The notes under the pieces are model-generated. The model was not told the origin of the DNA. It did not search any database and saw nothing but the letters and a program-made list of their open reading frames with translations. The translations under genes were made by a program, and so were the position numbers. Shown here piece after piece: positions 1-64,000 of a DNA stretch of 64,000 nt; within the stretch, counting starts at the first letter, position 1; the number at the start of each line of letters is the position of its first letter. Source of the stretch: Candidatus Electrothrix aarhusensis (GTDB taxonomy: Bacteria > Desulfobacterota > Desulfobulbia > Desulfobulbales > Desulfobulbaceae); contig MTKO01000034.1 in NCBI GenBank assembly GCA_004028505.1, positions 62,001-126,000 of the forward strand, given 5' to 3'.

Positions 1-936
1 ATAAATAATAATTTGAGTGTCATCAGATATTGAATAGTCGCGATGAATTAAGGCATTAACAATAACCTCCCATATTGCTTCTGGTGGATAGTTAAGTTTT
101 TTTAAACCATCAGAGTTCCATACTTTTACAGATGACATTATTTTTTCTACTGCCTGGACAGTCTCCTTGATCAAAGGATAAAGAGCCTTTTCTATTGTAA
201 TTTGTTCAGTAAGGTGATCCCGTTCCGGATCATCGTCCTTTGTTTCATATCGGGTAATTTTAACAGCACATTTTCTAGGAATAACAGCACTCGGATATGG
301 ATGAAATAATAATGCTGCTGACACTTTTGTTTCCCATGTTTTGTAATCAAGTAAGTTTTGATTAATACAAAATTCTAAGGGATCAGTTTTTGGCGAGTAT
401 TCAGATAAAAATTCAGTCAGCTCTTTTGATTCTGCAATTTGCTCGGCCGGAATTTCTTTAAGAGTTTGGTCCTCAAACGAAGTAGCACCTTTTGCGAATG
501 AGAGTTGAGTTATTCTTTGCGGATCTTTTATCGGAAGTGATTGGGCACCATGCCTTTGATAAACTGTTCCATCGGTTGTTTTATGAACTTCAGAGCTTTT
601 TTCAACCAATATCCGCAGAGTATATCCTGGTTTGCTTTCACATTTTAATATCTCGTATTTTAAATCTAATGATGGAGTCACTTCAAAAACTGCTTGAAGA
701 TGACTATTTAAATCTTCAATCCTTGGTGCCCCTTTCCATCTTTTTGCAGGGTCGGATTCTTCCTTTTCGTCAGCAATGCCGATAATAACTTCACCACCGT
801 CTGCGTTTGCGAAGGCTACCGCTATTTTCTGTACTTTTGCACCTTTTATGAGAAAAGACTTTCTGTCAAAAAAATGCGACTCTTCTCTGCTTGACAAATC
901 ATCCGCTTCAGTTTGTTCAATTGTTTTTATGTTCAT
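1..936 (-). CDS. AlbA_2 / RecG-like ATP-binding regulator, C-terminus outside window
   Basis: The reading frame is open from an ATG at 936 to the first base of the window (312 codons), so the 3' end is missing. The start reads MNIKTIEQTEADDL. The first ~140 residues resemble the Schlafen AlbA_2 fold: an acidic residue followed by a DRKSF segment, then an AFANADGGEVIIGIAD segment, which in this family forms the putative nucleic-acid-binding core. Near the window edge the motif NALIHRDYS is the signature of the HATPase_c_4 / COG2865 putative transcriptional regulators (ATP-dependent DNA helicase RecG-related). Proteins of this kind are usually 450-550 residues and often occur beside mobile or defence genes. 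The exact role is unknown. I see the domain signature directly; regulator versus defence function is inference. Confidence 0.75.
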   Translation of the reverse strand, partial: MNIKTIEQTEADDLSSREESHFFDRKSFLIKGAKVQKIAVAFANADGGEVIIGIADEKEESDPAKRWKGAPRIEDLNSHLQAVFEVTPSLDLKYEILKCESKPGYTLRILVEKSSEVHKTTDGTVYQRHGAQSLPIKDPQRITQLSFAKGATSFEDQTLKEIPAEQIAESKELTEFLSEYSPKTDPLEFCINQNLLDYKTWETKVSAALLFHPYPSAVIPRKCAVKITRYETKDDDPERDHLTEQITIEKALYPLIKETVQAVEKIMSSVKVWNSDGLKKLNYPPEAIWEVIVNALIHRDYSISDDTQIIIY

Positions 937-1017
937 AATTTTCAATATGTAACAGGATTAATAAGTGGAAACTTTCCATACTATTGACTGCAATAGATCC
1001 CGAAAAACTATCAAAGC

Positions 1018-2028
1018 TTACATCAGCCCCAAAAGAAAATTCTTTACACAATTACCGAGATTATCAACATTATATCCCCCTTCCTGACAAACCAATGTCG
1101 GTATTTCGAGCGACTTGAACTGCTGACCAATGGAAATATAATCCTCTGTGAGAAGTTGAAAACCCCCGATAGGATCATCGATATGCGTATCAAAGCCAGC
1201 AGCAATAATTAAATACGCAGGGTTGAACGCACGTATTTTTTCTATAATTCTGTCAACTGCCGCGCTGTATTGTTCTAAGCTGGTATCCTTGGGCAACGGT
1301 TCATTATGATTTGTCCCAACTGCCTGACCTGTTCCTTTTTCGTCGGCATATCCCCAAAAGTACGGGTACTCGTTGGAAGGATCGCAATGAATCGATGCGG
1401 TAAAAACAGATTTTATCTCATTGAAAAATTCCTGCGTGCCGTTACCGTGATGATAATCGATATCGACAACAGCTACTCTTCCCTCGGGTAATAAATACTC
1501 GGCTGCTGTGGCTGCATTATTAAAATAACAATACCCGCCAAAAACACGAGGGCCTGCATGATGTCCTGAAGGGCGGCACAGGGCGTAAACGGTTTTCTCC
1601 TGCCCTTCGCGCAGCAATTCCGCACCGGTTAAGGCGGTTTCAGCAGAAGCGCGAGCAACTTCATAGGTCTTACGCATAATCGGTGTGACAGCATCGGTAC
1701 ACCATATTCCGCCCCAGAGCGGTGAATCGACCTTTTTGGTCAGATTTGCCCCTTCACCGGGAAAAAGGTCCGGATAAAATTCCTCATCATCATTGTGTAA
1801 GCTTAATCCCGTGTTACGGATATAATCGTGATAAGGATGCAGCCTTGCTATGAAACGTTCCGGGAATTGTTTGGCAACCTGGAAATCGAATCGTTCATCT
1901 GAACGAAGGGCTTTTTTTATGGATTCAACCCGCAGAGGCGTATCCTTTACTTCATATGTTTCCGGTCCGAGCTGATACTTCCAATATGGGTTGTGTAAGC
2001 TGTCGTTATATTTCTCAATGACTTTCAT
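1018..2028 (-). CDS. Histone-deacetylase family amidohydrolase, acetylpolyamine amidohydrolase-like
   Basis: 336 residues, the usual size for bacterial class II HDAC-like deacetylases. Visible family motifs are the paired histidines in RPSGHHAGP (about 156-157), the GYCYFNNAATAA loop, the zinc-binding DIDYHHGNGTQ segment (Asp191, His193) and the third metal ligand in AAGFDTHIDDP. These enzymes hydrolyse acetyl-lysine-like amides: acetylated polyamines, acetoin-utilisation AcuC substrates or acetylated proteins. The long N-terminal section before the HH motif favours the acetylpolyamine amidohydrolase branch, but the substrate cannot be fixed from sequence. The start codon lies inside the end of the upstream peptidase gene (14-base overlap), so the two are almost certainly translated together. 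Confidence 0.85.
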   Translation of the reverse strand: MKVIEKYNDSLHNPYWKYQLGPETYEVKDTPLRVESIKKALRSDERFDFQVAKQFPERFIARLHPYHDYIRNTGLSLHNDDEEFYPDLFPGEGANLTKKVDSPLWGGIWCTDAVTPIMRKTYEVARASAETALTGAELLREGQEKTVYALCRPSGHHAGPRVFGGYCYFNNAATAAEYLLPEGRVAVVDIDYHHGNGTQEFFNEIKSVFTASIHCDPSNEYPYFWGYADEKGTGQAVGTNHNEPLPKDTSLEQYSAAVDRIIEKIRAFNPAYLIIAAGFDTHIDDPIGGFQLLTEDYISIGQQFKSLEIPTLVCQEGGYNVDNLGNCVKNFLLGLM

Positions 2029-2860
2029 TGGTTCCTTTCCCTTTGCTTAATAACTCGACAACACGTTGATGTGGAATCGGAGGGCACCAGCGCTGTTCGC
2101 GCCCGTTCATTCCATGAGAACAGAATATGGCATTGATAACAGCCTCTTCAGTTGCTTCAATGACCGCTTCATACAGTGTATTGATCGCATGATCGGAGAT
2201 ACAGCGTAACTGCATAAAATTACTGCGGACGGTGTGCACTCGGGGTTTACGATTTCCCGTGCTGAAGGCAATAATTATTTCGCCGCTGGTTGAAGCCGCA
2301 TAGGAACCGGTGCGCCCGAGACCGAGAGCAGCTCGTTTTGCCACCCGATTCAGCTGACTGGTTATAAGAGGAATATTCGTAGCAACCACAACAATGATTG
2401 ATCCTTCCGACACTTCTCGGCGACCGGCCTGATCGAATTCCTTATCCAGTGATCTGCCTATTACACCGCCATCGACAGTGAGATTACGCATTTTACCGAA
2501 ATTGGAAAGAACAAGCACTCCCACCGTAAAGGTATCACCTTCATTAACAGATAAAATACGGGAAGATGTTCCGATTCCTCCTGCAAAATCAAAGCTTGTC
2601 ATGCCCGTTCCGGCCCCGATTGATCCCTGTTGTACCGGGCCGGATGATGCTGATTCAATCGCCTTGATGGCATCCTGGGTTGAACATGTCCCCACTCTGA
2701 CATCATTTAAAAAAGAATCATCTGCTTCACCCACGACCGGTAAAACCACATCGGTTTTGGTCCCGAGTTGCGGGTGTTTTTTCAGCATATGGCTGACAAC
2801 GCCTGCATGAACTCGTCCGACGGAATGGGAATTTGTTAACAGTATCGGCGTTTCCAGCAA
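2015..2860 (-). CDS. P1-family aminopeptidase (DmpA-like), C-terminal part after a frameshift
   Basis: This frame carries the larger, C-terminal part of a DmpA / L-aminopeptidase-D-esterase protein. LETPILLTNSHSVG matches the family's conserved segment, and QGSIGAGTGM contains the Gly-Ser bond where family members cleave themselves and expose the catalytic N-terminal Ser (Ser80 of this piece). The apparent TTG start at 2860 is not a real start: the N-terminal 110 residues of the domain lie in the preceding frame (2836-4170). Inserting one base after the GGT codon near 2863 joins the two exactly where the family has E-x-G-x-LETPI. The protein should therefore be the second half of a ligase-peptidase fusion. 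It overlaps the downstream deacetylase gene by 14 bases. Confidence 0.8.
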   Translation of the reverse strand: MLETPILLTNSHSVGRVHAGVVSHMLKKHPQLGTKTDVVLPVVGEADDSFLNDVRVGTCSTQDAIKAIESASSGPVQQGSIGAGTGMTSFDFAGGIGTSSRILSVNEGDTFTVGVLVLSNFGKMRNLTVDGGVIGRSLDKEFDQAGRREVSEGSIIVVVATNIPLITSQLNRVAKRAALGLGRTGSYAASTSGEIIIAFSTGNRKPRVHTVRSNFMQLRCISDHAINTLYEAVIEATEEAVINAIFCSHGMNGREQRWCPPIPHQRVVELLSKGKGTNESH

Positions 2861-4170
2861 CCTGTCTCCAAAATCTGGGTTAACCCTGCCATTTCTCCGA
2901 CACCGTTTAAAATAAAGCCGCCAGCAGCTATCCGATTTGCATAAGCCTGACCGGCAGGCATAATTGCTGTCACACCGGTGCGTACATTGCCTGTTTCTTT
3001 ACTGCCGGGAATTTGTACATTATCTTCTTTTCGCGAGAAATGGCCGACACGAACACCTTTCACATCGGTAATTGCATTATGAATTCCGGGCGACATCCGT
3101 CCGATTTGAATGCCGATATCCCGCGCATTCGGACGAGGAATTTCAGAGGTGATGTCATTTTTTCGGGTCTGCTTTGCAGATTTTATAGCAAGTCCGTAAC
3201 GGCGTGCCGCTGAACGAATAATTAAGCGTAAGGCATCGCGAAATTCAAGACCGCGCGACCCGGCAGCAGTCATCAGAGAGGCATCAGGATGAAGACTCGG
3301 TAGGGGATTAAGTTCAATAAAATAGGGTTTTCCGTTTGTATGTAAGCGAATATCCACCCTGCCGACATCAGGGCAGGACATGATATCAAAAACCTCACGG
3401 GCCATTTTTGTGATAGTTTTTTCTTCTTCTGAAGTTATCATTGCCGGACAAATAACTTTTACCGCTTGTGCGGACTCTCCGCCCTGCTTCATGTCATAAT
3501 CGTAAATATTGTATTTACCTCCGATTTTACTGAGATCAAAAGTATGTTCAACAATGTCCAGTAATTTCCCCGGAAAACTTTCCAGGAAGGGAACGCTGAG
3601 TTCACGGCCTCCAATATATTCTTCAACAACAAGGCCCGCAGGATAATGGCCTAGAAGACGATTTATTCTTTCAAGGGCTTGATCTCTTGTTTCAACAACA
3701 GAATCCTGGGTGATTCCTTTGCTTGATCCCTCTGAGTTCGGTTTAATCATCAAAGGATATTGCAAATCTTCAGGCAACTCGCGCTCTTTGTCGGTTATTA
3801 AAACTCCTCTTGGAACACTGATTCCATGAGAAGACAAGACGGTTTTAGCGAGATGTTTATCGAGATTGAGATGAAGAAGCGACGCATTTCCCCCGGTAAA
3901 CGGAATACCCATTTGCTCATACAAGCCGGGATAAAAAGCTTCCCTTGAACTCCCGATGGTTCCCTCTGCTAAATTAAAGATAAGGTCAGGTTCACTTTCA
4001 ATAAGTCGCTCAATGACTGCATATGGTTTTCCTGAAACTTCAACAACAGTAACTGTATGTTGCAAGCTGCTGATAGCTTTGTGTATTCGATTGATATCCG
4101 CTTCAGTGAGAAGTTCTGCTGTATCTTCTGTATTATCGGTACGAAGATTGTATGCAATTGTTATTCTCAT
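2836..4170 (-). CDS. ATP-grasp D-Ala-D-Ala ligase-like protein fused to P1-peptidase N-terminus (frameshifted)
   Basis: Residues 1 to ~330 are an ATP-grasp ligase of the D-alanine-D-alanine ligase group. Visible motifs are IKPNSEGSSKGI (phosphate loop), VEEYIGGRELSVP and the metal-binding FIELNPLPSLHPDASLM. After a short linker the same frame continues into the P1-peptidase N-terminus (DIGIQIGRMSPG, ITDVKGVRVGH, NGVGEMAGLTQILETG) and then stops after seven unrelated residues. The ATG at 4170 is chosen because a GGGAGG ribosome-binding site lies just upstream. Such ligases join amino acids through an acyl phosphate. A ligase plus a self-processing amidase in one chain is unusual. The intact protein would be about 720 residues. 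The fusion is read directly; its substrate is unknown. Confidence 0.8.
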   Translation of the reverse strand: MRITIAYNLRTDNTEDTAELLTEADINRIHKAISSLQHTVTVVEVSGKPYAVIERLIESEPDLIFNLAEGTIGSSREAFYPGLYEQMGIPFTGGNASLLHLNLDKHLAKTVLSSHGISVPRGVLITDKERELPEDLQYPLMIKPNSEGSSKGITQDSVVETRDQALERINRLLGHYPAGLVVEEYIGGRELSVPFLESFPGKLLDIVEHTFDLSKIGGKYNIYDYDMKQGGESAQAVKVICPAMITSEEEKTITKMAREVFDIMSCPDVGRVDIRLHTNGKPYFIELNPLPSLHPDASLMTAAGSRGLEFRDALRLIIRSAARRYGLAIKSAKQTRKNDITSEIPRPNARDIGIQIGRMSPGIHNAITDVKGVRVGHFSRKEDNVQIPGSKETGNVRTGVTAIMPAGQAYANRIAAGGFILNGVGEMAGLTQILETGCWKRRYC

Positions 4171-4212
4171 GGTCTTGCCTCCCAATTATTCATTACGTGT
4201 TTATTCTTCTGT

Positions 4213-4743
4213 TTATTGCATTTCATGAATAATTTTTCCAAATCCATCAACTTGGTTCCAATCTGTGAATTCAATATTTGTTTTTGGATCTGTTGGACCT
4301 TTTGTTATCCACATAATGAGGCGGATCATAAGACGGTCCTGGAATCTATATTTCTGATATTCTATTTTTCCTGCAAAAACAGCGAGTCTTTTTGGTTTCC
4401 AGGTTATTTGTCTGAGGAATTTTTGGAGATATGGATTTGTTTCAGGTGTGTTTTTTTTCGGTTTGCGTGCGACAACGTTTACAGAAAAGAAGGCGTTGGA
4501 TTTATCTTCCAAGGTTTCTTGGTTGTTTTTAATAAATGCATACGTTTGTTTGCTATGTTTTCCGTAACGAATACTTGCACCGATGACTATTTTGTCAAAT
4601 GAAGTTAGGTCGGTGGCATTTGCATTATTGACAGAAACAAGGGTGACTTGATCATTCTGAGTTTCAAGGAGTTGCTTGAGGTGTAAACAGATTTTTTTCG
4701 TATGACCATCTGTTGACGAGTATATGAGGAGAATTTTAGACAT
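4213..4743 (-). CDS. hemG: Menaquinone-dependent protoporphyrinogen IX oxidase HemG
   Basis: 176 residues, against 181 in E. coli. The N-terminal flavodoxin FMN loop is YSSTDGHTKK. The diagnostic HemG segments VIGASIRYG, SVNVVARKPKKNTPETN and EFTDW are all present, and so is the long insert that separates HemG from ordinary flavodoxins. The enzyme removes six electrons from protoporphyrinogen IX and passes them to menaquinone at the inner face of the membrane, the penultimate step of protohaem synthesis. HemG is best known from Gammaproteobacteria, and a second, FAD-type oxidase (hemY) lies at 33 kb. The gene starts only about 20 bases after a candidate integron attC site, with no clear ribosome-binding site, so a cassette insertion may have separated it from its original leader. 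Confidence 0.93.
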   Translation of the reverse strand: MSKILLIYSSTDGHTKKICLHLKQLLETQNDQVTLVSVNNANATDLTSFDKIVIGASIRYGKHSKQTYAFIKNNQETLEDKSNAFFSVNVVARKPKKNTPETNPYLQKFLRQITWKPKRLAVFAGKIEYQKYRFQDRLMIRLIMWITKGPTDPKTNIEFTDWNQVDGFGKIIHEMQ

Positions 4744-4762
4744 TGTTTTAGGTTTGGTTTAC

Positions 4763-4835
4763 ACATAACGGCAAGGCTCAGCCACTCATAAAGTGATCGA
4801 CGCTTTATGCAGTCGGCTGTAGCCTATTGTTAGCA
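4763..4835 (-). other. Candidate integron attC (59-be) recombination site
   Basis: 73 bp forming an almost perfect inverted repeat. On the plus strand the left arm is AGGCTCAGCCACTCATAAAG and the right arm begins CTTTATGCAG and ends AGCCT. The two arms pair except for three single extra bases, all on one strand, which is the pattern of extrahelical bases in attC sites. The outer boxes are ACATAAC (4763-4769) and GTTAGCA (4829-4835). Read on the minus strand, the second box (TGCTAAC) is the exact complement of the GTTAGCA core found at the other end of the cassette (5889-5895), as cassette circularisation requires. The upstream gene runs into it and ends in the tail NNRLQPTA. Confidence 0.75.
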
Positions 4836-5894
4836 TTTTTGTTTTGTTCTGACTTTAGTAATAGAACGAACCAGTCGAGCAATTTTTCTCTTATTCTGAA
4901 TAGATCAACATCTAAGGCAAACTTCTGCAAAATATAGCGAGAATCCTGTATGGTTTGCTTATGATTACTCATTGGCGCTACGGAAAAAAGCTCCGTTAAA
5001 TAAGTTTGTGATTTTATATTTCTTCCAAACAGCTGCAACTCCCATCCTGTTGGGGAAACATATAAATCAAACGCAATCGCATTTCCCGAAAGATTGAAAT
5101 CATGTACTAAGCATGATTTTGCATATATCCATTGCTTTTCACATGCATCAGGCTTTTCTATTTCTTCTTGCAACTCTCGAACTTTAGAGTTCAGCTTAGA
5201 CAGGAACTTGTTTCTCGCGTTAACCAGTGAATTTACTCTATCCTCATTTTCAATGAAGAACTTATCGTTTTCATTAAATTTCATATTATCACCTTTTAGC
5301 TTTTCTATAGTGCTCATAAAGTCTATGAGATACAAAAGCCACTTTTGCGAAGATGTTGACGCGTAGCTCCCTAGACGTTCTTTGACTTTTGAAAATAGTT
5401 CTTCATAGGTAATGCATATAAAATCAAAAGATTCTTGATCCTTCCTTATGCCAAGGATAATCTTTACGACGGTTAACTGATTGGGTTGCGCCCACTTATC
5501 AAGTGATTTGCCGTAATCTTCGAGGTCATTTGCTAGATAATGATAGATCTTGTTTTCAATGCCGATTAACTGATTATCAGTTTCTATTAGTATATCTATT
5601 CGTCCACCGTTTATTGTATATGCCTCACGACTCACCTGTACATTGCTTTGGTTTGTTTCATTTGCGGCAGCAAGATTCAGAAGAGAGGACAGCATTAACT
5701 GACCAAGGTCATGCTCATTGTTTGGATTGAGGAAGAAAGCCAGTATATTGCTTGCCACATTCTCGTAATGCGGATACCCGGCTATGTCAAATATGCTTGC
5801 GCTGCTCATTTCCTTTGGTAACGATTCAAACTCGTTAAGCAATTCTAGATATTGTTCGTACGATAAAGGCATAAGCTGTCCCTTTAGCTGCTAA
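4768..5894 (-). mobile_element. Lone integron gene cassette (one ORF plus attC)
   Basis: On the minus strand the unit begins at the G/TTAGCA core at 5889-5895. About 20 bases later it has AAAGGGA and the ATG of the nuclease gene, and it ends at the G/TTATGTG of the attC site. This is the standard cassette layout: short leader, one ORF, attC in the same direction. No integrase gene, attI site or second attC was found, so this looks like a single cassette inserted at a secondary site between a non-coding stretch and hemG rather than part of an array. Confidence 0.65.
4805..5872 (-). CDS. PD-(D/E)XK nuclease family protein (PDDEXK_4), cassette-borne
   Basis: 355 residues. The N-terminus (FDIAGYPHYENVASNILAFF) and the catalytic core match the PDDEXK_4 family: GGRIDILIETDNQLIGIENK gives the Asp and Glu-x-Lys of the nuclease fold (about residues 90-110). 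The rest is helical and variable. Proteins of this family are common but mostly uncharacterised; phage defence or DNA repair are the usual guesses. The last residues NNRLQPTA are encoded by the attC site itself, a common sign that a cassette ORF runs into its recombination site. The start has a good ribosome-binding site (AAAGGGA, 7 bases upstream). Substrate and function are unknown. Confidence 0.8.
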   Translation of the reverse strand: MPLSYEQYLELLNEFESLPKEMSSASIFDIAGYPHYENVASNILAFFLNPNNEHDLGQLMLSSLLNLAAANETNQSNVQVSREAYTINGGRIDILIETDNQLIGIENKIYHYLANDLEDYGKSLDKWAQPNQLTVVKIILGIRKDQESFDFICITYEELFSKVKERLGSYASTSSQKWLLYLIDFMSTIEKLKGDNMKFNENDKFFIENEDRVNSLVNARNKFLSKLNSKVRELQEEIEKPDACEKQWIYAKSCLVHDFNLSGNAIAFDLYVSPTGWELQLFGRNIKSQTYLTELFSVAPMSNHKQTIQDSRYILQKFALDVDLFRIREKLLDWFVLLLKSEQNKNANNRLQPTA

Positions 5895-6096
5895 CAGTGT
5901 TAATAAACGGAAAACCTTTCTTCTTCTCATGCTCATTACTCCATAACACTCCTTTACGGATAAACCAGCCCTCCTTACCCGTTTCTCTTACAGAGAAACA
6001 AAAAAACGTAGAAAGAGAAGACGATAGAGACGATGTGCTCGCGTCGGAGGAAAGGAAAAGAGCAGAGAGACTGAAGATGAATTTTTCGCCCCGCTC

Positions 6097-6771
6097 TTAG
6101 GCAATTAGCTTCCAAACCATTCTATACAGAGTCACAAGGCCGTTAATAAAGCCCTGCTTATTCTTCTTTCCCTTGGAGTATGAGGTGTAGAGGGTCTGCA
6201 CCGGAACTTCGGTAAATCGTAGGCGATTATTTTTTATCTCTCGGATCACCTTACTGTCGTATTCATACTTATCCGCCTTGGTATCAATAATCAGGGCCGC
6301 ATAGCGGGAATAAGCGCGAAAGCCGGACTGGCTGTCCGAAACCAGCAGACCATAGAACAGCCAAGTGAAAAAATTACCGACGTTGTTGGCGATCACCTTG
6401 ATAAAGGGCATGTCCTCCCGATGGAGGAGGCGGGAGCCGAGCACCACATCATTTTTCCCTTCAAGAATTGGGGTGATCAGCGGCTTGATATCCGCAGGAT
6501 CGTGTTGTCCGTCCCCGTCCATAGTCACGATCACATCCGCATTCAGCAGATTGGCCGCCATGATGCCGGTTTTGACCGCTGCCCCCTTGCCGCGATTCAC
6601 CTTGAGGCGGAGAGCCAGCACATCATGGGCAGAGGCCACGCACCAGCTCTCATCCGTGCTGCCGTCGTCAACCACGATGATATGCGGGAAACCGTGTGCC
6701 CGGACATCCTTGATGACCTGGCCCACAACTTCGGCCTCATTATAGACCGGAATAACAATAACCGTATTCAT
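6097..6771 (-). CDS. Family 2 glycosyltransferase, dolichyl/polyprenyl-phosphate mannosyltransferase-like
   Basis: 224 residues from the ATG at 6771 (an ATG three codons upstream is less likely). The GT-A fold is clear: VIPVYNEAEVVG at the start, VVDDGSTDESW for nucleotide binding, the NRGKGAA loop, and the metal-binding TMDGDGQHDPADI. The following DSQSGFRAYSR segment is typical of the DPM1/DPG_synthase branch, which moves a sugar from a nucleotide donor to a polyprenyl phosphate at the cytoplasmic face of the membrane. There is no C-terminal membrane segment, so it is the soluble short form. It lies 24 bases downstream of the DUF4139 gene and may be co-transcribed with it. The acceptor is unknown. 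Confidence 0.85.
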   Translation of the reverse strand: MNTVIVIPVYNEAEVVGQVIKDVRAHGFPHIIVVDDGSTDESWCVASAHDVLALRLKVNRGKGAAVKTGIMAANLLNADVIVTMDGDGQHDPADIKPLITPILEGKNDVVLGSRLLHREDMPFIKVIANNVGNFFTWLFYGLLVSDSQSGFRAYSRYAALIIDTKADKYEYDSKVIREIKNNRLRFTEVPVQTLYTSYSKGKKNKQGFINGLVTLYRMVWKLIA

Positions 6772-6795
6772 AAAAAACATGGAAAATATGAAAAA

Positions 6796-8253
6796 CTAAT
6801 ATTTTACCTTTACCCGCCATGTCAGGACGGTGCTCGATTTTGCTTCCACCTTGATCCGCCAGACCGCAGCGCTGGCGCTTTCCTTGACGTGTGGAGCTGA
6901 TTCCTCCACCATCTCCCAATCACCGGGCAGCGGCTCCTGCACCTGGACAGTCACGGCTTCGTCCTTGGCGTTTTTCAGGACCATCTCAAAGGCGCTCTCA
7001 AAGACATAATTATAGCGGCTGAACCCGGACAGCTTTTTGAAATCTGTTTGCTTCTTATCTGCGGTGACATCAAAGGCATCTCCCAGTTTCAGGCGAATGG
7101 TCTCGTTTTCCGGGGTGTGGTCGATCCGGTCTTCGCCGACAAATTGAAGGCTACCCGAACTGTCTTTTTTGTAGACCCGCATAATGCCAGCAGGCAGCGG
7201 TTGGCCGATCCCAGCTTCCTTGCTATTTTTCAGCTCAACAAAGACCCCGACCTTCATCTTTTTTCCCAAGTCTCCGGCCTTGTTGCTGTAGTAATAATTC
7301 TGGCCGTTCAGGACAAATTCTTTTTTTACCTGCACACCGTCAGCCTGCATCAGTGCAACCTGCTTGGATTGTTTTTCCTTGATGGTGGTGGGGCGGCCCA
7401 AGGTGTAGAGGTGGTATTCAAACATGGATTCTTCGGCCATGCCGGTGTCCATTGCGAGGGACTCCGCAAGAACGGCTCCCCGTGCCATCATCCTCGGTTG
7501 CATCCGTTCTTGCACTCTATTCACATCACCGGCCACCAGCTTGAGCAGGGCATTCTCATAGGTCGCACCGCTTTCATTTTTCAAGGTAACCCAGCCGTTG
7601 AGATCAAGGCTGGTATCGTCAGGCCCAAGTTCTGCTACATAGTCTGCTTGCCAGGATAGCCCGCCGGTTAGGTAGCTGAGGACCACCGGTTGCGGCTCGC
7701 TGTTCTTGCTGTCTACCAGCATGGTCAGGGTAGGGCGGTCGCGGAGGTTTTCTGGAACAGCGGGAAAAATCAAGCGACCCGGAATACCCGACTCAATATG
7801 GTCTCCGACCCGGAGGACAGTTCCACTTCCGCTACTGAGGACCGTGGCTTCCTGCTTGGTTTCTTCGCCTGTGGTAGGATGGCTTTTGACCAGCAGCACC
7901 TGCTGGCCGACATATTTTTCCAGCAGAGACTGCGGGGTGAGCAGGTCGTATTCAAAATTTTGCTCCAGCACCCGAAGGCCCGGTGCAGCCAGTAAAGCTG
8001 TCTGAGGACGGATTTTTGCACTGACTTCGCGAAAGGCCAGGGTCTGCTGGCCCGGTTTCAGGCTGATTTTTCGGGCATCCCTGACCAAGGCGAGATCCTG
8101 ATTATAGATGGTTACGGCAACAGAAGTTTGGTCAGCAAGGGAGGATACGATTTCTTCAGAATTTTTTTCGGCGTTTTCAACTTGTTCAGGCATGGCGGAA
8201 GCAATAGAGAGAGGAAGTAGAATAAGCAGACACAGACACATTGTGTGGATCAT
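6796..8253 (-). CDS. Exported DUF4139 domain protein
   Basis: 485 residues from the ATG at 8253, chosen because it has AGGAG seven bases upstream and is followed at once by a signal peptide (MCLCLLILLPLSIASA). The body fits DUF4139: SVAVTIYNQDLALVRDARKI at the start, VLSYLTGGLSWQADYVAEL in the middle, and an ESGATYENALLKLVAG segment typical of the beta-rich domain. It ends with a strand-rich region. Such proteins are secreted or periplasmic and have no assigned function; some relatives occur with cell-envelope or mucoidy genes. An upstream extension of the frame exists but lacks a ribosome-binding site. Confidence 0.8.
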   Translation of the reverse strand: MIHTMCLCLLILLPLSIASAMPEQVENAEKNSEEIVSSLADQTSVAVTIYNQDLALVRDARKISLKPGQQTLAFREVSAKIRPQTALLAAPGLRVLEQNFEYDLLTPQSLLEKYVGQQVLLVKSHPTTGEETKQEATVLSSGSGTVLRVGDHIESGIPGRLIFPAVPENLRDRPTLTMLVDSKNSEPQPVVLSYLTGGLSWQADYVAELGPDDTSLDLNGWVTLKNESGATYENALLKLVAGDVNRVQERMQPRMMARGAVLAESLAMDTGMAEESMFEYHLYTLGRPTTIKEKQSKQVALMQADGVQVKKEFVLNGQNYYYSNKAGDLGKKMKVGVFVELKNSKEAGIGQPLPAGIMRVYKKDSSGSLQFVGEDRIDHTPENETIRLKLGDAFDVTADKKQTDFKKLSGFSRYNYVFESAFEMVLKNAKDEAVTVQVQEPLPGDWEMVEESAPHVKESASAAVWRIKVEAKSSTVLTWRVKVKY

Positions 8254-8628
8254 GGGGCATCTCCTGGTGAGACGGGTTATTTGAAAAGGGACTTGAAACC
8301 GGGGGACTGATACTGTAAAAGTATTTCTTTTCCTTTTTGCTGTGTTGTAGGAGATGTACAAGTGGATAAGCCGTTCCTGTGGCGCAGGCAACCGACGACC
8401 AGTCTGCCATTTAAAGCAGAGGTCTGTGGAAATCTGTTTACAGAAAGACTCACTTGGCGAATAATGAGATAGTGTTTCACCTCCCGAGGATGCAGAAACT
8501 GGTGATCATTGTACCGAATCACAGATTACGCTGAAATTATTCAGGTGTCAATCGATCAGTTCAGGATGCTGGCGATCTATGCCATCATGGCAACTGTTTT
8601 GACATAATTTTTTTTCTTATAGAGAGTA
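8254..8628. other. Intergenic region between divergent DUF4139 and ExeA-like genes
   Basis: 375 bases separating two divergent genes, so promoters for both directions must lie here. I see no convincing -35/-10 pair, operator palindrome or RNA element; a TTGACA at 8599 has no matching -10 hexamer before the start codon. Confidence 0.4.
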
Positions 8629-10650
8629 ATGTATCTCCAACACTTTGCCCTTGAACACTCTCCGTTCACTCGCCAACCGAATCTCGATGTGTTTTTTGCT
8701 CAGGCCGGGCGAAAAAATATCCTGAAAGATCTGCTTCATGATCTTCAGCAGGGTAATGCGGCAATGCTCCTTACTGGCCCGAAAGAATCCGGCAAAACTC
8801 TTTTCTGTCGACTGGTTCGGCATCGCTTGGAGGGAAGTTCGCGTAAGGTTGTTTATCTGGAGAATCCAGTTGGTTCCTTTGATGAGCTTCTCAGACAGAT
8901 CTGTCTGAAATTGGGCATGTCCTCGTCGGTTGATACTGGGCAGGATATGCCCACAGTTTTGCATGCATTACTTCAAAGCCAGAAAGAGAAGGGGTGCCCT
9001 GTTCTTTTGCTTATTGATGAGTCGGAAAAGATGTTCCTTGCCGCCCTGGAACGCCTGTTTCGTTTACTTCATGAGGTCAATGAGGTCTATGGGGTGCAGG
9101 CGCTCCTGGTCGGTCTGCCAACCCTGCATGCCTCTATTGATCAGCTCAGCAGCTACTGTAAGGATGTCAGGATTACATCAGCCTATGAGCTGGAGGCCTT
9201 TTCAGCGGAGGAGACAGGAGCCTACCTTGCTTATCGTCTCAGAACAGCAGGAGACGGCAGGGGAAGTAAAAGCCCCGTTTTTTCAGAGAACGCTGTACTT
9301 GAAGTTTTTCGTCTCGGCCAAGGCCTTCCCGGCGTGATAGATGGAATCGCTGAGGTGGCCTTGGAGAATGCTGCTGCTGCTGGAGCAAGCTCTGTTTTGC
9401 CGGTTCATGTTGCAGTGCCGAATAATCCTGTCGCTTCTCCTCTGCAGTTCGATGACGAGGAGTCCGGTGGAAGGCGTACAGGGCTACTGCTCTTACTTCT
9501 CCTATGCCTGCTCGCCTTCTTCTTTTTTGGTCGGGTCTCTTTCTTTTTAGATCAGGAGGATAAGCTGCAAGAGACCGTTCATGAATCTGTTGGTGTGGTT
9601 CCTGAAAACACAGAAATTTCACTCGCATTACCCAAGGACGAAGAAGCGCCCTTACCTTTTGTTGAGGAAGGCGACAGGTCAGACTATCCTGTCGGAAAAC
9701 TTTCCCCGAAAGACGCAGGTGAGCCTTCTCTTTTCCCCCTCCCTGTTCCTCTGCGCCCGGATTTTAAGAATAATCCAAATGAAGGTGGTGCTGAAGACCA
9801 TAAAGTAATTAAGCATGTTGGTCAACAATATAAAAAGATAGATAAAAATATTGTTTCAGGAGTTGTTGAGTCGGTAGATGAAAAAAACATAGAAACAAGA
9901 CAGCTGCTTTCTCCAGAAGAACTTAAGCAGGCCGTACAGGTCATCTCTTCGGACGGGGCTGGCACCGAAACTTTGGCTACGGCCAAGAAGCTCCCTGTTA
10001 TTAAGCCCACCTTGATTATTGAGCTCGTGCCGGGTATGAAAAAGACACGACTGCCTGCTGCTAGAGAGCCTGCTCCTAAATTTGAGCAAAAGACTGAGCA
10101 AAAGAGAAAAAAAGCGGCAATAGCCCCGCCGAAATCGAAAATCTTGATTCCTGTTGCTTCTGCCCGGGGAGTTGTTGCGCCAGCTGTCTCTGGGCGGCAA
10201 CAAATTCAAACTCAAATTCAAGCTCCTGTTGCTGTTCCTGTGCAGAAACAGGAAAAAATCCGGGCGCCGAAAATCAATGTAACGCCAGTTGCTCCGCAAT
10301 CTGCTTCTGCCAAGACGGACCAACTTTTTGCCAGATATCTTGGGGCTGGAAATCGATGGACCAAGGAAGCGTACGGAAATAAGTTTACAGTTCAGTTGCT
10401 TGTCTTGTCTGCGGATGATGCTGCTGTCAATATAAAAAATATGATTGTTCGGGATGAGTATCAGGAGCACCGGAGAAAACTCTATATTCTCCACCGAAAC
10501 ACGATTCCGCCCACTTTCTTTGTCTGCTACGGTGTCTATAACAGTATGGACGAGGCGAGAAATGCCAGGAATACCATGCCTCTTTTCCTCCGTAAACATC
10601 ACCCCTATGCCCTTTCGATCAGTGATGTGTTAGCAAAGGCGAGGGATTAG
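8629..10650 (+). CDS. Membrane-anchored ExeA-like AAA+ ATPase with C-terminal SPOR-like domain
   Basis: 673 residues. The N-terminal ~265 residues are an ExeA/GspA-type ATPase: FALEHSPFTRQPNLDVFF opening, Walker A GPKESGKT (50-57), Walker B LLLIDESEKM. A single hydrophobic stretch at about 284-306 (many Leu and Phe) places the ATPase in the cytoplasm and the rest outside. A long, low-complexity Pro/Lys/Val/Ala linker (~310-560) probably spans the cell wall. The last ~95 residues resemble a SPOR/DamX-type domain. ExeA proteins bind peptidoglycan and help assemble secretion or pilus machines; DamX-like proteins act at the septum. No secretion operon adjoins the gene, so the specific role is open. 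Confidence 0.8.
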   Translation: MYLQHFALEHSPFTRQPNLDVFFAQAGRKNILKDLLHDLQQGNAAMLLTGPKESGKTLFCRLVRHRLEGSSRKVVYLENPVGSFDELLRQICLKLGMSSSVDTGQDMPTVLHALLQSQKEKGCPVLLLIDESEKMFLAALERLFRLLHEVNEVYGVQALLVGLPTLHASIDQLSSYCKDVRITSAYELEAFSAEETGAYLAYRLRTAGDGRGSKSPVFSENAVLEVFRLGQGLPGVIDGIAEVALENAAAAGASSVLPVHVAVPNNPVASPLQFDDEESGGRRTGLLLLLLLCLLAFFFFGRVSFFLDQEDKLQETVHESVGVVPENTEISLALPKDEEAPLPFVEEGDRSDYPVGKLSPKDAGEPSLFPLPVPLRPDFKNNPNEGGAEDHKVIKHVGQQYKKIDKNIVSGVVESVDEKNIETRQLLSPEELKQAVQVISSDGAGTETLATAKKLPVIKPTLIIELVPGMKKTRLPAAREPAPKFEQKTEQKRKKAAIAPPKSKILIPVASARGVVAPAVSGRQQIQTQIQAPVAVPVQKQEKIRAPKINVTPVAPQSASAKTDQLFARYLGAGNRWTKEAYGNKFTVQLLVLSADDAAVNIKNMIVRDEYQEHRRKLYILHRNTIPPTFFVCYGVYNSMDEARNARNTMPLFLRKHHPYALSISDVLAKARD

Positions 10651-10672
10651 GGACGCTGTTGAGGTAATTGAT

Positions 10673-10713
10673 GGATTCGCAAAAAAGTTCAAAACAGCCT
10701 TTTTTGCGAATCC
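10673..10713 (+). terminator. Perfect 15-bp hairpin downstream of the ExeA-like gene
   Basis: GGATTCGCAAAAAAG at 10673-10687 pairs perfectly with CTTTTTTGCGAATCC at 10699-10713, 22 bases after the stop codon. The A-run/T-run in the stem makes it usable in both directions, though no clean T-tract follows the stem. Confidence 0.65.
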
Positions 10714-11203
10714 TGACTTTTTCACCTATCAATACCCGTCAAGGCTCCTTCACTTGATTTCTTTTTTTTTCCTCTATCTCTTTCGTTTTTTTACTTCTGA
10801 AGCTAACGAATTCTGAATATGTTGCAGTGCGAGAGGTAGGGCGGTTGAAATATTTTTTTGCGAAGCTCAGCTTGTGACTCCTCTCATTTCTGAAATGACC
10901 TTCCTATTATTTCATATTCTCATTTTAAACTCAATATACTGGAATTGCATTAGGAAGAAAGAGAGGGTGTTTTTGCGCCCTATTGCTCCCCATTATTTCA
11001 TTATTACGTTGTCGACTCTACTGGAATTGCATTCGAAAAAGAGAGAGTATTTTTGCACAAAATTGCTGTCTACTATTTCAGTATTGCGATTTTTGATAAT
11101 AAACTTAAATTGATGTATATTGTTAAATAAGAGCTGTTTTTGTTAGTTGATTTTGTCGGGAGCCGTATCCTTGACGGGGCAAGTTTAAGATAAAAGGTGT
11201 CAA
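10714..11203 (+). other. Long AT-rich leader of the giant surface-protein gene, with a degenerate ~70-bp direct repeat
   Basis: 490 bases without a credible gene. Two diverged copies of a ~70-bp unit begin with the same TACTGGAATTGCATT at 10937 and 11019 and share GAGAG, TTTTTGC and ATTTCA blocks in the same order. No promoter could be fixed with confidence. The giant gene begins at the right edge, after AAGGTG at 11194-11199. Confidence 0.5.
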
Positions 11204-11599
11204 GTGAATGTTATGAAAACATATAATAAATATATAGGGAACTCGCGTTTCGACAAAGGGTCTGCGGGTGGTTTAATGGATAGTTTTTTGCACCGGATGA
11301 TTATTGCTCTCTTAGTGTTCGTGGTGTTTCCTCTTGCGGCGGTGCAGGGGGCTGTTGATTTTAGTGATGAATATGTTTCAAGCTATAGCTTGATCAGTAA
11401 TTCGGTGTCAGATTCATTGACGAATTATCAGTATAATAATGCTGTAGGCAGTATTATGCCGTTGAAGAGTGTCGGGGTACGACGTTCTGAGTATTTCTTT
11501 ATTGATACTAACTTGTCCGACTATGCTGAACTGGTCCGCAGTGTTCAGAGTGGCGTGGCGGACGATGTGGATTTTCTCATTATCCCTGTCAGCAGATGA
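11204..11599 (+). CDS. Giant surface protein, fragment 1: signal peptide and start of DUF4347
   Basis: First piece of an ~11.6-kb gene. It starts at GTG 11204, or more probably at the ATG at 11213. A signal peptide follows (RMIIALLVFVVFPLAAVQGA). The end of the piece, IDTNLSDYAELVRSVQSG, is the opening of a DUF4347 domain, which is common at the N-terminus of very large bacterial adhesins. The frame stops at 11597-11599, but the domain continues without loss in another frame (ADEDGLAKITRVLAA), so a single-base shift near 11588 separates this piece from the next. With the base corrected there is one continuous protein. It is preceded by a long non-coding leader. Confidence 0.75.
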   Translation: MNVMKTYNKYIGNSRFDKGSAGGLMDSFLHRMIIALLVFVVFPLAAVQGAVDFSDEYVSSYSLISNSVSDSLTNYQYNNAVGSIMPLKSVGVRRSEYFFIDTNLSDYAELVRSVQSGVADDVDFLIIPVSR

Positions 11600-14500
11600 G
11601 GATGGTCTTGCCAAGATTACTCGCGTGTTGGCAGCTTCTCCGGTAAAGATCGATACACTTCATATTTTTTCCCATGCCGAGCCCGGCACTTTACTGCTTG
11701 GCAGTAAAAGAATTGACAGTGCGACGTTGGAACAGCCTTATGTGTACTCACAGCTTCACGGCACTTGGCGTGCTGCCCTTGCCGAACAGGCGGACATCCT
11801 TTTTTATGGCTGCGAGCTGGCAGCTGGCGAAGAAGGCTCAGGTTTCATTCATCGTTTTAGCAGGATATCTGGGGCAGATGTGGGCGCCTCTGATGATCTG
11901 ACCGGTAATGCTGGGTTGGGTGGTGACTGGGAGTTAGAGGCGACTGTCGGCCATGTTGAAGTTGCCGCGCTCCATGCTTTGTCATATCCCTATACGCTTG
12001 GGACAACGGAAATTTCTGGACGTATCAAAAAAGATGTGCAGGGTGATGCTGATATTGATGATGCCAATGATCTGGGAATTCCCGGTGTGCATGTGTATCT
12101 CTACCGGGATATTAATGGCAATAACCTGCCGGATAACAGCGATGTTCATTACGCCACCGCAGTTACCGATGCAAACGGTGACTACGCTTTTTCTGACAAC
12201 ATTCTGACCTATACCCGTGCAACCCTGCCTAACGGCACCTACTGGCTCGTTGCTGAAGTGGCAGGTATTGACACGCTGGGTGCCACTTTGGAGCAAACCT
12301 ACGGCGGTACAGGAGCCATGATTGATCCGGATTCAGACAGTTCCACTGAGGGTACCTACCGCTCTTCGGCAGGTTCAGCTTTCGGTGGGCGCCGTATGGA
12401 TACCTATGACAGTTTTAGCTCCACTAATCTTGATCTGAATACAGCCGAGCATATCATCCGCATTGATGTCAACAATGGAACGAATGTGGAAAATGATTTC
12501 GGTTTCGGTTTTATCGACAGCCTGATGGGTGGATATTCTGAATTTTACGTTCCCGGAGGAACAGATCTGATTCATGAAGCCCTTGATACGCTGAATGATA
12601 GCATTGATGATACCACTATGCGGGTAGTTATTTCTGTTATTACCAGTACGCCCGGCACGACGATTTTCTATGATCATTGGGAAGATGGCTACGATTTTAA
12701 TCCAGATGATCCCTATAACACAAGCGATGAATACCAGGTGGTTAGCAACGGAGGTTCCCCGGTAATTTTTGAAGGGGAAAATGTTCCTCTTAAACCGCGT
12801 GGTGCTACAGTGAAGTACGATTTTGGCGATCGAATCTATATAACGGGTGGGCCAGCCACCGTGAATGTCAATTTTTGGGAAGAACAGACAAAAACGATAT
12901 ACGCTAATTCTTGGGAATTGTTTCCGGTCAAACCTTTTCAGACGGAGTACACTATTCCTGGTACTCTGCTTAGGGAGAATGACGGAAATCCTAGAATGAT
13001 AGATGTGAACGGCGACGGTCTTGATGATGTTACCGCCTATGCTACAGGAGTAGATGTGGACGGTGATGGGAATGTTGATATCCCTGTGACGGATTATGAT
13101 GATTTTGAACATGTTTTCGGATTTATACAGGCCACCGAAGACGGCACCGCAGTAACTGCTACCGATTCGCTAGGTAACCTCATGGAGTTGGTGACTTTTG
13201 ATTCAGTCACCGGTGAACCGGTTTCAGCAGGAACCAATCCGGTACTGAACCGGGGGGAAACTGTTTTAATCGGGCAAGTTTTTGACGGTGTAACGGCTAT
13301 TGGCACAGATAACGGTAGCTTATTTGCTGAAATTAAAGGAAGTAAACCGATTCAGGTGGTTACCGTTATCGGTAATGACGATAGCAACTATGAATCAAGA
13401 GGTATTACCATCACTCCAAGTGTATTATGGGATAATGAATATTATATGCCGGTCGGGTATGATTCCAGCGGTAGCGGCGCTCAGGCGACAGTTTATTTCA
13501 ATAATCAGAATCCCTTCGATATCACGATTAATTACGAATCAAAAACAGATAGCGGTTCCTTTGTGGTTCCGGCAAATTCTATACGAAATTTTGAGCACCT
13601 GAAGGATGGAATTGCTAATAACACTCCATATTTGACAGATTCGGCCTATCGTTTTATCTCTGCGGGCGGAGTTAAATACGGTATGTTTGCCGCCATTGAT
13701 ACTGAGAGTCAGGTGCGTGATTGGGGGATGAATCTGGTGCCTGGCTATATACTGCGCAATGAGTATTTTTTGGGATGGGCACCGGGTTCTAATGATGGCG
13801 ATGAAAACGGCTCTCCCGTTTGGGTGACGCCAAAATACGATAATACTTTGATTTATTATGACGCAGACGGAGATGGTGTTGCTGATAATCCCTCTGGTAC
13901 TGTTCTGAACCGTTATGATTCATACAAAATATTTGGCCCTGACAACGATCAAACCGGTATGCATGTTTGGGGTACCGGACCTCTTGCCATTGCTTATGGC
14001 GAGGATCCAGAGATAGCCGCTCGGGGAAATCCGTATCTGGATTTAGGTTACGGAGTATTGCCTCTGCCTATGGACTGGATGGATGTGGCACTCGGCGTCA
14101 TTAAAACTACCGATACCCCAACAGTTGTCCCAGGAGGGGTAGCTGATTTTTCTTTAGTAATTCCGGCATGGCAGGCAGTGAGTGAGCTGACAATTAACGA
14201 TCTCCTGCCCGCTGGCTGGAGTTATGTTGCGGAAAGCACTCAGGTCGTTTTCAATAATGGCGGAGTAGAAGCCAGCTGGACTTTCGGAGATACTTCAGCT
14301 GTCGAACCCGCTCAGACGACTATACTGGGCAGAACTCAGCTGACTTGGGATGTTCAGGCAGTTCCGTTTAACATTCGAGATCTTGATCCCAATGATCATG
14401 TTTCCATTAAGTTTCAGGCTCAAGCGCCGGTTAGCGGTGCGGTGGGTCTTGCTGAAAATGAAAGCACGGTCTGTGGTAAGCGCGATCTGGACGATGACGG

Positions 14501-16703
14501 GAGTCATGATACAACATTCTGTTCTGAAGACAGCACCTTTGTCTCCCTCACCTCAGTTTCTTTGGATAAAGACACCACTAGTCCCAGGGTTGATGCAGGG
14601 GGTAACGCCACCTTTACTATTGCTATAAAAAATGATGGTGTAAGTCCAATAACAGGAGTCACTATTGGTGATATTTTGCCTGTCGGGTTCACCTACACCA
14701 GCGGTAATTTTTCAATGGATTCCGGTCCCGATTCCGGTTGCGGCGGTACCCCGGTCGAAGGTGGCACAGCGCAGGAGCCTGAATGGAGCGGCATTGAGGT
14801 GGCTGGAGGAAAGACTTGCACCATTACCTACACTGTTGCCGTTGCATCAGACGTTCCGGCTGGGATCTACGACAGTGATGCTTGGTTCACAGCAACGGCT
14901 ATTAACCAGATATTTGATTACGGAGAGACTGGGCAGGATCCTGGTACAATTATCACCGGTGACGTCAATCAGGATCCGGAAAAAGATGAGGATGTGGAAG
15001 TGATCGCCCGTGATCTTGTGCCTGATAAAGCTATCATTGCCACTTCGGACAACGGGAGTAACGGCTATGCGGTAAGTATCGGTGAGATTGTGCGTTACCG
15101 CCTTCAGGTACAGTTGCCTGAAGCGAATGTTGCTGGCCTCTATCTCCACGATAATATTCAGCAGGGTATGATGCTGATTGAGGATTCTGTTAGGTTGTCG
15201 ATTATCGATAATGACAATGATCTGAGTGCTGTCACCGACAATACAATTTTGTTCGGGGGCAGCAGTGACGACTCTGCTAGTCTATTTTCCGCAAAGAGCA
15301 CCGGTACAGCTCCTTACCGTGCAGTTACTCATCTGCTACCGGATGACAACCTTTCCACTGCCCTGGACAGTGACAATGACGATTATCTCGTCAATGCAGA
15401 TAGTCCCGTTGGCACAGATGTCTACTTTAAAATCGGCGACATCACTAACTCCGCCCACACCATTGATAATGCTGAGTATGTTGTTATTGAATACAATGCC
15501 TTAGTGTTGAATATCTCCGCCAATCAGAGCGGTACCGGCTTGGATAATTTTTTTACTGCCCATTCTGTATCCAGCATCAAGATTTCTAACGAAGTCGGCG
15601 TGACGGTCACTGAACCAATGGTGAATATCAGCAAGAACGGTAGCATTCGATATACCAGCGGCGGGGGACAGGCTGTCTATACGATCACTGTGAGCAATCC
15701 CGGCACAGTCGGGGCTTATGATCTCCATATCACCGACCAGCTGGATACTTTAGTCGGAACAGCAGGAAAACTGGATATTGATGCGTTCAGCGATATCGTG
15801 TTGTCCAGCTCTAGCGGTACAGTGACCGGTGTGGACGTTACTGCTAGCGATTTGACAACAGAAACGGTGGACATCGTTATCGGTGAGTTGTCTGCTGGTG
15901 CCACAGCGGTGTTTACAGTCACAGCGGATTTAGTCGGTGTTGGCATGGGTGATTCCATTGATATCAACAGCGCTGATCTGACTTATACCAGCCTTTCTGG
16001 CGATAAGGGATCTGCAGCGATTGATAATCCGACTGAATCGCAGACCCCCGGTGCGCCCGGAAGCGAAACCGGTGAGCGTAATGGCAGCGATGGTTCGGGA
16101 GGTACGCTGAACAACTTTGTGGACAGCGGCGATGCGCCTTTGATGACCTACAGTCCACCGGAGCTGAGCGTAGATAAAAGCTCTAGTGCAGGCGGTACAG
16201 TCAATCCAGTTGATACCATTACCTATAGGGTTGATATTGAAAATACCGGAGGGTCTCCGCTGAATAATGTTGTGGTAACGGATGCGGTGCCTGCGGGTAC
16301 GACCTTTGTGTCTGGAACGGTGAGCGGATACAAATTGAACCAAGGTGAATATCGGGATGATTTTTCTTCCGCCGCTTACAATCTTTCCACCGGTTCGCAG
16401 GATTGGACTGCTGCAAGTTGGGACGAGAGCGGTGATGACGATCTGGCTGGAAGCGGGTCTATTAGCATCACTAATGGTGCTCTTCAGTTTGATACGGCAA
16501 GCGGTGATTCCATTGAGCGCACTATCGGTAATCTCAGCGGCAAAGCGGGGTGTTCTTGGAAATTGATTATAGTGAGGTGGTTAGTGGTATTGGCAGCGAC
16601 AATATTGATGCTACCGATACATTCAGTGTTGATATCTGGGATGGTACGGCTTGGCAATCGATTCATAGCATTAGTGATGATTTCGACGATCCCTCCCCGG
16701 TGA
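11469..16703 (+). CDS. Giant surface protein, fragment 2: DUF4347, SdrD-B-like and DUF11-like modules
   Basis: True coding in this frame begins near 11590; the first ~40 residues are a shadow of fragment 1. The DUF4347 domain is completed here (HIFSHAEPGTLLLGS, ADILFYGCELAAGEEG, ADVGASDDLTG). Then comes one SdrD-B-like module (ISGRIKKDVQGDADIDDAND), a ~600-residue block beginning GGYSEFYVPGGTDLIHEAL that resembles IgGFc-binding-like repeats found in other giant secreted proteins, and several DUF11-like beta domains, each with a LPxGxTY-type motif. Such proteins are exported and displayed on the surface. Good reading ends near 16546, where one G is missing from a G-run; the last ~50 residues in this frame are out of frame. 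Confidence 0.75.
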   Translation: MSGYDVLSISLLILTCPTMLNWSAVFRVAWRTMWIFSLSLSADEDGLAKITRVLAASPVKIDTLHIFSHAEPGTLLLGSKRIDSATLEQPYVYSQLHGTWRAALAEQADILFYGCELAAGEEGSGFIHRFSRISGADVGASDDLTGNAGLGGDWELEATVGHVEVAALHALSYPYTLGTTEISGRIKKDVQGDADIDDANDLGIPGVHVYLYRDINGNNLPDNSDVHYATAVTDANGDYAFSDNILTYTRATLPNGTYWLVAEVAGIDTLGATLEQTYGGTGAMIDPDSDSSTEGTYRSSAGSAFGGRRMDTYDSFSSTNLDLNTAEHIIRIDVNNGTNVENDFGFGFIDSLMGGYSEFYVPGGTDLIHEALDTLNDSIDDTTMRVVISVITSTPGTTIFYDHWEDGYDFNPDDPYNTSDEYQVVSNGGSPVIFEGENVPLKPRGATVKYDFGDRIYITGGPATVNVNFWEEQTKTIYANSWELFPVKPFQTEYTIPGTLLRENDGNPRMIDVNGDGLDDVTAYATGVDVDGDGNVDIPVTDYDDFEHVFGFIQATEDGTAVTATDSLGNLMELVTFDSVTGEPVSAGTNPVLNRGETVLIGQVFDGVTAIGTDNGSLFAEIKGSKPIQVVTVIGNDDSNYESRGITITPSVLWDNEYYMPVGYDSSGSGAQATVYFNNQNPFDITINYESKTDSGSFVVPANSIRNFEHLKDGIANNTPYLTDSAYRFISAGGVKYGMFAAIDTESQVRDWGMNLVPGYILRNEYFLGWAPGSNDGDENGSPVWVTPKYDNTLIYYDADGDGVADNPSGTVLNRYDSYKIFGPDNDQTGMHVWGTGPLAIAYGEDPEIAARGNPYLDLGYGVLPLPMDWMDVALGVIKTTDTPTVVPGGVADFSLVIPAWQAVSELTINDLLPAGWSYVAESTQVVFNNGGVEASWTFGDTSAVEPAQTTILGRTQLTWDVQAVPFNIRDLDPNDHVSIKFQAQAPVSGAVGLAENESTVCGKRDLDDDGSHDTTFCSEDSTFVSLTSVSLDKDTTSPRVDAGGNATFTIAIKNDGVSPITGVTIGDILPVGFTYTSGNFSMDSGPDSGCGGTPVEGGTAQEPEWSGIEVAGGKTCTITYTVAVASDVPAGIYDSDAWFTATAINQIFDYGETGQDPGTIITGDVNQDPEKDEDVEVIARDLVPDKAIIATSDNGSNGYAVSIGEIVRYRLQVQLPEANVAGLYLHDNIQQGMMLIEDSVRLSIIDNDNDLSAVTDNTILFGGSSDDSASLFSAKSTGTAPYRAVTHLLPDDNLSTALDSDNDDYLVNADSPVGTDVYFKIGDITNSAHTIDNAEYVVIEYNALVLNISANQSGTGLDNFFTAHSVSSIKISNEVGVTVTEPMVNISKNGSIRYTSGGGQAVYTITVSNPGTVGAYDLHITDQLDTLVGTAGKLDIDAFSDIVLSSSSGTVTGVDVTASDLTTETVDIVIGELSAGATAVFTVTADLVGVGMGDSIDINSADLTYTSLSGDKGSAAIDNPTESQTPGAPGSETGERNGSDGSGGTLNNFVDSGDAPLMTYSPPELSVDKSSSAGGTVNPVDTITYRVDIENTGGSPLNNVVVTDAVPAGTTFVSGTVSGYKLNQGEYRDDFSSAAYNLSTGSQDWTAASWDESGDDDLAGSGSISITNGALQFDTASGDSIERTIGNLSGKAGCSWKLIIVRWLVVLAATILMLPIHSVLISGMVRLGNRFIALVMISTIPPR

Positions 16704-18361
16704 CGGTTGATATTACGGCCTATGCTAACGCCAATACAGGCATTCGTCTAAGCACCACCAGATTTACTGGTACTAACGAAGATTTTTATGTGAAGTATGT
16801 CCGGATTTATTACACTGATTTCCTTGCGGCCTTTAGCGATACGCTTCCGCACATACCGCCCAATATTATTCAATCCAGCGATAATTTTTACTTAGCAGCC
16901 TCTGATGATGGAGGAGTAGGGTTAGGTAGCGGGTCTGACTTCATGACAATTACCTACCAGGTTAGGGTGGATAATCCTATAACCGGAAGTCTTACCAGTA
17001 TTGATAATACAGTTAGTGTTACCGCCGATGAACTGACTCCGACAGAGGTGACAGACAGCGTGAGTGATGCTTTGCCTCCTTGTATTATCAGCGGTCAGGT
17101 TCGCCTTGACGTTGACGGTGACGGCTTGACCGGTGGGATCGCGGATGGTGACGATACGGGCATCGGTGCGGGTGTGATTATTGGTCTGTACGACAGCGCC
17201 GGCAATAATCCGATTCTGGACGCTTTGGGAAATCCTGTGACAACGACGACCGACGGAAACGGGAACTATACCTTCACTGGTATGCCTCCGGGCGATTACA
17301 CTGTGAAAGAGGTTAATCCACTGAATCACACCAGCGTGTCTGATACGGACGGGGCCAACGATGATTCCATAGACGTGACCGTGACAGCGGGCTCAGCGAG
17401 CACGGGCAATAATTTTCTTGATAAGGCTGACCAAAGCAGCCTCGGCAGCATCAGCGGTCAGGTTCGCCTTGACATCGACGGTGATGGCACGACGGGTGGA
17501 ATCGCAGACGTTCACGATACGGGCATTGGTGCGGGCGTAATTATTAGTCTATATGATAGCAACGGTACCCCAATTCAGGATGCTCAGGGGAATTCTGTGA
17601 CAACGACGACCGACAGCAACGGAAACTACACCTTCATTGGTGTGCCTCCGGGTGACTACATCGTGAAAGAGACCACTCCTGTGAATTACACCAGTGTCAT
17701 GGATTCGGAGGGGAGCAACAACGACGCCGTGAATGTGACTGTGACAGCGAATGTCGAGAGCACGGGCAACGATTTTCTTGATGTTCCAGATCCGGCTGTT
17801 ATTTCCGGTACAGTGACGCTTGACGCGGACCGTGACGGATTGTTCATCGGCGATGCAGAAGATACGAAACTGTCGGGTGTGACGGTGCAGCTGTTCACAG
17901 ATCCGAACGAAGACGGAGATCCTTCCGACGGTGTACAGGTGGGTGTGGACGCGCTCACCGACATGAACGGTGAGTACAGTTTTCCGAATATTCCTCCTGG
18001 AACCTACGTTGTGGTTGAGACCAACCCTGTGAACTACAGCAGTGTGTTTGACAAAGACGGCGACAGAAGTGATCCTGCGGCGAATCGTATTCCTGTGACA
18101 GCGGTCGCAGGAGGTAGCCACGGCGGTAATGATTTTCTCGATGTGCAGGATCCGGCTGTCATTTCGGGTACAGTGACGCTTGACGCGGACCGTGACGGCG
18201 CGTTCATCGGTGATGCCGGGGATACGAATCTATCCGGCGTGAAAGTGGAACTGTTCGCCGCCGACGGTTTGGGCAACCCGACCGGTGCGGCACTGGACAG
18301 TGCCGTCACCGCCGTCGACGGCACGTACAGCTTCGCCGATGTTCCTCCGGGAGCTACGTGA
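16550..18361 (+). CDS. Giant surface protein, fragment 3: jelly-roll segment and SdrD-B-like repeats
   Basis: Continues the protein directly (FLEIDYSEVVSG onward is the rest of the beta domain interrupted in fragment 2). From about 17089 there are four SdrD-B-like modules of ~115 residues, each opening ISGxVxLDxDxDG with a calcium-binding Asp-rich loop and containing a PPGxYxVxET strand. Modules 1-2 and 3-4 are near-duplicates at DNA level (17089 with 17449; 17803 with 18163), so this block has expanded by recent tandem duplication. The frame ends at 18361, where one base is missing from the codon after PPG; the same motif resumes at once in fragment 4. The piece has no start signal of its own. 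Confidence 0.75.
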   Translation: MFLEIDYSEVVSGIGSDNIDATDTFSVDIWDGTAWQSIHSISDDFDDPSPVTVDITAYANANTGIRLSTTRFTGTNEDFYVKYVRIYYTDFLAAFSDTLPHIPPNIIQSSDNFYLAASDDGGVGLGSGSDFMTITYQVRVDNPITGSLTSIDNTVSVTADELTPTEVTDSVSDALPPCIISGQVRLDVDGDGLTGGIADGDDTGIGAGVIIGLYDSAGNNPILDALGNPVTTTTDGNGNYTFTGMPPGDYTVKEVNPLNHTSVSDTDGANDDSIDVTVTAGSASTGNNFLDKADQSSLGSISGQVRLDIDGDGTTGGIADVHDTGIGAGVIISLYDSNGTPIQDAQGNSVTTTTDSNGNYTFIGVPPGDYIVKETTPVNYTSVMDSEGSNNDAVNVTVTANVESTGNDFLDVPDPAVISGTVTLDADRDGLFIGDAEDTKLSGVTVQLFTDPNEDGDPSDGVQVGVDALTDMNGEYSFPNIPPGTYVVVETNPVNYSSVFDKDGDRSDPAANRIPVTAVAGGSHGGNDFLDVQDPAVISGTVTLDADRDGAFIGDAGDTNLSGVKVELFAADGLGNPTGAALDSAVTAVDGTYSFADVPPGAT

Positions 18362-18510
18362 TCGTCGAGACGAACCTGACGAACCACAGCAGTGTGTTTG
18401 ACAAAGACGGCGACACGAGTGATCCTACAGCGAATCGTATTCCTGTGATAGCGACCGCAGGCGGCAACCATAGCGGTAATGATTTTCTCGATGTGCAGGA
18501 TCCGGGGAGC
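17089..18510 (+). repeat. Tandem SdrD-B-like coding repeats
   Basis: Two adjacent pairs of ~355-bp units. Units at 17089 and 17449 share long identical stretches (for example GGTCAGGTTCGCCTTGAC), as do those at 17803 and 18163 (CGGTACAGTGACGCTTGACG or close to it). They encode calcium-binding SdrD-B-like modules and are likely to expand, contract or mis-assemble. Confidence 0.8.
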
Positions 18511-21500
18511 ATCGGCAATCGAATTTGGTTAGATGAAAATGGAGACGGTGTACAGGATGCCGGTGAGGCCGGGATTTCCGGTGTGACCGTATATATTGAT
18601 GATGACGGCACTGCCGGGTACTCTGCTGGAGACACTCAGGTGGTGACGGACAGTAATGGTAATTACCTGCTTAAAGGGGTTACTCCGGGTACCCATGAGG
18701 TAACGGTGAAGTCGGACACCCTACCAGCAGGGCTGGCAGTTAATCCCACTTATGATGAAAACGGCATTGGCACATCTCATCAGACAGATGTCATTCTGAG
18801 TGCGGGCAATACCCATACCACTGCCGACTTCGGCTATAACTGGGTTTCACCGACTGATACTGATAGTCCGACTGCTGGCGCAACCGGTGCCATTGGAGAC
18901 CGTATCTGGAATGATGCTGATGGTGACGGTGTACAGGATCCAGGTGAATCCGGTATAAAAGGCGTGACTGTTACCCTGTTGACTGATGACAACGGCGACG
19001 GTCTATATGGTGGAGTCGGAGATAATTTGACACCTTTAACCACTACAACCGATGCAACCGGTCGTTATATCTTTGATGACCTTGCACCAGGTAGCTATGT
19101 CATTGAGACAACTCCACCGGGCGGTTATACCCAGACTGGCGATCCTGATGAGCCGGGTGTTATCGCTACGTTAGGCGACAACAGAACAACAGACCCTGTG
19201 GTTCTCGCACCGGGCGATGTCTATGTTAATGCTGATTTTGGGTATAAGGCAGCTGGTTCAACCTCGACAATTGGCGACCGGATCTATCTGGATGCCGACG
19301 GTGACGGAACCGATGACGGTCTCGGCACGGAACCGGGTTTCGCTGGCGTGACTGTAGCTCTGAAAAACAGTTTAGATGAAATTATCGCTTATGATGTCAC
19401 CGATAAAGACGGGAAGTATCTCTTCCCTGGCCTGCCTTCCGATACATATACTGTGGAGGTGACGGATACCCGTAATGTGCTTGGTCAGTTCACGCAAACC
19501 GGTGATCCCGGCGGTAGCGGCAGCCTTGATAATGCGCATACCTTGCCTCTGATTGCCGGAACAGACTACCTTGATGCTGATTTTGGTTATGCCCCTAAAG
19601 GTCATACTAATGGTGAAGGGTTGATCGGCGACACCGTGTATCTTGATCTGAACAACGACGGTAATCCCGATGCCGGGGAGGGTATGGAAGGCGTGACTGT
19701 CAATCTTTGTGCTGATGCGGCCTGTATAACTCCCTTGGCAAGTACAGTTACGAATCAGAACGGTCAGTATAGTTTCGGTAATCTGCCTGACGGGAATTAT
19801 TCGGTTCAAGTGGATACAAGTACACTGCCCGGAACCGGTCTGGTCAACACCAAAGATCAGGACGGAGATAACGATAATAAAACTCCAACTACAATCAGCG
19901 GTGGAAGTATCCATCTGGATCGCGATTTCGCCTATCAGAAGACCTCTAATCCTAACACGATATCAGGAACCATCTGGAAGGATGCCAATGCAGACGGCAC
20001 GTTGAACGATACCGGAAAGGGATTTTCCGGTATCACGGTTGTTCTCCGTGATGCAACCACTGGTAATATCGTTGCAACCACCACCACTGATTCAAACGGT
20101 GACTACAGTTTCAGCAATCTGCCGGACGGCACTTATACTGTGGATGTGGATGATCAGGACGGTAGCTTGGAAGGCTTCTTGCACAGCGACGGACCAAATG
20201 ACGGTGCGGACGACAACAGCCAGGTCAACGGCTACAGCATCAATGTCAGCGGAGGCGAAACCAACAACACCGGCGATTTCGGTTATAATTATCCCCTTTC
20301 CACCTATGCCGTAGTGAGCACCTTTGATGCCTATATCAATGCGGACAATAAAGTGGTCCTGGAATGGACAACAGCCAGTGAGATAGGTACGCTAGGCTTC
20401 TTGCTGGAGCGCTTGAACGAACAGAGTGGCAAGTATCAGACGGTTACTAAAAAACTATTGCCCGGCATGCTCAGTCCGCCGCATGGTGGCACCTATCGTT
20501 ACATTGACAAGGCCGCCAAACCAGGTAGAAAGTATACCTATCGCGTGGTTGAGGTGGCGGTCAATAGCCAGGGAACGATTTCTGATCCCTACACCGTGCA
20601 GGCAAGTAAATCATTGCCGGTGAACAGTCATATGTTTGCAGGCGGTTCGGAAGGATATTCCTTGACGCACCAAGATTTTTCCAAAAAACAACTTCGGCGT
20701 TTTGCGGCACGCGGTAAAATCGCTTTTGAGCTTGCTGCGGCAAAGCGAAACAAGACTGGAAATATTTTGAAAGTTCCGGTCAGCAAAAGCGGGATGGTTT
20801 ATCTGGCCGCCACTGAGCTGGCAGCCTCATCCGGTATTCCTCATAGTCAGGTTGTTCAGTATCTGAAGGGCGGAAAATGCCTAGTGACCTTGGCCGGAGC
20901 CTCTGTCTCCCTGATAACAGCCAATACCGGTTCAGGTATTTGGTTCTACGGGCAAGCTCCAGATCGGAACGATATTGGGCAAAACGTCTACCTTCTTGAA
21001 TTGGGCAAAAAAGGCGTGAAGGTGAAAAACATGTCGGGTCGTGCGAAAGAAGTTGTTGCTGAAGAGCGATCTTTCGTCGCTCGGGCCAAGGTTGAGGAGA
21101 ACCACCAGCCTATTCATCTATATATCAATACCCCGGTGAAGGATTTCTGGGCCTGGGAGTATATGTTCGCTTATGGCACTGAGGCTTCACTGAATCATAA
21201 TGTGGATTCTCCGTATATGACTGGAGAGGGCGAAGTTGTCCTGACGGTGAACCTTGTCGGAATGACGAACAGTAATTCTGGGCAGGAGGCCCCGTATAAG
21301 GTCGCGGTTTTTCTGAACGACGTTGAGGTCGGTATAGCGGAATGGTCGGAGCAGGGCGATTATACGTTCCAAGGTAAAGTTTCTGCTGATCTGTTGCGGG
21401 AAGGCGGCAACGAGGTACGGCTTGTTTCTCAATTGAACAGCGGCGTGGTCTATTCTTTCATTTATCTTGATTCCTTTGAGCTCGATTATCAGCGCAGCTA

Positions 21501-22839
21501 TCAGGCGGTAAACGGCGAACTGATCTTCGCTAATGCGGGGTATGATAGCATCACCGTTCAGGGGTTCAGTAGCAGTAATGTTCTGGCCCTTGATACTACA
21601 AATCCAAATAAACCCTTGCGGTTGCGGACCCTGCCAGGCAAGAATGAGGCTGGTGAGTACACAATCACTATTCTGGCCAAGCCAGAGCATAACTATTTCA
21701 TGACTGAAAATATCGGCCTGACAGTTTCCAGCGATATAACTGTTGACAGTCCCTCTCAACTGCACAATAGGGACAATCATGCGGATTATCTGGTGATCAG
21801 CCCGTTGAACATGATGTCCTCAGCGCAGCGGCTTGCCGATTATCGCGCGGCCCAAGGAATGACTGCGATGACCATTGATATTGAGGATATTCAGGATGAG
21901 TTCAGTCATGCTCTGGCCGCGCCGGAGGCGGTGCATGAATTTTTGGCCTATGTGTATGACAACTGGTCAATGCCACCACAGTATGTGGTGCTGATCGGCG
22001 ACGGTTCGTACGATTACAAGGATTATCTCGGCTATGGCTATCCTGTTGTGCCAACAGAACTGGTGGCGACTGAGGACGGCTTTTTCCCCAGCGATAACCG
22101 TTTTGCGGATGTTGTCGGTGATGACGGGATTCCAGAATTTGCCATAGGCAGGATTCCAGTTGTTAACAGCCTGGAGCTTAATGAATATATTGAGAAGCTG
22201 ATCAGCTACGAGCAGGGGGCCTCTTATGGAGAAAATTCGGTCTTGAACCTAGTAACAGACAGAACGGATTCCACAGCTGGGGATTTTCGTGCCAGTGCGG
22301 ATAAGGTCGCTGAGCTCATGCCGAAGAGTTTTTCCGTGAACCGTCTTGATGCGAGCAGCTTGGGTAACGGCGGAACCCATTCCGGGGTTGCGGCTGCGTT
22401 GCGGCAGGGAGGTGGAATTATGCATTACATAGGGCATAGTTCTCTGATAGCCTTCGGTCGGAGCAGCTCCCTGTTGACCGCCTCTGAGATAGAATCCATG
22501 AGTGATACAGGATCTCCTTTGTTGATGGTGAGTATGGCCTGTTCCACAGCGAGTTTTGGCTACCCGGCAATGAGGAGTATCGGTGAAGCAGCCGTGCTGC
22601 AAGCGGATGGCGTGGCGGCTGGTTTTTTCGGGGCCACTGGCCTGTCCAAAAATTATCTTGCCGATGTTATGGCCGAGGGCTTTTATCGAGGCCTGCTTGA
22701 TCCGGCCACCTCCGGGGTTGGCGATGCGGTTGTGAAGGCTAAGCGTGATTATGCTGCTCAGGGACTGAGCAATGATCCGCTTTATATTTACAATTTTCTT
22801 GGTGACCCTGCGATGTCGGTGCCTGCTGGCAGTCGTTGA
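18358..22839 (+). CDS. Giant surface protein, fragment 4: SdrD-B-like repeats and C25 gingipain-like protease
   Basis: The first ~640 residues hold the end of one SdrD-B-like module and about five more (calcium-loop motifs DENGDGVQDAGE, DADGDGVQDPGE, DLNNDGNPDAGE). A fibronectin-type-III-like segment (VLEWTTASEIGTLGFLLER) and a pro-domain-like beta region follow. The last ~350 residues are a peptidase C25 domain: DYLVISP, VVLIGDGSYDYKDY, then the catalytic His in HYIGHSS (codon 22435-22437) and the catalytic Cys in SMACSTASFG (codon 22540-22542). Gingipain-like enzymes are secreted cysteine proteases. The protein ends NFLGDPAMSVPAGSR with no sorting tail I recognise. Architecture is read directly; a role in surface processing or attachment is inferred. 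Confidence 0.85.
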   Translation: MIVETNLTNHSSVFDKDGDTSDPTANRIPVIATAGGNHSGNDFLDVQDPGSIGNRIWLDENGDGVQDAGEAGISGVTVYIDDDGTAGYSAGDTQVVTDSNGNYLLKGVTPGTHEVTVKSDTLPAGLAVNPTYDENGIGTSHQTDVILSAGNTHTTADFGYNWVSPTDTDSPTAGATGAIGDRIWNDADGDGVQDPGESGIKGVTVTLLTDDNGDGLYGGVGDNLTPLTTTTDATGRYIFDDLAPGSYVIETTPPGGYTQTGDPDEPGVIATLGDNRTTDPVVLAPGDVYVNADFGYKAAGSTSTIGDRIYLDADGDGTDDGLGTEPGFAGVTVALKNSLDEIIAYDVTDKDGKYLFPGLPSDTYTVEVTDTRNVLGQFTQTGDPGGSGSLDNAHTLPLIAGTDYLDADFGYAPKGHTNGEGLIGDTVYLDLNNDGNPDAGEGMEGVTVNLCADAACITPLASTVTNQNGQYSFGNLPDGNYSVQVDTSTLPGTGLVNTKDQDGDNDNKTPTTISGGSIHLDRDFAYQKTSNPNTISGTIWKDANADGTLNDTGKGFSGITVVLRDATTGNIVATTTTDSNGDYSFSNLPDGTYTVDVDDQDGSLEGFLHSDGPNDGADDNSQVNGYSINVSGGETNNTGDFGYNYPLSTYAVVSTFDAYINADNKVVLEWTTASEIGTLGFLLERLNEQSGKYQTVTKKLLPGMLSPPHGGTYRYIDKAAKPGRKYTYRVVEVAVNSQGTISDPYTVQASKSLPVNSHMFAGGSEGYSLTHQDFSKKQLRRFAARGKIAFELAAAKRNKTGNILKVPVSKSGMVYLAATELAASSGIPHSQVVQYLKGGKCLVTLAGASVSLITANTGSGIWFYGQAPDRNDIGQNVYLLELGKKGVKVKNMSGRAKEVVAEERSFVARAKVEENHQPIHLYINTPVKDFWAWEYMFAYGTEASLNHNVDSPYMTGEGEVVLTVNLVGMTNSNSGQEAPYKVAVFLNDVEVGIAEWSEQGDYTFQGKVSADLLREGGNEVRLVSQLNSGVVYSFIYLDSFELDYQRSYQAVNGELIFANAGYDSITVQGFSSSNVLALDTTNPNKPLRLRTLPGKNEAGEYTITILAKPEHNYFMTENIGLTVSSDITVDSPSQLHNRDNHADYLVISPLNMMSSAQRLADYRAAQGMTAMTIDIEDIQDEFSHALAAPEAVHEFLAYVYDNWSMPPQYVVLIGDGSYDYKDYLGYGYPVVPTELVATEDGFFPSDNRFADVVGDDGIPEFAIGRIPVVNSLELNEYIEKLISYEQGASYGENSVLNLVTDRTDSTAGDFRASADKVAELMPKSFSVNRLDASSLGNGGTHSGVAAALRQGGGIMHYIGHSSLIAFGRSSSLLTASEIESMSDTGSPLLMVSMACSTASFGYPAMRSIGEAAVLQADGVAAGFFGATGLSKNYLADVMAEGFYRGLLDPATSGVGDAVVKAKRDYAAQGLSNDPLYIYNFLGDPAMSVPAGSR

Positions 22840-22852
22840 ACTTTTCGTAAAG

Positions 22853-22877
22853 TTTTCCCCGGCCTTGCCGGGGGAAA
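22853..22877 (+). terminator. GC-rich hairpin after the giant gene
   Basis: TTTCCCCGGC and GCCGGGGGAAA form a strong stem with a three-base loop, 14 bases after the stop codon. Only a weak T-rich stretch follows, so termination strength is uncertain. Confidence 0.6.
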
Positions 22878-23055
22878 TCTTCCTTTCGCTACGCCATGTC
22901 TGGCAATTCTAACCTTTTGATCATGTTAGTTGTGAAGGTTAGGTTCGTTGTATAGAATGTCTCTTACCTTCTCTTCCCTTGATGTTTTTTTAGTAATAAC
23001 CGTTTTGTAAATGTTGCCGTAATGACAATGTGCCGGAGTTGTAAAATACTGGTTG

Positions 23056-23084
23056 TTGACATTGTGGAATTTGACAATTATATT
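23056..23084 (+). promoter_or_regulatory. Sigma-70-type promoter of the PqqD / radical SAM locus
   Basis: TTGACA at 23056-23061, a 17-base spacer and TATATT at 23079-23084, about 50 bases upstream of the first gene of the locus. It is the best promoter match in this part of the window. Confidence 0.65.
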
Positions 23085-23135
23085 GGAAAAAAGCTAACCT
23101 AAAAATATAAGGCAACGCGCAAATTATCCAAGTTG

Positions 23136-23438
23136 ATGAATATAAAAATAAAGCTTAACAGCATTTATAGACAGGCCGATAATATTGTCACCCGCAAGGT
23201 AATGGACGAGACCCTGCTGGTGCCTATATCTGGTGATCTTGCCTCTATGGATGAGTTGTACACTCTGAATGATACCGGAGCCTTTATCTGGCAGGCCCTT
23301 GACGGAACCCGTACCCTTGCCGAGATCGGAAAGCAGTTGGAGCAGGAGTATGATACACCGTTGGAGGCTATTGAGGTAGACATGCTGGAAATTATGAGTG
23401 GTCTGGCCGGTGCCGGTCTGATTGACGGCGAAGCCTGA
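23136..23438 (+). CDS. PqqD-like peptide-binding protein (RiPP recognition element)
   Basis: 100 residues from the ATG at 23136. The PqqD fold is clear: VMDETLLVPISGDLASMDELYTLN strand region, TGAFIWQALDGTRTLAEI, then a winged-helix half ending MSGLAGAGLIDGEA. PqqD-type proteins bind the leader of a ribosomally made precursor peptide and present it to a radical SAM enzyme. The stop overlaps the start of the radical SAM gene (TGATG, one-base overlap), so the two are translationally coupled. It is the first gene after the promoter at 23056. It is not the PQQ pathway protein itself: no pqqA, B, C or E gene lies nearby. Confidence 0.88.
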   Translation: MNIKIKLNSIYRQADNIVTRKVMDETLLVPISGDLASMDELYTLNDTGAFIWQALDGTRTLAEIGKQLEQEYDTPLEAIEVDMLEIMSGLAGAGLIDGEA

Positions 23439-24568
23439 TGGATGACTCTCTGGAAAAAAAATGCTTAGGAGGGGAGGGGAATGACTTAGCTCGTTATTTT
23501 GCTCGGGCAGCGGTGACTCATACCCCTTTATCTGTTTCTTTTGAGTTGACACATCGCTGCAATTTTCGTTGTGTTCATTGCTATCTTGGTGATCAGGAGG
23601 CAATTCATAAACATCGGCATCGAGAACTTGATACAGATACGATACTCGGTCTGCTGGACGAAATGGTGGAAGCAGGCACTTTGTTTTTGACCCTCACTGG
23701 CGGCGACCCCATGCTTCGGCCTGATTTTGTCAAGATTTATGAGCATGCGGTTCGCGCTGGTCTTTTAGTTTCAGTCTTATGTAATGGTTCTTTGATTACC
23801 AATGAGATTGTTCGTTCATTTGTCAGATATCCGCCAAGGATTGTTGATATTACCCTTTATGGAGCCACCCAGAATACCTTTGAGGCGATAACTCAAAAAG
23901 ATGGCTCATTTGCAGCATGTTTGAATAGTATAGAGCGGTTACGTAAGGCTAACGTGCGGTTGCATTTAAAGACCGTGGTTATGACGTTGAATTATAAGGA
24001 AATGCCTGCCATGCGAGCAATAGCTAAAGATATGGAACTGGAGTTTCGGCATGACTGCATGCTTCATCCTGTTGTTGCCAATTCAGATAATGCCGGACGC
24101 ACGAACGGTGGTGGGGATATTTTACGTTTACGTATACCTCCTGAATGGGCTGTGGAAACAGACTTTGAAGTTAAGGAGCTAGCTCGCTCCTTAGCAGAAT
24201 TGGTAAAGAAATTGGATGGTAAAAAAGTGTCTGAGGAGCTGTACCAATGTCAGGCCGGAAAGATATCCTGTCATATTGATCCGTACGGTATAATGCAACC
24301 CTGCTTGATAACTCCTTCTCATTCTACTATTCGGGCGGTAGATGGAATAAAGGCTGGTTGGAAAAAGCTGTATGAAGCATTTTCAGCATCGTCAGCTGTT
24401 GAGTCGTTTTCTTGTAAATTGTGTGAGGATAAGATTATTTGTCCTGCATGTCCAGGCTCTTTTGTTTTGGAAACAGGGCGACCTGAACAAGCGGCAGAGT
24501 ACTATTGTCAATATACGGCGTTACGTCGAGAAAAAATGAGAAGTCTTTCCAGGAAAGAGGTAACATGA
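23438..24568 (+). CDS. Radical SAM/SPASM peptide-modifying enzyme
   Basis: 376 residues. The radical SAM 4Fe-4S motif is CNFRCVHC (after FELTHR), followed by the LTGGDPMLRPDF strand-loop that contacts SAM. The C-terminal third carries the SPASM/twitch cysteines: CQAGKISCHIDPYGIMQPC and then CKLC, CPAC and a late Cys, enough for auxiliary Fe-S clusters. Enzymes of this group make C-C, thioether or ether crosslinks, or other radical modifications, in precursor peptides. The upstream PqqD-like gene supplies leader recognition and the downstream gene (ATGA overlap at 24565-24568) encodes the likely substrate. The chemistry performed cannot be told from sequence. Confidence 0.9.
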   Translation: MDDSLEKKCLGGEGNDLARYFARAAVTHTPLSVSFELTHRCNFRCVHCYLGDQEAIHKHRHRELDTDTILGLLDEMVEAGTLFLTLTGGDPMLRPDFVKIYEHAVRAGLLVSVLCNGSLITNEIVRSFVRYPPRIVDITLYGATQNTFEAITQKDGSFAACLNSIERLRKANVRLHLKTVVMTLNYKEMPAMRAIAKDMELEFRHDCMLHPVVANSDNAGRTNGGGDILRLRIPPEWAVETDFEVKELARSLAELVKKLDGKKVSEELYQCQAGKISCHIDPYGIMQPCLITPSHSTIRAVDGIKAGWKKLYEAFSASSAVESFSCKLCEDKIICPACPGSFVLETGRPEQAAEYYCQYTALRREKMRSLSRKEVT

Positions 24569-24747
24569 TGGGTAATGATAAAAAAGATAATGATCAAAAT
24601 AAGGCAAGAGAGGGAATAAAGCGAAAACGGCAGTATGAGCCGCCCAAATTGACAGCCGTTTCCTTGTTTGCCGATCAGGTTCTTGGTGTATGTAATAAGC
24701 TACCAAATACTACATCTACATGTGATCTGTTAGCTTTTATGTCTTGA
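24565..24747 (+). CDS. Candidate RiPP precursor peptide
   Basis: 60 residues (a start three bases later is equally possible), directly coupled to the radical SAM gene by an ATGA overlap. The first ~25 residues are very polar and Lys-rich. Then comes YEPPKLTAVSLFADQVLGVC, which has the Y-x-x-P-x-L ... hydrophobic ... VLG-C layout seen in many leaders that pair with PqqD-like proteins. The short C-terminal core (CNKLPNTTSTCDLLAFMS) has two Cys separated by ten residues plus several Thr, Ser and Asn as possible modification sites. Size, position and leader character all argue for the substrate of this locus. I do not recognise the peptide family by name. Confidence 0.75.
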   Translation: MMGNDKKDNDQNKAREGIKRKRQYEPPKLTAVSLFADQVLGVCNKLPNTTSTCDLLAFMS

Positions 24748-24770
24748 GAAATGTCGTGGTTGGATGCCCT

Positions 24771-25706
24771 ATGCCTAATGACCATTCTCTGTTATTCAAG
24801 AAGAAATCTTCTCGCTATACTACGTTTCAGCTCGGCGGGTTGACGATAGGTGTTGAGAACAGTGTTTGGCCAAGCTTGTTGAGAGAGGATCCGGCTGAAC
24901 ACGTATCTTTTCTTTGCTCCTCTAATTGTCTTGAAGCCGATGTTCAGATCTGTATGGAGATGGAATCGGTATATGAAAAAAGTGTTACTCCATCAGCGAT
25001 AGTATTTTCAGATAAGTATTATAGAATAAATGAGGTGTCGAACGGCTTTCAAGTGCTTCGTTACGGGGTGCAACAGCAGCAACGCCCGTATTTAACCATT
25101 CAGGCTGACCGGAATTTTTCAAATTTTATATACAGCTTTCATATACCCTCTTGTTGCTCTGAGAAAAAACAGACTATTTTTCCAGCTGTCTCCGCTTTGG
25201 ATGCTCTTCTTCTTAAGCATACTGTAATAAATCATCAGGGGCTGATTATTCATGCGGCAGGGGGGGCTATTCAGGGGAAAGGTATGGTTTTTTCGGCCCA
25301 TTCGGGAATAGGAAAATCGACAATTTGTCGCCTGCTCTCGCAGTCGCAGGGAAACATTCTTTTTAGTGAGGAGAGGATAATAATTCGTTCTCATGAGATA
25401 GGTTGGAAGGTATGGGGGACTCCTTGGCATGGGGAAAGTAAGATAGCTTTGAATGAATCAGCTCCTTTTGCGGCCCTTATTTTTCTTCGTCAAGCACAAG
25501 AAACTGCTATAACCCGTCTGCATCCTTCTGATGCCCTACGCCGCTTACTACAAACTACGTCTATTCCTTGGTATAATGAAGAATGGATGAGCAAGGGCCT
25601 TGCAGTTTGTGAAACTTTACTTCAGAATATTCCTGTATTTGAGCTAGCCTTTAGGCCTGATCGTAGTGCTGTGCAGGCTGTGGAGCGTCTTGCAGGTGAA
25701 CTGTGA
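24771..25706 (+). CDS. HprK-like P-loop kinase of the peptide locus
   Basis: 311 residues from the ATG at 24771; a TTG at 24744 that overlaps the peptide gene's stop is the alternative and would give tight coupling. The C-terminal half is a P-loop domain like HPr kinase: HAAGGAIQGKGMVFSAHSGI then GKST (Walker A). A later WGTPWHGE segment and a C-terminal PVFELAFRP follow the family pattern. The N-terminal half is a beta-rich domain with no known name. HprK-like proteins recur in PqqD-containing peptide clusters (lasso-peptide and others), where they may phosphorylate the precursor. The role here is inferred from context. Confidence 0.75.
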   Translation: MPNDHSLLFKKKSSRYTTFQLGGLTIGVENSVWPSLLREDPAEHVSFLCSSNCLEADVQICMEMESVYEKSVTPSAIVFSDKYYRINEVSNGFQVLRYGVQQQQRPYLTIQADRNFSNFIYSFHIPSCCSEKKQTIFPAVSALDALLLKHTVINHQGLIIHAAGGAIQGKGMVFSAHSGIGKSTICRLLSQSQGNILFSEERIIIRSHEIGWKVWGTPWHGESKIALNESAPFAALIFLRQAQETAITRLHPSDALRRLLQTTSIPWYNEEWMSKGLAVCETLLQNIPVFELAFRPDRSAVQAVERLAGEL

Positions 25707-25723
25707 TGTAAGAAAGGTATGGC

Positions 25724-26350
25724 ATGAAAAACAATGTATTGAAAAGTAGACACCAGTTTCTCATTTTGTCCTTCATAATGTTCTTTGCTGTTTCGGATTC
25801 GGCTGTTGCATCTGTTGCGTTATTTGAATCATTCGATTCAGTCCTCTTATGCGGTAAGCCAGAGGGCTGGACTGTGAATAATTTTGGAGTTGATGAGGGA
25901 TGGTATTTTAATGAAGGTTTACAATTTAATGAGACTGGTGCTAATGGTTGTTATGCCTTTGCTAAAAGCGATGAACAACCACAGTATATGGATACAGTCC
26001 TCGTGACTCCTTCAATCAATTGCTCGGCAACAGACTGCGAGATTTTGTCCTTTCGACATTATACACGCGCTGACAAATCGGAAACCACCTTTACAGTGGA
26101 AATTTCCACTGATGAGGGAGGGGTTTGGTCTGAGATATGGCGGAAAGAGCATGAAGGGGATACTAACGATCGAAAGCAAATAGAGTTTATAGATATTAAA
26201 GCGATAGCTGATGACCAACCGAATGTTCAACTTCGTTTTCATTATACAGCGGTTAATGATTGGGAGTGGCAGGTTGATGATGTAAAGGTCGCATCCAAGT
26301 TTAATTGGGTTCTGTTTCTACCAGCAATAATTGCCAAGACAAACCTATGA
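25724..26350 (+). CDS. Exported jelly-roll (cleaved-adhesin-like) protein with FNW-LFLP tail
   Basis: 208 residues: signal peptide (FLILSFIMFFAVSDSAVAS), then one ~150-residue beta domain (LFESFDSVLLCGKPEGWTV ... DTVLVTPSI ... DWEWQVDDVKV) that matches the cleaved-adhesin / MAM-like jelly rolls found next to gingipain-type proteases. It ends KFNWVLFLPAIIAKTNL. Almost the same tail closes the protein encoded at 26929-28005. The gene lies 17 bases after the kinase gene, and its stop overlaps the start of the S26-type peptidase (ATGA), so all belong to one transcript. Function unknown; probable surface or periplasmic location. Confidence 0.75.
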   Translation: MKNNVLKSRHQFLILSFIMFFAVSDSAVASVALFESFDSVLLCGKPEGWTVNNFGVDEGWYFNEGLQFNETGANGCYAFAKSDEQPQYMDTVLVTPSINCSATDCEILSFRHYTRADKSETTFTVEISTDEGGVWSEIWRKEHEGDTNDRKQIEFIDIKAIADDQPNVQLRFHYTAVNDWEWQVDDVKVASKFNWVLFLPAIIAKTNL

Positions 26351-26820
26351 GTACACCGGCAGTGATCAGTATCAGGGACCAGGGGGCTCTTGAGCTTATC
26401 CGTGTTTTGTTGCAGCAAGGTGTTACTGTCCGTTTACGGGTTTCTGGTATCTCCATGTTGCCGCTAATATCTGAGGGAGACTTAGTTGAAGTATCGCCTG
26501 TAGAAGAAAAAAAATTAAGAAGAGGCGATATTGTTTTTTTTTGCGATCAACAGGAAAATCCCTTTATTCATAGGTTGCATAGATGCCAATCTGATTTAGA
26601 TAATGTCCTTCTGGTACAAACCAAAGGTGATGCTTGTGCATGGTATGACCCAGCTATACCAATAAATCGAGTTTTGGGTCGGGTTCAACGTATTATGGGG
26701 GAGCGAGGCGCTACAGATCTGCGTGCCCCGATTATTCGCTGGCGAGCTCGTCTTCTCGTTGCTCGAACTACAAGTTTTTTTTTGTTGCGCAGAACTGTAA
26801 AAATGTATGGTCTTTTTTGA
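26347..26820 (+). CDS. S26-type signal-peptidase-like protease
   Basis: 157 residues from the ATG at 26347, which overlaps the stop of the preceding gene. SGISMLPLISEGD is the S26 catalytic-Ser box, followed by RRGDIVFF, FIHRLHR and LVQTKGDACAWYDP. The His in the HR segment together with TKGDA fits the Ser-His (SipW/Sec11-like) branch rather than the bacterial Ser-Lys LepB type. There is no long N-terminal membrane anchor; a weak hydrophobic stretch lies near the C-terminus (RTTSFFLLRR). Placed between two exported proteins with the same tail, it could process them or the modified peptide. That link is inference from position only. Confidence 0.75.
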   Translation: MSTPAVISIRDQGALELIRVLLQQGVTVRLRVSGISMLPLISEGDLVEVSPVEEKKLRRGDIVFFCDQQENPFIHRLHRCQSDLDNVLLVQTKGDACAWYDPAIPINRVLGRVQRIMGERGATDLRAPIIRWRARLLVARTTSFFLLRRTVKMYGLF

Positions 26821-26869
26821 CGTAATAACTTTATTGCTTTGTTGATTAAAAGTTCTTTCACCGAGTAAG

Positions 26870-26892
26870 TTATATAAACTTTATTTATATAA
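26870..26892. promoter_or_regulatory. 9-bp inverted repeat upstream of the Cna-B-like gene
   Basis: TTATATAAA at 26870-26878 and TTTATATAA at 26884-26892, perfect arms around a five-base centre, 37 bases before the start codon at 26929. It could be an operator or simply an AT-rich promoter core. Confidence 0.4.
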
Positions 26893-26928
26893 GGTCTGGT
26901 GGAATATTCCCCTTAAGGAGGTGGTGAA

Positions 26929-28005
26929 ATGAGAAATGTAGTCTTGAGAAACAGCCTGATTCGCCAAGTGGGATGGGGTGTCATTTGTGTTTTTTTGTTG
27001 TTTGGCGGCAGAACAGCTTGGTCCGCCACTATTAAAGGGATCGTGAATAACGGGACTGCGGGAATTGGGGGGCTTGTAGTCGCAACGTATGAGGAGAACA
27101 GTGGATCATTGACCGGGTGGGATCGTACGGATTCCCAAGGCAAATATGAAATTCCAACGTTGTCGGCAGCCATCTCGCATAAAGTAGTATTTTTTACTTA
27201 TTATACGGATTATATAGAGGAATGGTATACTACAACTCCTCATGCCTATACTTTTTTTGATGCTGAATTGATTACTTTGGCTTCAGAGTCGGCTGTGAAG
27301 GACTTAGGGGTGTTTACATTACGTCTTGGGGCCAATATCGCTGGGATTGTGACAGAAGAAGGCTCTGGCAACTTTATTGAAAATATCTCTGTTGTAATCT
27401 ATGACTCCGACGGGAATGTGGTGACTAATGCTGTGCCAACTACTACTAACGGTGCATATGATATTGGTGGACTCAATGTCGGAACGTACTTTGTGCAATT
27501 CTGGGCTGGGAATACGGACTATACCAGTGAATGGTACAGTGAAAGTACTGATGCATATACACGGTTAACTTCGACATCAATAGAGATCTCTTCGTTATCA
27601 GAAACTTTAGAGGCAAATGTCCAACTTGTAGCGGGTGGTGCTATTTCTGGAACGGTAACGAGTAGTGGTGCGCCAGTTGTGGAAGGACTAGTAGAAGCAT
27701 ACGATGCTGGTTCAAGTGCTGATGATAGCCCCGTAGGATTCGCAGAAACAGACACTAACGGAATGTATACTATTAAAGGGCTGCCAACAACTGAGAGTTT
27801 CAAAGTACGATTTTATCAAACAGCAGCAGGTGGTGGATTGACTGAATGGTATGATAATAAGCCGGATATTAATAGTGCGGTTCCGGTTACAACAGGTACC
27901 AGTGATGTTGATGCAATGCTTGGGGACGTGCTTGATCCACCAAACTCAAGCTTCAACTGGCTTCTTTTTCTCCCAACAATAATAATAAACACCACGAAAT
28001 TGTGA
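26929..28005 (+). CDS. Exported Cna-B/carboxypeptidase-regulatory-like repeat protein with FNW-LFLP tail
   Basis: 358 residues, preceded by a very strong ribosome-binding site (AAGGAGGTGG). The signal peptide (VGWGVICVFLLFGGRTAWSA) leads into three ~100-residue beta modules, each opening IKGIV, IAGIV or ISGTV and holding a DSQGKYEIPTL-type strand, as in Cna-B or carboxypeptidase regulatory-like domains. Each of the three also carries an EWY motif (EEWYTTTP, SEWYSES, TEWYDNKP). It ends NSSFNWLLFLPTIIINTTKL, matching the tail of the 25724 gene. Likely secreted or surface-bound. Three modules plus the shared tail are seen directly; a role as partner or substrate of the locus is inferred. Confidence 0.75.
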   Translation: MRNVVLRNSLIRQVGWGVICVFLLFGGRTAWSATIKGIVNNGTAGIGGLVVATYEENSGSLTGWDRTDSQGKYEIPTLSAAISHKVVFFTYYTDYIEEWYTTTPHAYTFFDAELITLASESAVKDLGVFTLRLGANIAGIVTEEGSGNFIENISVVIYDSDGNVVTNAVPTTTNGAYDIGGLNVGTYFVQFWAGNTDYTSEWYSESTDAYTRLTSTSIEISSLSETLEANVQLVAGGAISGTVTSSGAPVVEGLVEAYDAGSSADDSPVGFAETDTNGMYTIKGLPTTESFKVRFYQTAAGGGLTEWYDNKPDINSAVPVTTGTSDVDAMLGDVLDPPNSSFNWLLFLPTIIINTTKL

Positions 28006-28037
28006 GGCTCCCCTGATGGTCCGTTTTTAGTTACGAA

Positions 28038-28068
28038 GGGCACGGTTACTCCGTGCCCTTTATTTTTT
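28038..28068. terminator. Rho-independent terminator between converging genes
   Basis: GGGCACGG, loop TTACT, CCGTGCCC, then TTTATTTTTT on the plus strand. It closes the exported-protein transcript and lies just past the end of htpG, so it may serve both. Confidence 0.88.
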
Positions 28069-28077
28069 CAGACTAGC

Positions 28078-29958
28078 CTACGCCGACATCCGCTCCAAAA
28101 TACGATAGTTCCGGTTAACCATCTCCTGCGGATCAATGATTAGCCCAGCCTGAATCATGGCATTATCGTAGATCTGCTCAGCTATATCCTTTGCAAAATC
28201 CTGATCCTTGGTTCGCAGATCAGCCATCTTTTTGATCAACGAGCTGGCCGGGTTAATTTCCATTTCTTTTTTGCTAGACATACCCATAGGGTTATCCTGC
28301 GTGTTTTTTCCCTGAGTTGCCAGGATTCGCTCCATGGATGAGGTCATGTAACCGTCTGAGTTAAGAATCATAGCTGGGCTATCTACCAAGCGGGTTGAAG
28401 GCTTGACTTCCTTGACCTTGTCGCCCAGAACCTCTTTCATCCATTTACAGAGCGAGGTCTGCACAGCCTCAGCCAGTTTTTCTCCTCCGGCCTCATCTTG
28501 AGTCTCCTCGTTTTTTTCCGTGCTTTCCGGCAGACGCAGATCGGCTCGGTCAGCGGAAAGGAGTTTCTTGCCGTCAAACTCGCCCAGATGAGAGAGGACA
28601 AAGTCGTCAATGGGTTCCAGGGTGTAGAGGATCTCGATATCACGTTTTTTAAACATCTCCACATAGGGGCCGTTCTCTATAGCTCCCCGGCTGGGTCCGT
28701 TGATGTAGTAGATCTCGTTCTGTCCTTCAGCCATCCGATCCACATATTCCTGCAAAGAGGTCATGCTGCCTGCTTCGCTGGCGGAAGACTCAAAACGTAA
28801 CAGCGTGGAAAGCTCTTTCTGGTATTCAAAGTCAGAGGTCACGCCCTCTTTCAGGAAAATACCAAAGGTCTTCCAGAACTCCATATACTTTTTGTCGTCC
28901 TTCTTGGCCTCTTCTGCCATCAATTTAAGAAAGCGTTTAGTGATAACCCTGCGCAGTTTGGCCACCAGAGCATTATCCTGGAGAGATTGGCGGGAGATAT
29001 TCAGGGGAAGGTCCTCTGAATCGACCACACCCTTGAGAAAACGGAGCCACTCGGGCAGGATGCTCTTGCTGTGTTGGTCGATGAGTACCTTTTGGCAGTA
29101 GAGGTTGACACCGGGCTCCATTCGGCCCATGCCCATATTTTCGAAGTTGTCCTTGGGTACAAAGAGCAGGGCATTGATGGCCAACGGTGCATCAGCGGCA
29201 AAATGGAGACGGAAGGTGGGCTCATCATAGGCATTGCCGACAAACTTATAGAATTCGTTGTACTCTTCGTCTGTGATTTCGCTTTTGGAGCGGCCCCAGA
29301 TGGCCTCAACCGTGTTGACCTTTTTCCCTTCCACATTGACTGGAAAGGGGATAAAGGTAGAATACTGCTTGATGATGCGCTCTAAGGTGAATTTCTGGCC
29401 GTACTCCTCAGCATCGTCTTTCAGTTCAATGATGATCTTGGTGCCCCGATGCAGGCCGTCACATGGGCTGATGGTATAGGAACCGTTGCCGTCGGAATGC
29501 CATTCATGGCCTTCGCTGCCGTCCCAAGAGCGGGTTTGGACAGTGACGGTTTTAGCTGCCATAAAGGCGGAGTAAAAACCTACGCCGAACTGGCCGATGA
29601 GGCTGACATCCTTTTTGGCGGCCTCAGCCAATTCTTCGATAAATTTGCCGGACCCGGAATGAGCAATGGTGCCCAGGTTTTCCTCAAGCTCCTGCGCTGT
29701 CATGCCGATACCGGTATCGGTGATGGTCAAAGTGTGTTTTTTATCATCACAGTCAATATTGATCTCAAGAGGGACATGGGCGTCGAATTCTGGCTGTTCA
29801 GTAAGGGAAAGATGACGAAATTTTTCTAAGGCATCTGAGGCATTAGAGACTAATTCACGGACAAAAATATCTCGTTCAGTGTAGAGTGAATTGATGACGA
29901 TGTCGAGAACCTTTCGGGTCTCTGCTTGAAATTGTTTGGTTTCAACCTGTGTACTCAT
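28078..29958 (-). CDS. htpG: Molecular chaperone HtpG (Hsp90)
   Basis: 626 residues, the normal size for bacterial Hsp90. The GHKL ATP-binding motifs are intact: ELVSNASDALEKFRHL, TDTGIGMT and GQFGVGFYSAFMAA. The middle domain (catalytic Arg loop near NISRQSLQDN) and the dimerisation domain follow, with no MEEVD tail, as expected in bacteria. HtpG folds client proteins with DnaK in the cytoplasm and is often heat-induced. The start has AAGGATAAC upstream. A heat-shock promoter could not be identified with confidence. The gene is complete and without frameshift, and it converges with the exported-protein locus across a shared terminator. Confidence 0.97.
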   Translation of the reverse strand: MSTQVETKQFQAETRKVLDIVINSLYTERDIFVRELVSNASDALEKFRHLSLTEQPEFDAHVPLEINIDCDDKKHTLTITDTGIGMTAQELEENLGTIAHSGSGKFIEELAEAAKKDVSLIGQFGVGFYSAFMAAKTVTVQTRSWDGSEGHEWHSDGNGSYTISPCDGLHRGTKIIIELKDDAEEYGQKFTLERIIKQYSTFIPFPVNVEGKKVNTVEAIWGRSKSEITDEEYNEFYKFVGNAYDEPTFRLHFAADAPLAINALLFVPKDNFENMGMGRMEPGVNLYCQKVLIDQHSKSILPEWLRFLKGVVDSEDLPLNISRQSLQDNALVAKLRRVITKRFLKLMAEEAKKDDKKYMEFWKTFGIFLKEGVTSDFEYQKELSTLLRFESSASEAGSMTSLQEYVDRMAEGQNEIYYINGPSRGAIENGPYVEMFKKRDIEILYTLEPIDDFVLSHLGEFDGKKLLSADRADLRLPESTEKNEETQDEAGGEKLAEAVQTSLCKWMKEVLGDKVKEVKPSTRLVDSPAMILNSDGYMTSSMERILATQGKNTQDNPMGMSSKKEMEINPASSLIKKMADLRTKDQDFAKDIAEQIYDNAMIQAGLIIDPQEMVNRNYRILERMSA

Positions 29959-30296
29959 GATAGTTATCCTTTTTATGGGGTATTTTTTTAATGGTTCACG
30001 GTTTCCATTTATGGTTATATACAGTTATCCTTACTCTAATAAACCCCAACAGTAAGCATGATTAGCCTGCTGTCAAGATACTGATGGGAGACAGAAGATA
30101 AGCCTGCTGGGCTTGCTGCACAGAGGAGCGCAGGGATTTGGGGAAAAGGGATTTCTCTGCTTGTATTTAGGGAGCGACAGAGCCCATGAATAACGAAATA
30201 TTTTTTCAATGCATTCCGGTAATGCCGCATACTTGTTTGTTTGAGTCAAAAGACACGTCATCACGTTGAATATTGTAGAGGCAGACGAGAGACAAT
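29959..30296. other. Intergenic region between divergent htpG and the hybrid kinase
   Basis: 338 bases. I see no gene, RNA element, CIRCE-type repeat or strong promoter here; it must contain promoters for both directions. Confidence 0.4.
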
Positions 30297-32957
30297 ATGC
30301 AATCACCTCCCTTTAAAACGCTTTATCTTACTTCCCTGACAGGTGTTATCCTGTGGACTGCTGTTGTCGGGATGTCTCTTGCCTGGAATATCCATGTTGA
30401 GCGTCGCCAGGTGACGGAATTGGTGGAAAATGAGGTCCGTTCTCATTTCAACAAGGATCAGGCCTTTCGTTTCTGGGCCTCTTCGCACGGGGGCGTCTAT
30501 GTGCCGGTCAGTGAAGAAACACCTCCCAATCCTCATCTGAGCCATATTCTGGAAAGGGATATTATTACGCCTTCCGGTAAAAAACTCACCTTGATGAATC
30601 CGGCCTATATGCTTCATCAGATGATGAAGCAGTACGAGAAATTATATGGTGTAAAAGGACGAATTACCAGTTTGCAGCCTCTCAACCCTGATAATGCTCC
30701 TGATGAATGGGAGAAAAAATCCCTGCGGACCTTTGAGCAAGGGGTGGAGGAAGTTTTAGAATATACAAAGATAAAAGGAGAACCCTATCTTCGCCTTATG
30801 CGTCCGATGATTGCGAAAGCTGATTGCTTAAAATGTCATGCCAAACAAGGCTATAAAGAAGGAGATATTCGTGGCGGAGTGGGCATCTCTTTGCCCCTGG
30901 CATCGTATCAGAAGGCCAGTGACGATGTTGTTCGACAGATTTGCTCTGTCTATGCCCTGCTGTGGTTTATTTTACTGCCTGTCTTTTTTTTCTTTTATAA
31001 AAAGATGCAGTCTCGGCTTCGAGAAAAAATGCAGCATGAGGCCGAGCAGCAGGAGTGGGCTGGAATTTTCAAGCATGCCCAGTGGGGGATTGCGCTCAGT
31101 AAGATAGATAAGGTAGAAACATTTTCTTTGGATATGATGAACCCTGCTTTTGCAGAGATGCATGGGAGGTCCGTAGAAGAGCTGAGGGGTACATCTTATT
31201 TCGATCTTATTGATACAACGTGTCGAAATGACGTTGGTGAATATTTACAAATGGTTGATAATAAAGGGTATCATGTTTTTGAAGCCCGCCATTTCAGAAA
31301 AGAAGGGATCTCCTTTCCTGTTGAGGTTAATATCACCGTAGTGCGTGATAGCGCAGGAAAGCAACTCAGTTGGATAATGAATGTCCAGGATATCAGCGGA
31401 AGAAAAGAGGCTGAACGCCTCATTGTCCAGGCCCGTGATGAATGGCAGCGAACGTTTGATGCGATTAATGAAATAATTTTTCTTCTGGATCCTACCCTGC
31501 GGGTGTTGCGGGCCAACAGAGTTGCGGAGCAGTATTTTGATGTTCGGCCTGGAGGACTTGTGGGACTACAATGCTTTGAGTTGTTCCGCGAAGCATCTTC
31601 TCCTTGCGAAGGTTGCCCGGCAGTGAAGTCAATTCAAGAGTGCAGATCTTTTTCCTGTCAGATTAAGCATCAAAATTCTGAAAGATCAAATTATTTTCTT
31701 GTCTCTGCTGCTCCTATCTTTGATGAGACAAAAAAAATGGTCGCAGTTGTCTGTTTTGCCAAAAATATTTCCGAGTTGAAGCAGCTCGAATCCAAAGTGC
31801 GACAGGCCCAGAAAATGGAGGCTATTGGTACGCTTGCAGGCGGCATTGCCCATGACTTTAATAATATTTTGTCTCCGATTATGGGCTATGCGGAGCTACT
31901 GAGCGAAAGCCTTCCTGGTGAATCAGTGGAGAGTTTTCAGGCGCAACAAATATATAACGCCGCTTTACGAGCCAGGGATTTGGTCAAACAGATCCTTAGT
32001 TTCAGCCGGCAGACAGATCAGGCCTTACAGTCGCTGGAACCACATCTTATTGTTAAAGAAGCATTAAAACTCCTCCGTTCTTCCATCCCGGCATCTATTG
32101 CGATCAAACAAAGTATAGATAATGCCTGCGGAAAGATTATGGCGGATCCCACCCAGATACATCAGGTGGTGGTCAATCTCTGTACCAATGCCTATCAGGC
32201 TATGATGGACACTGGTGGGATCTTGGGGGTGACCATGCGTCCTTTTGTCCTGATGGCTGAGGATTCAGTATATAAAATAGGTTTGACGCCAGGATCGTAT
32301 ATCCTGATAGAGGTGAGTGATACCGGGCATGGAATCACACCGAATCTGATCGAAAAGATTTTTGAGCCCTATTTTACAACCAAAAAAAATCAAGGTGGGA
32401 CCGGATTAGGGCTTGCCACGGTTCATGCCATTGTCCATGATCATAAGGGGACGGTATCGGTTTATTCGGAACCGGGGCAGGGAACGACATTTCGGGTATA
32501 TTTGCCGCAGCTCAAGGAAGAGGAGGAACAGAGTGATGAGCTGTTCCTTGCCGGGGTACAGAATCCCTCAGGTACAGAACATATCCTTGTTGTTGATGAT
32601 GAAAAGGCGGTTGTTGACATTACACGCTATATGCTGATGCAATTAGGCTATAAGGTGACGGTGGCGACAGACAGTCTTGTTGCCTGGGAGCTTTTTGTTC
32701 AGCAACCTGATGCCTTTGATCTTGTCATCACAGATATGGCCATGCCAAATATGACCGGGATAGAATTGGCAAAGAAAATTTTAGAACAACGACCGGAGAT
32801 TCCGGTTATTTTATGTACCGGCTTCAGCGAGATGATCAATGAGGAAAAAGCCAAATCCTTGGGCATTAAGGCATATTTAATGAAGCCTGTGCTGAAGAGC
32901 AAATTGGCAGCTAGTGTTAGGCAGGCCTTTGGTGAGGTGCAGGAACAGAATGGGTGA
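30297..32957 (+). CDS. Haem-binding (DUF3365) hybrid sensor histidine kinase with PAS domains and receiver
   Basis: 886 residues. A first membrane segment (about 8-30) is followed by a periplasmic DUF3365/Tll0287-like domain with a c-type haem motif CLKCH (Cys177, Cys180, His181), and then a second membrane segment (~206-228). In the cytoplasm are two PAS domains (~245-375 and ~385-500), the dimerisation and phosphoacceptor domain with His519 ([12 protein letters not shown]), an ATPase domain ([16 protein letters not shown]) and a C-terminal receiver with phospho-Asp813 ([12 protein letters not shown]). The haem suggests sensing of redox state, oxygen or a gas outside the membrane. No output regulator lies next to it, so the target is unknown. 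Confidence 0.9.
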
Positions 32958-33123
32958 GAGTATCAGCTCGGTGCCCAAGTTGTTTTTTGTTCCTGCTTGA
33001 CCTTTACAGGGTCAGGATATAATATCTTATTTCTCTCCTTGAACTTCGATTTGGTGAGGTTGCGTAATAGGCGTAGGCCTCAACCACGAACAACGACATA
33101 TAACTCCTTCATGGTCTACCATT

Positions 33124-34539
33124 ATGCAACCAACAGCTGACGTCTTGATTATCGGTGCCGGTCTTTCCGGGCTGGCTGCGGCTACCTTTCTGAAACATAA
33201 AGAGCCGGATATTTCTTTACTGATTATCGAGCAGGGAGACCATCCCGGCGGGGCTGTTCACTCGCATATTGAGGAGGGTTATCTTGCCGAGGGCGGAGCG
33301 CACGGTTTTTTGGATAATGCCTTGGAAAGTCGAGTGCTGGTACATGAGGCTGGTTTGACGGAAGAGGTGGAAAAGGCTCCCTTATCTGAGTTTGTTCGTT
33401 ATATCTGTCTGAACGGAAAACTGAACCTTATTCCCCAGAGTCCTGGAAAAGTCCTCAAGGCCCCACTTGTTCCTCTGACGGGCAAGCTCAGGGTACTGGC
33501 TGATCTTTGGAAGAAACCTCTGCCTGATGAGCCCACAGTGGCGCAATGGGTGGAGCATCGTTTTGGCAAGTCCTTGCTGCCCTTTGCCGATGCGGTGTTT
33601 ACTGGGACCTATGCCGGTGATATCGAACGGCTGAAACTGGAAGCGGTTATGCCCGGTCTGCATAGCTTGGAGCAGGATCATGGTTCGGTGCTGAAAGGGG
33701 CTGTGCATAAGATGCGGGTGGCCCGTAAAGAAAGCAGAAAACAGGGCAAGAAAAAAGGAAAAAAAGGTCTGCCTGCCATGACCAGCTTTAAGTCAGGAAT
33801 GTCGCGTCTGCCCCAGGCTATGGCTGCCAAACTGATTCCTAATAAGGAGATCATGTATCGGACTGCGGCCCGCTCTATTGCTGAGATTGATGGGGGCTGG
33901 TCAGTGAAAACCGGTCAGTTGGAGTTGCAGGCGAAGCACCTGATTGTCGCTTTGCCGGTGAATCGCTGTCTGGAACTTCTTGCGAATAGTGAATTGCCTG
34001 CACCACCCGTTACTGCAATCCCAGAAGCCCGTATTGCCACGGTGGCCCTCGGATTCACGGATACGGCGAATGTCCCTTTCGGCTTTGGCTATCTTGCCCC
34101 GGAGCAGGAAGAGCGTTTCGCTCTCGGCGCTCTGTTTTCCTCGCATATGTTTCCGGGCCGGGCTCCTGCTGGCCATGTTTTGATGGAAGCCTTGGTCGGC
34201 GGACGTAGACATCCTGAACGGTTGGAGCTTGCTGATGAGGAGCTGGTGGCAAAGGTCTATGAGGATCTGAAGCAACTCATCGATTTGCCCGATCCGCCGG
34301 TATTCAGTCGGGTTCTGCGCCCTAAATATGGTATTCCTCAGTTAGAAGTGGGGTATCCGGCTCTGCTGGAGTGGCGGAAACAACAGCATGCAAGCATTGA
34401 TAATCTGCATCTTTGTGGATTTGGGTGGCAGGGCATCGGCATCAATGATATGCATAAGCAGGCTTGGGAGATGGCTAAGCGGATTTTGGCTGGGTATCAG
34501 GAGGAGCAGGAGGACGAGGTTAAGGGGGTTTATTTTTGA
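33124..34539 (+). CDS. hemY: FAD-dependent protoporphyrinogen oxidase HemY-type
   Basis: 471 residues. The Rossmann FAD motif is IIGAGLSGLAAATF near the start, followed by the EGGAHGF segment and, near the end, LCGFGWQGIGINDM, which replaces the classic Gly-rich C-terminal FAD contact. Length and layout fit HemY/PPOX, which converts protoporphyrinogen IX to protoporphyrin IX; related coproporphyrinogen-oxidising forms (CgoX) cannot be excluded. It coexists with a HemG gene at 4.2 kb. A Lys-rich insertion (ESRKQGKKKGKKGLP) occurs mid-protein. The last 22 codons are repeated at 37998-38066, so this 3' end may have served as an integration site. Confidence 0.87.
   Translation: MQPTADVLIIGAGLSGLAAATFLKHKEPDISLLIIEQGDHPGGAVHSHIEEGYLAEGGAHGFLDNALESRVLVHEAGLTEEVEKAPLSEFVRYICLNGKLNLIPQSPGKVLKAPLVPLTGKLRVLADLWKKPLPDEPTVAQWVEHRFGKSLLPFADAVFTGTYAGDIERLKLEAVMPGLHSLEQDHGSVLKGAVHKMRVARKESRKQGKKKGKKGLPAMTSFKSGMSRLPQAMAAKLIPNKEIMYRTAARSIAEIDGGWSVKTGQLELQAKHLIVALPVNRCLELLANSELPAPPVTAIPEARIATVALGFTDTANVPFGFGYLAPEQEERFALGALFSSHMFPGRAPAGHVLMEALVGGRRHPERLELADEELVAKVYEDLKQLIDLPDPPVFSRVLRPKYGIPQLEVGYPALLEWRKQQHASIDNLHLCGFGWQGIGINDMHKQAWEMAKRILAGYQEEQEDEVKGVYF
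34471..34539 (+). repeat. 69-bp direct repeat, copy 1 (hemY 3' end)
   Basis: The last 23 codons of hemY (ATGGCTAAGCGGATTTTGGC onward, including the stop). It matches 37998-38066 at 64 of 69 positions; the encoded tails differ only at two swapped acidic residues (DE/ED). Confidence 0.9.
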
Positions 34540-34603
34540 AGGTAAATAACTTGATTTTTTCAAATTTAACCGATTCGTGATCGGTCCGTGAGGACCATAT
34601 GAT

Positions 34604-34625
34604 GGCAGGGGGGACTGCCCCTGCC
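34604..34625. terminator. GC-rich hairpin between converging hemY and the Cys-rich gene
   Basis: GGCAGGGG at 34604-34611 pairs perfectly with CCCCTGCC at 34618-34625. It lies between the two stop codons. No T-tract follows, so it may be a weak bidirectional terminator. Confidence 0.5.
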
Positions 34626-34643
34626 TGTCTGTGTTGTCTAAAA

Positions 34644-35321
34644 TCAACGGTAGGTTGTTCGGCTTAATGCTCCAGCTTGATTAAGAACGTCCGCAACAGC
34701 TTTCGGCACAATTGCTTCCACAATGCGAATCAATTCAGGACGTGTGATCCTCTCCTGTGGATCAATCTCTTTTAAACCATGTCCTCCTGTGCAATATTCA
34801 TAGATAGGGTTGTTTGGCCCTTCGACTCTGCAGGGAAATATATGTCTCTTATCAACCCTACAGAGTCCGTCAACCCTACAGTCAGGTACAGGTCTATTGT
34901 ATTCAAGATTATAGTTTTTTTTACTCATTAGCCCCCCCTTCCGCCGCATCATTTCATTGTCGGCCAGCACTTTGCCGACAGCCTGCGATAAATCGTTACC
35001 TGACAGCTTCTCCGCATAGGCATCCGAGGTCTTAATTTCGGTCACAACCTGATCAAGCTCATCAGCATTCAGGGGATATTCATCAGCTGCTGATTCAGCC
35101 AGTCCCTCTTCAATCTTCATATCAAGAGTATTCAGTTTGTTGGCCCAGATCTCTTTGATTGGCACCTCCTTGTCCATGTCGCAGTAATAGCCCTGACACA
35201 CCACCCCGGAATCGGGTTTCTGCCGGATCATATCCAGTACTTTTGCCGCCAGTTTTTTCACCAGTTCATCATCGGTAAGAACCGCATCCATGTTCAGTTT
35301 GGTTACTTTTTCTTCCTTCAT
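34644..35321 (-). CDS. Cys-rich protein of unknown function, likely partner or substrate of the adjacent radical SAM enzyme
   Basis: 225 residues with a strong ribosome-binding site (AAAGGAGG). I do not recognise a family. The N-terminal ~130 residues are helical and acidic, with a GVVCQGYYCDMD segment. The C-terminal part contains a short repeated pattern, DCRVDGLCRVDKRHIFPCRVEG split over about 22 residues (three C-R-V units), and later a YCTGGHG. It is encoded 46 bases downstream of the radical SAM/SPASM gene on the same strand, a layout often seen for a modifying enzyme with its protein substrate or scaffold. No signal peptide or membrane segment. Any function is inference. Confidence 0.65.
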   Translation of the reverse strand: MKEEKVTKLNMDAVLTDDELVKKLAAKVLDMIRQKPDSGVVCQGYYCDMDKEVPIKEIWANKLNTLDMKIEEGLAESAADEYPLNADELDQVVTEIKTSDAYAEKLSGNDLSQAVGKVLADNEMMRRKGGLMSKKNYNLEYNRPVPDCRVDGLCRVDKRHIFPCRVEGPNNPIYEYCTGGHGLKEIDPQERITRPELIRIVEAIVPKAVADVLNQAGALSRTTYR

Positions 35322-35367
35322 TTTTTCCTCCTTTACAGGTTGTTAAAAATCACACAGACACCGTTGC

Positions 35368-36414
35368 CTAATGCGAATATACGCGTTGTTTTATTTTCTC
35401 AAATGCATGGGTCATCCGGCATTGATCCGGGTCCGGTTTTACCGGGCTTCGGGTTGCGTCCCAGTTCACAGCGGCGCATCCCCCGATACATTTTTCACGC
35501 AGGTTGCAGTCGATACATTCCAAACGACTTTCATAGGTTGTGTCCTGAAACGCATTGATATTTCCCTCAAGCTTTATCCCCTTGAAAACATCGCCGAATA
35601 CCAGCCCGTCTTCTTCGTCCAAACAGGTCATCCGAGCGCAGGCGAAGATTTTCCCTTTGGGATCAATGGAAAAACGTCCACGCCCGGCAGCGCATCCCCA
35701 GGTGTTATTTCCCTGAACAGGATCATCAATCGGAGAAATATTGGGAACAGGTCGTCCATTTTGTACAGGACGGTCGGAAGCAAACTGCACCATCTCCTCA
35801 ACGTATTGCTGCAGATTTTCTTCGGTCCAAGGCACACCGGTCGCCGGGGAGACAATAAAAGCATCGAATCCCATCTGCTGAAGCTGTACCAAATCATCAT
35901 TGAGACCGTTCACCAAATTCGGCAGAACCGTAAGGCGGGCTGTTATATCCTGCTGATATTTTTTCAACATCGGAAAGCGGGAACGTATAATATCGAATGG
36001 TTTGTCCGTGAATCGGGCCGGTCGGGACTTGTTATGACGCTCGCCGTAACCGTCAATGGAAAGCAGGTAAGGCACATTCCATTCAGCAAGTTTGGCAGCA
36101 AGTTGCTCATCAATGCTCAGGGAATTGGTTGTCATGGTGAATGTGAACTTTACCGGATGACATTTTTCCCATTTCCTGCATCTGTATACTGCCCGCTCTA
36201 TCAGGTCAGGTTCCAGAGTCGGCTCTCCTCCAAGAAAGACAAGCTGTACATGTCGGCCAGCATGCCTAGCAATCCAGTCAATAGATTGGTCCAGGATACG
36301 AGAGGTCATCCTGATGTCGGATCCGCTGTCCTGCACAAAACAGTATGAGCATTTGCAGTTGCAGTTATATGTCAGAAACAGATCAACAATAGATACTTCG
36401 GGTATTGAATGCAT
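35368..36414 (-). CDS. Radical SAM/SPASM protein, sulfatase-maturase-like
   Basis: 348 residues. The radical SAM motif CNCKCSYC follows FLTYN, and LVFLGGEPTLEPDL is the second conserved strand. The C-terminus has a full SPASM set: GCAAGRGRFSIDPKGKIFAC, then CIDC, CIGGC and a final Cys. This resembles anaerobic sulfatase-maturating enzymes and peptide-modifying relatives. No sulfatase gene is near, and the downstream Cys-rich gene is the only obvious partner. A regulatory gene is divergent, across a 538-base gap with a repeated palindromic box. The segment is flanked by copies of the hemY 3' end. Substrate unknown. Confidence 0.87.
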   Translation of the reverse strand: MHSIPEVSIVDLFLTYNCNCKCSYCFVQDSGSDIRMTSRILDQSIDWIARHAGRHVQLVFLGGEPTLEPDLIERAVYRCRKWEKCHPVKFTFTMTTNSLSIDEQLAAKLAEWNVPYLLSIDGYGERHNKSRPARFTDKPFDIIRSRFPMLKKYQQDITARLTVLPNLVNGLNDDLVQLQQMGFDAFIVSPATGVPWTEENLQQYVEEMVQFASDRPVQNGRPVPNISPIDDPVQGNNTWGCAAGRGRFSIDPKGKIFACARMTCLDEEDGLVFGDVFKGIKLEGNINAFQDTTYESRLECIDCNLREKCIGGCAAVNWDATRSPVKPDPDQCRMTHAFEKIKQRVYSH

Positions 36415-36474
36415 AGTGACCTCCTTTTTTTATTTTTTTCATCTGCGGAAAAGTAAACTGCATTTTCTTTTGAC

Positions 36475-36514
36475 CCCATGCCCTCATGAATCAAAAAGCG
36501 GAATTTTGAGGTCA
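36475..36514. promoter_or_regulatory. Repeated palindromic box, copy A
   Basis: A 40-bp block (CCCATGCCCTCATGAATCAA and on to GGTCA) matching about three quarters of the block at 36869-36908. Its core is a palindrome, TCAAAA and TTTTGA around seven bases. It lies ~60 bases upstream of the radical SAM start. Confidence 0.5.
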
Positions 36515-36868
36515 TCTTTTTTTTCTATGGCAATATTGAATCTGTCCATCGCCTAGCTGTATTCCCTGACCAGCTCAAGGCGTTGTTGAGCTGTCAAACG
36601 GAAATAGATAGGGCTGAGCATCAATATACGAACAGCACAGCGGGCAATCATTGTAGTCTCTTCCTGTTCTATGAGTTTGCTTGATGAAATTAAAATGTCA
36701 CCAATTGGATAAGAGTCTGGTACAATGGCTTGTTGTATCTTAATATCCCGATCTTTTCCGTTAAGACTACATCATGGTTAGGGAAATATGCGGGAGGTGA
36801 TTCAGTCGATTTTTTCTCGACAAACTCTCGTTGACAGGAAGAATGTTACGTCATTTTTCTTACTGTTC
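36515..36868. other. Gene-free spacer between the radical SAM and AraC-type genes
   Basis: About 350 bases between the two copies of the palindromic box. I see no gene, terminator or RNA element I can support; it is expected to hold the divergent promoters. Confidence 0.4.
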
Positions 36869-36908
36869 CCATGCTGTTATGCTTCAAAAAGTGGAACTTT
36901 TCGGTCAG
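36869..36908. promoter_or_regulatory. Repeated palindromic box, copy B
   Basis: Block CCCATGCTGTTATGCTTCAA through GGTCA, in the same orientation as copy A. The palindromic core is AAAAG and CTTTT around five bases. It lies ~45 bases upstream of the regulator start at 36953, consistent with an operator for that regulator. Confidence 0.5.
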
Positions 36909-36952
36909 TGCCACAAGAAAATATTTATCATCTTGTTTATAAGGAGAGACTC

Positions 36953-37978
36953 ATGCAGCCTTCCTGTGAAATACCCTCGAAATATCGTATGTTGAGCAGC
37001 ATGGGGACTGTTGCTGTGTTTTTTGCGGCCTATCTCGGTCTGTCTGTGGAATACATCAGCAGGGAAACCGGTATTGACCCCGGTCGACTTATGGACCCGG
37101 ACAATTATTTGCCTGAAGATTTTTTTGAAGATTTCTTTTGGATGCTGATCAGAAATTTTCCGGAACGAAATATAGCGCTGGAGCTGGCAGGAATTGCACC
37201 GACTTCCTATTTCGGCACACCGGGGAGGCTCCTGCTTCGTGCTTCTGATGCGCAGACTATGCTGGAGCTGTTTGTCGCCCACTGTGATTTGCTTGCAGAT
37301 CGTCTTGAAATAAAAGCAGTTCCCGGTTCAACAGAAACCTTTTTTCGTACCAGCCAGCCGTTGAGCGAGGTTGATCAGGGGATGGGTGCGGAAATTGGAC
37401 TCGGAATCGGAGCGCGAATCACAAAGGAGTGCTTTGGTGAGGGACTGTTGACCCGTGTCCAGTTCTGTCATAAGGCACGGGGAGATGTTTCCGCCTATTG
37501 GGATTTTTTCGGTGTCCCGGTTAGCTTTCAAGCTGAGTTTAATGCACTGGTACTCAGTACCCGTGAGCTGAAAAAACGGTCGAATCAGAGAGGGAGTCAG
37601 GAAGTGCGGTGTTCGCTGGAGCAGAGGCTGCAGCGGCTTCGCCAGGAACTCGGTTTGGATTTAGCTGACGGAATTGCGGATATTCGTCGGGCGGCCATGT
37701 GCAATGCGATCAAGGGGGATTACTCGGTGGCCGGTCTGGCTCGGAGTATGGGAATGAGCACCAGTACCCTACAACGACGGATGCCTGATGGTGTTCAGGC
37801 GGGCAGCCTGTTGGAGGAGGTCAGGTATGTCAATGCGATGGGGATGCTGGCTGATAAAAGTCTCAGTATTGACGATGTGGCTTTTCGGCTGGGTTTTGAG
37901 AGCGACCGGGGGTTTCGGAAGGCCTTTAAGCGGTGGTCCGGTAAGACTCCGGCTGAGGCGAGACGAGAGATCAAGTAG
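36953..37978 (+). CDS. AraC-family regulator with arabinose-binding-type N-terminal domain
   Basis: 341 residues from the ATG at 36953, chosen for its AAGGAGAG ribosome-binding site; the frame extends upstream without one. The N-terminal ~200 residues match the Arabinose_bd (PF12625) type of the OruR/ArgR-like AraC branch. The C-terminal ~100 are the double helix-turn-helix: YSVAGLARSMGMSTSTLQRR and LSIDDVAFRLGFESDRGFRK, then FKRWSGKTPAEARRE. It is transcribed away from the radical SAM gene, and palindromic boxes in front of both genes suggest it controls that locus and itself. The ligand is unknown. Confidence 0.87.
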   Translation: MQPSCEIPSKYRMLSSMGTVAVFFAAYLGLSVEYISRETGIDPGRLMDPDNYLPEDFFEDFFWMLIRNFPERNIALELAGIAPTSYFGTPGRLLLRASDAQTMLELFVAHCDLLADRLEIKAVPGSTETFFRTSQPLSEVDQGMGAEIGLGIGARITKECFGEGLLTRVQFCHKARGDVSAYWDFFGVPVSFQAEFNALVLSTRELKKRSNQRGSQEVRCSLEQRLQRLRQELGLDLADGIADIRRAAMCNAIKGDYSVAGLARSMGMSTSTLQRRMPDGVQAGSLLEEVRYVNAMGMLADKSLSIDDVAFRLGFESDRGFRKAFKRWSGKTPAEARREIK

Positions 37979-37997
37979 AGGGGGAACAGATGAGGGC

Positions 37998-38066
37998 ATG
38001 GCGAAGCGGATTTTGGCAGGGTATCAGGAGGAGCAGGAGGAGGATGTTAAGGGGGTTTATTTTTAA
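37998..38066 (+). repeat. 69-bp direct repeat, copy 2 (displaced hemY 3' end)
   Basis: 64 of 69 bases identical to 34471-34539, in the same orientation, starting 20 bases after the AraC-type stop codon. It encodes the hemY tail (MAKRILAGYQEEQE then VKGVYF and a stop) but has no gene body in front. It looks like a target-site copy or a remnant of hemY. Confidence 0.9.
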
Positions 38067-38142
38067 ATAATCTTGGTGTGATTGGGGCATGCTGTGCGGA
38101 ATGAAGCGGAGGGGGGTGAGGTGGGGAAAATAACGCTAAAAA

Positions 38143-38415
38143 TCAGGCGTGGGCCAAATAGCTTACCTCTCCAGCTCCCCTGAGTTCCTTTTCGTCGTCT
38201 GAATTGATTCGCTCGACTATTTCTATTTCATTTATCCATTCAATATTACGTATATTCCAAGAGTATAACGAAGGTTTTTTAATATATTTTTTTATATTGC
38301 GGCTTGTCCTTATAGAGCCTTCAATTGCCTTGTATTCAATCAGTCTCAAGATTAAATATTGGTCAAAATTGTTTTTTGTTAATAAGTTCATCAAGTGAAT
38401 ATTCATTTGATTCAA
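38143..38415 (-). CDS. C-terminal part of the nucleotidyltransferase (frameshifted)
   Basis: About the last 80 codons of this frame read as the continuation of the nucleotidyltransferase gene: ...ELINK, then NFDQYLILRLIEYKAIEGS, ending ELRGAGEVSYLAHA. The first dozen residues are a shadow of the upstream gene. Removing one A from the A6 run near 38378 fuses the two into a protein of about 285 residues. No start signal of its own is visible, so it is unlikely to be a separate gene. The region is much more AT-rich than its surroundings. Confidence 0.5.
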   Translation of the reverse strand: MNQMNIHLMNLLTKNNFDQYLILRLIEYKAIEGSIRTSRNIKKYIKKPSLYSWNIRNIEWINEIEIVERINSDDEKELRGAGEVSYLAHA

Positions 38416-39004
38416 TATGTAGAGCTTTTTTGATGATATTAGCGGCCCAGATGGGGTTAATAAATATGTTTTGTTTTATACCGTTTCTATATCTGTATTT
38501 AATTTCTCTGCAAATTTTTAAAATTATGGCAAGTTCATACTTGTATTCTATACTTAAAAAGTTCAATAGGTTCTCAACTGAGAAAACATATTTTTTACTT
38601 AATGCATTTAACTTAACCAAATAATCTCGTAGAAATACAAAAATCATATCGTACCAGCATGGCATAAGTTTTTTTGTTGGTTGTAGAGATACAGCTATTG
38701 AAAGATTTTTCTTTGATAGTCGTAAAGAAGATTCGTTTGGAATAAAATCAGGAACATTACTCAAAAAGTTTTCCATCCAATTGTCATTATCTTCAATTAT
38801 TTTGCCTTCTTCTCTCAGGTGAATTAGGAATAAGCTGTTATTTTTACACAGATTTCTTAAGCGATTTTTGCTGTACTTAGCAATGTCGTATTTCGGATTT
38901 CCTTGTACATATTGGGGGCACCTGCCAACGATAAGCAGATCATAGTCTGAAAGACTATCTAGGTCTCCCCTTGCTGAAGAACCATATTGCACGACAATAC
39001 TCAT
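38363..39004 (-). CDS. Nucleotidyltransferase-domain protein (MNT-like), possibly frameshifted
   Basis: 213 residues in this frame. The N-terminus has the polymerase-beta-like motif: QYGSSARGDLDSLSDYDLLI gives GS-x(3)-GD and S-D-x-D, the metal-binding pattern of minimal nucleotidyltransferases. The remainder is helical and Lys/Asn-rich. Such enzymes transfer a nucleotide to a protein, drug or RNA; some are antitoxins or immunity factors. The start ATG at 39004 overlaps the end of the ion-channel gene upstream. The gene lies in an AT-rich stretch beside the candidate island. The frame probably continues into the 38143-38415 piece after an indel in an A-run. Confidence 0.7.
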   Translation of the reverse strand: MSIVVQYGSSARGDLDSLSDYDLLIVGRCPQYVQGNPKYDIAKYSKNRLRNLCKNNSLFLIHLREEGKIIEDNDNWMENFLSNVPDFIPNESSLRLSKKNLSIAVSLQPTKKLMPCWYDMIFVFLRDYLVKLNALSKKYVFSVENLLNFLSIEYKYELAIILKICREIKYRYRNGIKQNIFINPIWAANIIKKALHIESNEYSLDELINKKQF

Positions 39005-39273
39005 TACTCACTTTCTCCAGAAAAATTAAGCAATACAGCGATGAGCACAATTCCGATGGTTGCCTCAAACATCGTCAAAATTCTACCAATTTCAGATTTT
39101 GGCACCATGTCACCAAACCCAATGGTTGTTACAGAGATGAACGTGTAGTATAGACTTTGAATGAAAGAATAATCAGTCTTGGTGCTTTCGACAACTTTCT
39201 TTGCAGGAATGTCCAGCATAAAAATTACTTCCTGAAGGTAATGATTCAAACATGCTGCCAATACTAAAAACAC
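39004..39273 (-). CDS. Ion-channel (Ion_trans_2) C-terminal part of a pentapeptide-repeat protein
   Basis: 89 residues are listed here, but the frame is open back to about 39420 with no start, and the upstream residues (KYGLDYHYLDKKK ... GYGVYRSRVIVSFFVF) complete a first membrane helix. The pore loop TTIGFGDMVP is the potassium-channel selectivity signature, followed by a second helix. Adding one A to the AAAA run near 39410 joins it to the pentapeptide-repeat frame at 39402-39878, giving a ~290-residue protein with a cytoplasmic pentapeptide domain and a two-helix pore. It overlaps the nucleotidyltransferase start by one base, suggesting co-translation. Confidence 0.7.
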   Translation of the reverse strand: MFLVLAACLNHYLQEVIFMLDIPAKKVVESTKTDYSFIQSLYYTFISVTTIGFGDMVPKSEIGRILTMFEATIGIVLIAVLLNFSGESE

Positions 39274-39401
39274 AAAAAATGAAACGATGACTCTGCTACG
39301 ATAAACCCCATAGCCTGATACTGCACAATGGAGGAAATTTTGTATTCTCCTGATGAAAAAAGTAACCTTGTTGATTTTTTTCTTGTCGAGATAATGATAG
39401 T

Positions 39402-39878
39402 CTAGGCCATATTTTGCTTTATAAATAAGTACTTTGCCATCTTGGCATAATTAGGCTGATGTTCCTTCTTGTATTGATCGTAAAGAGCTTGAAATAGTTT
39501 TACAGCAATATTTGCATCGTTTTTAAAGTCGAAGTTTTTCTTTAAATCCTTTGGGTTAATTCTGCTTTTTTCCCATGTGCTTCCCAAAAAATTACAATCC
39601 TTAAAGGTACAATTACTGAAATCGCATTGTATGAATTTTGAACTAAGGAATAAACAGCCTGCAAAATGGCAATCAATAAATTTTATTCGTTCAAAAGTCG
39701 TGTTTTTGAATGAAATTGATCTAAATGTTATTTTTTTAAATTTTTCATATCGTTGAGTAGAGCTGAATACGTCAGGCAAAAATAATGCGTTGGAAATGTT
39801 GTTGTTTCGTATCGCATTTTTAAAATTCTGATACGAATCATACTCATCGCCTGTTATGGAAAATATATTCGCTGCCAT
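39402..39878 (-). CDS. Pentapeptide-repeat N-terminal part of a channel protein (frameshifted)
   Basis: 158 residues. Roughly positions 45-105 show repeated five-residue units of the A(N/D)LxF type (ITFRSISFKNTTFERIKF, CDFSNCTFKDCNF), which fold as a right-handed beta-helix. The following QALYDQYKKEHQPNYAKMAKYLF segment is typical of linkers between pentapeptide domains and channel helices in this family. The stop comes from a missing A; the ion-channel half continues in the next frame (see 39004-39273). The start is an ATG that overlaps the stop of the small upstream ORF. AT-rich codon use sets it apart from the core genes around it. Confidence 0.65.
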   Translation of the reverse strand: MAANIFSITGDEYDSYQNFKNAIRNNNISNALFLPDVFSSTQRYEKFKKITFRSISFKNTTFERIKFIDCHFAGCLFLSSKFIQCDFSNCTFKDCNFLGSTWEKSRINPKDLKKNFDFKNDANIAVKLFQALYDQYKKEHQPNYAKMAKYLFIKQNMA

Positions 39879-40129
39879 TATTTTTCAATTCTCCATTTTA
39901 AATCGTACAGTATGGATAACCTAGAAATAACATAGGATATCACCCTGTGTCTTCTATTATAAATTATTGATTCGGTAATATCGGACAGCAAATCAAAACA
40001 AGTAGATGTTTCTTCGCACAGTAACAGCAACGAAACCTGATTGTCAACAGGGAGTTGCTTATCTTCCTCTTGCTCCCGCTTACCGACCGAAAAAACACAA
40101 ATCCAGGCATCATCCTCTGTAACAAACAA
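39878..40129 (-). CDS. Small hypothetical protein, start uncertain
   Basis: At most 83 residues from a TTG at 40129; a stop lies about 18 codons upstream. No family recognised. The sequence has two hydrophobic or beta-like stretches (DAWICVFSVG, QVSLLLLC) and a basic C-terminus. Its stop overlaps the start of the pentapeptide gene (ATAATGG), which favours real translation. No ATG start or good ribosome-binding site is visible, so it could be a truncated remnant. Confidence 0.35.
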   Translation of the reverse strand: MFVTEDDAWICVFSVGKREQEEDKQLPVDNQVSLLLLCEETSTCFDLLSDITESIIYNRRHRVISYVISRLSILYDLKWRIEK

Positions 40130-40214
40130 AACCGTTGCGGCTTGATTCCGCGCCGTTTCTCTGTTCCTTTTTCAGCCCCTTCTTGTTGAAAATCCTCTCA
40201 TATAATAAAAAAGA

Positions 40215-40239
40215 ATTATTCCCTTAAGGGTAAAATAAT
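40215..40239. promoter_or_regulatory. Palindrome upstream of the SulP gene
   Basis: CCCTTAAGGG (40221-40230) is a perfect 10-bp palindrome flanked by ATTATT and AATAAT. It lies ~140 bases before the SulP start and may be an operator. Confidence 0.35.
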
Positions 40240-40376
40240 GCTATAGACAACCCCTTGTAATGTGGTAGGTGCGTTGTGCATTATTTTTTCAAAAAAACTA
40301 AAATTCAGGAGTGGTTCAGCTTGTTTATGCCGGTCTGTGCTCATATGGCCCATGAAGGAGATGATGACAAAGAAAG

Positions 40377-41954
40377 ATGAAAAGATTTAAATTCATAGAG
40401 CATAAAAGAGGCACGGTTAAAGACGATATCCTTTCTGGATTGACCGTTGCTATAGCCTTGGTCCCGGAAGCGGTCGCCTTTGCCTTTATTGCCGGTGTTT
40501 CCCCAGTCGTCGGTTTATACGGGGCCTTCATGATGGGCTTGGTGACTTCGGTGATTGGCGGTCGTCCAGGAATGATCTCCGGTGCCACTGGTGCTACAGC
40601 CATTGTTATGGTGTCCTTGGTCAAAATAGGCACAGACATGGGCGGGGAGGGTGCTGGCTTACAATACCTTTTTGCTACGCTCCTACTGGTCGGGCTGCTT
40701 CAGGTCTTGGCCGGGGTTTTCCGCTTTGGCAAGTTCGTCCGTTTAATTCCTCATCCGGTGATGATGGGCTTTGTCAACGGCCTGGCCATAGTCATTTTTC
40801 TTGCCCAACTGGACATGTTCAAGGTTGACGGCGCATGGATGCAGGGAACACCTCTTTATACAATGCTTGGGCTGGTTGGCCTGACCATGGCCATTCTTTA
40901 TGTTCTGCCTAAGTACACGACCAAGGTGCCAGCAGCCCTTGTCGCTATTATTACTGTTGCCTTATTGGTCATCTTCACGGGGATCGATACCGCAACGGTC
41001 CTGTCTTTTGTCCAGGCAAAAGGCGGAACCGGTATTGAGGCGGGCTTGCCCGTCTTTCATGTTCCGGCTATTCCCTTCACCTGGGAAACCCTATATTTTA
41101 TCTTCCCGTATGCCGCGATCATTGCCGCAGTAGGCCTGATCGAATCCTTGATGACCTTGAACCTTATTGATGAGTTGACCAATACCCACGGCAACACCAA
41201 TAAAGAAAGTATTGCTCAGGGAGTGGCAAACATTGTGAACGGTTTTATGGGGGGAATGGGCGGTTGCGCCATGATCGGCCAGAGTATCATTAATATCAAA
41301 TCTGGCGGACGTGGACGTCTCTCCGGGATTGTGGCGGCATTATCCCTGCTCGTGTTCATCCTTTTCGGATCTTCGTTCATTGAGGTGATTCCGGTGGCAG
41401 CCTTGGTCGGCCTGATGTTCATGGTTGTTGTTGGTACTTTTGCCTGGAGCACCTTTGGTGTCCTTGATAAAATCCCCCTGTCCGATGCCTTGGTCATCCT
41501 CTTGGTCACAATATTAACCGTCATGTTTGATCTGGCTATTGCTGTGCTTGCCGGTGTTATTGTTTCCGCACTGGTCTTTGCCTGGGAAAATGCCGTTCGT
41601 ATTAGGGCCAGAAAGAGTATTGATGAAAATGGAGTAAAGCGTTATGAGATATTCGGACCGCTTTTTTTCGGTTCAGTGCAGATGTTTAACAGTAAGTTTG
41701 ATGTAGAAGGCGATCCTGATGAGGTCATTATCGACTTTAAGGACTCCAGAGTTGCCGACCATTCCGGTATTGAAGCCATTAATAAATTGGCTCAGAAATA
41801 TGAGCAGGCAGGGAAGAATATCAGCCTTCAGCATCTCAGTCCTGATTGTCGGAAGCTTATCCATAAGGCAGATAAGCTTATTCAGGTCGATATTATAGAA
41901 GACCCTGAATACACCGTTGCTGCGGGCGGGTTTGAGGATTACTCGCCTGTGTAG
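40377..41954 (+). CDS. SulP-family anion transporter with STAS domain
   Basis: 525 residues. The N-terminal ~400 form the multi-helix SulP transport domain: ILSGLTVAIALVPEAVAFAF, YGAFMMGLVTSVIGGRPGM, GATGATAIVMVSLV and a TNTHGNTNKESIAQG loop. The C-terminal ~100 residues are the STAS domain (GPLFFGSVQMF, VIIDFKDSRVADHSG). SulP carriers import sulfate, bicarbonate or other anions. In a sulfur-cycling anaerobe sulfate is the obvious guess, but the GGxGGCAMIG-type core is equally typical of bicarbonate or broad anion carriers. Single gene with its own promoter region; a hairpin at 41986-42033 lies downstream. Confidence 0.92.
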   Translation: MKRFKFIEHKRGTVKDDILSGLTVAIALVPEAVAFAFIAGVSPVVGLYGAFMMGLVTSVIGGRPGMISGATGATAIVMVSLVKIGTDMGGEGAGLQYLFATLLLVGLLQVLAGVFRFGKFVRLIPHPVMMGFVNGLAIVIFLAQLDMFKVDGAWMQGTPLYTMLGLVGLTMAILYVLPKYTTKVPAALVAIITVALLVIFTGIDTATVLSFVQAKGGTGIEAGLPVFHVPAIPFTWETLYFIFPYAAIIAAVGLIESLMTLNLIDELTNTHGNTNKESIAQGVANIVNGFMGGMGGCAMIGQSIINIKSGGRGRLSGIVAALSLLVFILFGSSFIEVIPVAALVGLMFMVVVGTFAWSTFGVLDKIPLSDALVILLVTILTVMFDLAIAVLAGVIVSALVFAWENAVRIRARKSIDENGVKRYEIFGPLFFGSVQMFNSKFDVEGDPDEVIIDFKDSRVADHSGIEAINKLAQKYEQAGKNISLQHLSPDCRKLIHKADKLIQVDIIEDPEYTVAAGGFEDYSPV

Positions 41955-41985
41955 CGCCGGGTAGGGGGGGATTCCCGACTATGTT

Positions 41986-42033
41986 TTCGCATTCCAGGTC
42001 GTTTGGGCAGCGCCCTTGCGACCTGGTTGCGAA
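41986..42033. terminator. Long hairpin downstream of sulP
   Basis: TTCGCATTCCAGGTCG pairs with CGACCTGGTTGCGAA (one bulged base) around a 17-base loop. Lies 32 bases after the sulP stop and between converging genes. Confidence 0.55.
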
Positions 42034-42090
42034 ATGAAAACCATCCATTCAGCCGGCAGACTGTTGTGACGGCTCTTCGCCAGGTGTATT

Positions 42091-42191
42091 AGACATTATA
42101 CCGATCTTTTCCAACCTGCCGATTTAACTGGAAGTTGTTGTTTTGCTAACAACGCAAAATCAATCGGTTAGCGAAAATCGATATAATGTCT
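42091..42191. repeat. Nested inverted repeat, MITE-like or structural
   Basis: Outer arms AGACATTATA(C)CGAT and ATCG(A)TATAATGTCT, about 15 bp each, enclose a 70-base centre that holds further inverted pairs (CCGATT/AATCGG and GTTGTT/AACAAC). The right edge enters the 3' end of the Na/Pi transporter frame. The flanking bases on both sides are ATT. Confidence 0.55.
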
Positions 42192-42365
42192 ATTCTCTCC
42201 CTCGGCTGGTTGATCCTTATCCTGTCTCTCAGATGGTCGATCTTGTATCCCTCCCTTGATCAGGGATTTGGCAATGTCGGCGCTAAAGCCGTTGATCTGG
42301 TTCAGGGCGTCAAGCAATTCAAGGTGGATTTCGTGGGTATCCACCGACTGTTCTTTCATGTCCAA
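42168..42365 (-). CDS. Na/Pi cotransporter, C-terminal tail (fragment 3)
   Basis: 65 codons whose middle (DTHEIHLELLDALNQINGF) is the usual C-terminal signature of NptA/YjbB-like transporters with a PhoU-like tail. It belongs to the frame at 42356-43186: adding one base near 42362 joins them. The TTG at its start is not a genuine initiation site. Confidence 0.6.
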   Translation of the reverse strand: MDMKEQSVDTHEIHLELLDALNQINGFSADIAKSLIKGGIQDRPSERQDKDQPAEGENRHYIDFR

Positions 42366-43186
42366 TAGCGTCGGAGATGGTGGTGGCGCAACCGTTGACT
42401 GAGTCGGTCGTACCGTTTTTTCTTTTTTCGAACCTTACGAGCTAGGATGCTGTCAGAAGCGACCATCATTTGCTCCAGCCGATTGAGCTGTTTGCCGATC
42501 TTCTTATGGTAGCTGATCAGTTCCTGGCGTCCCTCCTCGGAAAAATCAGCGTCCAGCTGCCCTTTCTTTTTCGCCAGGGGCACCATCTGGCGGATGATGA
42601 TATCGCCGATACTCTCCATACTATCTAGGAGGGATAACAGGGCGTTGACTTCACTGGCCTGTCCCTCAGCCAGTTGCTGACGGCTGATTTTGAGCAGGTA
42701 CTGGCGTATTTTCTCTTCTAAGAAGTTGATCTTCTGCTCCCGCATGGCAATGCCCTGCAGGAGGTCCAGTTGCTCAGGATGGATCTCGTCACGAGGCAAT
42801 TGGTCATTGGCGGTGATAAAGGGAAGGATGGCTGCATTATGCATGCGACCCAGGATTTTGGCCATGCGGGCGATCTCGGCATGGGCCAGTTCCAGGGCAA
42901 TTGCCGGGGTAGAGACCAGGGAATCCTCCAGATGCCGGGCCGCAGGCTCAATGCCCCTTTCTCTGGGCTTGTCGGGCATGAGGCGAAGGATGGCATGGGC
43001 GAACAGATCGATGAAGGGGAGGAAACAAAGAGCGATGCCCACGTTAAAGACCGTGTGCGCATTGGCGATCTGTCGGGCCGTTCCCGAGTCGAACAGGGCA
43101 GCCAGAGAACGGATCATGTCGGCAAAGGATCCTAAAAAGGGCACGATGAGTAGTACCCCCACTACCTTGAACAGGACATGGGCCAC
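42356..43186 (-). CDS. Na/Pi cotransporter, middle part with PhoU-like domain (fragment 2)
   Basis: Continues the transporter begun at 44031. The open frame really extends back to about 43283 and includes GGIAVTLGANIGTCVTALLA, the second of the two QSSSATT/GANIGT-type repeats. Listed from the first usable start, it covers the last membrane helices (VLFKVVGVLLIVPFLGSF, FNVGIALCFLPF) and a ~200-residue PhoU-like helical domain. Such proteins carry phosphate with sodium across the inner membrane. The frame stops at 42356 after a second single-base loss; the tail continues at 42168-42365. Confidence 0.75.
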   Translation of the reverse strand: MAHVLFKVVGVLLIVPFLGSFADMIRSLAALFDSGTARQIANAHTVFNVGIALCFLPFIDLFAHAILRLMPDKPRERGIEPAARHLEDSLVSTPAIALELAHAEIARMAKILGRMHNAAILPFITANDQLPRDEIHPEQLDLLQGIAMREQKINFLEEKIRQYLLKISRQQLAEGQASEVNALLSLLDSMESIGDIIIRQMVPLAKKKGQLDADFSEEGRQELISYHKKIGKQLNRLEQMMVASDSILARKVRKKKKRYDRLSQRLRHHHLRRYWT

Positions 43187-43260
43187 CGCTACCCGTTTTG
43201 CCTCGCGCCGGGTGCCGATGCAGGCCAGCAGGGCGGTGACGCAGGTTCCGATATTGGCAC

Positions 43261-44031
43261 CTAGGGTGACGGCAATGCCTCCTTCGAGCTGATCAGTCCC
43301 TGCTGGGCTAGGACGATGACCACGCCGGTCGTAGCGCCGGAACCCTGGACAAGGGCCGTGAACACCGTCCCGGCCAGGATGCCCAGGAGCGGATTGTCCA
43401 TGGACTTCATCATGTCGATGAACTGGGGGTACGTGCGCAACGGCTTCATGGAATCGCTCATCAGCTTCATGCCGTAAAAGAGGATGCCGAAGCCTAACAT
43501 GATATCGCCGATGCTCTTGATTTTTTCACTCCTGCCGAACATGCGCACGCCAAAGCCTATGGCGATCATGGCCAAGGCATAGTCGGTCATTTTGAAGGCG
43601 ACCAGCTGGGCCGTGATGGTGGTGCCGATATCGGCCCCCAGAATGACGCCCAGGGACTGGGCAAAGGTCATCAATTCCGCCTGGACAAAGCTGACGAGCA
43701 TCACGGTGGTGGCGCTGGACGACTGGATGACCGTGGTGACAAAGGCGCCCATCAGGAGGCCTATGAACCGGTTTTTGGTCAGAGCAGCCAGGATGGAGCG
43801 CATTTTGTTGCCAGCCGTTTTTTTGAGCCCCTCACTCATCAGTTCCATGCCGTACAGGAAAAAGGCCAGTCCTCCAGTTATCCCAAGAAACAACATCATC
43901 CAGGAGATACCTTCGGCGTCGTTGTTATTACCCGCCCAAATCGATCCTGCGGGAATAAAGACAGCCAAGCCTGCCAAGGCTAAGGCGACAGCAGGAATCT
44001 TGTTTAAATTTTTTTCTATATTCGTGGTCAT
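43261..44031 (-). CDS. Na/Pi cotransporter, N-terminal part (fragment 1)
   Basis: 256 residues holding the first half of the NptA-type transport core: GGLAFFLYGMELMSEGLKK, VTTVIQSSSATTVMLVSFV, LGVILGADIGTTITAQL, and the repeat VQGSGATTGVVIVLA. The frame ends at 43261 with SSKEALPSP, which replaces the family's LIS-LEGGIAVTLGANIGT; one missing base near 43283 explains it. The three pieces together would give a ~620-residue transporter for inorganic phosphate, coupled to sodium. The start has a suitable upstream region, and a PhnD-like phosphate/phosphonate binding protein is encoded nearby on the same strand. Confidence 0.85.
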   Translation of the reverse strand: MTTNIEKNLNKIPAVALALAGLAVFIPAGSIWAGNNNDAEGISWMMLFLGITGGLAFFLYGMELMSEGLKKTAGNKMRSILAALTKNRFIGLLMGAFVTTVIQSSSATTVMLVSFVQAELMTFAQSLGVILGADIGTTITAQLVAFKMTDYALAMIAIGFGVRMFGRSEKIKSIGDIMLGFGILFYGMKLMSDSMKPLRTYPQFIDMMKSMDNPLLGILAGTVFTALVQGSGATTGVVIVLAQQGLISSKEALPSP

Positions 44032-44288
44032 ACTTTTCCGAAAAGTTGTTTTTTAATCCAGTAGTATCAATAAGTTAAGTCAACTTGCAAGGGGAGCTGC
44101 TTCCTGATTTTTTTTACAATACCACAGCTACACTCTTACGTGTACCGGAAAAGACAAGTTATAAAACCAGTCGTGTACGTTTGATTAAGCGGAGCGAAAT
44201 CAGACAAGTTGAGCAATGATTTGTCTCCGTGGCTGAAGATAAAATTTTATATAGAAAAATTAAAGAAAAATAAGAAGGTAGAGGAGGG

Positions 44289-44699
44289 CTATATGGGTGT
44301 CGGGAAGAGCAGGATGATAAGGGAGAGGAGAAGAGCTGTCAGGCAACGTCCGGGATGAGATTTTTTTTTGGGCGGAGCAATGGAATAGGGTAACGCATCG
44401 ATTCGTTCTTTTTCTATGCTGCTATTTTCTTTGTTCGGCGCAATATCTCCTGGCCCTTCAGTCCTTTCCGCTGAGGGAACTTGCACCTTCACCTCTAGGC
44501 CTGCCCGGCGTAAGGCAAGAGCTACCTTTTTAATTTTTTCCTTATCATCGGAACTGAGCAGCTTTCTCGGCTTGCCGTTCAGCAGCGATTTCCATACCTG
44601 CTCTTCAGACAGCTTTGTTATTCGCTGAATCCGAGCGATACTCTCTTTTTCCTCGGACCCGACCAGCAGATGTCCAGATGAGATTAACTGATATTTCAT
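44289..44699 (-). CDS. Small membrane-anchored hypothetical protein
   Basis: 136 residues. The first ~75 residues (YQLISSGHLLVGSEEKESIA ... ALALRRAGLEVKV) resemble the small alpha-beta domain that precedes membrane domains in several uncharacterised proteins, in which a pair of strands flanks helices and a GKPRKLL loop. A polar linker follows, then a single C-terminal hydrophobic helix (LTALLLSLIILLFP). It lies 12 bases after the PhnD-like gene and is probably co-transcribed with it, and so may share the c-di-GMP riboswitch. Function unknown. Confidence 0.65.
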   Translation of the reverse strand: MKYQLISSGHLLVGSEEKESIARIQRITKLSEEQVWKSLLNGKPRKLLSSDDKEKIKKVALALRRAGLEVKVQVPSAERTEGPGDIAPNKENSSIEKERIDALPYSIAPPKKKSHPGRCLTALLLSLIILLFPTPI

Positions 44700-44711
44700 G
44701 GCAGCTCTTGC

Positions 44712-45620
44712 TTACTGAATTCGTCGCCCAGTGTATCCTCCACCTTTGAGCTGTGATTGAACGATTTCAATGTCTGTGTAGTCAAGTGGGGCAATCCAGC
44801 CGGTGATACGGGCATCCTTCAGTATCTTGTCATTCGGTCGCAGGACTCTGAGTGCTGCTGCAATATGATCGGCTAATACTTGATCGACAGATGCGGTTTT
44901 GGCCAGCGGGAATCCTGGATAAAGTTCCGTCGAACAGGCATAAGGAAAATCAGGATAATTTTTTTGTTTAAGAATCTTTACATCTCTCATTTTTATTTCC
45001 CCTGTTTTTGCCATCCGTTCCAGGATACTGGTAGGTACGGTGCCAGCGTCAACCTGTCCATCAAGAACGGCCCTCACCACAGCATCGGGTTTGTCAAAGA
45101 AACGCAACGTGTGGAGAAAGGGGTAGGGGTCAAGGCCAGCATTACGGAATTCTTTTTCCGCCATCTGCCAACCGCCGAACGACCAACGCTGTAAGGCACC
45201 GAACTTTTTTCCGTTGAGGTCGGTTAACGTATTGACAGCATTATTCCCTGCTTTTGTAAAGAGCACCGCGCCAACGGAATCAGCATTGATAAGTTTCATG
45301 GTCAAGACTTCACTTGCGCCGTATTGTATCTTAGCACTCATGAACATGGAAGGGTCGGCAGTAAAAAAATCTACCGCCTTATTTTTCACAGCGGGTAGGA
45401 TATCTTTAAATTCCAGAGGGAGAACGGTAACCGGTCTCCCTATTGATTCGGTAAGATATTTGCCGGTTGGCTCCCAGCGTTCTTTGAAGCCCAGTGGTCC
45501 TCTCCAGGAAAGGATTCCTATTTTGACTTCATCAGTAGTATGTTTTTGAGCAGCTAAAGCTAAGCTTGGTGCGGTAAAGACGAGCAATAGAACAAGTATT
45601 GGCAGGATTTTTTTTATCAT
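44712..45620 (-). CDS. PhnD-like phosphate/phosphonate-family binding protein
   Basis: 302 residues from the ATG at 45620, picked for its AGGAGA site and the signal peptide that follows (ILPILVLLLVFTAPSLALA). The mature part is a type II periplasmic binding fold of the PhnD family: VKIGILSWRGPLGFKERW, KYLTESIGRPVTVLPLEF, FFTADPSMFM and FGALQRWSFGG. No ABC permease or ATPase is adjacent. Orphan PhnD-like proteins often serve as sensor domains or solute receptors rather than importers. The ~290-base 5' leader contains a c-di-GMP-I riboswitch, so its expression is likely tied to cellular c-di-GMP. The ligand is unknown. Confidence 0.82.
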   Translation of the reverse strand: MIKKILPILVLLLVFTAPSLALAAQKHTTDEVKIGILSWRGPLGFKERWEPTGKYLTESIGRPVTVLPLEFKDILPAVKNKAVDFFTADPSMFMSAKIQYGASEVLTMKLINADSVGAVLFTKAGNNAVNTLTDLNGKKFGALQRWSFGGWQMAEKEFRNAGLDPYPFLHTLRFFDKPDAVVRAVLDGQVDAGTVPTSILERMAKTGEIKMRDVKILKQKNYPDFPYACSTELYPGFPLAKTASVDQVLADHIAAALRVLRPNDKILKDARITGWIAPLDYTDIEIVQSQLKGGGYTGRRIQ

Positions 45621-45913
45621 TACTTTCTCCTTTTTTTTATTACAAAACAAGTAGTTATTTGTGAATTTGTAGGCAATGGGCTGTTTTTCCGTTTATTTCT
45701 ATGCCGATCTTGCTGCTATTATAAAATCCTATTACCCTTCCCTGTTTATATTCTATCTCCACAGGACAGGCGTCGGTTTAAAACGGCGAGGGAGGAGAAA
45801 TTCAAGCGGAAGAGGTGGCAGAAGAGGCGGTTACCTATATTGCCAACGGCTTGAGGCGAACAGATTTTTTTTATTGATGTCATACTCTACACTTTCAGAC
45901 AGCGACAAGTGGA

Positions 45914-45992
45914 CGTGGTAACCCGGCGGTCTCCTCCCGAGAGATCCGTGGCTTTCCGACACCGCCTCGCGACGGCTGTGGCTTTATCAGCT
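45914..45992 (-). ncRNA. c-di-GMP-I (GEMM-I) riboswitch
   Basis: Read on the minus strand, the element has the GEMM-I landmarks in order: ATAAAGCC, a short stem closed by a GCGA (GNRA) tetraloop (CCGTC-GCGA-GGCGG), GGAAAGCCACGG (the conserved core and tetraloop receptor), a second stem (CTCTCGGGAGGAG region) and the closing GCCGGGTTACC. It precedes the PhnD-like gene by about 290 bases. No terminator stem clearly marks an expression platform. Match judged by eye against the known consensus. Confidence 0.75.
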
Positions 45993-46460
45993 TTCCTTTT
46001 TCAGCTGGAAAGCGGGGTGATTACTCGGAGAATGAGCTTAACCCTTAGTTATATAATCAGACATGGTGGGTAAAAAAGTCAAGTTTTTTTGTGAGAAATG
46101 AGGGCTTTTTCGTGTGTATGTTTTTTGTAGAGAATGAAAGGGAAATGCCCTCTTGTCATGAAAGAAATATGGTTTTTTATATAATATATTTTATATCAGG
46201 ATATTGCATGGAGAGATTAGCTATGCTCTGTATGGGTTGGCGATGAGACGATTTTTTTTGTTTTTTATATTGAATCATAAAGAATCACCTTTGCTTTTTT
46301 TGCTGTATAAAAATAACTCAATACGTTTCGTCTTCGATTGAAGTCGAAAGCTCGTACATTAAAGGCTGACTGTGGAGGAATTTCTTGGTGCCGGAGAAGA
46401 GAGGTTGCGATACAGAAGGCTGAAAATAATCCCATCTTGGATTGTGCTGAGAATTTTTGA
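45993..46460. other. Gene-free stretch between the riboswitch and the RND operon
   Basis: About 470 bases, AT-rich, between divergent transcripts. Promoters for the riboswitch transcript (minus) and the RND operon (plus) must lie here, but apart from the candidate at 46461 I see no specific feature. Confidence 0.4.
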
Positions 46461-46490
46461 TTGACAGTCGGGTGTCAGTCTAGCTATTTA
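46461..46490 (+). promoter_or_regulatory. Candidate promoter of the RND efflux operon with overlapping palindrome
   Basis: TTGACA at 46461-46466, an 18-base spacer and TATTTA at 46485-46490. TGACA and TGTCA within this stretch form an inverted repeat around six bases that overlaps the -35, a plausible repressor site. Confidence 0.45.
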
Positions 46491-46558
46491 AGCAGGTGGG
46501 GCATTATCTCTTCGATACAACGAAACTCCTTTTGCGAGGAGAAGCAAAGGAAAGCAGT

Positions 46559-47746
46559 ATGCATATAAAAACAATAGCCTTGGTACTCTTGCGCATCATT
46601 CTCTGTCTGCTGATTCTTGCCGGTGGCATTTTCGGCATGAAAAAGTTGAAGCACATGAAAAAGCCACCACAAAAGGTGGAAAGGAAAGAGCCTGCTTTGC
46701 CGGTTCAGGTGGTTCGGGTGCAGGCAAAGACGGTTCCGGTGAGCATTTCTGGTTATGGGGAAATAGTCTCCCGTACCGAGGTCACGCTGCCTGCCGAGGT
46801 AGCCGGTCGTGTTACCTTTGCTTATCAGGATCTCCAGGTAGGAGCCGTCATCAGGAAAGGAGAAATCCTGTATAGAATGAATGAGCAGGATTTTCGTCTG
46901 AATCTGGAAAGTGCTCAGGCCCGGCTGAAAAGTTTGACTCGCGATCTTGAGCTTGCCCGCAAGGAATATACGCGGGTCAGGAATCTGTATGCAAAGAAAA
47001 AGGTCGGGACTCAGTCCACTGTGGAAAAGGGCGAACAGGCTGTCAACGCCATCAGTAATCAGATCATTCAGGTGAAACAGAGCATAGATCAGGCAAAGCT
47101 CCAGCTCTCCCGCTGCGTTATTCGCGCTCCTTTTACCGGGCGCATCACTGAACTGGCTGTGGATCAGGATGAGTATGTCACACCGGGTAAAAATTTGCTC
47201 ACCCTGACCGATGACAGCGATCTTGAGATCCAGGTCCCGTTGGATAGTCGTGATGCACTGGAATGGTTACGTTTTCAATCCAGCAAGGAGGGCCAGGCCT
47301 GGTTCGGTCTTCCAGAGGAAACCGGTTGTACGGTGACTTGGACTGAAAAAGAAAACGTGCATGTACAGGGGAGTCTTGACCGTGTCATCCGTTTCGATCC
47401 TCAGACCAGAAGTCTGACCGTGGCGATTCGTTTGCAACCGGATATGGATGCTTCCTTTCCGCTGGTTCAGGGCATGTTTTGCCAGGTAGATATTGAGGGG
47501 CGTTCGCTGGAGAACGTCTTTGTCCTTCCCCGAGCCGCAGTGAATTTTGAGCAGACGGTCTATGTTGTTCAGGAAGATCGCCTGCGCACCCGTAAAGTAG
47601 AGGTTGCACGGACCGAGGAAAGTACGGCCTTTATTACTGATGGCCTGAAGGAAGGTGAACAGGTCATCGTCACCCGCTTGGAAAATCCGCTAGAGAACAG
47701 CCTTGTCAATATTCTTGAGCCAGCCCGTGAGGAGGCAAGAGAGTAA
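46559..47746 (+). CDS. RND efflux periplasmic adaptor (MFP) subunit
   Basis: 395 residues from the ATG at 46559 with AAGGAAA upstream; the frame extends earlier without a start signal. A single membrane anchor (LRIILCLLILAGGIFGM) precedes the barrel-sandwich lipoyl half-motifs (EVTLPAEVAGRVTF ... VIRAPFTGRITELAV), a coiled hairpin (~105-190) and a beta-barrel. It bridges the inner-membrane pump to an outer-membrane channel. The stop overlaps the permease start (TAATG), so the pair is one operon. No outer-membrane factor or local regulator gene is present, so it must use one encoded elsewhere. Confidence 0.9.
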   Translation: MHIKTIALVLLRIILCLLILAGGIFGMKKLKHMKKPPQKVERKEPALPVQVVRVQAKTVPVSISGYGEIVSRTEVTLPAEVAGRVTFAYQDLQVGAVIRKGEILYRMNEQDFRLNLESAQARLKSLTRDLELARKEYTRVRNLYAKKKVGTQSTVEKGEQAVNAISNQIIQVKQSIDQAKLQLSRCVIRAPFTGRITELAVDQDEYVTPGKNLLTLTDDSDLEIQVPLDSRDALEWLRFQSSKEGQAWFGLPEETGCTVTWTEKENVHVQGSLDRVIRFDPQTRSLTVAIRLQPDMDASFPLVQGMFCQVDIEGRSLENVFVLPRAAVNFEQTVYVVQEDRLRTRKVEVARTEESTAFITDGLKEGEQVIVTRLENPLENSLVNILEPAREEARE

Positions 47747-50700
47747 TGAAAAAACTTCTTACAGCCTTTGCCTCGAATACAGTCTTTGCCAATATCGTTT
47801 TGCTGATGATTATGGTGGGTGGCGTCATGGCCTTGTCTTCCATGCGGCGGGAGAATTTTCCGGAATTTTCTGTTGATAAGATAATGATCCAGGTCGTTTA
47901 TCCTGGTGCTGACCCGGAGGAAGTGGAGGAGGGGGTTGTCCTTAAAATTGAGGAGGCCTTGGAAGGCATTGAGGGAATCAAGCAGTATACAACCACGGCT
48001 GCGGAGAATATGGGATCGGCCTTGGTGGATATACAGGAAGGGGGTGATGTTGATGAGATCCTTGATGATGTGAAGTCCAAGATTGATGCCATCTCTACCT
48101 TGCCAATTGATGCGGAAAAACCAGTGATTACCGAGTTGACCATGCGTAATTCTGTGGTGCTGCTGGCTCTATCCGGTAAGATGTCGGAGAAACAACTTAA
48201 GGTCCAGGCAGAACGCCTAACAGATGAGATTCGTTCCTTGGACGGAATTTCTCAGGTGGATACCTTTGGCACCCGTGATTACGAGATTTCCATCGAGGTC
48301 TCTGAAGAGCAGCTTCGTCGTTACGGACTAACCTTTACCCAAGTCGCCGAGGCGGTGCGCCGGTCCAGCATCAATCTGCACGGCGGTACCCTGCGTACTG
48401 AAGAGGAAGAGATTCGCCTCCGCACGGTGGGGCGGAAATATACAGGGGAAGAGCTTGCTCAAATTATTGTGCGGGCTGATACCTCGGGTGAGCAGCTTAG
48501 GCTCGGGCAGCTGGCGACTATTCGGGATGGTTTTGCCGAGGATCCGATAATCTCCGAGGTGAACGGAGAGCCTGCTGCTTTTGTTATGGTTTTTAAAACC
48601 GAAGAGGAGGATGCAATCCATATTGCGGATACTGTGCAGCAATACATTGTGGACAAGCAACCGCAATTGCCTCCTGGTGTGCACCTGGAAAAGTTTTATG
48701 ATAACACGAGACCCTTGCGAGCCCGAATTAATCTGCTCACCAGAAACGGAATAGTGGGACTGATCCTGGTATTCTGTCTCCTCTGGCTTTTTCTTGATCT
48801 CCGCCTCGCCTTCTGGAGCGGGATGGGAATCCCGATCTCTCTTTCCGGAGCTATGTTCATTCTCTGGTACATGGGCGAGACAATGAATATGATTTCTTTG
48901 TTCGGGGTAATCATGGTGCTCGGCATTGTGGTGGATGATGCCATTGTTGTGGGCGAAGCCATTTACGTTCACCGGAGAAAGGGGTTATCTCCCTTGCGGG
49001 CCGCAGTGGAGGGGGTGACTGAGGTCGCTATGCCAGTGTTTGCGGCCGTGACCACTACCGTGGTGGCCTTTATTCCGCTGGCCTTTGTCGGCGGAGTCAT
49101 GGGGAAATTTATTGAGATATTACCTACGGTGGTCATTGCGAGTTTGCTGGTTTCACTTTGGGAATGTCTCTTTCTCCTGCCTGCCCATCTCAGTCATCTT
49201 CCGGACTTAAATCGTCCCGTTCAAAAATGGAATCCTCTTCATCAGCTTCAGCGGGCTGTACAGGCTGCGCTTGACCTCTTCATTAACCGAGTCTACCTCC
49301 CTTTTCTTGCCTGGGCTCTACAATGGCGCTATATTTTTCTCGCAATCTCCATTTCTTCTCTTTTGCTGGCTGTAGGGCTGGTTCAAGGAGGGTTGGTCAA
49401 ATTTCAGGTTTTCCCTAAAACAGACAGCTTTGTGGTGACAGCCAATGTTTCTTTTCCTGAAGGAACGCCGCTGGATGTTACTCTTCAGGCTTTGAAGAAA
49501 ATGGAGCAGGCTTTTCTCCAGGTGGCCGGACGTACACAAACTGTGAGCGGTGATCCGTTGATTGAACAGCGGATGATTCTGGTCGGTCAAAGCTTGAGCT
49601 CGTCGCAACGGGGCCAGAAAGGACCGCACCTTGGCTCTGTCCAATTTATCATCCTTCCTGATGAAAAACGAGGGGTTCATTCAAATGAGCTCATGATCGA
49701 TTGGGAAGAAGAAATCGGCTCGATTGCCGGGGCAAAATCATTAACCTTTGAAGGAGAGTCACATGGGCCGGGTGGTGCGGAGTTGGAATTCTGGATTCAG
49801 GGAGACAGGATGCCAGATATCCTTGCCGCTGCAGAGCAGCTCCAGGATAAGTTGCGAAGCTATAGTGGGGTAATCCAGATACGTTCTGATAATTCACCGG
49901 GGGAAAATGAGTTTCGTCTTACTTTGAAGCCGGAGGCAGGCGTTGGGGGTTTGACTGTTGAGGATTTGGCCTTGCAGGTCAATGCTGGTTTTTACGGAAG
50001 GGAGGCCTTTCGGGTACAGCGGGGGCAGGACGATATTCGGGTGAAGGTGCGTTATACTCTGGAGGAGCGAAGTCGGATCACAGATTTTCAGCAGATGCGC
50101 ATCCGTACTTCTGCTGGTCATGAAGTCCCCTTAATCTCAGTCGCAGATATGGAATTCGGGCCGGGATTTTCTACCATTACCCGCACCGATGGTCTACGTC
50201 GGGTGGCGGTCACAGCGGATGTGGATCCGAAACGGGCTAATGCCCAGGACGTCTTTGCTGATCTGGCATCTTTTTTTCAGCAGCTTGAGGAGCAGTATCC
50301 AGGTCTGCAGGTTTCCACCCAGGGGGAAAAGAAAAATATGCGGGAATCCTTTGCCCCGCTCAAAGTCACTGTACCCTTGGCCGTGCTGGGGATCTTTGTC
50401 ATTGTGGCGACTATTTTTCGTTCTTATATACAGCCTTTAGTTATTCTGGTGAGTATCCCCTTCGGCATTATCGGCGCGATCCTGGCCCATCTGCTGCTGG
50501 GCTATGATCTGTCCATGATGTCCATGTTCGGTATGGTTGCCCTGACCGGTGTGGTGGTGAATGACGCCATTGTCCTTATCGAGCGTATCAACGAGAACTT
50601 GGCTGAAGGTATGTCTTTTCATAATGCTGTGATTAAGGGAGGAGCACGTCGTTTTCGGGCCATCCTTCTGACTTCTGTTTCCACGGTGGGAGGTCTTGCG

Positions 50701-50928
50701 CCGTTGATCGTGGAGACCGATATGCAGGCCCAGTTTCTTATTCCTATGGCTTTATCTTTAGCAGGTGGGGTTGTCGGATCGACCGTCTTGACCTTGGTGT
50801 TAATCCCCAGCCTATTGGCCATCGTCAATGACGGACGCCGAATGATTGGTCGCTTGCAGACCGGTGTCTGGTTGGAGCGCGAGGCGGTGGAGCCTGCTGC
50901 CACACGGCGGGTGGATCGGATGGAATAA
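47746..50928 (+). CDS. RND efflux permease (AcrB/MMPL-type, HAE1-like)
   Basis: 1060 residues, full length. The first helix (IVLLMIMVGGVMALSSM) is followed by the large periplasmic loop, and then the proton-relay helix GIVVDDAIVVGEAIYVH with its Asp pair, as in AcrB. The second half repeats the plan and ends with GVVVNDAIVLIERIN, where one Asp is replaced by Asn, as usual. The FPEFSVDKIMIQVVYPGADP start is typical of the family. It exports toxic compounds, driven by protons, together with the adaptor encoded just upstream. Substrate range cannot be inferred; metal-type CusA signatures are absent. Confidence 0.95.
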   Translation: MKKLLTAFASNTVFANIVLLMIMVGGVMALSSMRRENFPEFSVDKIMIQVVYPGADPEEVEEGVVLKIEEALEGIEGIKQYTTTAAENMGSALVDIQEGGDVDEILDDVKSKIDAISTLPIDAEKPVITELTMRNSVVLLALSGKMSEKQLKVQAERLTDEIRSLDGISQVDTFGTRDYEISIEVSEEQLRRYGLTFTQVAEAVRRSSINLHGGTLRTEEEEIRLRTVGRKYTGEELAQIIVRADTSGEQLRLGQLATIRDGFAEDPIISEVNGEPAAFVMVFKTEEEDAIHIADTVQQYIVDKQPQLPPGVHLEKFYDNTRPLRARINLLTRNGIVGLILVFCLLWLFLDLRLAFWSGMGIPISLSGAMFILWYMGETMNMISLFGVIMVLGIVVDDAIVVGEAIYVHRRKGLSPLRAAVEGVTEVAMPVFAAVTTTVVAFIPLAFVGGVMGKFIEILPTVVIASLLVSLWECLFLLPAHLSHLPDLNRPVQKWNPLHQLQRAVQAALDLFINRVYLPFLAWALQWRYIFLAISISSLLLAVGLVQGGLVKFQVFPKTDSFVVTANVSFPEGTPLDVTLQALKKMEQAFLQVAGRTQTVSGDPLIEQRMILVGQSLSSSQRGQKGPHLGSVQFIILPDEKRGVHSNELMIDWEEEIGSIAGAKSLTFEGESHGPGGAELEFWIQGDRMPDILAAAEQLQDKLRSYSGVIQIRSDNSPGENEFRLTLKPEAGVGGLTVEDLALQVNAGFYGREAFRVQRGQDDIRVKVRYTLEERSRITDFQQMRIRTSAGHEVPLISVADMEFGPGFSTITRTDGLRRVAVTADVDPKRANAQDVFADLASFFQQLEEQYPGLQVSTQGEKKNMRESFAPLKVTVPLAVLGIFVIVATIFRSYIQPLVILVSIPFGIIGAILAHLLLGYDLSMMSMFGMVALTGVVVNDAIVLIERINENLAEGMSFHNAVIKGGARRFRAILLTSVSTVGGLAPLIVETDMQAQFLIPMALSLAGGVVGSTVLTLVLIPSLLAIVNDGRRMIGRLQTGVWLEREAVEPAATRRVDRME

Positions 50929-51055
50929 TAAATATGAAGGACTTGTTCAATCAGCAGTTTACTTTTAATCTGATAATTTTTCCTGATACGCTTAAAAAAG
51001 CAGCTCTCTTTTTTAACGATGAAATTCGTTTGTGGCACAAAGGAATTTCTTGGAG

Positions 51056-51262
51056 ATGGCTTTACTTCCCTTAGTTTTGGGTGGTTACGCTATAATAATG
51101 CTTGTCTTTTTGTCGCGTATCTTATATATGATATCAGTACTGATGAATTGCGGCGTCGGCTGTATTCAATATTGTAAACCGCAGGCTGATTTGCAGGCTG
51201 CACTAGGACTTCGTAACAGGAATCCGCTTTTTAAAAAATGGTTTCGCAAGGAAACCGCGTAG
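51056..51262 (+). CDS. Small membrane protein, hypothetical
   Basis: 68 residues from the ATG at 51056 (a GTG at 51032 is an alternative). The N-terminal half is one strong membrane helix ([20 protein letters not shown]). The rest is Cys-containing and basic ([16 protein letters not shown]). It is followed 14 bases later by the cold-shock gene. No family recognised; the coding call rests on composition and a plausible AAGGA site only. Confidence 0.4.
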
Positions 51263-51276
51263 CAAGGAGTATCAAG

Positions 51277-51477
51277 ATGGCAGAAGGAACAGTGAAATGG
51301 TTTAACGATTCCAAAGGATTCGGATTTATTGAACAAGATGGTGGATCAGATGTTTTTGTTCATCATTCAGCAATTAAAGCCGACGGGTTTAGGAGTCTGC
51401 AAGAAGGTCAGCGAGTAACTTTTGATGTCGTCGACGGTGCCAAAGGGCCTGCCGCAGAAAATGTTGTTTCTTTGTAA
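51277..51477 (+). CDS. Cold-shock protein, CspA family
   Basis: 66 residues from the ATG at 51277, selected because AAGGAG lies upstream and the family always begins at this [11 protein letters not shown]1 (KGFGFI) and RNP2 (VFVHHSAI) nucleic-acid-binding motifs are both intact, on the usual five-strand barrel. Such proteins melt RNA structure, during cold or in general growth. The 5' leader is short and shows no long cold-shock untranslated region. A strong terminator follows at 51533. Confidence 0.95.
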
Positions 51478-51532
51478 TAATTTGTTTTCGTGGTAAATCT
51501 TCCCCTTTTTCAGGGGGGGGAGGTCTCGTTGA

Positions 51533-51561
51533 ATCAAGAGTGCATAAACTGCACTCTTGAT
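51533..51561 (+). terminator. Rho-independent terminator after cspA
   Basis: ATCAAGAGTGCA and TGCACTCTTGAT pair perfectly around a five-base loop, then GATTTCTTTTATGCTTTTT. Closes the cold-shock transcript before the oxidative-stress locus. Confidence 0.8.
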
Positions 51562-51704
51562 GATTTCTTTTATGCTTTTTCTTTGTAAAAAATCCCTCTT
51601 TCTTCCATTTTTTCTTATATAAAAATTAGATAACTCTTGGTCATTTGTTGTTTTTATTGTTTTTTAGCCGTCTGCTGAAACATCCTGCGAGATGAATATT
51701 ACTC

Positions 51705-51733
51705 TTGACACAGTAATAATTCTTAATTACTTT
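51705..51733 (+). promoter_or_regulatory. Promoter and candidate auto-operator of the Fur-family gene
   Basis: TTGACA at 51705-51710 and TACTTT at 51728-51733 (17-base spacer). The half-site ATTACT/AGTAAT occurs three times in alternating orientation, eight bases apart, across and just upstream of the promoter (about 51698-51731), which suggests autoregulation. Confidence 0.5.
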
Positions 51734-51767
51734 AAGAAAATAATAATAACTAACAGCAGGTGATCCG

Positions 51768-52427
51768 ATGAAAAATATCTTACGAATGACCCACCAGCGT
51801 GAATTAATTCTTGAAGAGCTTGGAAACTGTCATAGCCACCCTACTGCTGATGCTCTGTACGAGCGAATCAAGAAGAAGTTACCACGTATCAGTTTGGCGA
51901 CTGTGTATAGAAATCTTGAGATTTTGTCCGAAGCAGGAATGATCAGGAAGCTGGAAATCAGCGGACGCCAGAAGCGATTCGACAAGGAAATTGAGCAGCA
52001 TGACCATGTTTTTTGTGTGCAATGTCGACGTGTTGATGATATAAAATTTGATCAGAGCCGGTTAGTCTCCTTAGAGGAAGGGCAAAATCAAGGATATAAA
52101 ATTTCCGGCTGCCGCGTAGAATTTTACGGCGTTTGTCCCAAATGTCAGGCAAAAAACAAAAAGAAACTGGCAAGCAAGGGAGACTGTAACGAGGGCTGTG
52201 CAAAGGGTTCTTGTAAAAAGAATGAACTGAGTGAACGACAGCGTGAGGTACTTGAGGTGTTGGCAAAATCAAATGATCTTTGTGTAAATAAAGATATTGC
52301 TGCTGTCACCTCTTTGGATCCTAAGCAGATTAGCTGTCAGCTTACTGCACTGAAAAAGAAAGGGTTTGTTACAAGCCCAGTTCGTTGTAAGTATGAAATA
52401 ACTAAAAATGGAAAATTAGCACTTTAG
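51768..52427 (+). CDS. Fur/PerR-family regulator with extra C-terminal winged helix
   Basis: 219 residues against ~140-150 in normal PerR. Residues 1-135 are a PerR-like Fur domain: SLATVYRNLEILSEAGMIRK recognition helix, the HDHVFCVQC metal site and a second CPKC pair. A Cys/Lys-rich linker (KGDCNEGCAKGSCKKNELSE, broken by one residue) leads to a C-terminal winged-helix unit (VLEVLAKSNDLCVNKDIAAV ... ALKKKGFVTSP). It heads a peroxide/superoxide defence locus and probably represses it in the absence of peroxide. The extra DNA-binding-like domain and the Cys-rich hinge are unusual and could give a second sensing input. Confidence 0.85.
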   Translation: MKNILRMTHQRELILEELGNCHSHPTADALYERIKKKLPRISLATVYRNLEILSEAGMIRKLEISGRQKRFDKEIEQHDHVFCVQCRRVDDIKFDQSRLVSLEEGQNQGYKISGCRVEFYGVCPKCQAKNKKKLASKGDCNEGCAKGSCKKNELSERQREVLEVLAKSNDLCVNKDIAAVTSLDPKQISCQLTALKKKGFVTSPVRCKYEITKNGKLAL

Positions 52428-52448
52428 TAACAAGGAGACGATACAGTT

Positions 52449-53024
52449 ATGACCGCATTGCAAGGTTCCAAGACAGAGAAGAATATCCTTACCGCATTTG
52501 CCGGAGAATCGCAGGCAAGAAACCGCTATTCATTTGCAGCAAAAGTGGCTAAGAAGGAAGGTCTTGTACAGATCGCCACTATATTTGAGAAAACTGCAGA
52601 ACAGGAGCGAGCTCACGCCAAGACGTTGTTTAAGCTCCTTGAAGGTGGTGAGGTTGAAGTGCAGGCTTCTTTCCCTGCCGGGACCATAGGGACGACCATG
52701 GAAAATCTGGAAGCTGCTGCTGCCGGGGAAGAACATGAATACATGGAGATGTATCCCGAATTCGCGAAGATTGCCGAGGAAGAGGGCTTTTCTCTTATTG
52801 CAGCTATCTTTAAGGCTATTGCCAAAGCAGAGCAGCAGCATGCAAAACAGTACCGTACGTTTATGACTAACTTGAAAGAGGGAAAAGTTTTTAAGCGTGA
52901 TGAAGCTGTTACTTGGTATTGTACGAAATGCGGTTTTCTGCATGAAAGCCTGGAGGCTCCTCTGAAATGCCCGGCCTGTTCTCATCCGCAAAGCTATTTT
53001 GAGCTCCTTTCTGAAAACTGGTGA
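52449..53024 (+). CDS. rbr: Rubrerythrin
   Basis: 191 residues, starting 21 bases after the regulator gene. The N-terminal four-helix diiron domain has the Glu/His ligands (AFAGESQARNRY, EKTAEQERAHA, AIAKAEQQHAK). The C-terminal rubredoxin-like domain has two Cys pairs (WYCTKCGF and CPAC). The protein reduces hydrogen peroxide to water with electrons from rubredoxin or NADH and is a standard defence in strict anaerobes. It shares the locus with peroxiredoxin, desulfoferrodoxin and rubredoxin. Confidence 0.96.
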   Translation: MTALQGSKTEKNILTAFAGESQARNRYSFAAKVAKKEGLVQIATIFEKTAEQERAHAKTLFKLLEGGEVEVQASFPAGTIGTTMENLEAAAAGEEHEYMEMYPEFAKIAEEEGFSLIAAIFKAIAKAEQQHAKQYRTFMTNLKEGKVFKRDEAVTWYCTKCGFLHESLEAPLKCPACSHPQSYFELLSENW

Positions 53025-53048
53025 TAGAGAAAAATCAAAGAGTTTATA

Positions 53049-53078
53049 TTGACTTATACGATAAACTCTGTCTATAAT
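53049..53078 (+). promoter_or_regulatory. Promoter of the peroxiredoxin gene
   Basis: TTGACT at 53049-53054, an 18-base spacer and TATAAT at 53073-53078, about 54 bases upstream of the start. The promoter sits between the arms of an AGTTTAT...ATAAACT repeat and overlaps the Fur-type palindrome listed next. Confidence 0.75.
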
Positions 53079-53084
53079 ATAGAC
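53070..53084. promoter_or_regulatory. Perfect 7-1-7 Fur/PerR-type operator
   Basis: GTCTATAATATAGAC: two perfectly inverted heptamers around one base, covering the -10 hexamer. A 7-1-7 palindrome is the established layout for Fur-family boxes, and a PerR-like gene lies 1.3 kb upstream. Confidence 0.65.
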
Positions 53085-53131
53085 CTGATTTCTTCAAGAA
53101 GAAATATACGCCAATAAAGGAGGGCGGTATA

Positions 53132-53725
53132 ATGAGTAGATTGGTTACTAAGCAGGCTCCTGATTTTACAGCAACTGCGGTGATGGGTGATGGCTCTTTT
53201 AAGGAAGATTTTAAGTTGTCAGATTATCGCGGCAAATACGTTATTCTCTTTTTTTATCCTCTCGATTTCACCTTTGTCTGCCCCTCGGAGATTATTGCCT
53301 TTGACAAGGCCTTATCGAAATTTCGCGAAAATAATTGTGAGGTTATCGGGGTTTCTATTGACTCTCAATTCAGTCACTTGGCCTGGAGAAACACCCCGAT
53401 CAACGATGGTGGTATAGGCAAAGTTCAATATCCTTTAGTCGCAGATCTGGATAAAAAAATATCACGTCAGTACGGCGTTCTGCTGGATATGGGAGTCGCT
53501 CTGCGCGGGACTTTCCTGATTGATAAGGAAGGGGTTGTTCGGCATGCGGTTGTGAATGATCTCCCCCTTGGCCGTTCTATTGAGGAGGCCTTGCGGATGG
53601 TAGATGCTCTGATTTTTCACGAAACCCATGGTGATGTTTGCCCGGCCAACTGGAAAGAGGGCGAAGATGCTATGACACCGACAGCAAAAGGTGTAGCGGA
53701 CTACCTGAGCAAAAACAACAGCTGA
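53132..53725 (+). CDS. Peroxiredoxin, AhpC/2-Cys type
   Basis: 197 residues. The peroxidatic Cys is in FTFVCPSEI and the resolving Cys in GDVCPANW, the pattern of typical 2-Cys (AhpC/Prx1) enzymes. The C-terminal extension that wraps the partner subunit is present. It reduces hydrogen peroxide and organic peroxides; no AhpF-type reductase adjoins, so electrons may come from thioredoxin or rubredoxin. It has its own promoter with an embedded Fur-type operator, and a strong ribosome-binding site (AAGGAGGG). Confidence 0.95.
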
Positions 53726-53760
53726 GTCCCTTGCAGCCTATTGTGTAACGGAAACATTCA

Positions 53761-53785
53761 GGCAGGAAGACACAAGCTTCCTGCC
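53761..53785 (+). terminator. Hairpin after the peroxiredoxin gene
   Basis: GGCAGGAAG and CTTCCTGCC pair perfectly around a seven-base loop, 36 bases after the stop. Only a weak T-rich run follows; three short TATAGC repeats come next, ahead of the desulfoferrodoxin gene. Confidence 0.6.
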
Positions 53786-53834
53786 ATTCTATAGCTTTTA
53801 TAGCTTCTATAGCGAACATAAAAAACGGAGGATA

Positions 53835-54212
53835 ATGATGACCAAAAAGAACGAAGTTTACAAGTGTCCCTTATGCGGGAATATCGTTCAGGTAGTGCAT
53901 ACTGGTGCCGGTGAATTGGTATGTTGCGGTCAGCCCATGGAGCTGATGGCAGAAAATACCGTTGATGCAGCTCAGGAGAAGCATATTCCTGTCGTGGAAA
54001 AAACAGATAATGGGTATAAGGTCACTGTCGGTTCTGTTGCCCATCCTATGGAAGAAAAACATTGGATCGAATGGATTGAGTTGGTGACAGATAGCGCTGT
54101 TTATCGTGCAGATCTGAAGCCGGGAGATGCTCCGGAAGCTGTTTTCTGTACAGAGGCTGACGCCGTGACTGCACGGGCCTATTGCAATCTGCACGGACTT
54201 TGGAAGTCATAA
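53835..54212 (+). CDS. dfx: Desulfoferrodoxin (class I superoxide reductase)
   Basis: 125 residues, the normal length. The N-terminal desulforedoxin domain binds iron through CPLC and CC ([11 protein letters not shown] ... VCCGQPMEL). The C-terminal catalytic domain has the Fe ligands His and Cys in [22 protein letters not shown] and [11 protein letters not shown]. The enzyme reduces superoxide to hydrogen peroxide without making oxygen, with electrons from the rubredoxin encoded next. The two ATG codons in tandem (53835 and 53838) make the exact start uncertain by one residue. Confidence 0.96.
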
Positions 54213-54266
54213 TTAAAAAACACCGAATTTGCGGTGAACTGCACAAAAAGCAGGAGGGACTGTTTC

Positions 54267-54425
54267 ATGGAAACATATACTTGTGAAGTCTGTGGGTATG
54301 ATTACGACCCGAAGGTGGGGGATCCTGACAATGATGTTGCACCGGGGACAGATTGGGAGAAAGTGCCGGAAGATTGGGCTTGTCCAGTCTGCGCCGCTGG
54401 TAAGGATGCCTTTGAGGTGGCATAA
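54267..54425 (+). CDS. rub: Rubredoxin
   Basis: 52 residues from the ATG at 54267 with GGAGGGA upstream. The two Cys pairs that bind the single iron ([16 protein letters not shown] and [10 protein letters not shown]) are intact, and length and loop sequence fit a canonical rubredoxin. It is the electron carrier for the superoxide reductase encoded just before it and for the flavodiiron protein and rubrerythrin nearby. Confidence 0.96.
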
Positions 54426-54790
54426 TCCTCTTCTCGTATACTGTTGACAGCAGAAAAATGGCTTGGGTGGGAGAAAACTGCCTAAGCCATCAAGAAAAGA
54501 TACTTTGTCGTTCCCACCCTAATACTCGAATAATATATTAAAAAAATGGATGGCGTTCACATCCTGTATGATGCCGAGGACCGGTAGATGTTCCGGTTGA
54601 TTTTATTTCCTCTCTGTTTTTCAACAGCTGAGCTCTGAGCGTTATCTTCTCCTTATCCATATCTCATTATTTTTTTGTCCCGCAATCTTTAGAACTACAA
54701 AATGATTGGTCATAAGGGGAGTTCACAGCAGATCTTCCCTGCCATGATAAAATATAAATACAAGCGAACATGCAACAGGAGAATTGATCA
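54426..54790 (+). other. Leader between rubredoxin and flavodiiron genes
   Basis: 365 bases. A hairpin (ATGGCTTGGG at 54458-54467 with CCTAAGCCAT at 54481-54490, one G-U pair) closes the rubredoxin transcript. The remainder shows no gene or clear promoter, but the next gene must start a transcript here. Confidence 0.5.
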
Positions 54791-55117
54791 GTGAATCCCA
54801 TTGAACTGAGTAAAAACGTCTACTGGGTCGGTGCCATTGATTGGATGACCAGAGATTTCCACGGCTATTCCACTGAACGCGGTACGACCTATAATTCTTA
54901 TCTGATCATTGATGAAAAGGTTACACTGATTGATACAGTGAAGGAGGGGTACAGTCGTGAATTGATGCACCGTATCCGCAATATTATCGATCCGAAAAAA
55001 ATCGACTATCTGGTTGTTAATCATGTAGAAATGGATCATTCAGGCGTGCTGCCCGAAGTGATTCGAGAAATTGAGCCGGAAAAGGTTATTTGCTCTAAGA
55101 TGGGGCATAAGGCCTGA
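54791..55117 (+). CDS. Flavodiiron protein FprA, N-terminal part (frameshifted)
   Basis: 108 residues from a GTG at 54791 (AGGAG upstream). This is the first third of the metallo-beta-lactamase-like diiron domain, with the iron-binding NHVEMDHSG motif, where HxExDH supplies the ligands. The frame ends at 55117 because a C is missing from a short C-run; adding it yields ALIKHFHKADWP and joins the second piece at 55174-56010. The intact protein is about 405 residues. It reduces oxygen or nitric oxide with rubredoxin electrons. Confidence 0.85.
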   Translation: MNPIELSKNVYWVGAIDWMTRDFHGYSTERGTTYNSYLIIDEKVTLIDTVKEGYSRELMHRIRNIIDPKKIDYLVVNHVEMDHSGVLPEVIREIEPEKVICSKMGHKA

Positions 55118-55173
55118 TAAAGCATTTTCACAAGGCAGACTGGCCCTATCATGTCGTCACCCCAGGGGAAGAG

Positions 55174-56010
55174 ATGAGCCTGGGCGAGAAGACCTTGAGC
55201 TTTGTGGAAACCCGTATGTTGCATTGGCCGGACTCTATGTTTACGTACCTGAAAGAGGATCAGATTCTTTTTTCAAGTGATGCCTTTGGCGAGCATCTCG
55301 CTTCCAGTGAGCGCTTTGACGACGAGGTGAATCAGGATGTCCTCATGTACGAGGCAACCAAATACTATGCCAATATTCTGACCCTGTATTCCCCCCTTGT
55401 CAAAAAACTCATTAAGCAGGTTCAGGATATGCATCTGCCTATTAAGATGATTGCACCGGATCACGGCATCATCTGGCGGAAAAATCCAGAGAAGATTCTG
55501 GAGGCGTATTCTCGCTGGTGTGTTAACGAGGGCAACGGCAAGGCCTTGGTCATTTATGACAGCATGTGGCATTCCACAGAAATGATGGCTAAATCTATAG
55601 CCGCAGGTCTTTTGGATAAAGGGATAAACTATAAGCTTGTGAATCTTCAGGTTAACCATCGCAGTAATGTTATGTGCGATGTGCTTGAGGCCAGTGCCAT
55701 TATTCTCGGATGCCCGACCCTAAACAATGGTATGTTACCGAGGATGGCAGGTTTTCTGATGTACATGCGTGGCCTGCGACCGACCAATAAAATCGGTGCT
55801 GCCTTTGGCTCCTTTGGCTGGTCCGGTGAAGCAGTCAAACTGATGAATACAGCTATGAAGGAAATGAATTTCACCTTAGTTCATAAGGGATTAAAGGTGC
55901 AGTATGTTCCCGAGCACGGGCATCTGGAAGAATGTGTGGAGCTCGGTCACACCGTGGGGCAGGCCCTGCTTGATATAAAGGAAGGAAAAGAGGTGGAAGC
56001 TGTCATCTGA
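55174..56010 (+). CDS. Flavodiiron protein FprA, C-terminal part (frameshifted)
   Basis: True coding in this frame begins near 55116. It completes the diiron domain (MLHWPDSMFTYL, the LFSSDAFGEH ligand loop, IAPDHGIIWR) and carries the flavodoxin domain (ALVIYDSMWHSTEMMAKSIA, AFGSFGWSGEAV) that passes electrons to the iron pair. All expected ligands are present, so the break is most likely a sequence error rather than loss of function. It belongs to the oxygen-defence locus led by the PerR-like gene. Confidence 0.87.
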   Translation: MSLGEKTLSFVETRMLHWPDSMFTYLKEDQILFSSDAFGEHLASSERFDDEVNQDVLMYEATKYYANILTLYSPLVKKLIKQVQDMHLPIKMIAPDHGIIWRKNPEKILEAYSRWCVNEGNGKALVIYDSMWHSTEMMAKSIAAGLLDKGINYKLVNLQVNHRSNVMCDVLEASAIILGCPTLNNGMLPRMAGFLMYMRGLRPTNKIGAAFGSFGWSGEAVKLMNTAMKEMNFTLVHKGLKVQYVPEHGHLEECVELGHTVGQALLDIKEGKEVEAVI

Positions 56011-56049
56011 TCACCCGTTATTATTGACTGCACAAACAGGAGAAAGCGA

Positions 56050-56373
56050 ATGAAGATTGCAATAGATAAGAATATTGTTGAGTTCACCATGGAAAATCCA
56101 CAGGAGACTACCGATATGGAGGTCCTTTGGCGTCTGTTGGTGGATTGCGTGGCTGACAATAAGCGGATGGAGCCTATTGGTGAATATATCCCGGCCAAGA
56201 GTAATGTTGCCCGATTCGTCATTGAGGGTGTCCCGGCAAAGACGGTGTATACGGATGATCAGGTGCAGGAAGAATGCACAGTTGTATGCATGATCTGCAA
56301 TAAGTACGCCCATCTCAAATCCGGTGATTCTGTGCCGGTTTGCTGTGGCAAGCCTATGGAAGAGGTGGACTGA
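56050..56373 (+). CDS. Protein with C-terminal desulforedoxin-like iron site
   Basis: 107 residues, 39 bases after the flavodiiron gene. The first ~75 residues (EFTMENPQETTDMEVLWRLL ...) form an alpha-beta domain I do not recognise. The last ~30 residues have CMIC then VCCGKPMEEVD, the four-Cys arrangement and sequence of the desulforedoxin domain that normally lies at the N-terminus of desulfoferrodoxin. A small iron protein with its site at the C-terminus, next to an oxygen-reducing enzyme and rubredoxin, would fit an electron-transfer or sensing role. Function is inferred from context only. Confidence 0.7.
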   Translation: MKIAIDKNIVEFTMENPQETTDMEVLWRLLVDCVADNKRMEPIGEYIPAKSNVARFVIEGVPAKTVYTDDQVQEECTVVCMICNKYAHLKSGDSVPVCCGKPMEEVD

Positions 56374-56448
56374 AAGGGTGGTTCGCGCAGATTATCCGGC
56401 CTTGAAAAGGCTGGGTGATCTGCGTGATCTTCTTTTTGGACTCCGCTC

Positions 56449-56886
56449 CTACAGGGTCAAACGTCCCTCTGTTACTCCTGCCGCGTCCTCCTGCTCTTCC
56501 ATCACCTTCTGAAAAATAGCTGAAGCCATTTCGCGGTATTTATTTGCAACATCCATCTTTCGTTGCCGATCACAGAGTTTGGCCAATTCCTGGTAAATGC
56601 TGCCCACGGCTGGGTGTTTTTTGCCCCGTAACTTTTGAGTTACAGCCAAGGCCTGCTTATAATATTTTTCTGATTCTTCGTACTTCCCGCAGACCCGGTA
56701 TGCCTCAGCAACGTTATTAAAGATGATGATTATACCTGCCAAATCAGGGGCAGGTGAGTTTTTCTTTATCTTTAAAAGTCGCTCAAGCAGGGGGATAGCC
56801 TCAGCCTCTCCTTCCAGTTCCATATGGAGTCGGGCCAATTTGTCCAAGATGTCAGCCAGAATCATATCGTCACCAGCCTTGTTCAT
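56449..56886 (-). CDS. TPR protein, C-terminal part (frameshifted)
   Basis: 145 codons with TPR-like helical repeats: ILADILDKLARLHMELEGEA, IIIIFNNVAEAYRVCGKYEESEKYYKQAL and VGSIYQELAKLC segments (each shorter than a full repeat pair). The frame belongs to the gene that starts at 57677: adding one A to the AAAAA run near 56896 joins QGLYEEAEGPIKK to ALAIMNKAG. No start signal is visible at 56886. Confidence 0.7.
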   Translation of the reverse strand: MNKAGDDMILADILDKLARLHMELEGEAEAIPLLERLLKIKKNSPAPDLAGIIIIFNNVAEAYRVCGKYEESEKYYKQALAVTQKLRGKKHPAVGSIYQELAKLCDRQRKMDVANKYREMASAIFQKVMEEQEDAAGVTEGRLTL

Positions 56887-56891
56887 AATGG

Positions 56892-57677
56892 CTAGGGCTT
56901 TTTGATAGGGCCTTCTGCCTCTTCATAAAGCCCTTGGCTTTCTTGGAGCAGCCCGACCTGATACCAGCAGGTCCCCATTTCAGGATGATTTTTACCGACC
57001 AGCTTTGTCAGGCTGCTCATCGCCTTTTTGTAATAGGCATCGGCCTGTTTATGTTGTCCGAACAAGGCTGCACTGTAAGCCACTTCCCGGCGGGCCTTAG
57101 CCAGTTCCACGGAGTCTTTACCCAGGCGGGCAATCATTTTCTCCAAGGCCATAAATCGGATCAACGCCTTTTTATGCTCGTACATCTTTCGGGCCAGGAG
57201 ACCAGCTGCCTGGAGATAATGGGGATTGGCGTTGTCCAGCTCAACAGCCTTGTCAAAGCGGACCATAGCCCGGTTGAAATCCATTCGGCATTCTGCCAGC
57301 CGACCGCTGTGAAAGGCGGCAAACGCACCACCCTTACCTCCCCTGCCGATCACTTTATCAAGAATTTGTTCCGCGTCCAAGGTGCTGTCCTTGGTACACA
57401 CGCTTGCTGCGGCGCGGGTATAGAGCGGCCCCAGCATTTTTTGCATTTTGTCCAAGGCCATCAAAGCGCCTTTGCGGCAGGTGACCTCGTGTTTATAGCT
57501 TTGCTTGATAAAGGTTAGGGACTCGGTCAGGCTGACAACCACAAGCTGCAGCCGTTCTCGTTTGCTCTCCTCGTTATTTTCCATTGCGGCAGTCACTGCC
57601 TGGAGAAATTTCTTTTTCTGGATAACCAATCGCTGGGTATAAGCCTTGGGCGACAGTTCAACAGTATATTTCGACAC
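56892..57677 (-). CDS. TPR-repeat protein, N-terminal part (frameshifted)
   Basis: 261 residues. The first ~115 are helical with no known family. Then tetratricopeptide repeats begin: FDKAVELDNANPHYLQAAGL, ARREVAYSAALFGQHKQADAYYKKAM, and CWYQVGLLQESQGLYEEAEG. Together with the 56449-56886 piece it forms a ~400-residue TPR protein, likely a protein-protein scaffold in the cytoplasm, without signal peptide. It is divergent from tgt. The partner is unknown. Confidence 0.75.
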   Translation of the reverse strand: MSKYTVELSPKAYTQRLVIQKKKFLQAVTAAMENNEESKRERLQLVVVSLTESLTFIKQSYKHEVTCRKGALMALDKMQKMLGPLYTRAAASVCTKDSTLDAEQILDKVIGRGGKGGAFAAFHSGRLAECRMDFNRAMVRFDKAVELDNANPHYLQAAGLLARKMYEHKKALIRFMALEKMIARLGKDSVELAKARREVAYSAALFGQHKQADAYYKKAMSSLTKLVGKNHPEMGTCWYQVGLLQESQGLYEEAEGPIKKP

Positions 57678-57808
57678 AGTGTGAATTCCTCCTCAACTTC
57701 GGTAAAGGTTCCGATCCAGCCGCTTGTATTGCTTCGGATGCACGTCGGAATTTGACGTTTCGGGTCGTATTGTTTGATAAAATTTGAATATACAGATATA
57801 TCAGACCT

Positions 57809-57860
57809 CCTGTGCAAGAACAAGGGAATCTTTTTCTGTTGACGCATTCCCCTGCACAGG
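57809..57860 (+). promoter_or_regulatory. Two-part inverted repeat upstream of tgt
   Basis: Outer arms CCTGTGCA (57809-57816) and TGCACAGG (57853-57860), inner arms GGGAAT (57824-57829) and ATTCCC (57846-57851), so a single long stem with an asymmetric internal loop. A possible promoter (TTGACG at 57839, TAATCA at 57862) overlaps it. Not a preQ1 riboswitch I can recognise. Confidence 0.45.
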
Positions 57861-57888
57861 CTAATCATTGGCGACCATTAAGATATAG

Positions 57889-59052
<1,164 letters not shown>

Positions 59053-59088
59053 CCACGAGAAAGAATTACTTCTGGAGGAATTATTTCC

Positions 59089-59424
59089 ATGTTTGGAGTC
59101 GCTTACGCACAGGGAGCAGCATCCGCACCGGCTGGTGGGGGCATTACCCAGTTTATCCCGCTCATTTTAATTTTTATTGTTTTTTACTTTCTGCTCATCC
59201 GTCCCCAGCAGAAAAAAGCCAAGGAACAGCAGGATTTTCTTACGAACCTGAAAAAAGGGGATAAGATCATGACCGGTGGCGGTATTCATGGTCAGATAAC
59301 CGGCCTGACAGACAGCGCCGTGACCCTGGAAATTGCGGACGGTGTCAGAATCAAGGCACATCGCGGGTATGTCCTTGCCATTCCCTCGGTGGAAAGCAAA
59401 GATGTCGCGGCCAAAAAAGGCTGA
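59089..59424 (+). CDS. yajC: Preprotein translocase subunit YajC
   Basis: 111 residues: one membrane helix (FIPLILIFIVFYFLLIRPQQ) followed by the YajC domain, with GDKIMTGGGIHGQITGL at its core. It joins SecDF in the translocase and helps protein export. A terminator at 59473 ends the transcript, so the usual downstream secD and secF are not in this operon. Confidence 0.95.
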   Translation: MFGVAYAQGAASAPAGGGITQFIPLILIFIVFYFLLIRPQQKKAKEQQDFLTNLKKGDKIMTGGGIHGQITGLTDSAVTLEIADGVRIKAHRGYVLAIPSVESKDVAAKKG

Positions 59425-59472
59425 GGCATTAAAGGCTGTTGATGATCTTCATCGGGTATGAAGAAAATAAAG

Positions 59473-59512
59473 GCCGCAGCTCTGTGCAGATACAGGGGTG
59501 CGGCTTTTTTTC
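59473..59512 (+). terminator. Rho-independent terminator after yajC
   Basis: GCCGCA and TGCGGC close a stem extended by CTCTGT/ACAGGG pairs, followed by eight T residues. Confidence 0.85.
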
Positions 59513-59646
59513 TTGGACCGGAAGGTTTGCTCATCTTTCCCTCACTGACCAGCCATAACGTGGAAAAAAATGTGTAGCGGTTGAGGCTTTTGAGGCCGAG
59601 TGCCGTTTAACTCTATAACCCTGTTTTGTTTCCAGGAGTGTTAAAG

Positions 59647-60183
59647 ATGAAAAAAATCGTTTTGTTAACCCTGTTGATCAGTATGCTGAGCGTGTTTTCG
59701 GCCCAGGCGAATCAAGGTCGGCCTGGTCCCGGTTTTATGCCCGACACCGGGGATGTGGAGTTTGATCAATTCCTGATGCGGGTGAACACCGCTGCCGAGG
59801 TGAGAGTAGATACCTATATCACGGATCTCAGCACTGCTTTCCAGGTTCCTGCCCAAAGGATCAACCGGCTGATCCATAAGCAGCGAATGGCTCCGGCAGA
59901 TATCCTGCTTGTCCTGCAATGGGCGAACATGAGCGGGGCTCCCCTGAAAAGGATTCTCCAGCGATATAAGGAATTCCGCCCGAAAGGCTGGCAAGCTGTC
60001 TTTGCCTCTGTTGAGATTTATCCTGGCTCCAGATTTTTTCTGATTCTGAGGCAAGAGATGCCAACGGTTATCGTTCGTTATGTTGAACGGTGGGAGAAGG
60101 GTTCCAAGAAGAAAAAAGGTTCAAAAAGAAAGGGCTCGAAAAAGAAAAGAGGATCTAAGGGGAAGGGTTCAAAGAGGGGATGA
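59647..60183 (+). CDS. Exported protein with Lys/Gly/Ser repeat tail
   Basis: 178 residues from the ATG at 59647; a signal peptide (IVLLTLLISMLSVFSAQA) follows. The middle ~125 residues (FDQFLMRVNTAAEVRVDTYI, INRLIHKQRMAPADILLVLQ, then GWQAVF) have a helical pattern I do not recognise. The last ~27 residues are a G-S-K repeat (KGSKKKKGSKRKGSKKK and so on) with about 15 positive charges. Such tails bind nucleic acids, acidic polysaccharides or lipid. Exported location plus a polycation tail suggests envelope association. Function unknown. Confidence 0.65.
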   Translation: MKKIVLLTLLISMLSVFSAQANQGRPGPGFMPDTGDVEFDQFLMRVNTAAEVRVDTYITDLSTAFQVPAQRINRLIHKQRMAPADILLVLQWANMSGAPLKRILQRYKEFRPKGWQAVFASVEIYPGSRFFLILRQEMPTVIVRYVERWEKGSKKKKGSKRKGSKKKRGSKGKGSKRG

Positions 60184-60210
60184 GTTTGTTCGCCCGGAGG
60201 TAAAATTTTT

Positions 60211-60945
60211 ATGCGACGATTTTTTTATGACCCGAGTGTCCAGGATACTGAAGAACAGATCCTGATCACCGGCCCGGAAGCCCACCATATCAGAAATGTT
60301 CTGCGCATGCAGTCTGGTGACAGCGCGGAACTTTATGACGGGAAAGGTGCTGTTGTGTCCGGTGAGATTGCTCGGATCAGCTCAAAAGAGGTGGTCTTTC
60401 AGGTGCTGTCCAGGACGGATGAATCCAATTCCGGTGTTCCTCTGACCTTGGCCCAGGCGGTGCTCAAGGGGAAAAAGATGGATCTGTTGATCCAAAAGGC
60501 CACCGAACTCGGGGTGCATACCTTTCTTCCGGTTATCACTCGGTACTGTGAAAAACCGGGCCGGGCAGGGCAGCAGCTCGAACGCTGGCAGCGGATTATG
60601 CTGGAGGCCTGCAAGCAATGCCGCAGGCCCATTCCTATGAAGATTTGTCCCCCCACAGAGTTACAAGAACTCCCCCTCTCTGAGGGGGGGCATAACATTA
60701 TGCCTTGGGAAAATGAGGCAAATACCCCCTTTTCCGCTCTTGAACTGGACAACGGACAGCCCGTGCTTGTGCTGATCGGGCCGGAGGGCGGCTTTCATTC
60801 TTCTGAAGTTGCCTATGCGGAGGAGGTCGGATTTAGGACGATCTCGCTTGGGCCTCGTATCTTGCGGGCGGAGACTGCTGCCTTGGCTGCGGTGGTGCTT
60901 GCTCAGCAGGCTGTGGGGAATTTTGCGGCCTTTCCGGCCAGATAA
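60211..60945 (+). CDS. rsmE: 16S rRNA m3U1498 methyltransferase RsmE
   Basis: 244 residues, full length. SPOUT-family motifs are clear: HHIRNVLRM near the start, KGKKMDLLIQKATELGV, and the knotted SAM site LIGPEGGFHSSEV and SLGPRILRAETAALAAV. It methylates N3 of U1498 in 16S rRNA in the cytoplasm. The gene follows the Lys-rich gene by 27 bases and may be co-transcribed with it. Confidence 0.95.
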   Translation: MRRFFYDPSVQDTEEQILITGPEAHHIRNVLRMQSGDSAELYDGKGAVVSGEIARISSKEVVFQVLSRTDESNSGVPLTLAQAVLKGKKMDLLIQKATELGVHTFLPVITRYCEKPGRAGQQLERWQRIMLEACKQCRRPIPMKICPPTELQELPLSEGGHNIMPWENEANTPFSALELDNGQPVLVLIGPEGGFHSSEVAYAEEVGFRTISLGPRILRAETAALAAVVLAQQAVGNFAAFPAR

Positions 60946-60990
60946 TTTGTTCAGAATTTTATTCAAAATTGTAAAAATTAAGCAATCGTT

Positions 60991-61878
60991 ATGAAACCAT
61001 TATCAAAAGATCTGCAAACACCCAAGAAAAGCCTGGAAGAATTTTCAAATGTCACCAAGAGAGTTTTGGGGCACTTGCCTGATATTGTTTCTGAAAGAGC
61101 TGCAACAAGGGGCTACATTATTCTCTCTTCCGTAGTGGCTGGAACATCAAAATTTGCCCGGCCAATCAACGAAAAGTTGTTCATCTTTGAGTGCAGTGCT
61201 TTCGATCTTGAATACAAAAAATTCCTTTCGATTATCGGAAAAATCAAAGCTAGAACCTTCGTCACAGCAGAGGAACATCACGTCATAAACTCTGTTGTTT
61301 ACACTATACAACAGGCAATTGGCGTCGGAATGGATTTTTTGTGCAATCCAAACAGCTCAAGAAAACACGTTGGTAATAGATTTGAAGAACTTATTCGACT
61401 CGTTGTGACCGAATTAGGAGTACAAAACGATAACGTCGTTTTTAAAATTCCTTATCCATCGGAGCAAGGAGAAAAATTATATTCCTGTGAAACAGATATT
61501 ATTCTTTCTCCTCACGATTCGGTGAGATCAGAGACGAAATTCATAGATAATAAGGAGATTATTGTTTCTCTCAAAACAACATCTAAAGACAGGATGGGAA
61601 AGATTTTTCTCGACAAATTGCTCATGCAGAAATTCGCAGGACACCCTGTCAAGGTCATCGGGATTTTTTTGAATGATGTCCAGAGAAAACAAACAGATAA
61701 AATCAGTTATACATTTGTATCCGGTTTATTCATGGTATACACTAAGTTCCTCACAGAATTGGAAGGAGTCTATTTTATCGATCCTCCACCCATCACAAAG
61801 AATTCACCATATAACCAGCATGTTTTCCCTTTTTCAAAGTTTGTTACAGAGGATATCTGGGCATTACTCTCCTCTTAA
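60991..61878 (+). CDS. Putative type II restriction endonuclease
   Basis: 295 residues. Not a family I recognise by name, but it overlaps the 3' end of a DNA methyltransferase gene by 15 bases in convergent orientation. It also has a pattern compatible with a PD-(D/E)XK nuclease: RFEELIRLVVTE, then CETDIILSP and, about 15 residues on, IIVSLKTTSKDRMGK (D ... S-x-K). The N-terminal half is helical with a TRGYIILSSVVAGTS segment. The pairing suggests a restriction-modification system. Target sequence unknown. The start lacks a good ribosome-binding site, so initiation is weak or elsewhere. Confidence 0.65.
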   Translation: MKPLSKDLQTPKKSLEEFSNVTKRVLGHLPDIVSERAATRGYIILSSVVAGTSKFARPINEKLFIFECSAFDLEYKKFLSIIGKIKARTFVTAEEHHVINSVVYTIQQAIGVGMDFLCNPNSSRKHVGNRFEELIRLVVTELGVQNDNVVFKIPYPSEQGEKLYSCETDIILSPHDSVRSETKFIDNKEIIVSLKTTSKDRMGKIFLDKLLMQKFAGHPVKVIGIFLNDVQRKQTDKISYTFVSGLFMVYTKFLTELEGVYFIDPPPITKNSPYNQHVFPFSKFVTEDIWALLSS

Positions 61879-62931
61879 TTTTCTACGACGCTCAACTGCC
61901 TCTGCTTCTTCCCCGTTATCGGCAATCCTTTTAAGGTGACACCTATCTTGGAGTCTTTTTTTGATAATATCGCAATATTCTTTTTTATTTTCAGTCCCAA
62001 GCCATTTTCGTTGGAACGCTTCGGCTACAGCATAAGTGGTTCCAGAACCACCAAAAGGATCTACCACCAAGTCGTCAGGGTTTGAAGAGGCGAGCACACA
62101 TTTTTTTACCAGCTCTATGGGCTTTTGTGTCGGGTGTGTTTCTCTCTCCCATGAATTATTTGTTAGCGTGGGTATCTCAAAGACATCTTTTGGCTTTGCC
62201 CCCTTGGGATGTGGCGTCCAGACATATTTTTTTCCATTGCCATATTGTGAGCTTTTCGCTTGCGGGTGGCGTGGATATTTTAAGGTATGGGCATTATAAG
62301 GAAGGCGCACTTCATCAACATTGAAAATGATCTTGTTGCTTTTCCGAAAGTGTAATAAGCTCTCATGCGAACGTCCCCAGTCATTCGTCAGGTTGGCTTT
62401 ATTACGGTAGTACCAAACAAGCCATTTACACCCCTTGAAAAGGCTGCTGGCAGCCCATTTTAAATCGGCTAATATTTCGGAAAATCCACATATATATAAA
62501 CTGCCATTTGGCGCGAGAACACGATTTGCTTCTCTTATCCATTTCATGCTCCAGTCAACATATTCCTTTTGTGACTCAAACGTATCCCACTCTGCCTTTT
62601 TTATATTATAAGGTGGGTCGGCAAAAATCAGTTGAACGGACGAGGTCTTGATGGTTTTAAGGAAAGTTATTGTATCTTCATTGTATAGCTGACCTAAACC
62701 AGTCTTGAAAAAAGGCGTTATTTGATATTGCAAAGAATTTGCATAGTCAGTTATATATTGATTTTCTAACTCGTTGAGTACAAATTCAATCTGTTCTTCA
62801 TTGTAGACGCGATAATTATTAATCGGGTGTCGTTGAGAAGGGAACTTGCCGGTTCTGTCCCATCTTCTTAAAGTTTCCGAACTTACCCCGATTTTTTTGG
62901 CAGCTTGACTGATAGTGAGATAATTTTCCAT
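61864..62931 (-). CDS. DNA methyltransferase (beta class) with N-terminal MerR-like HTH
   Basis: 355 residues from the ATG at 62931. The first ~55 residues are a MerR/excisionase-type helix-turn-helix (LTISQAAKKIGVSSETLRRW). The catalytic motif DPPYNI comes before the SAM-binding FGGSGTT, the order of beta-class N4-cytosine/N6-adenine methyltransferases. HPTQKP precedes the SAM motif as in many adenine enzymes. It presumably protects the host against the convergent endonuclease. The fused DNA-binding domain could repress its own promoter or the nuclease, as control domains do in some systems. That role is inferred. Confidence 0.88.
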   Translation of the reverse strand: MENYLTISQAAKKIGVSSETLRRWDRTGKFPSQRHPINNYRVYNEEQIEFVLNELENQYITDYANSLQYQITPFFKTGLGQLYNEDTITFLKTIKTSSVQLIFADPPYNIKKAEWDTFESQKEYVDWSMKWIREANRVLAPNGSLYICGFSEILADLKWAASSLFKGCKWLVWYYRNKANLTNDWGRSHESLLHFRKSNKIIFNVDEVRLPYNAHTLKYPRHPQAKSSQYGNGKKYVWTPHPKGAKPKDVFEIPTLTNNSWERETHPTQKPIELVKKCVLASSNPDDLVVDPFGGSGTTYAVAEAFQRKWLGTENKKEYCDIIKKRLQDRCHLKRIADNGEEAEAVERRRKLRGE

Positions 62932-63197
62932 GACTTTTCCGATAATCATAATGAGCTGTAAAACATTAAACAACCTTACACATGAAACTTTATACAAAAT
63001 ATTACCCTTTCAGGTCAATATATTTTTATGGTATCTTGTAGAACTAATTGTTTTTAGGCGATCTAATTTTTCTGTGGCAAGTTAATAATTAGAAAATCGG
63101 AAAGGGAAGGCGAGGGGCACCGGAAGAAGTATTACAGCAAGCATGGCTGATACAACTGAAAAACAACGACCTCCAAAGCAATTAGCGAATAAAAACA

Positions 63198-63647
63198 ATG
63201 CGAGCAGTAATCCAAAGAGTAACATCAGCCAAGGTAACAGTAGACGACCGACAAACGGGGGCCATTGGTGAGGGCCTGCTGGTGCTCTTAGGTGTCCATA
63301 AGGACGATGAGCAAGGCGATATCACCTGGCTGGCCGACAAGATCATCAATCTGCGGATTTTTGAAGATGAAGACGGCAAGATGAACCACTCGCTGGTCGA
63401 CACCGGAGGCTCCATGCTCATCGTGTCCCAGTTCACCCTGCTGGCCGACTGCCGCAAAGGTCGTCGTCCCTCCTGGTCGGAAGCTGCACCGCCGGACAAG
63501 GCGCGGCAACTGTATGAGGAGTTTATCCAGGCTATTGCCGACTCCGGCATCACCACCGCTACCGGAGAATTTCAGGCCATGATGGAGGTTAGTCTGGTTA
63601 ATTCCGGTCCGGTCACTATTCTGCTTGATTCTCACAAGAAATTTTAG
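63198..63647 (+). CDS. dtd: D-aminoacyl-tRNA deacylase
   Basis: 149 residues. The active-site motifs SQFTLLADC and the cross-dimer NSGPVTI are intact, and the MRAVIQRV start is universal in the family. GRRPSW replaces the usual GRRPSF. The enzyme removes D-amino acids (and glycine) mischarged on tRNA. It is a housekeeping gene, about 70 bases upstream of the M16C protease start. Confidence 0.96.
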
Positions 63648-63719
63648 GAAAATAAATCTGCTGCTTTTTTCCGGTCTTATCCGGTATCCGTCAAATTTAA
63701 CCTGAAAGAATAATCTCAT

Positions 63720-64000
63720 ATGACAGATTTTACTCCCGGTTCCACCTATCATGGATTCATCCTGCGCCGAAAAGAGCATGTTGCTGATATTAATTCCGAG
63801 GTGTATCTCTTTGAGCATGAAGTGCTCGGCACACCGGCTCTGGCTATAAAAAACGCTGATCCGAATAAGACCTTCTGTTTCACTTTTCAGACCGTTCCAG
63901 AGGATTCCACCGGTGTTGCCCATATCCTGGAGCATTCTGTGCTGATGGGATCAAAAAAATATCCTATCCACGATGTCTTTGGCGAGATTAACAAGGGCGG
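63720..64000 (+). CDS. M16C zinc metalloprotease (presequence-protease-like), 3' end outside the window
   Basis: 93 codons visible from the ATG at 63720. MTDFTPGSTYHGFILRR is the family's usual opening, followed by TFCFTFQTVPEDSTGVAHI and the inverted zinc motif HILEH. KYPIHDVFGEINKG follows as in the PreP/Cym1 and insulinase-like branch. Such enzymes are ~1,000-residue clamshell proteases that degrade peptides. The rest lies beyond the window, so catalytic completeness cannot be judged. Confidence 0.88.
   Translation, partial: MTDFTPGSTYHGFILRRKEHVADINSEVYLFEHEVLGTPALAIKNADPNKTFCFTFQTVPEDSTGVAHILEHSVLMGSKKYPIHDVFGEINKG

What the first reader, a model, noticed from the sequence alone, without database searches (positions are those of the whole stretch)
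4763..5895. A single integron gene cassette with a structured attC, without integron
The 73-bp attC-like site has pairing arms with three single extra bases all on one strand, and core boxes at both ends of the cassette that are exact complements (GTTAGCA at the entry, TGCTAAC in the attC). The ORF has the standard short leader and reads into the attC as NNRLQPTA. There is no integrase, attI or second attC in 64 kb. It sits immediately upstream of hemG and probably displaced its leader. Cassettes at isolated secondary sites are rarely documented outside arrays.
Basis: partly seen in the sequence, partly recalled or inferred. Interest (0 to 1): 0.75.

Follow-up and report, generated by a model that had tools for sequence, protein, structure and literature searches.

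The report
Gene cassette at a scattered integron site
A gene resembling a candidate phage-defence nuclease sits here as a genuine integron gene cassette, most likely docked at one of many copies of the integron's landing site that this bacterial genus has scattered over its chromosomes without the integrase gene, so an integron may work from many places at once.

Summary
In detail: window 5894-4769 (minus) is a precise single integron cassette. Its attC (4835-4763) scores 22.8 and 34.1 bits with two covariance models that did not contain it. Its entry core GTTAGCA is the exact complement of R'' TGCTAAC, and it carries one 355-aa PD-(D/E)XK ORF matching the PADLOC candidate-defence family PDC-S26 (E 8.7e-90).

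The interpretation needs changing. The cassette is not alone and probably not at a random secondary site. The genus holds 45 listed attC hits over 7 of 8 genomes. Many first-position cassettes begin at the same roughly 160-bp sequence, which in other genera lies just upstream of a divergent intI: it is attI. That sequence has 76 hits in the 8 genus genomes (E<=1e-4), usually without intI. The window holds two: one at 950-1007, heading a Schlafen-like cassette, and a truncated one (5892-5922) abutting the reported cassette. The related genome G027 shares both flanks of the hemG locus but holds restriction-modification genes there, with attI and attC. Best reading: integrase-less attI platforms, filled in trans by IntI. 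Full IntI is found in 3 of 8 genus genomes, not in this incomplete assembly. Recombination was not tested.

The parts
4769..5894 (-). integron gene cassette, 1126 nt, from the base after the crossover G (5895) to the G of R' (4769)
   Evidence: core GTTAGCA and R'' TGCTAAC exact complements; boundaries
4763..4835 (-). attC site (R'' 4835-4829, R' 4769-4763)
   Evidence: covariance hits 22.8 bits and 34.1 bits; fold z -4.73 of the recombining strand
5889..5895 (-). entry core GTTAGCA, crossover after G (5895)
   Evidence: exact complement of R''
4805..5872 (-). cassette ORF, 355 aa, PD-(D/E)XK nuclease, PADLOC candidate defence family PDC-S26; D93..E107xK109 motif
   Evidence: Pfam PF14281 E 6.8e-17; PDC-S26 E 8.7e-90; motif
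5892..5922 (-). truncated attI-like site: last 31 model positions, ends at the cassette's crossover
   Evidence: R3 17.0 bits, E 0.0012 over 224 kb, E 0.02 genome-wide; 20/22 identity to the attI tail, no other place in the window above 15/22 except 950
950..1007 (-). second, better preserved attI-like site in the window, heading another cassette-like ORF
   Evidence: R3 49 bits, E 1.2e-13; leader 16 nt, ORF 467 aa SLFN_AlbA_2
1..936 (-). part of the second cassette's ORF (runs past the window start); a degenerate attC follows it outside the window
4213..4743 (-). hemG (menaquinone-dependent protoporphyrinogen IX dehydrogenase), directly downstream of the cassette
   Evidence: NF008316 211.5 bits, cut-off 142
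6097..6780 (-). glycosyltransferase family 2 gene upstream of the locus
   Evidence: PF00535 E 5.9e-27

Best explanation
It is a genuine integron gene cassette carrying a promoterless candidate anti-phage nuclease gene, inserted by an integron integrase (IntI) acting in trans through attC x attI recombination at an attI-like site that has no intI next to it. Steps shown: precise cassette with matching ends; structured attC; left flank ending in the genus attI tail; attI copies dispersed over the chromosomes of the genus; many of them followed by cassettes with matching ends; different cargo at the same hemG locus in a related genome that shares both flanks. Inferred: that IntI (present in relatives, absent or unassembled here) performs these insertions in trans; that the truncated attI in the window was a working target; that the nuclease defends against phage. 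How attI was dispersed is not known.
For: attC models; 28 of 44 attC-plus-ORF units in the genus have the exact complement of their R'' within 70 bp upstream of the ORF, against 33 of 1748 with another attC's core. Recurrent left flank CACTTATTAATACTG. The same sequence lies between intI and the first cassette in G018 (L053) and G034 (L051), and just upstream of a divergent intI in four genomes of other genera: G004, G019, G057, G048 (R3 places, IntI places; sequences of three of them). 76 R3 hits at E<=1e-4 in 8 of 8 genus genomes. Of 41 attI copies examined, 19 have the exact complement of the attI-side core at the end of the next ORF; of the 27 copies not used to build the model, 9 do (chance about 1% per site). 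Same flanks with other cassette material in G027: attI L021:511-560 (E 2.5e-7), attC L021:5398-5457 (E 3.9e-6), flank alignments.
Against: No full IntI in this assembly (89.8% complete). The window's attI is truncated to about 31 recognisable nt and is significant by itself only locally (E 0.02 genome-wide). No exact empty site was found. In G027 the first cassette's core (GTTAAGT) does not match the attC found (R'' GCCGAAC), and the last gene is cut and has no attC, so that array is damaged. 22 of 41 attI copies show no exact matching R'' at the next ORF's end or no ORF; 7 of 41 had no ORF of 50 aa in range, and the control for ORF presence was itself 46% (450 of 984). No recombination data.
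Confidence: 0.72

Rival explanations
1. Classical secondary-site (attG) insertion: IntI put the cassette at a chromosomal G^TT site that resembles attI by chance.
For: Only about 31 nt of the left flank match the attI model; the site here is ACTG^TTATGTG; attG insertion is established in print (Loot et al. 2024, seen only as a reference and as a description in PMC12444791).
Against: 20/22 identity to the attI tail exactly at the crossover; no third place in 64 kb exceeds 15/22. The same locus in G027 has a clearer attI copy. Many other cassettes of the genus begin at attI copies.
Confidence: 0.15
2. Graveyard of integrons: the dispersed attI-cassette units are remnants of many complete integrons, duplicated or acquired separately, that lost intI. 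Nothing acts in trans now.
For: G018 contig C160 keeps 92 aa of intI at 95.7% identity beside its attI, and several units share flanking DNA with intI-bearing ones; G041 has 7 attI hits at E<=1e-4 but no attC hit and no IntI over the cut-off.
Against: Of 17 upstream regions tested, intI traces were found in only two, G018 C196 (intact) and G018 C160. Conservation stops at the intI start codon in copies without intI. Cargo differs at the shared hemG locus. It does not contradict the cassette or attI calls, only the mechanism in trans.
Confidence: 0.35
3. The 160-bp sequence is a MITE-like palindromic repeat whose end happens to be a preferred target of IntI, not a set of attI copies.
For: Nested inverted repeats (AATAAGTGGAAA...TTTCCACTTATT) and opposite-strand model hits show the palindromic structure.
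Against: In four genomes of other genera a hit lies in the canonical attI position next to intI. Conservation ends at the cassette crossover, as for attI.
Confidence: 0.1
4. Not a cassette: a chance hairpin next to a nuclease gene.
For: Window attC hits are modest (22.8 and 34.1 bits) compared with array attCs (up to 60.6 bits).
Against: Independent agreement of attC model, exact core complement, leader length and attI junction.
Confidence: 0.02

Closest known systems
Complete integron (intI + attI + attC array)
   Same: attI crossover, cassette with attC, short leader, single ORF in the expected orientation
   Different: no intI at this locus or anywhere in the assembly; only one cassette
CALIN / single attC lacking integrase (IntegronFinder terms)
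   Same: attC without integrase. IntegronFinder 2.0 reports CALINs only from two attC up by default and does not detect attI outside class 1 (PMC9024848, passages)
   Different: here an attI-like site heads the cassette; only one attC, so below the default definition
attG insertions (Loot et al. 2024, not read; described in PMC12444791, passages)
   Same: cassette outside an integron, integrated in the chromosome
   Different: target resembles the genus attI instead of being neither attI nor attC
Xanthomonas CALINs at loci other than ilvD (PMC12444791, passages)
   Same: cassettes at several chromosomal loci, recurrent positions across species, intI elsewhere or lost
   Different: the passages seen do not describe attI copies at those loci

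Membership tests
Integron gene cassette | attC with paired R''/R' and L''/L' arms and extrahelical bases on one strand | tested here: met
Integron gene cassette | entry core matching R'', short leader, one ORF, same orientation | tested here: met
Integron gene cassette | excised and integrated by IntI | not testable with these tools
   needs a recombination assay
Complete integron | intI adjacent to attI | tested here: not met
   no hit over the TIGR02249 cut-off in the own genome, 4 partial matches to two recombinases, best 78.4 of 265 bits
CALIN | two or more attC without integrase | tested here: not met
   one attC at the locus
attI (model R3) | located directly upstream of a divergent intI | tested here: met
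   G018 and G034; G004, G019, G057, G048. Met for the sequence family, not at the window locus
attI copy in the window at 5892-5922 | full-length attI with its accessory part | tested here: not met
   only model positions 52-81 of 81 match
attG insertion | target is neither attI nor attC | tested here: inconclusive
   left flank is attI-like but truncated; no empty site
PDC-S26 candidate defence protein | match to the PADLOC profile over most of its length | tested here: met
   residues 6-336, profile 3-343 of 351, E 8.7e-90; defence activity not tested

The most novel reading that the evidence does not exclude
A distributed integron: in this genus attI docking sites, several to about a dozen per genome, have been scattered over the chromosome without intI, and one integrase in trans, resident or transient, loads and exchanges cassettes at all of them, giving each cassette its own genomic position and local transcription instead of a place in one array.
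Probability: 0.45. Interest if true: 0.82.

Novelty: new variant of a known kind. Interest (0 to 1): 0.68.

Why it matters
Integrons are modelled as one attI beside one intI, with cassettes queued behind a single promoter. If attI itself is multicopy and dispersed, cassettes can enter at many positions and be expressed independently, and integron content would be badly under-counted: IntegronFinder 2.0 by default ignores single attC sites and does not detect attI outside class 1 (PMC9024848). The hemG locus, with a candidate-defence nuclease in one species and restriction-modification genes in another between the same flanks, would be a defence hot spot built by cassette exchange. attI divergence in one genus also makes it testable which part of attI is needed.

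Tried and rejected
Rejected: a plain pattern for attC core boxes in the own genome (39 hits per strand, 93 in the reversed control), useless without structure. The attC in plasmids by blastn (no match) and an exact attC pattern in viral contigs (0 hits) led nowhere. Relatives of the nuclease were distant: 48 plasmid records, all below 60% identity, 4 genome loci at 27-34%, none with an attC hit, no relative in viral contigs. So its donor is unknown.

My first reading, an attG (secondary-site) insertion, was dropped after the recurrent left flank appeared. The idea that hemG itself was once a cassette (core GTTAT.. about 30 nt before its ATG in three genomes, hemG in only 3 of 8 genus genomes) is not excluded but not supported: no attC hit lies at its 3' end. 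The ORF-after-attI test alone is weak (34 of 41 against 450 of 984 control offsets), so I rely on the matching cores. A search for 'extra attI' papers was swamped by the word 'attitude' and is uninformative.

Full report
What is there. On the minus strand, between a family 2 glycosyltransferase gene (6780-6097) and hemG (4743-4213), the window reads ...TTTATTAACACTG|TTAGCAGC - 355-aa ORF - TGCTAACAATAGGCTACAGCC...GGCTGAGCCTTGCCG|TTATGTG.... The attC R'' box TGCTAAC is the exact complement of the entry core GTTAGCA. [quoted passage not shown]). A model built from 11 attCs of other integrons (R1) finds it as best hit in 64 kb (22.8 bits, E 0.0011). A second model from 56 hits, again without the window (R2), gives 34.1 bits, E 1.3e-5. 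E-values of these models are rough by the tool's own statement. So the cassette is real.

Cargo. The ORF is a PD-(D/E)XK nuclease (PF14281, E 6.8e-17) with a D93...E107-N-K109 motif. It matches PADLOC candidate-defence profile PDC-S26 almost end to end (E 8.7e-90). Its function is inferred from that profile only.

It is not the only cassette. A scan of the 8 genomes of the genus with R2 lists 45 attC hits at E<=0.1: own 9, G052 4, G034 6, G041 0, G055 2, G027 7, G047 9, G018 8. Only 150 candidates per genome were scored, so these are lower bounds; G041, with none in 3.6 Mb, serves as a control for false hits. In the closed chromosomes they are scattered, some alone, some in twos to fours. For 44 attCs for which I had DNA and an ORF ending there (two of the 46 hit lines given to one search were not carried over: one has no clear R', the other is a weak extra hit), 28 have the exact complement of their R'' within 70 bp upstream of an ORF start; with the core of another attC it is 33 of 1748.

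The left flank recurs. At the first cassette of many of these clusters the base before the crossover is the end of the same sequence, CACTTATTAATACTG or a variant. Aligning the upstream DNA shows a conserved stretch of about 160 bp that starts at TTCCATGTTAG and ends at ACTG. In G018 and G034 this stretch lies exactly between the intI start codon and the first cassette. I built a sequence-only model from 15 copies, window excluded (R3). In the family scan (59 genomes) it hits 21 genomes at E<=1e-4. In four genomes of other genera the hit lies just upstream of a divergent intI: G004 C232 168-247 against intI from 379; G019 C134 1311-1386 against 1513; G057 C73 735-813 against 959; G048 C133 1-51 against 176 (intI places; three of these sequences read). 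That is the defining place of attI. One other genome, G011, has five copies. In the eight genus genomes the counts at E<=1e-4 are own 14, G018 6, G027 10, G034 12, G041 7, G047 13, G052 11, G055 3, in all 76. A few of these are partial matches. Full IntI is present in only 3 of the 8, so most attI copies have no integrase gene beside them.

attI copies carry cassettes. I read the junction of 41 copies, chosen because their DNA was at hand. 34 are followed by an ORF of at least 50 aa starting 8-70 nt downstream, but random offsets give this in 450 of 984 cases, so that alone says little. Decisive is the matching core: 19 of 41 have the exact complement of the attI-side core at the end of that ORF, where chance is about 1% per site. 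Fourteen of the 41 were used to build the model and had been found through their cassettes; of the other 27, 9 match (one of them the reported cassette). Some others end in visibly degenerate attCs. Of the 20 cargo proteins scanned from attI-headed units other than the reported one, 6 match PADLOC profiles at E<=1e-10: HNH/SAVED-effector-like, UzuA, PDC-S11, HEC-06/GmrSD, an ankyrin protein hitting PDC-M72A, and the Schlafen-like one hitting a pAgo profile weakly. Pfam adds a GNAT acetyltransferase and a SnoaL-like protein, among others; many have no name. This is the usual mixed cargo of chromosomal integrons (recalled).

The window. R3 finds two sites in the window. One, 950-1007, 49 bits, heads a 467-aa SLFN_AlbA_2 ORF with a 16-nt leader; a degenerate attC (TGCTAACAGACGG...GCGGCTGAATAGAGCGTTGCGC) follows it outside the window. 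R2 does not find that attC. The other, 5892-5922, is truncated to model positions 52-81 and weak alone (17.0 bits, E 0.0012 over 224 kb; 0.02 for the genome), but it ends exactly at the crossover predicted independently from the attC. Its last 22 nt agree with the attI tail at 20 positions; in the whole window only the 950 site does as well, and the next best has 15.

The hemG locus in relatives. hemG is present in 3 of 8 genus genomes. G027 shares the DNA on both sides: about 165 bp after the glycosyltransferase at 89% identity and the hemG side from CGTTAT on. Between them it holds about 6.8 kb: 21-nt-type repeats, an attI copy (L021 511-560, E 2.5e-7), two cytosine methyltransferases and a type II restriction enzyme (E 2.2e-151), an attC (L021 5398-5457, E 3.9e-6), an ATPase related to HEC-01A, and a short ORF cut at GCG|TTATATG. 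So the same locus holds different cassette material in two species, although G027's array is damaged: the core after its attI does not match the attC found. G034 has hemG almost directly after the glycosyltransferase, no attC or attI hit, and a non-homologous spacer up to CG|TTATG. I therefore have no clean empty site.

Mechanism. Most likely IntI in trans recombined the circular cassette's attC with an attI-like site at ACTG^TT. This gives precisely the two observed junctions. Shown: junctions, attC, attI tail, dispersal, different cargo at one locus. Inferred: the enzyme and its action in trans. The main rival is that these are decayed integrons that lost intI. It shares all the anatomy and differs only in whether intI-less sites are still loaded. 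G018 C160 keeps an intI fragment (92 aa, 95.7% identity), which fits decay. The other upstream regions tested gave no intI trace except the intact gene in G018 C196 (17 regions tested). How attI copies spread is open.

Literature. IntegronFinder 2.0 (PMC9024848, passages) states that attI sites outside class 1 are poorly described and not detected, and that CALINs are reported from two attC up by default. The Xanthomonas study (PMC12444791, passages) reports CALINs at several loci away from intI, says they can be mobilised in trans by a functional IntI, and contrasts them with attG insertions. The attG paper itself (Loot et al. 2024) was seen only as a reference (PMC11023631, passages). I found no paper on dispersed attI in the searches; one search was uninformative, and most subscription journals are not held.

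Noticed in passing
L051 18775 (G034), L166 4850 (G034), L210 6478 (G000 C84): At these attI copies the crossover is followed at once by the same palindromic IS-like end ATAGGATGGACCGC...GCGGTCCATCCTATC: an insertion element seems to sit exactly at the attI crossover.
   Followed up: no
L051 15341-17335 and many other G034 places: G034 has 43 TIGR02249 matches, most from short tyrosine-recombinase ORFs; at L051 such an ORF stands next to what looks like an IS91-type transposase (my reading of the sequence, not a family search).
   Followed up: no
L021 about 165-640; upstream of several attI copies (L169, L170, L163, L157, L053): Imperfect repeats of roughly 21 nt precede many attI copies and mark the left edge of the G027 hemG insert.
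   Followed up: partly
L021 6717-6950: A short ORF (77 aa) of G027 appears cut at GCG|TTATATG, the same core that borders the cassette in the window; its attC is missing.
   Followed up: no
window 2836-4185 and 2015-2860: The D-Ala-ligase-like/peptidase S58 gene is one 712-aa ORF in G027 (L021 7562-9700) but is read as two overlapping ORFs here, so it may carry a frameshift or a sequencing error.
   Followed up: no
window 38128-38217: Weak attC-model hit (24.2 bits) without the AAC core; judged noise.
   Followed up: partly
G011 (other genus), contigs C3, C12, C19, C24, C27: Five attI-model hits in one genome of another genus, so dispersal may not be limited to this genus.
   Followed up: partly

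Follow-up and report, generated by a model that had tools for sequence, protein, structure and literature searches.

The locus described here quite probably makes a phosphorylated, radical-SAM-modified RiPP that is a relative of the linear polyphosphorylated peptides (LPPs), within a module that also includes a C25 peptidase and exported proteins and that is exchanged or diversified as a whole. In the proposed pathway, a PqqD-type RRE would bind the YxxPxL leader and present the precursor; a radical SAM/SPASM enzyme would act on the core with its Cys residues, a thioether-type crosslink being the likeliest change; an HprK-like kinase would phosphorylate the C-terminal Ser of the precursor; and an S26 protein would remove the leader by cleaving after a conserved LFADQVL[GASQ] stretch. 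Together with an exported C25 protease and one or two further exported proteins that bear a hydrophobic C-terminal tail, the cassette would make up a single module—and this module as a whole would be swapped or diversified at a fixed site, as for a competition or self/non-self locus and not a housekeeping one. A single RiPP pathway is predicted to unite radical SAM chemistry, phosphorylation by a kinase and a signal-peptidase-like leader protease. Cable bacteria, on this proposal, probably carry a swappable block that makes a small radical-modified, phosphate-tagged peptide beside a giant surface protease.

The window analysed is a stretch of 64,000 nt (positions 62,001 to 126,000) within a 3.73-Mb draft genome. 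Its ORF list contains all seven genes that an earlier note on this DNA had described, arranged in a single run from PqqD to the second exported protein, and the features that matter for the argument are as follows.

8629..10650, + strand: AAA (ExeA-like) ATPase gene, the conserved left flank, outside the block
18358..22839, + strand: C25 (gingipain-like) peptidase with SdrD_B repeats (PF01364, 1.9e-70), directly upstream of PqqD
23136..23438, + strand: PqqD-family protein, a discrete RRE and putative leader binder (PF05402, 2e-16); all relatives keep the gene
23438..24568, + strand: radical SAM/SPASM enzyme (Radical_SAM PF04055, 2e-22), with CNFRCVHC and seven invariant C-terminal Cys
24565..24747, + strand: precursor peptide of 60 aa (start ATG 24565), with leader motifs, core Cys and C-terminal Ser
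24744..25706, + strand: HprK-like kinase (start TTG 24744 or ATG 24771), with weak HprK-type family matches
25724..26350, + strand: exported choice-of-anchor J (jelly-roll) protein (NF038128 over cut-off), with a signal peptide and the C-terminal tail FNWVLFLPAIIAKTNL at about 26294-26347
26347..26820, + strand: S26/signal-peptidase-like protease, predicted leader peptidase (S24/S26 peptidase match; Ser36-His75-Asp95)
26929..28005, + strand: exported CarboxypepD_reg-repeat protein, with a signal peptide and the C-terminal tail FNWLLFLPTIIINTTKL at about 27946-28002
28078..29958, - strand: htpG, the conserved right flank, outside the block

The tight coupling that the earlier note had reported for the first four genes of the run was confirmed in the sequence: the pqqD stop and radical SAM start overlap in TGATG (23436-23440), the radical SAM stop and precursor start in ATGA (24565-24568), and the precursor stop in a TTGA-type overlap with the possible TTG start of the kinase (24744-24747), for which ATG 24771 is the alternative. 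The precursor does encode the 60 residues and Y-x-x-P-x-L leader claimed for it (YEPPKL...LFADQVLGVC), and coordinates and family matches agree with the jelly-roll protein, Ser-His S26 protease and second exported protein that had been placed downstream. No transporter gene was found among the window ORFs of the block, in line with the reported absence of an ABC exporter; the lack of a transporter for peptide export is an observation that weighs against our proposal. Of the suggestion that maturation and export depend on the S26 protein and the general secretory route, the maturation role is plausible, and the signal peptides indicate that route for the big proteins only.

A search for the precursor family and gene set in other genomes, as had been recommended, showed that the arrangement recurs. 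Eight relatives (L026-L033) keep the order C25-PqqD-radical SAM-precursor-kinase-S26—one of their contigs ends before the S26 position—and have genes for one or two exported proteins between or after these; some of the loci carry two precursors or two kinases; a ninth matching locus is found in UBA5173 (L056). The gene set is not a chance assembly, given that eight relatives repeat its order and that the aligned precursors share invariant residues. More remote members of the family, from Kiritimatiellae, Lentisphaerae/Verrucomicrobia, an actinobacterial MAG, Omnitrophota and other Desulfobacterota, also group relatives of the PqqD, radical SAM, precursor and kinase genes, often along with one for an S26 protein.

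The peptide itself shows a conserved leader followed by a variable core. In the window precursor, the leader carries Y24xxP27xL29 and then LFADQVL, ending at residue 40, and the core contains C43, C53 and the C-terminal Ser60. Twelve close-family precursors align with invariant Y23, P26, L33-F34-A35-D36 and V38 (59-aa numbering), and their mean pairwise identity falls from 0.66 over the leader motif to 0.26 over the core. The adjoining radical SAM protein carries the CxxxCxxC motif (CNFRCVHC in the window) together with seven invariant C-terminal Cys residues (C271, C289, C326, C329, C335, C338 and C357) in a SPASM-like arrangement.

The C-terminal Ser is associated with the presence of the kinase. 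With a leader-only profile, we collected 31 distinct precursors adjoining both a kinase and a radical SAM gene, from Desulfobacterota and the other groups named above—Kiritimatiellae, Lentisphaerae/Verrucomicrobia, the actinobacterial MAG and Omnitrophota—and including one (L081) whose kinase lies just beyond that locus, as seen in L089/L164 of the same contig. All 31 have at least two Cys after the leader, and 30 end in Ser, against a background of 7.3% (102/1405 ORFs). The exception, the precursor L007/L030, ends in CYAIAA beside a kinase and is a point against the proposed pathway. Radical SAM loci with no detected kinase (n=5) end in G, G, D, W and S, and at two kinase loci that lack a radical SAM gene the precursors terminate in R and Q. 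The Fisher p of about 4e-4 for 30/31 versus 1/5 is only indicative because the sequences are related, which the test ignores, and the kinase-less set is small. The kinases PadeK and PsmK phosphorylate lasso precursors at exactly the C-terminal Ser, a residue whose conservation goes with the presence of the kinase gene (PMC9266682); the same rule appears to hold in a radical SAM setting. It can be put simply—a kinase adjoining the precursor predicts a C-terminal Ser.

The kinase carries an invariant His, SGxGK[ST], R207 and GTPW, and its structural model (pLDDT 87.5) has an HprK/PEPCK fold, with Foldseek matches to PEPCK (1.6e-6) and HprK/P (3.5e-5). Ahead of its invariant Arg, the window kinase has the acidic pair EE; near relatives mostly have DE or EE there, and most of the distant relatives have DD, a variation that sits uneasily with the proposal. 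The S26 profile hits Sec11A/C, subunits of the human signal peptidase (Sec11A, 1.8e-11), and the protein has a Sec11-type Ser-His-Asp triad in which His75 and Asp95 are invariant and Ser36 is nearly so; no obvious N-terminal transmembrane segment was seen in it. In LPP biosynthesis, LppS is a Ser/His/Asp leader peptidase that requires the RRE (PMC13381572). Given the Sec11A/C match, the triad and the parallel with LppS, the role of leader peptidase is the likeliest for the S26 protein.

The cassette is accompanied by large exported proteins, some features of which the earlier note had overlooked. One is the C25 gene, found directly upstream of PqqD in every relative's locus, with its catalytic domain at the C-terminal end of the protein. 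In the relatives, a single ORF encodes the C25 protein (2059-3392 aa where complete), and the window ORF may represent the 3' portion of a longer gene; upstream of it, ORF 16550-18361 and perhaps ORF 11469-16703 overlap in other frames, the latter giving no alignment to the C25 proteins of relatives. Two cassettes in other families (L164, L165) also have a same-strand C25 gene upstream. The other overlooked feature is that both exported proteins of the window terminate in near-identical FNWxLFLPxI tails. A DNA pattern for this tail occurs six times in the eight genus genomes, always adjoining a kinase gene, and its reversed control gave no occurrence in the same genomes. Several further exported proteins encoded in these genomes have a looser tail, [LIVF][LIVA]P[AVI][YLI]xx[LM]L, at the C-terminus; 12 of the 16 matches to a profile of this tail (E<=0.03) lie within three residues of the stop codon, some of them being training sequences. 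This looser tail looks like a lineage-wide feature and not one specific to RiPP cassettes, and perhaps it serves sorting. A poor AlphaFold model of the jelly-roll protein, built from three sequences (pLDDT 61.7), suggests that the tail lies outside the beta-sandwich.

Since exported proteins accompany every cable-bacterium cassette and the FNWxLFLP tail is found solely at these loci in the eight genomes, the radical SAM protein, kinase and S26 protein might instead mature the C25, jelly-roll and CarboxypepD_reg proteins, with the small ORF acting only as an adaptor or regulator. We regard this as rather unlikely: distant cassettes that lack such exported proteins keep the precursor leader, the Cys residues and the C-terminal Ser, and tails of the LIPxxxLL type also occur on exported proteins remote from any cassette. 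The latter finding equally weakens the idea that the FNWxLFLP tail is a substrate of this cassette only.

The nearest class to our proposed modified-peptide pathway is that of the LPPs, described in 2026 by Popov et al., who restrict them to Bacillota and name no radical SAM protein among the core genes (PMC13381572). The earlier claim of a peptide-modification locus is well supported, whereas its statement that no named RiPP class fits has to be revised, as LPPs share the RRE, HprK-like kinase and leader peptidase. Common to both are a discrete RRE (here a stand-alone 100-aa PqqD domain), a kinase that is HprK-like by fold and motifs, a signal-peptidase-like Ser-His-Asp leader peptidase (a predicted role here) and a YxxPx[V/L] leader preceding a variable C-terminal part. 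The cable-bacterium locus differs in its radical SAM/SPASM enzyme and at least two core Cys, in the absence of the NTP transferase (LppN) and MsbA-like transporter from the block and its close relatives, in its C25 and tail-bearing exported partners and in its Desulfobulbales host. Moreover, of the LPP motif YxxPxVLxHQxIxFETxxS only YxxPxL is kept, the remainder reading LFADQVL, and the phosphorylated residue of LPPs is core Ser3 whereas the conserved Ser lies here at the C-terminus. We did not file the locus as an LPP because the NTP transferase and the transporter are missing and the precursor departs from the motif. A strict LPP pathway with an incidental radical SAM neighbour would explain the shared RRE, kinase, S26 leader peptidase and leader, and a second cassette in one relative (G007, L034) does combine a radical SAM gene with the NTP transferase PF14907, which is also present in L035, L048 and L166. 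Yet the radical SAM gene is closely coupled and occurs in every close relative, and this—together with the missing LPP transporter, the position of the conserved Ser and the published gene list and host range—makes such a reading unlikely. Judged from its genes alone, the locus may work like an LPP pathway with radical SAM chemistry added, which would add radical chemistry to the class, along with hosts from a new group and further partner genes that are new to it.

Other known systems are further removed. Paeninodin-type lasso peptides share the [YW]xxP leader, the RRE, the HprK-like kinase and the co-occurrence of C-terminal Ser and kinase gene, but neither a macrolactam synthetase nor a B2 peptidase is found in the block or its close relatives. 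Sactipeptides and ranthipeptides likewise combine a SPASM radical SAM enzyme with core Cys, as seen here, whereas this locus adds a kinase and an S26 protein and its thioether bond is putative. Among the nearest curated NCBIfam models are those of SynChlorMet (kinase-like ScmC, PqqD-like ScmD and radical SAM ScmE/F), but the scores fall far under cut-off (kinase 31.7 vs 125, PqqD 26.6 vs 100, radical SAM 74 vs 400). The models of PQQ biosynthesis also stay below cut-off (PqqD 35.3 vs 46, PqqE 70.4 vs 381), and no NCBIfam equivalog scored over cut-off for the PqqD, radical SAM protein, kinase or precursor. Within the part of the literature covered by the library searched, we found no paper that links cable bacteria to radical SAM proteins or to RiPPs, nor any that combines four or more of the terms HPr kinase, lasso peptide, PqqD, radical SAM and signal peptidase.

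The strongest contrast between conserved surroundings and divergent block comes from the genomes G004 and G007, which share 96-97% identity at an unrelated locus and 97.4-98.4% on both module flanks, but across C25 and the cassette nucleotide identity drops to about 64-71% where the sequences can be aligned, and protein identity to 43-56%—an 84.5% stretch at the C25 5' end being the exception. Other genome pairs show 92-98% protein identity in htpG versus 39-74% in the cassette. Such low identity between near-identical flanks indicates that exchange or diversification affects the module as a single unit that keeps its fixed place, as read from these alignments. The locus is conserved yet strongly polymorphic in cable bacteria, and no description of it was found in the part of the literature searched. 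This pattern fits conflict or recognition systems, a role that we infer mainly from this one strongly contrasting pair. A bolder version, held only tentatively, is a polymorphic module in which a peptide modified by the radical SAM enzyme and phosphorylated at its C-terminus is coupled to a giant exported C25 protease and to exported proteins with an undescribed C-terminal sorting tail; it might serve cable bacteria in competition or self/non-self recognition, its alleles being swapped as whole blocks.

The nearly cable-specific distribution of the close family raises a different role, namely that the peptide serves the conduction machinery as a redox cofactor or a structural part, whether used in the manner of PQQ or mycofactocin or tied to the Ni/S fibres. 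Among 57 relatives, strong kinase relatives are confined to two genera, read here as cable bacteria (7/8 Electrothrix and 2/3 Electronema genomes); close radical SAM relatives come from cable bacteria and from MAGs of Desulfobulbaceae, UBA5173 among them; the core contains Cys; and work by others on the fibres turned up no candidate Ni protein (PMC11976967). The hypervariable core and the swapping of the whole block between near-identical genomes nevertheless make this role very improbable, and further points against it are that similar C25-linked cassettes exist outside the family (L164, L165), that several phyla have the wider cassette and that one Electronema genome (G034) lacks the cassette. 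Anti-phage defence was rejected as well, PADLOC having returned only generic radical SAM (viperin) matches.

Our preferred reading of a phosphorylated, radical-SAM-modified peptide would carry LPP-like logic from Bacillota into Desulfobacterota and other phyla. The kinase profile matched 47 of 395 Desulfobacterota genomes at E<=1e-12. Over the 395 phylum genomes, the precursor profile gave the window as its sole strong match, and most of its weak matches adjoined kinases and proved to be distant precursors.

An Electrothrix genome carries a second cassette (locus L034), comprising genes for a precursor, PqqD, a radical SAM protein, a kinase, an S26 protein and an NTP transferase (PF14907):

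G007, contig C1, 2038000-2055000: second Electrothrix cassette (L034)

Compared with linear polyphosphorylated peptides (LPP), this corresponds to an LPP-like set with a radical SAM protein in addition. Polysaccharide chain-length/export-like neighbours, reported for LPP in Bacilli, have similar counterparts—gene identity being judged by eye—adjoining cassettes L166 and L169.

Another, divergent type of C25-linked cassette is represented by L036-L039 and L152, where kinase and radical SAM genes adjoin C25 genes; PqqD is also present in L036-L039, and the precursors of L037-L039 display an LGS end. Moreover, the kinase-linked precursors of L108, L110, L115 and L117 are of different kinds, lack the C-terminal Ser proposed as kinase target and, in some cases, contain Gly/Cys repeats. 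These seem to constitute additional undescribed families.

A short hydrophobic tail of the LIPxYxLL type, which looks like an undescribed sorting tail, recurs at the C-terminus of large exported proteins; choice-of-anchor J or CarboxypepD_reg domains occur in several of them:

L041, L161, L162, L163, L176, L177, L183, L184, L185, L193: C-terminal LIPxYxLL-type tails

At L178 (G001, contig C158), this same motif (SLIPVLSLLLFGQE) is not C-terminal but immediately follows a signal peptide.

In several strains, one or two near-identical 189-aa genes, possibly encoding a Uma2-like nuclease, separate htpG from the module:

L026, L027, L029: 189-aa genes (MGEAAKRYAVYEDL...) beside the module

Within the window, a giant surface-protein region is divided into three overlapping ORFs in different frames, the first containing a DUF4347 domain:

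11469-22839: giant surface-protein region

Its counterparts in relatives are single long ORFs, and the split reflects either a draft-assembly error or a real break.
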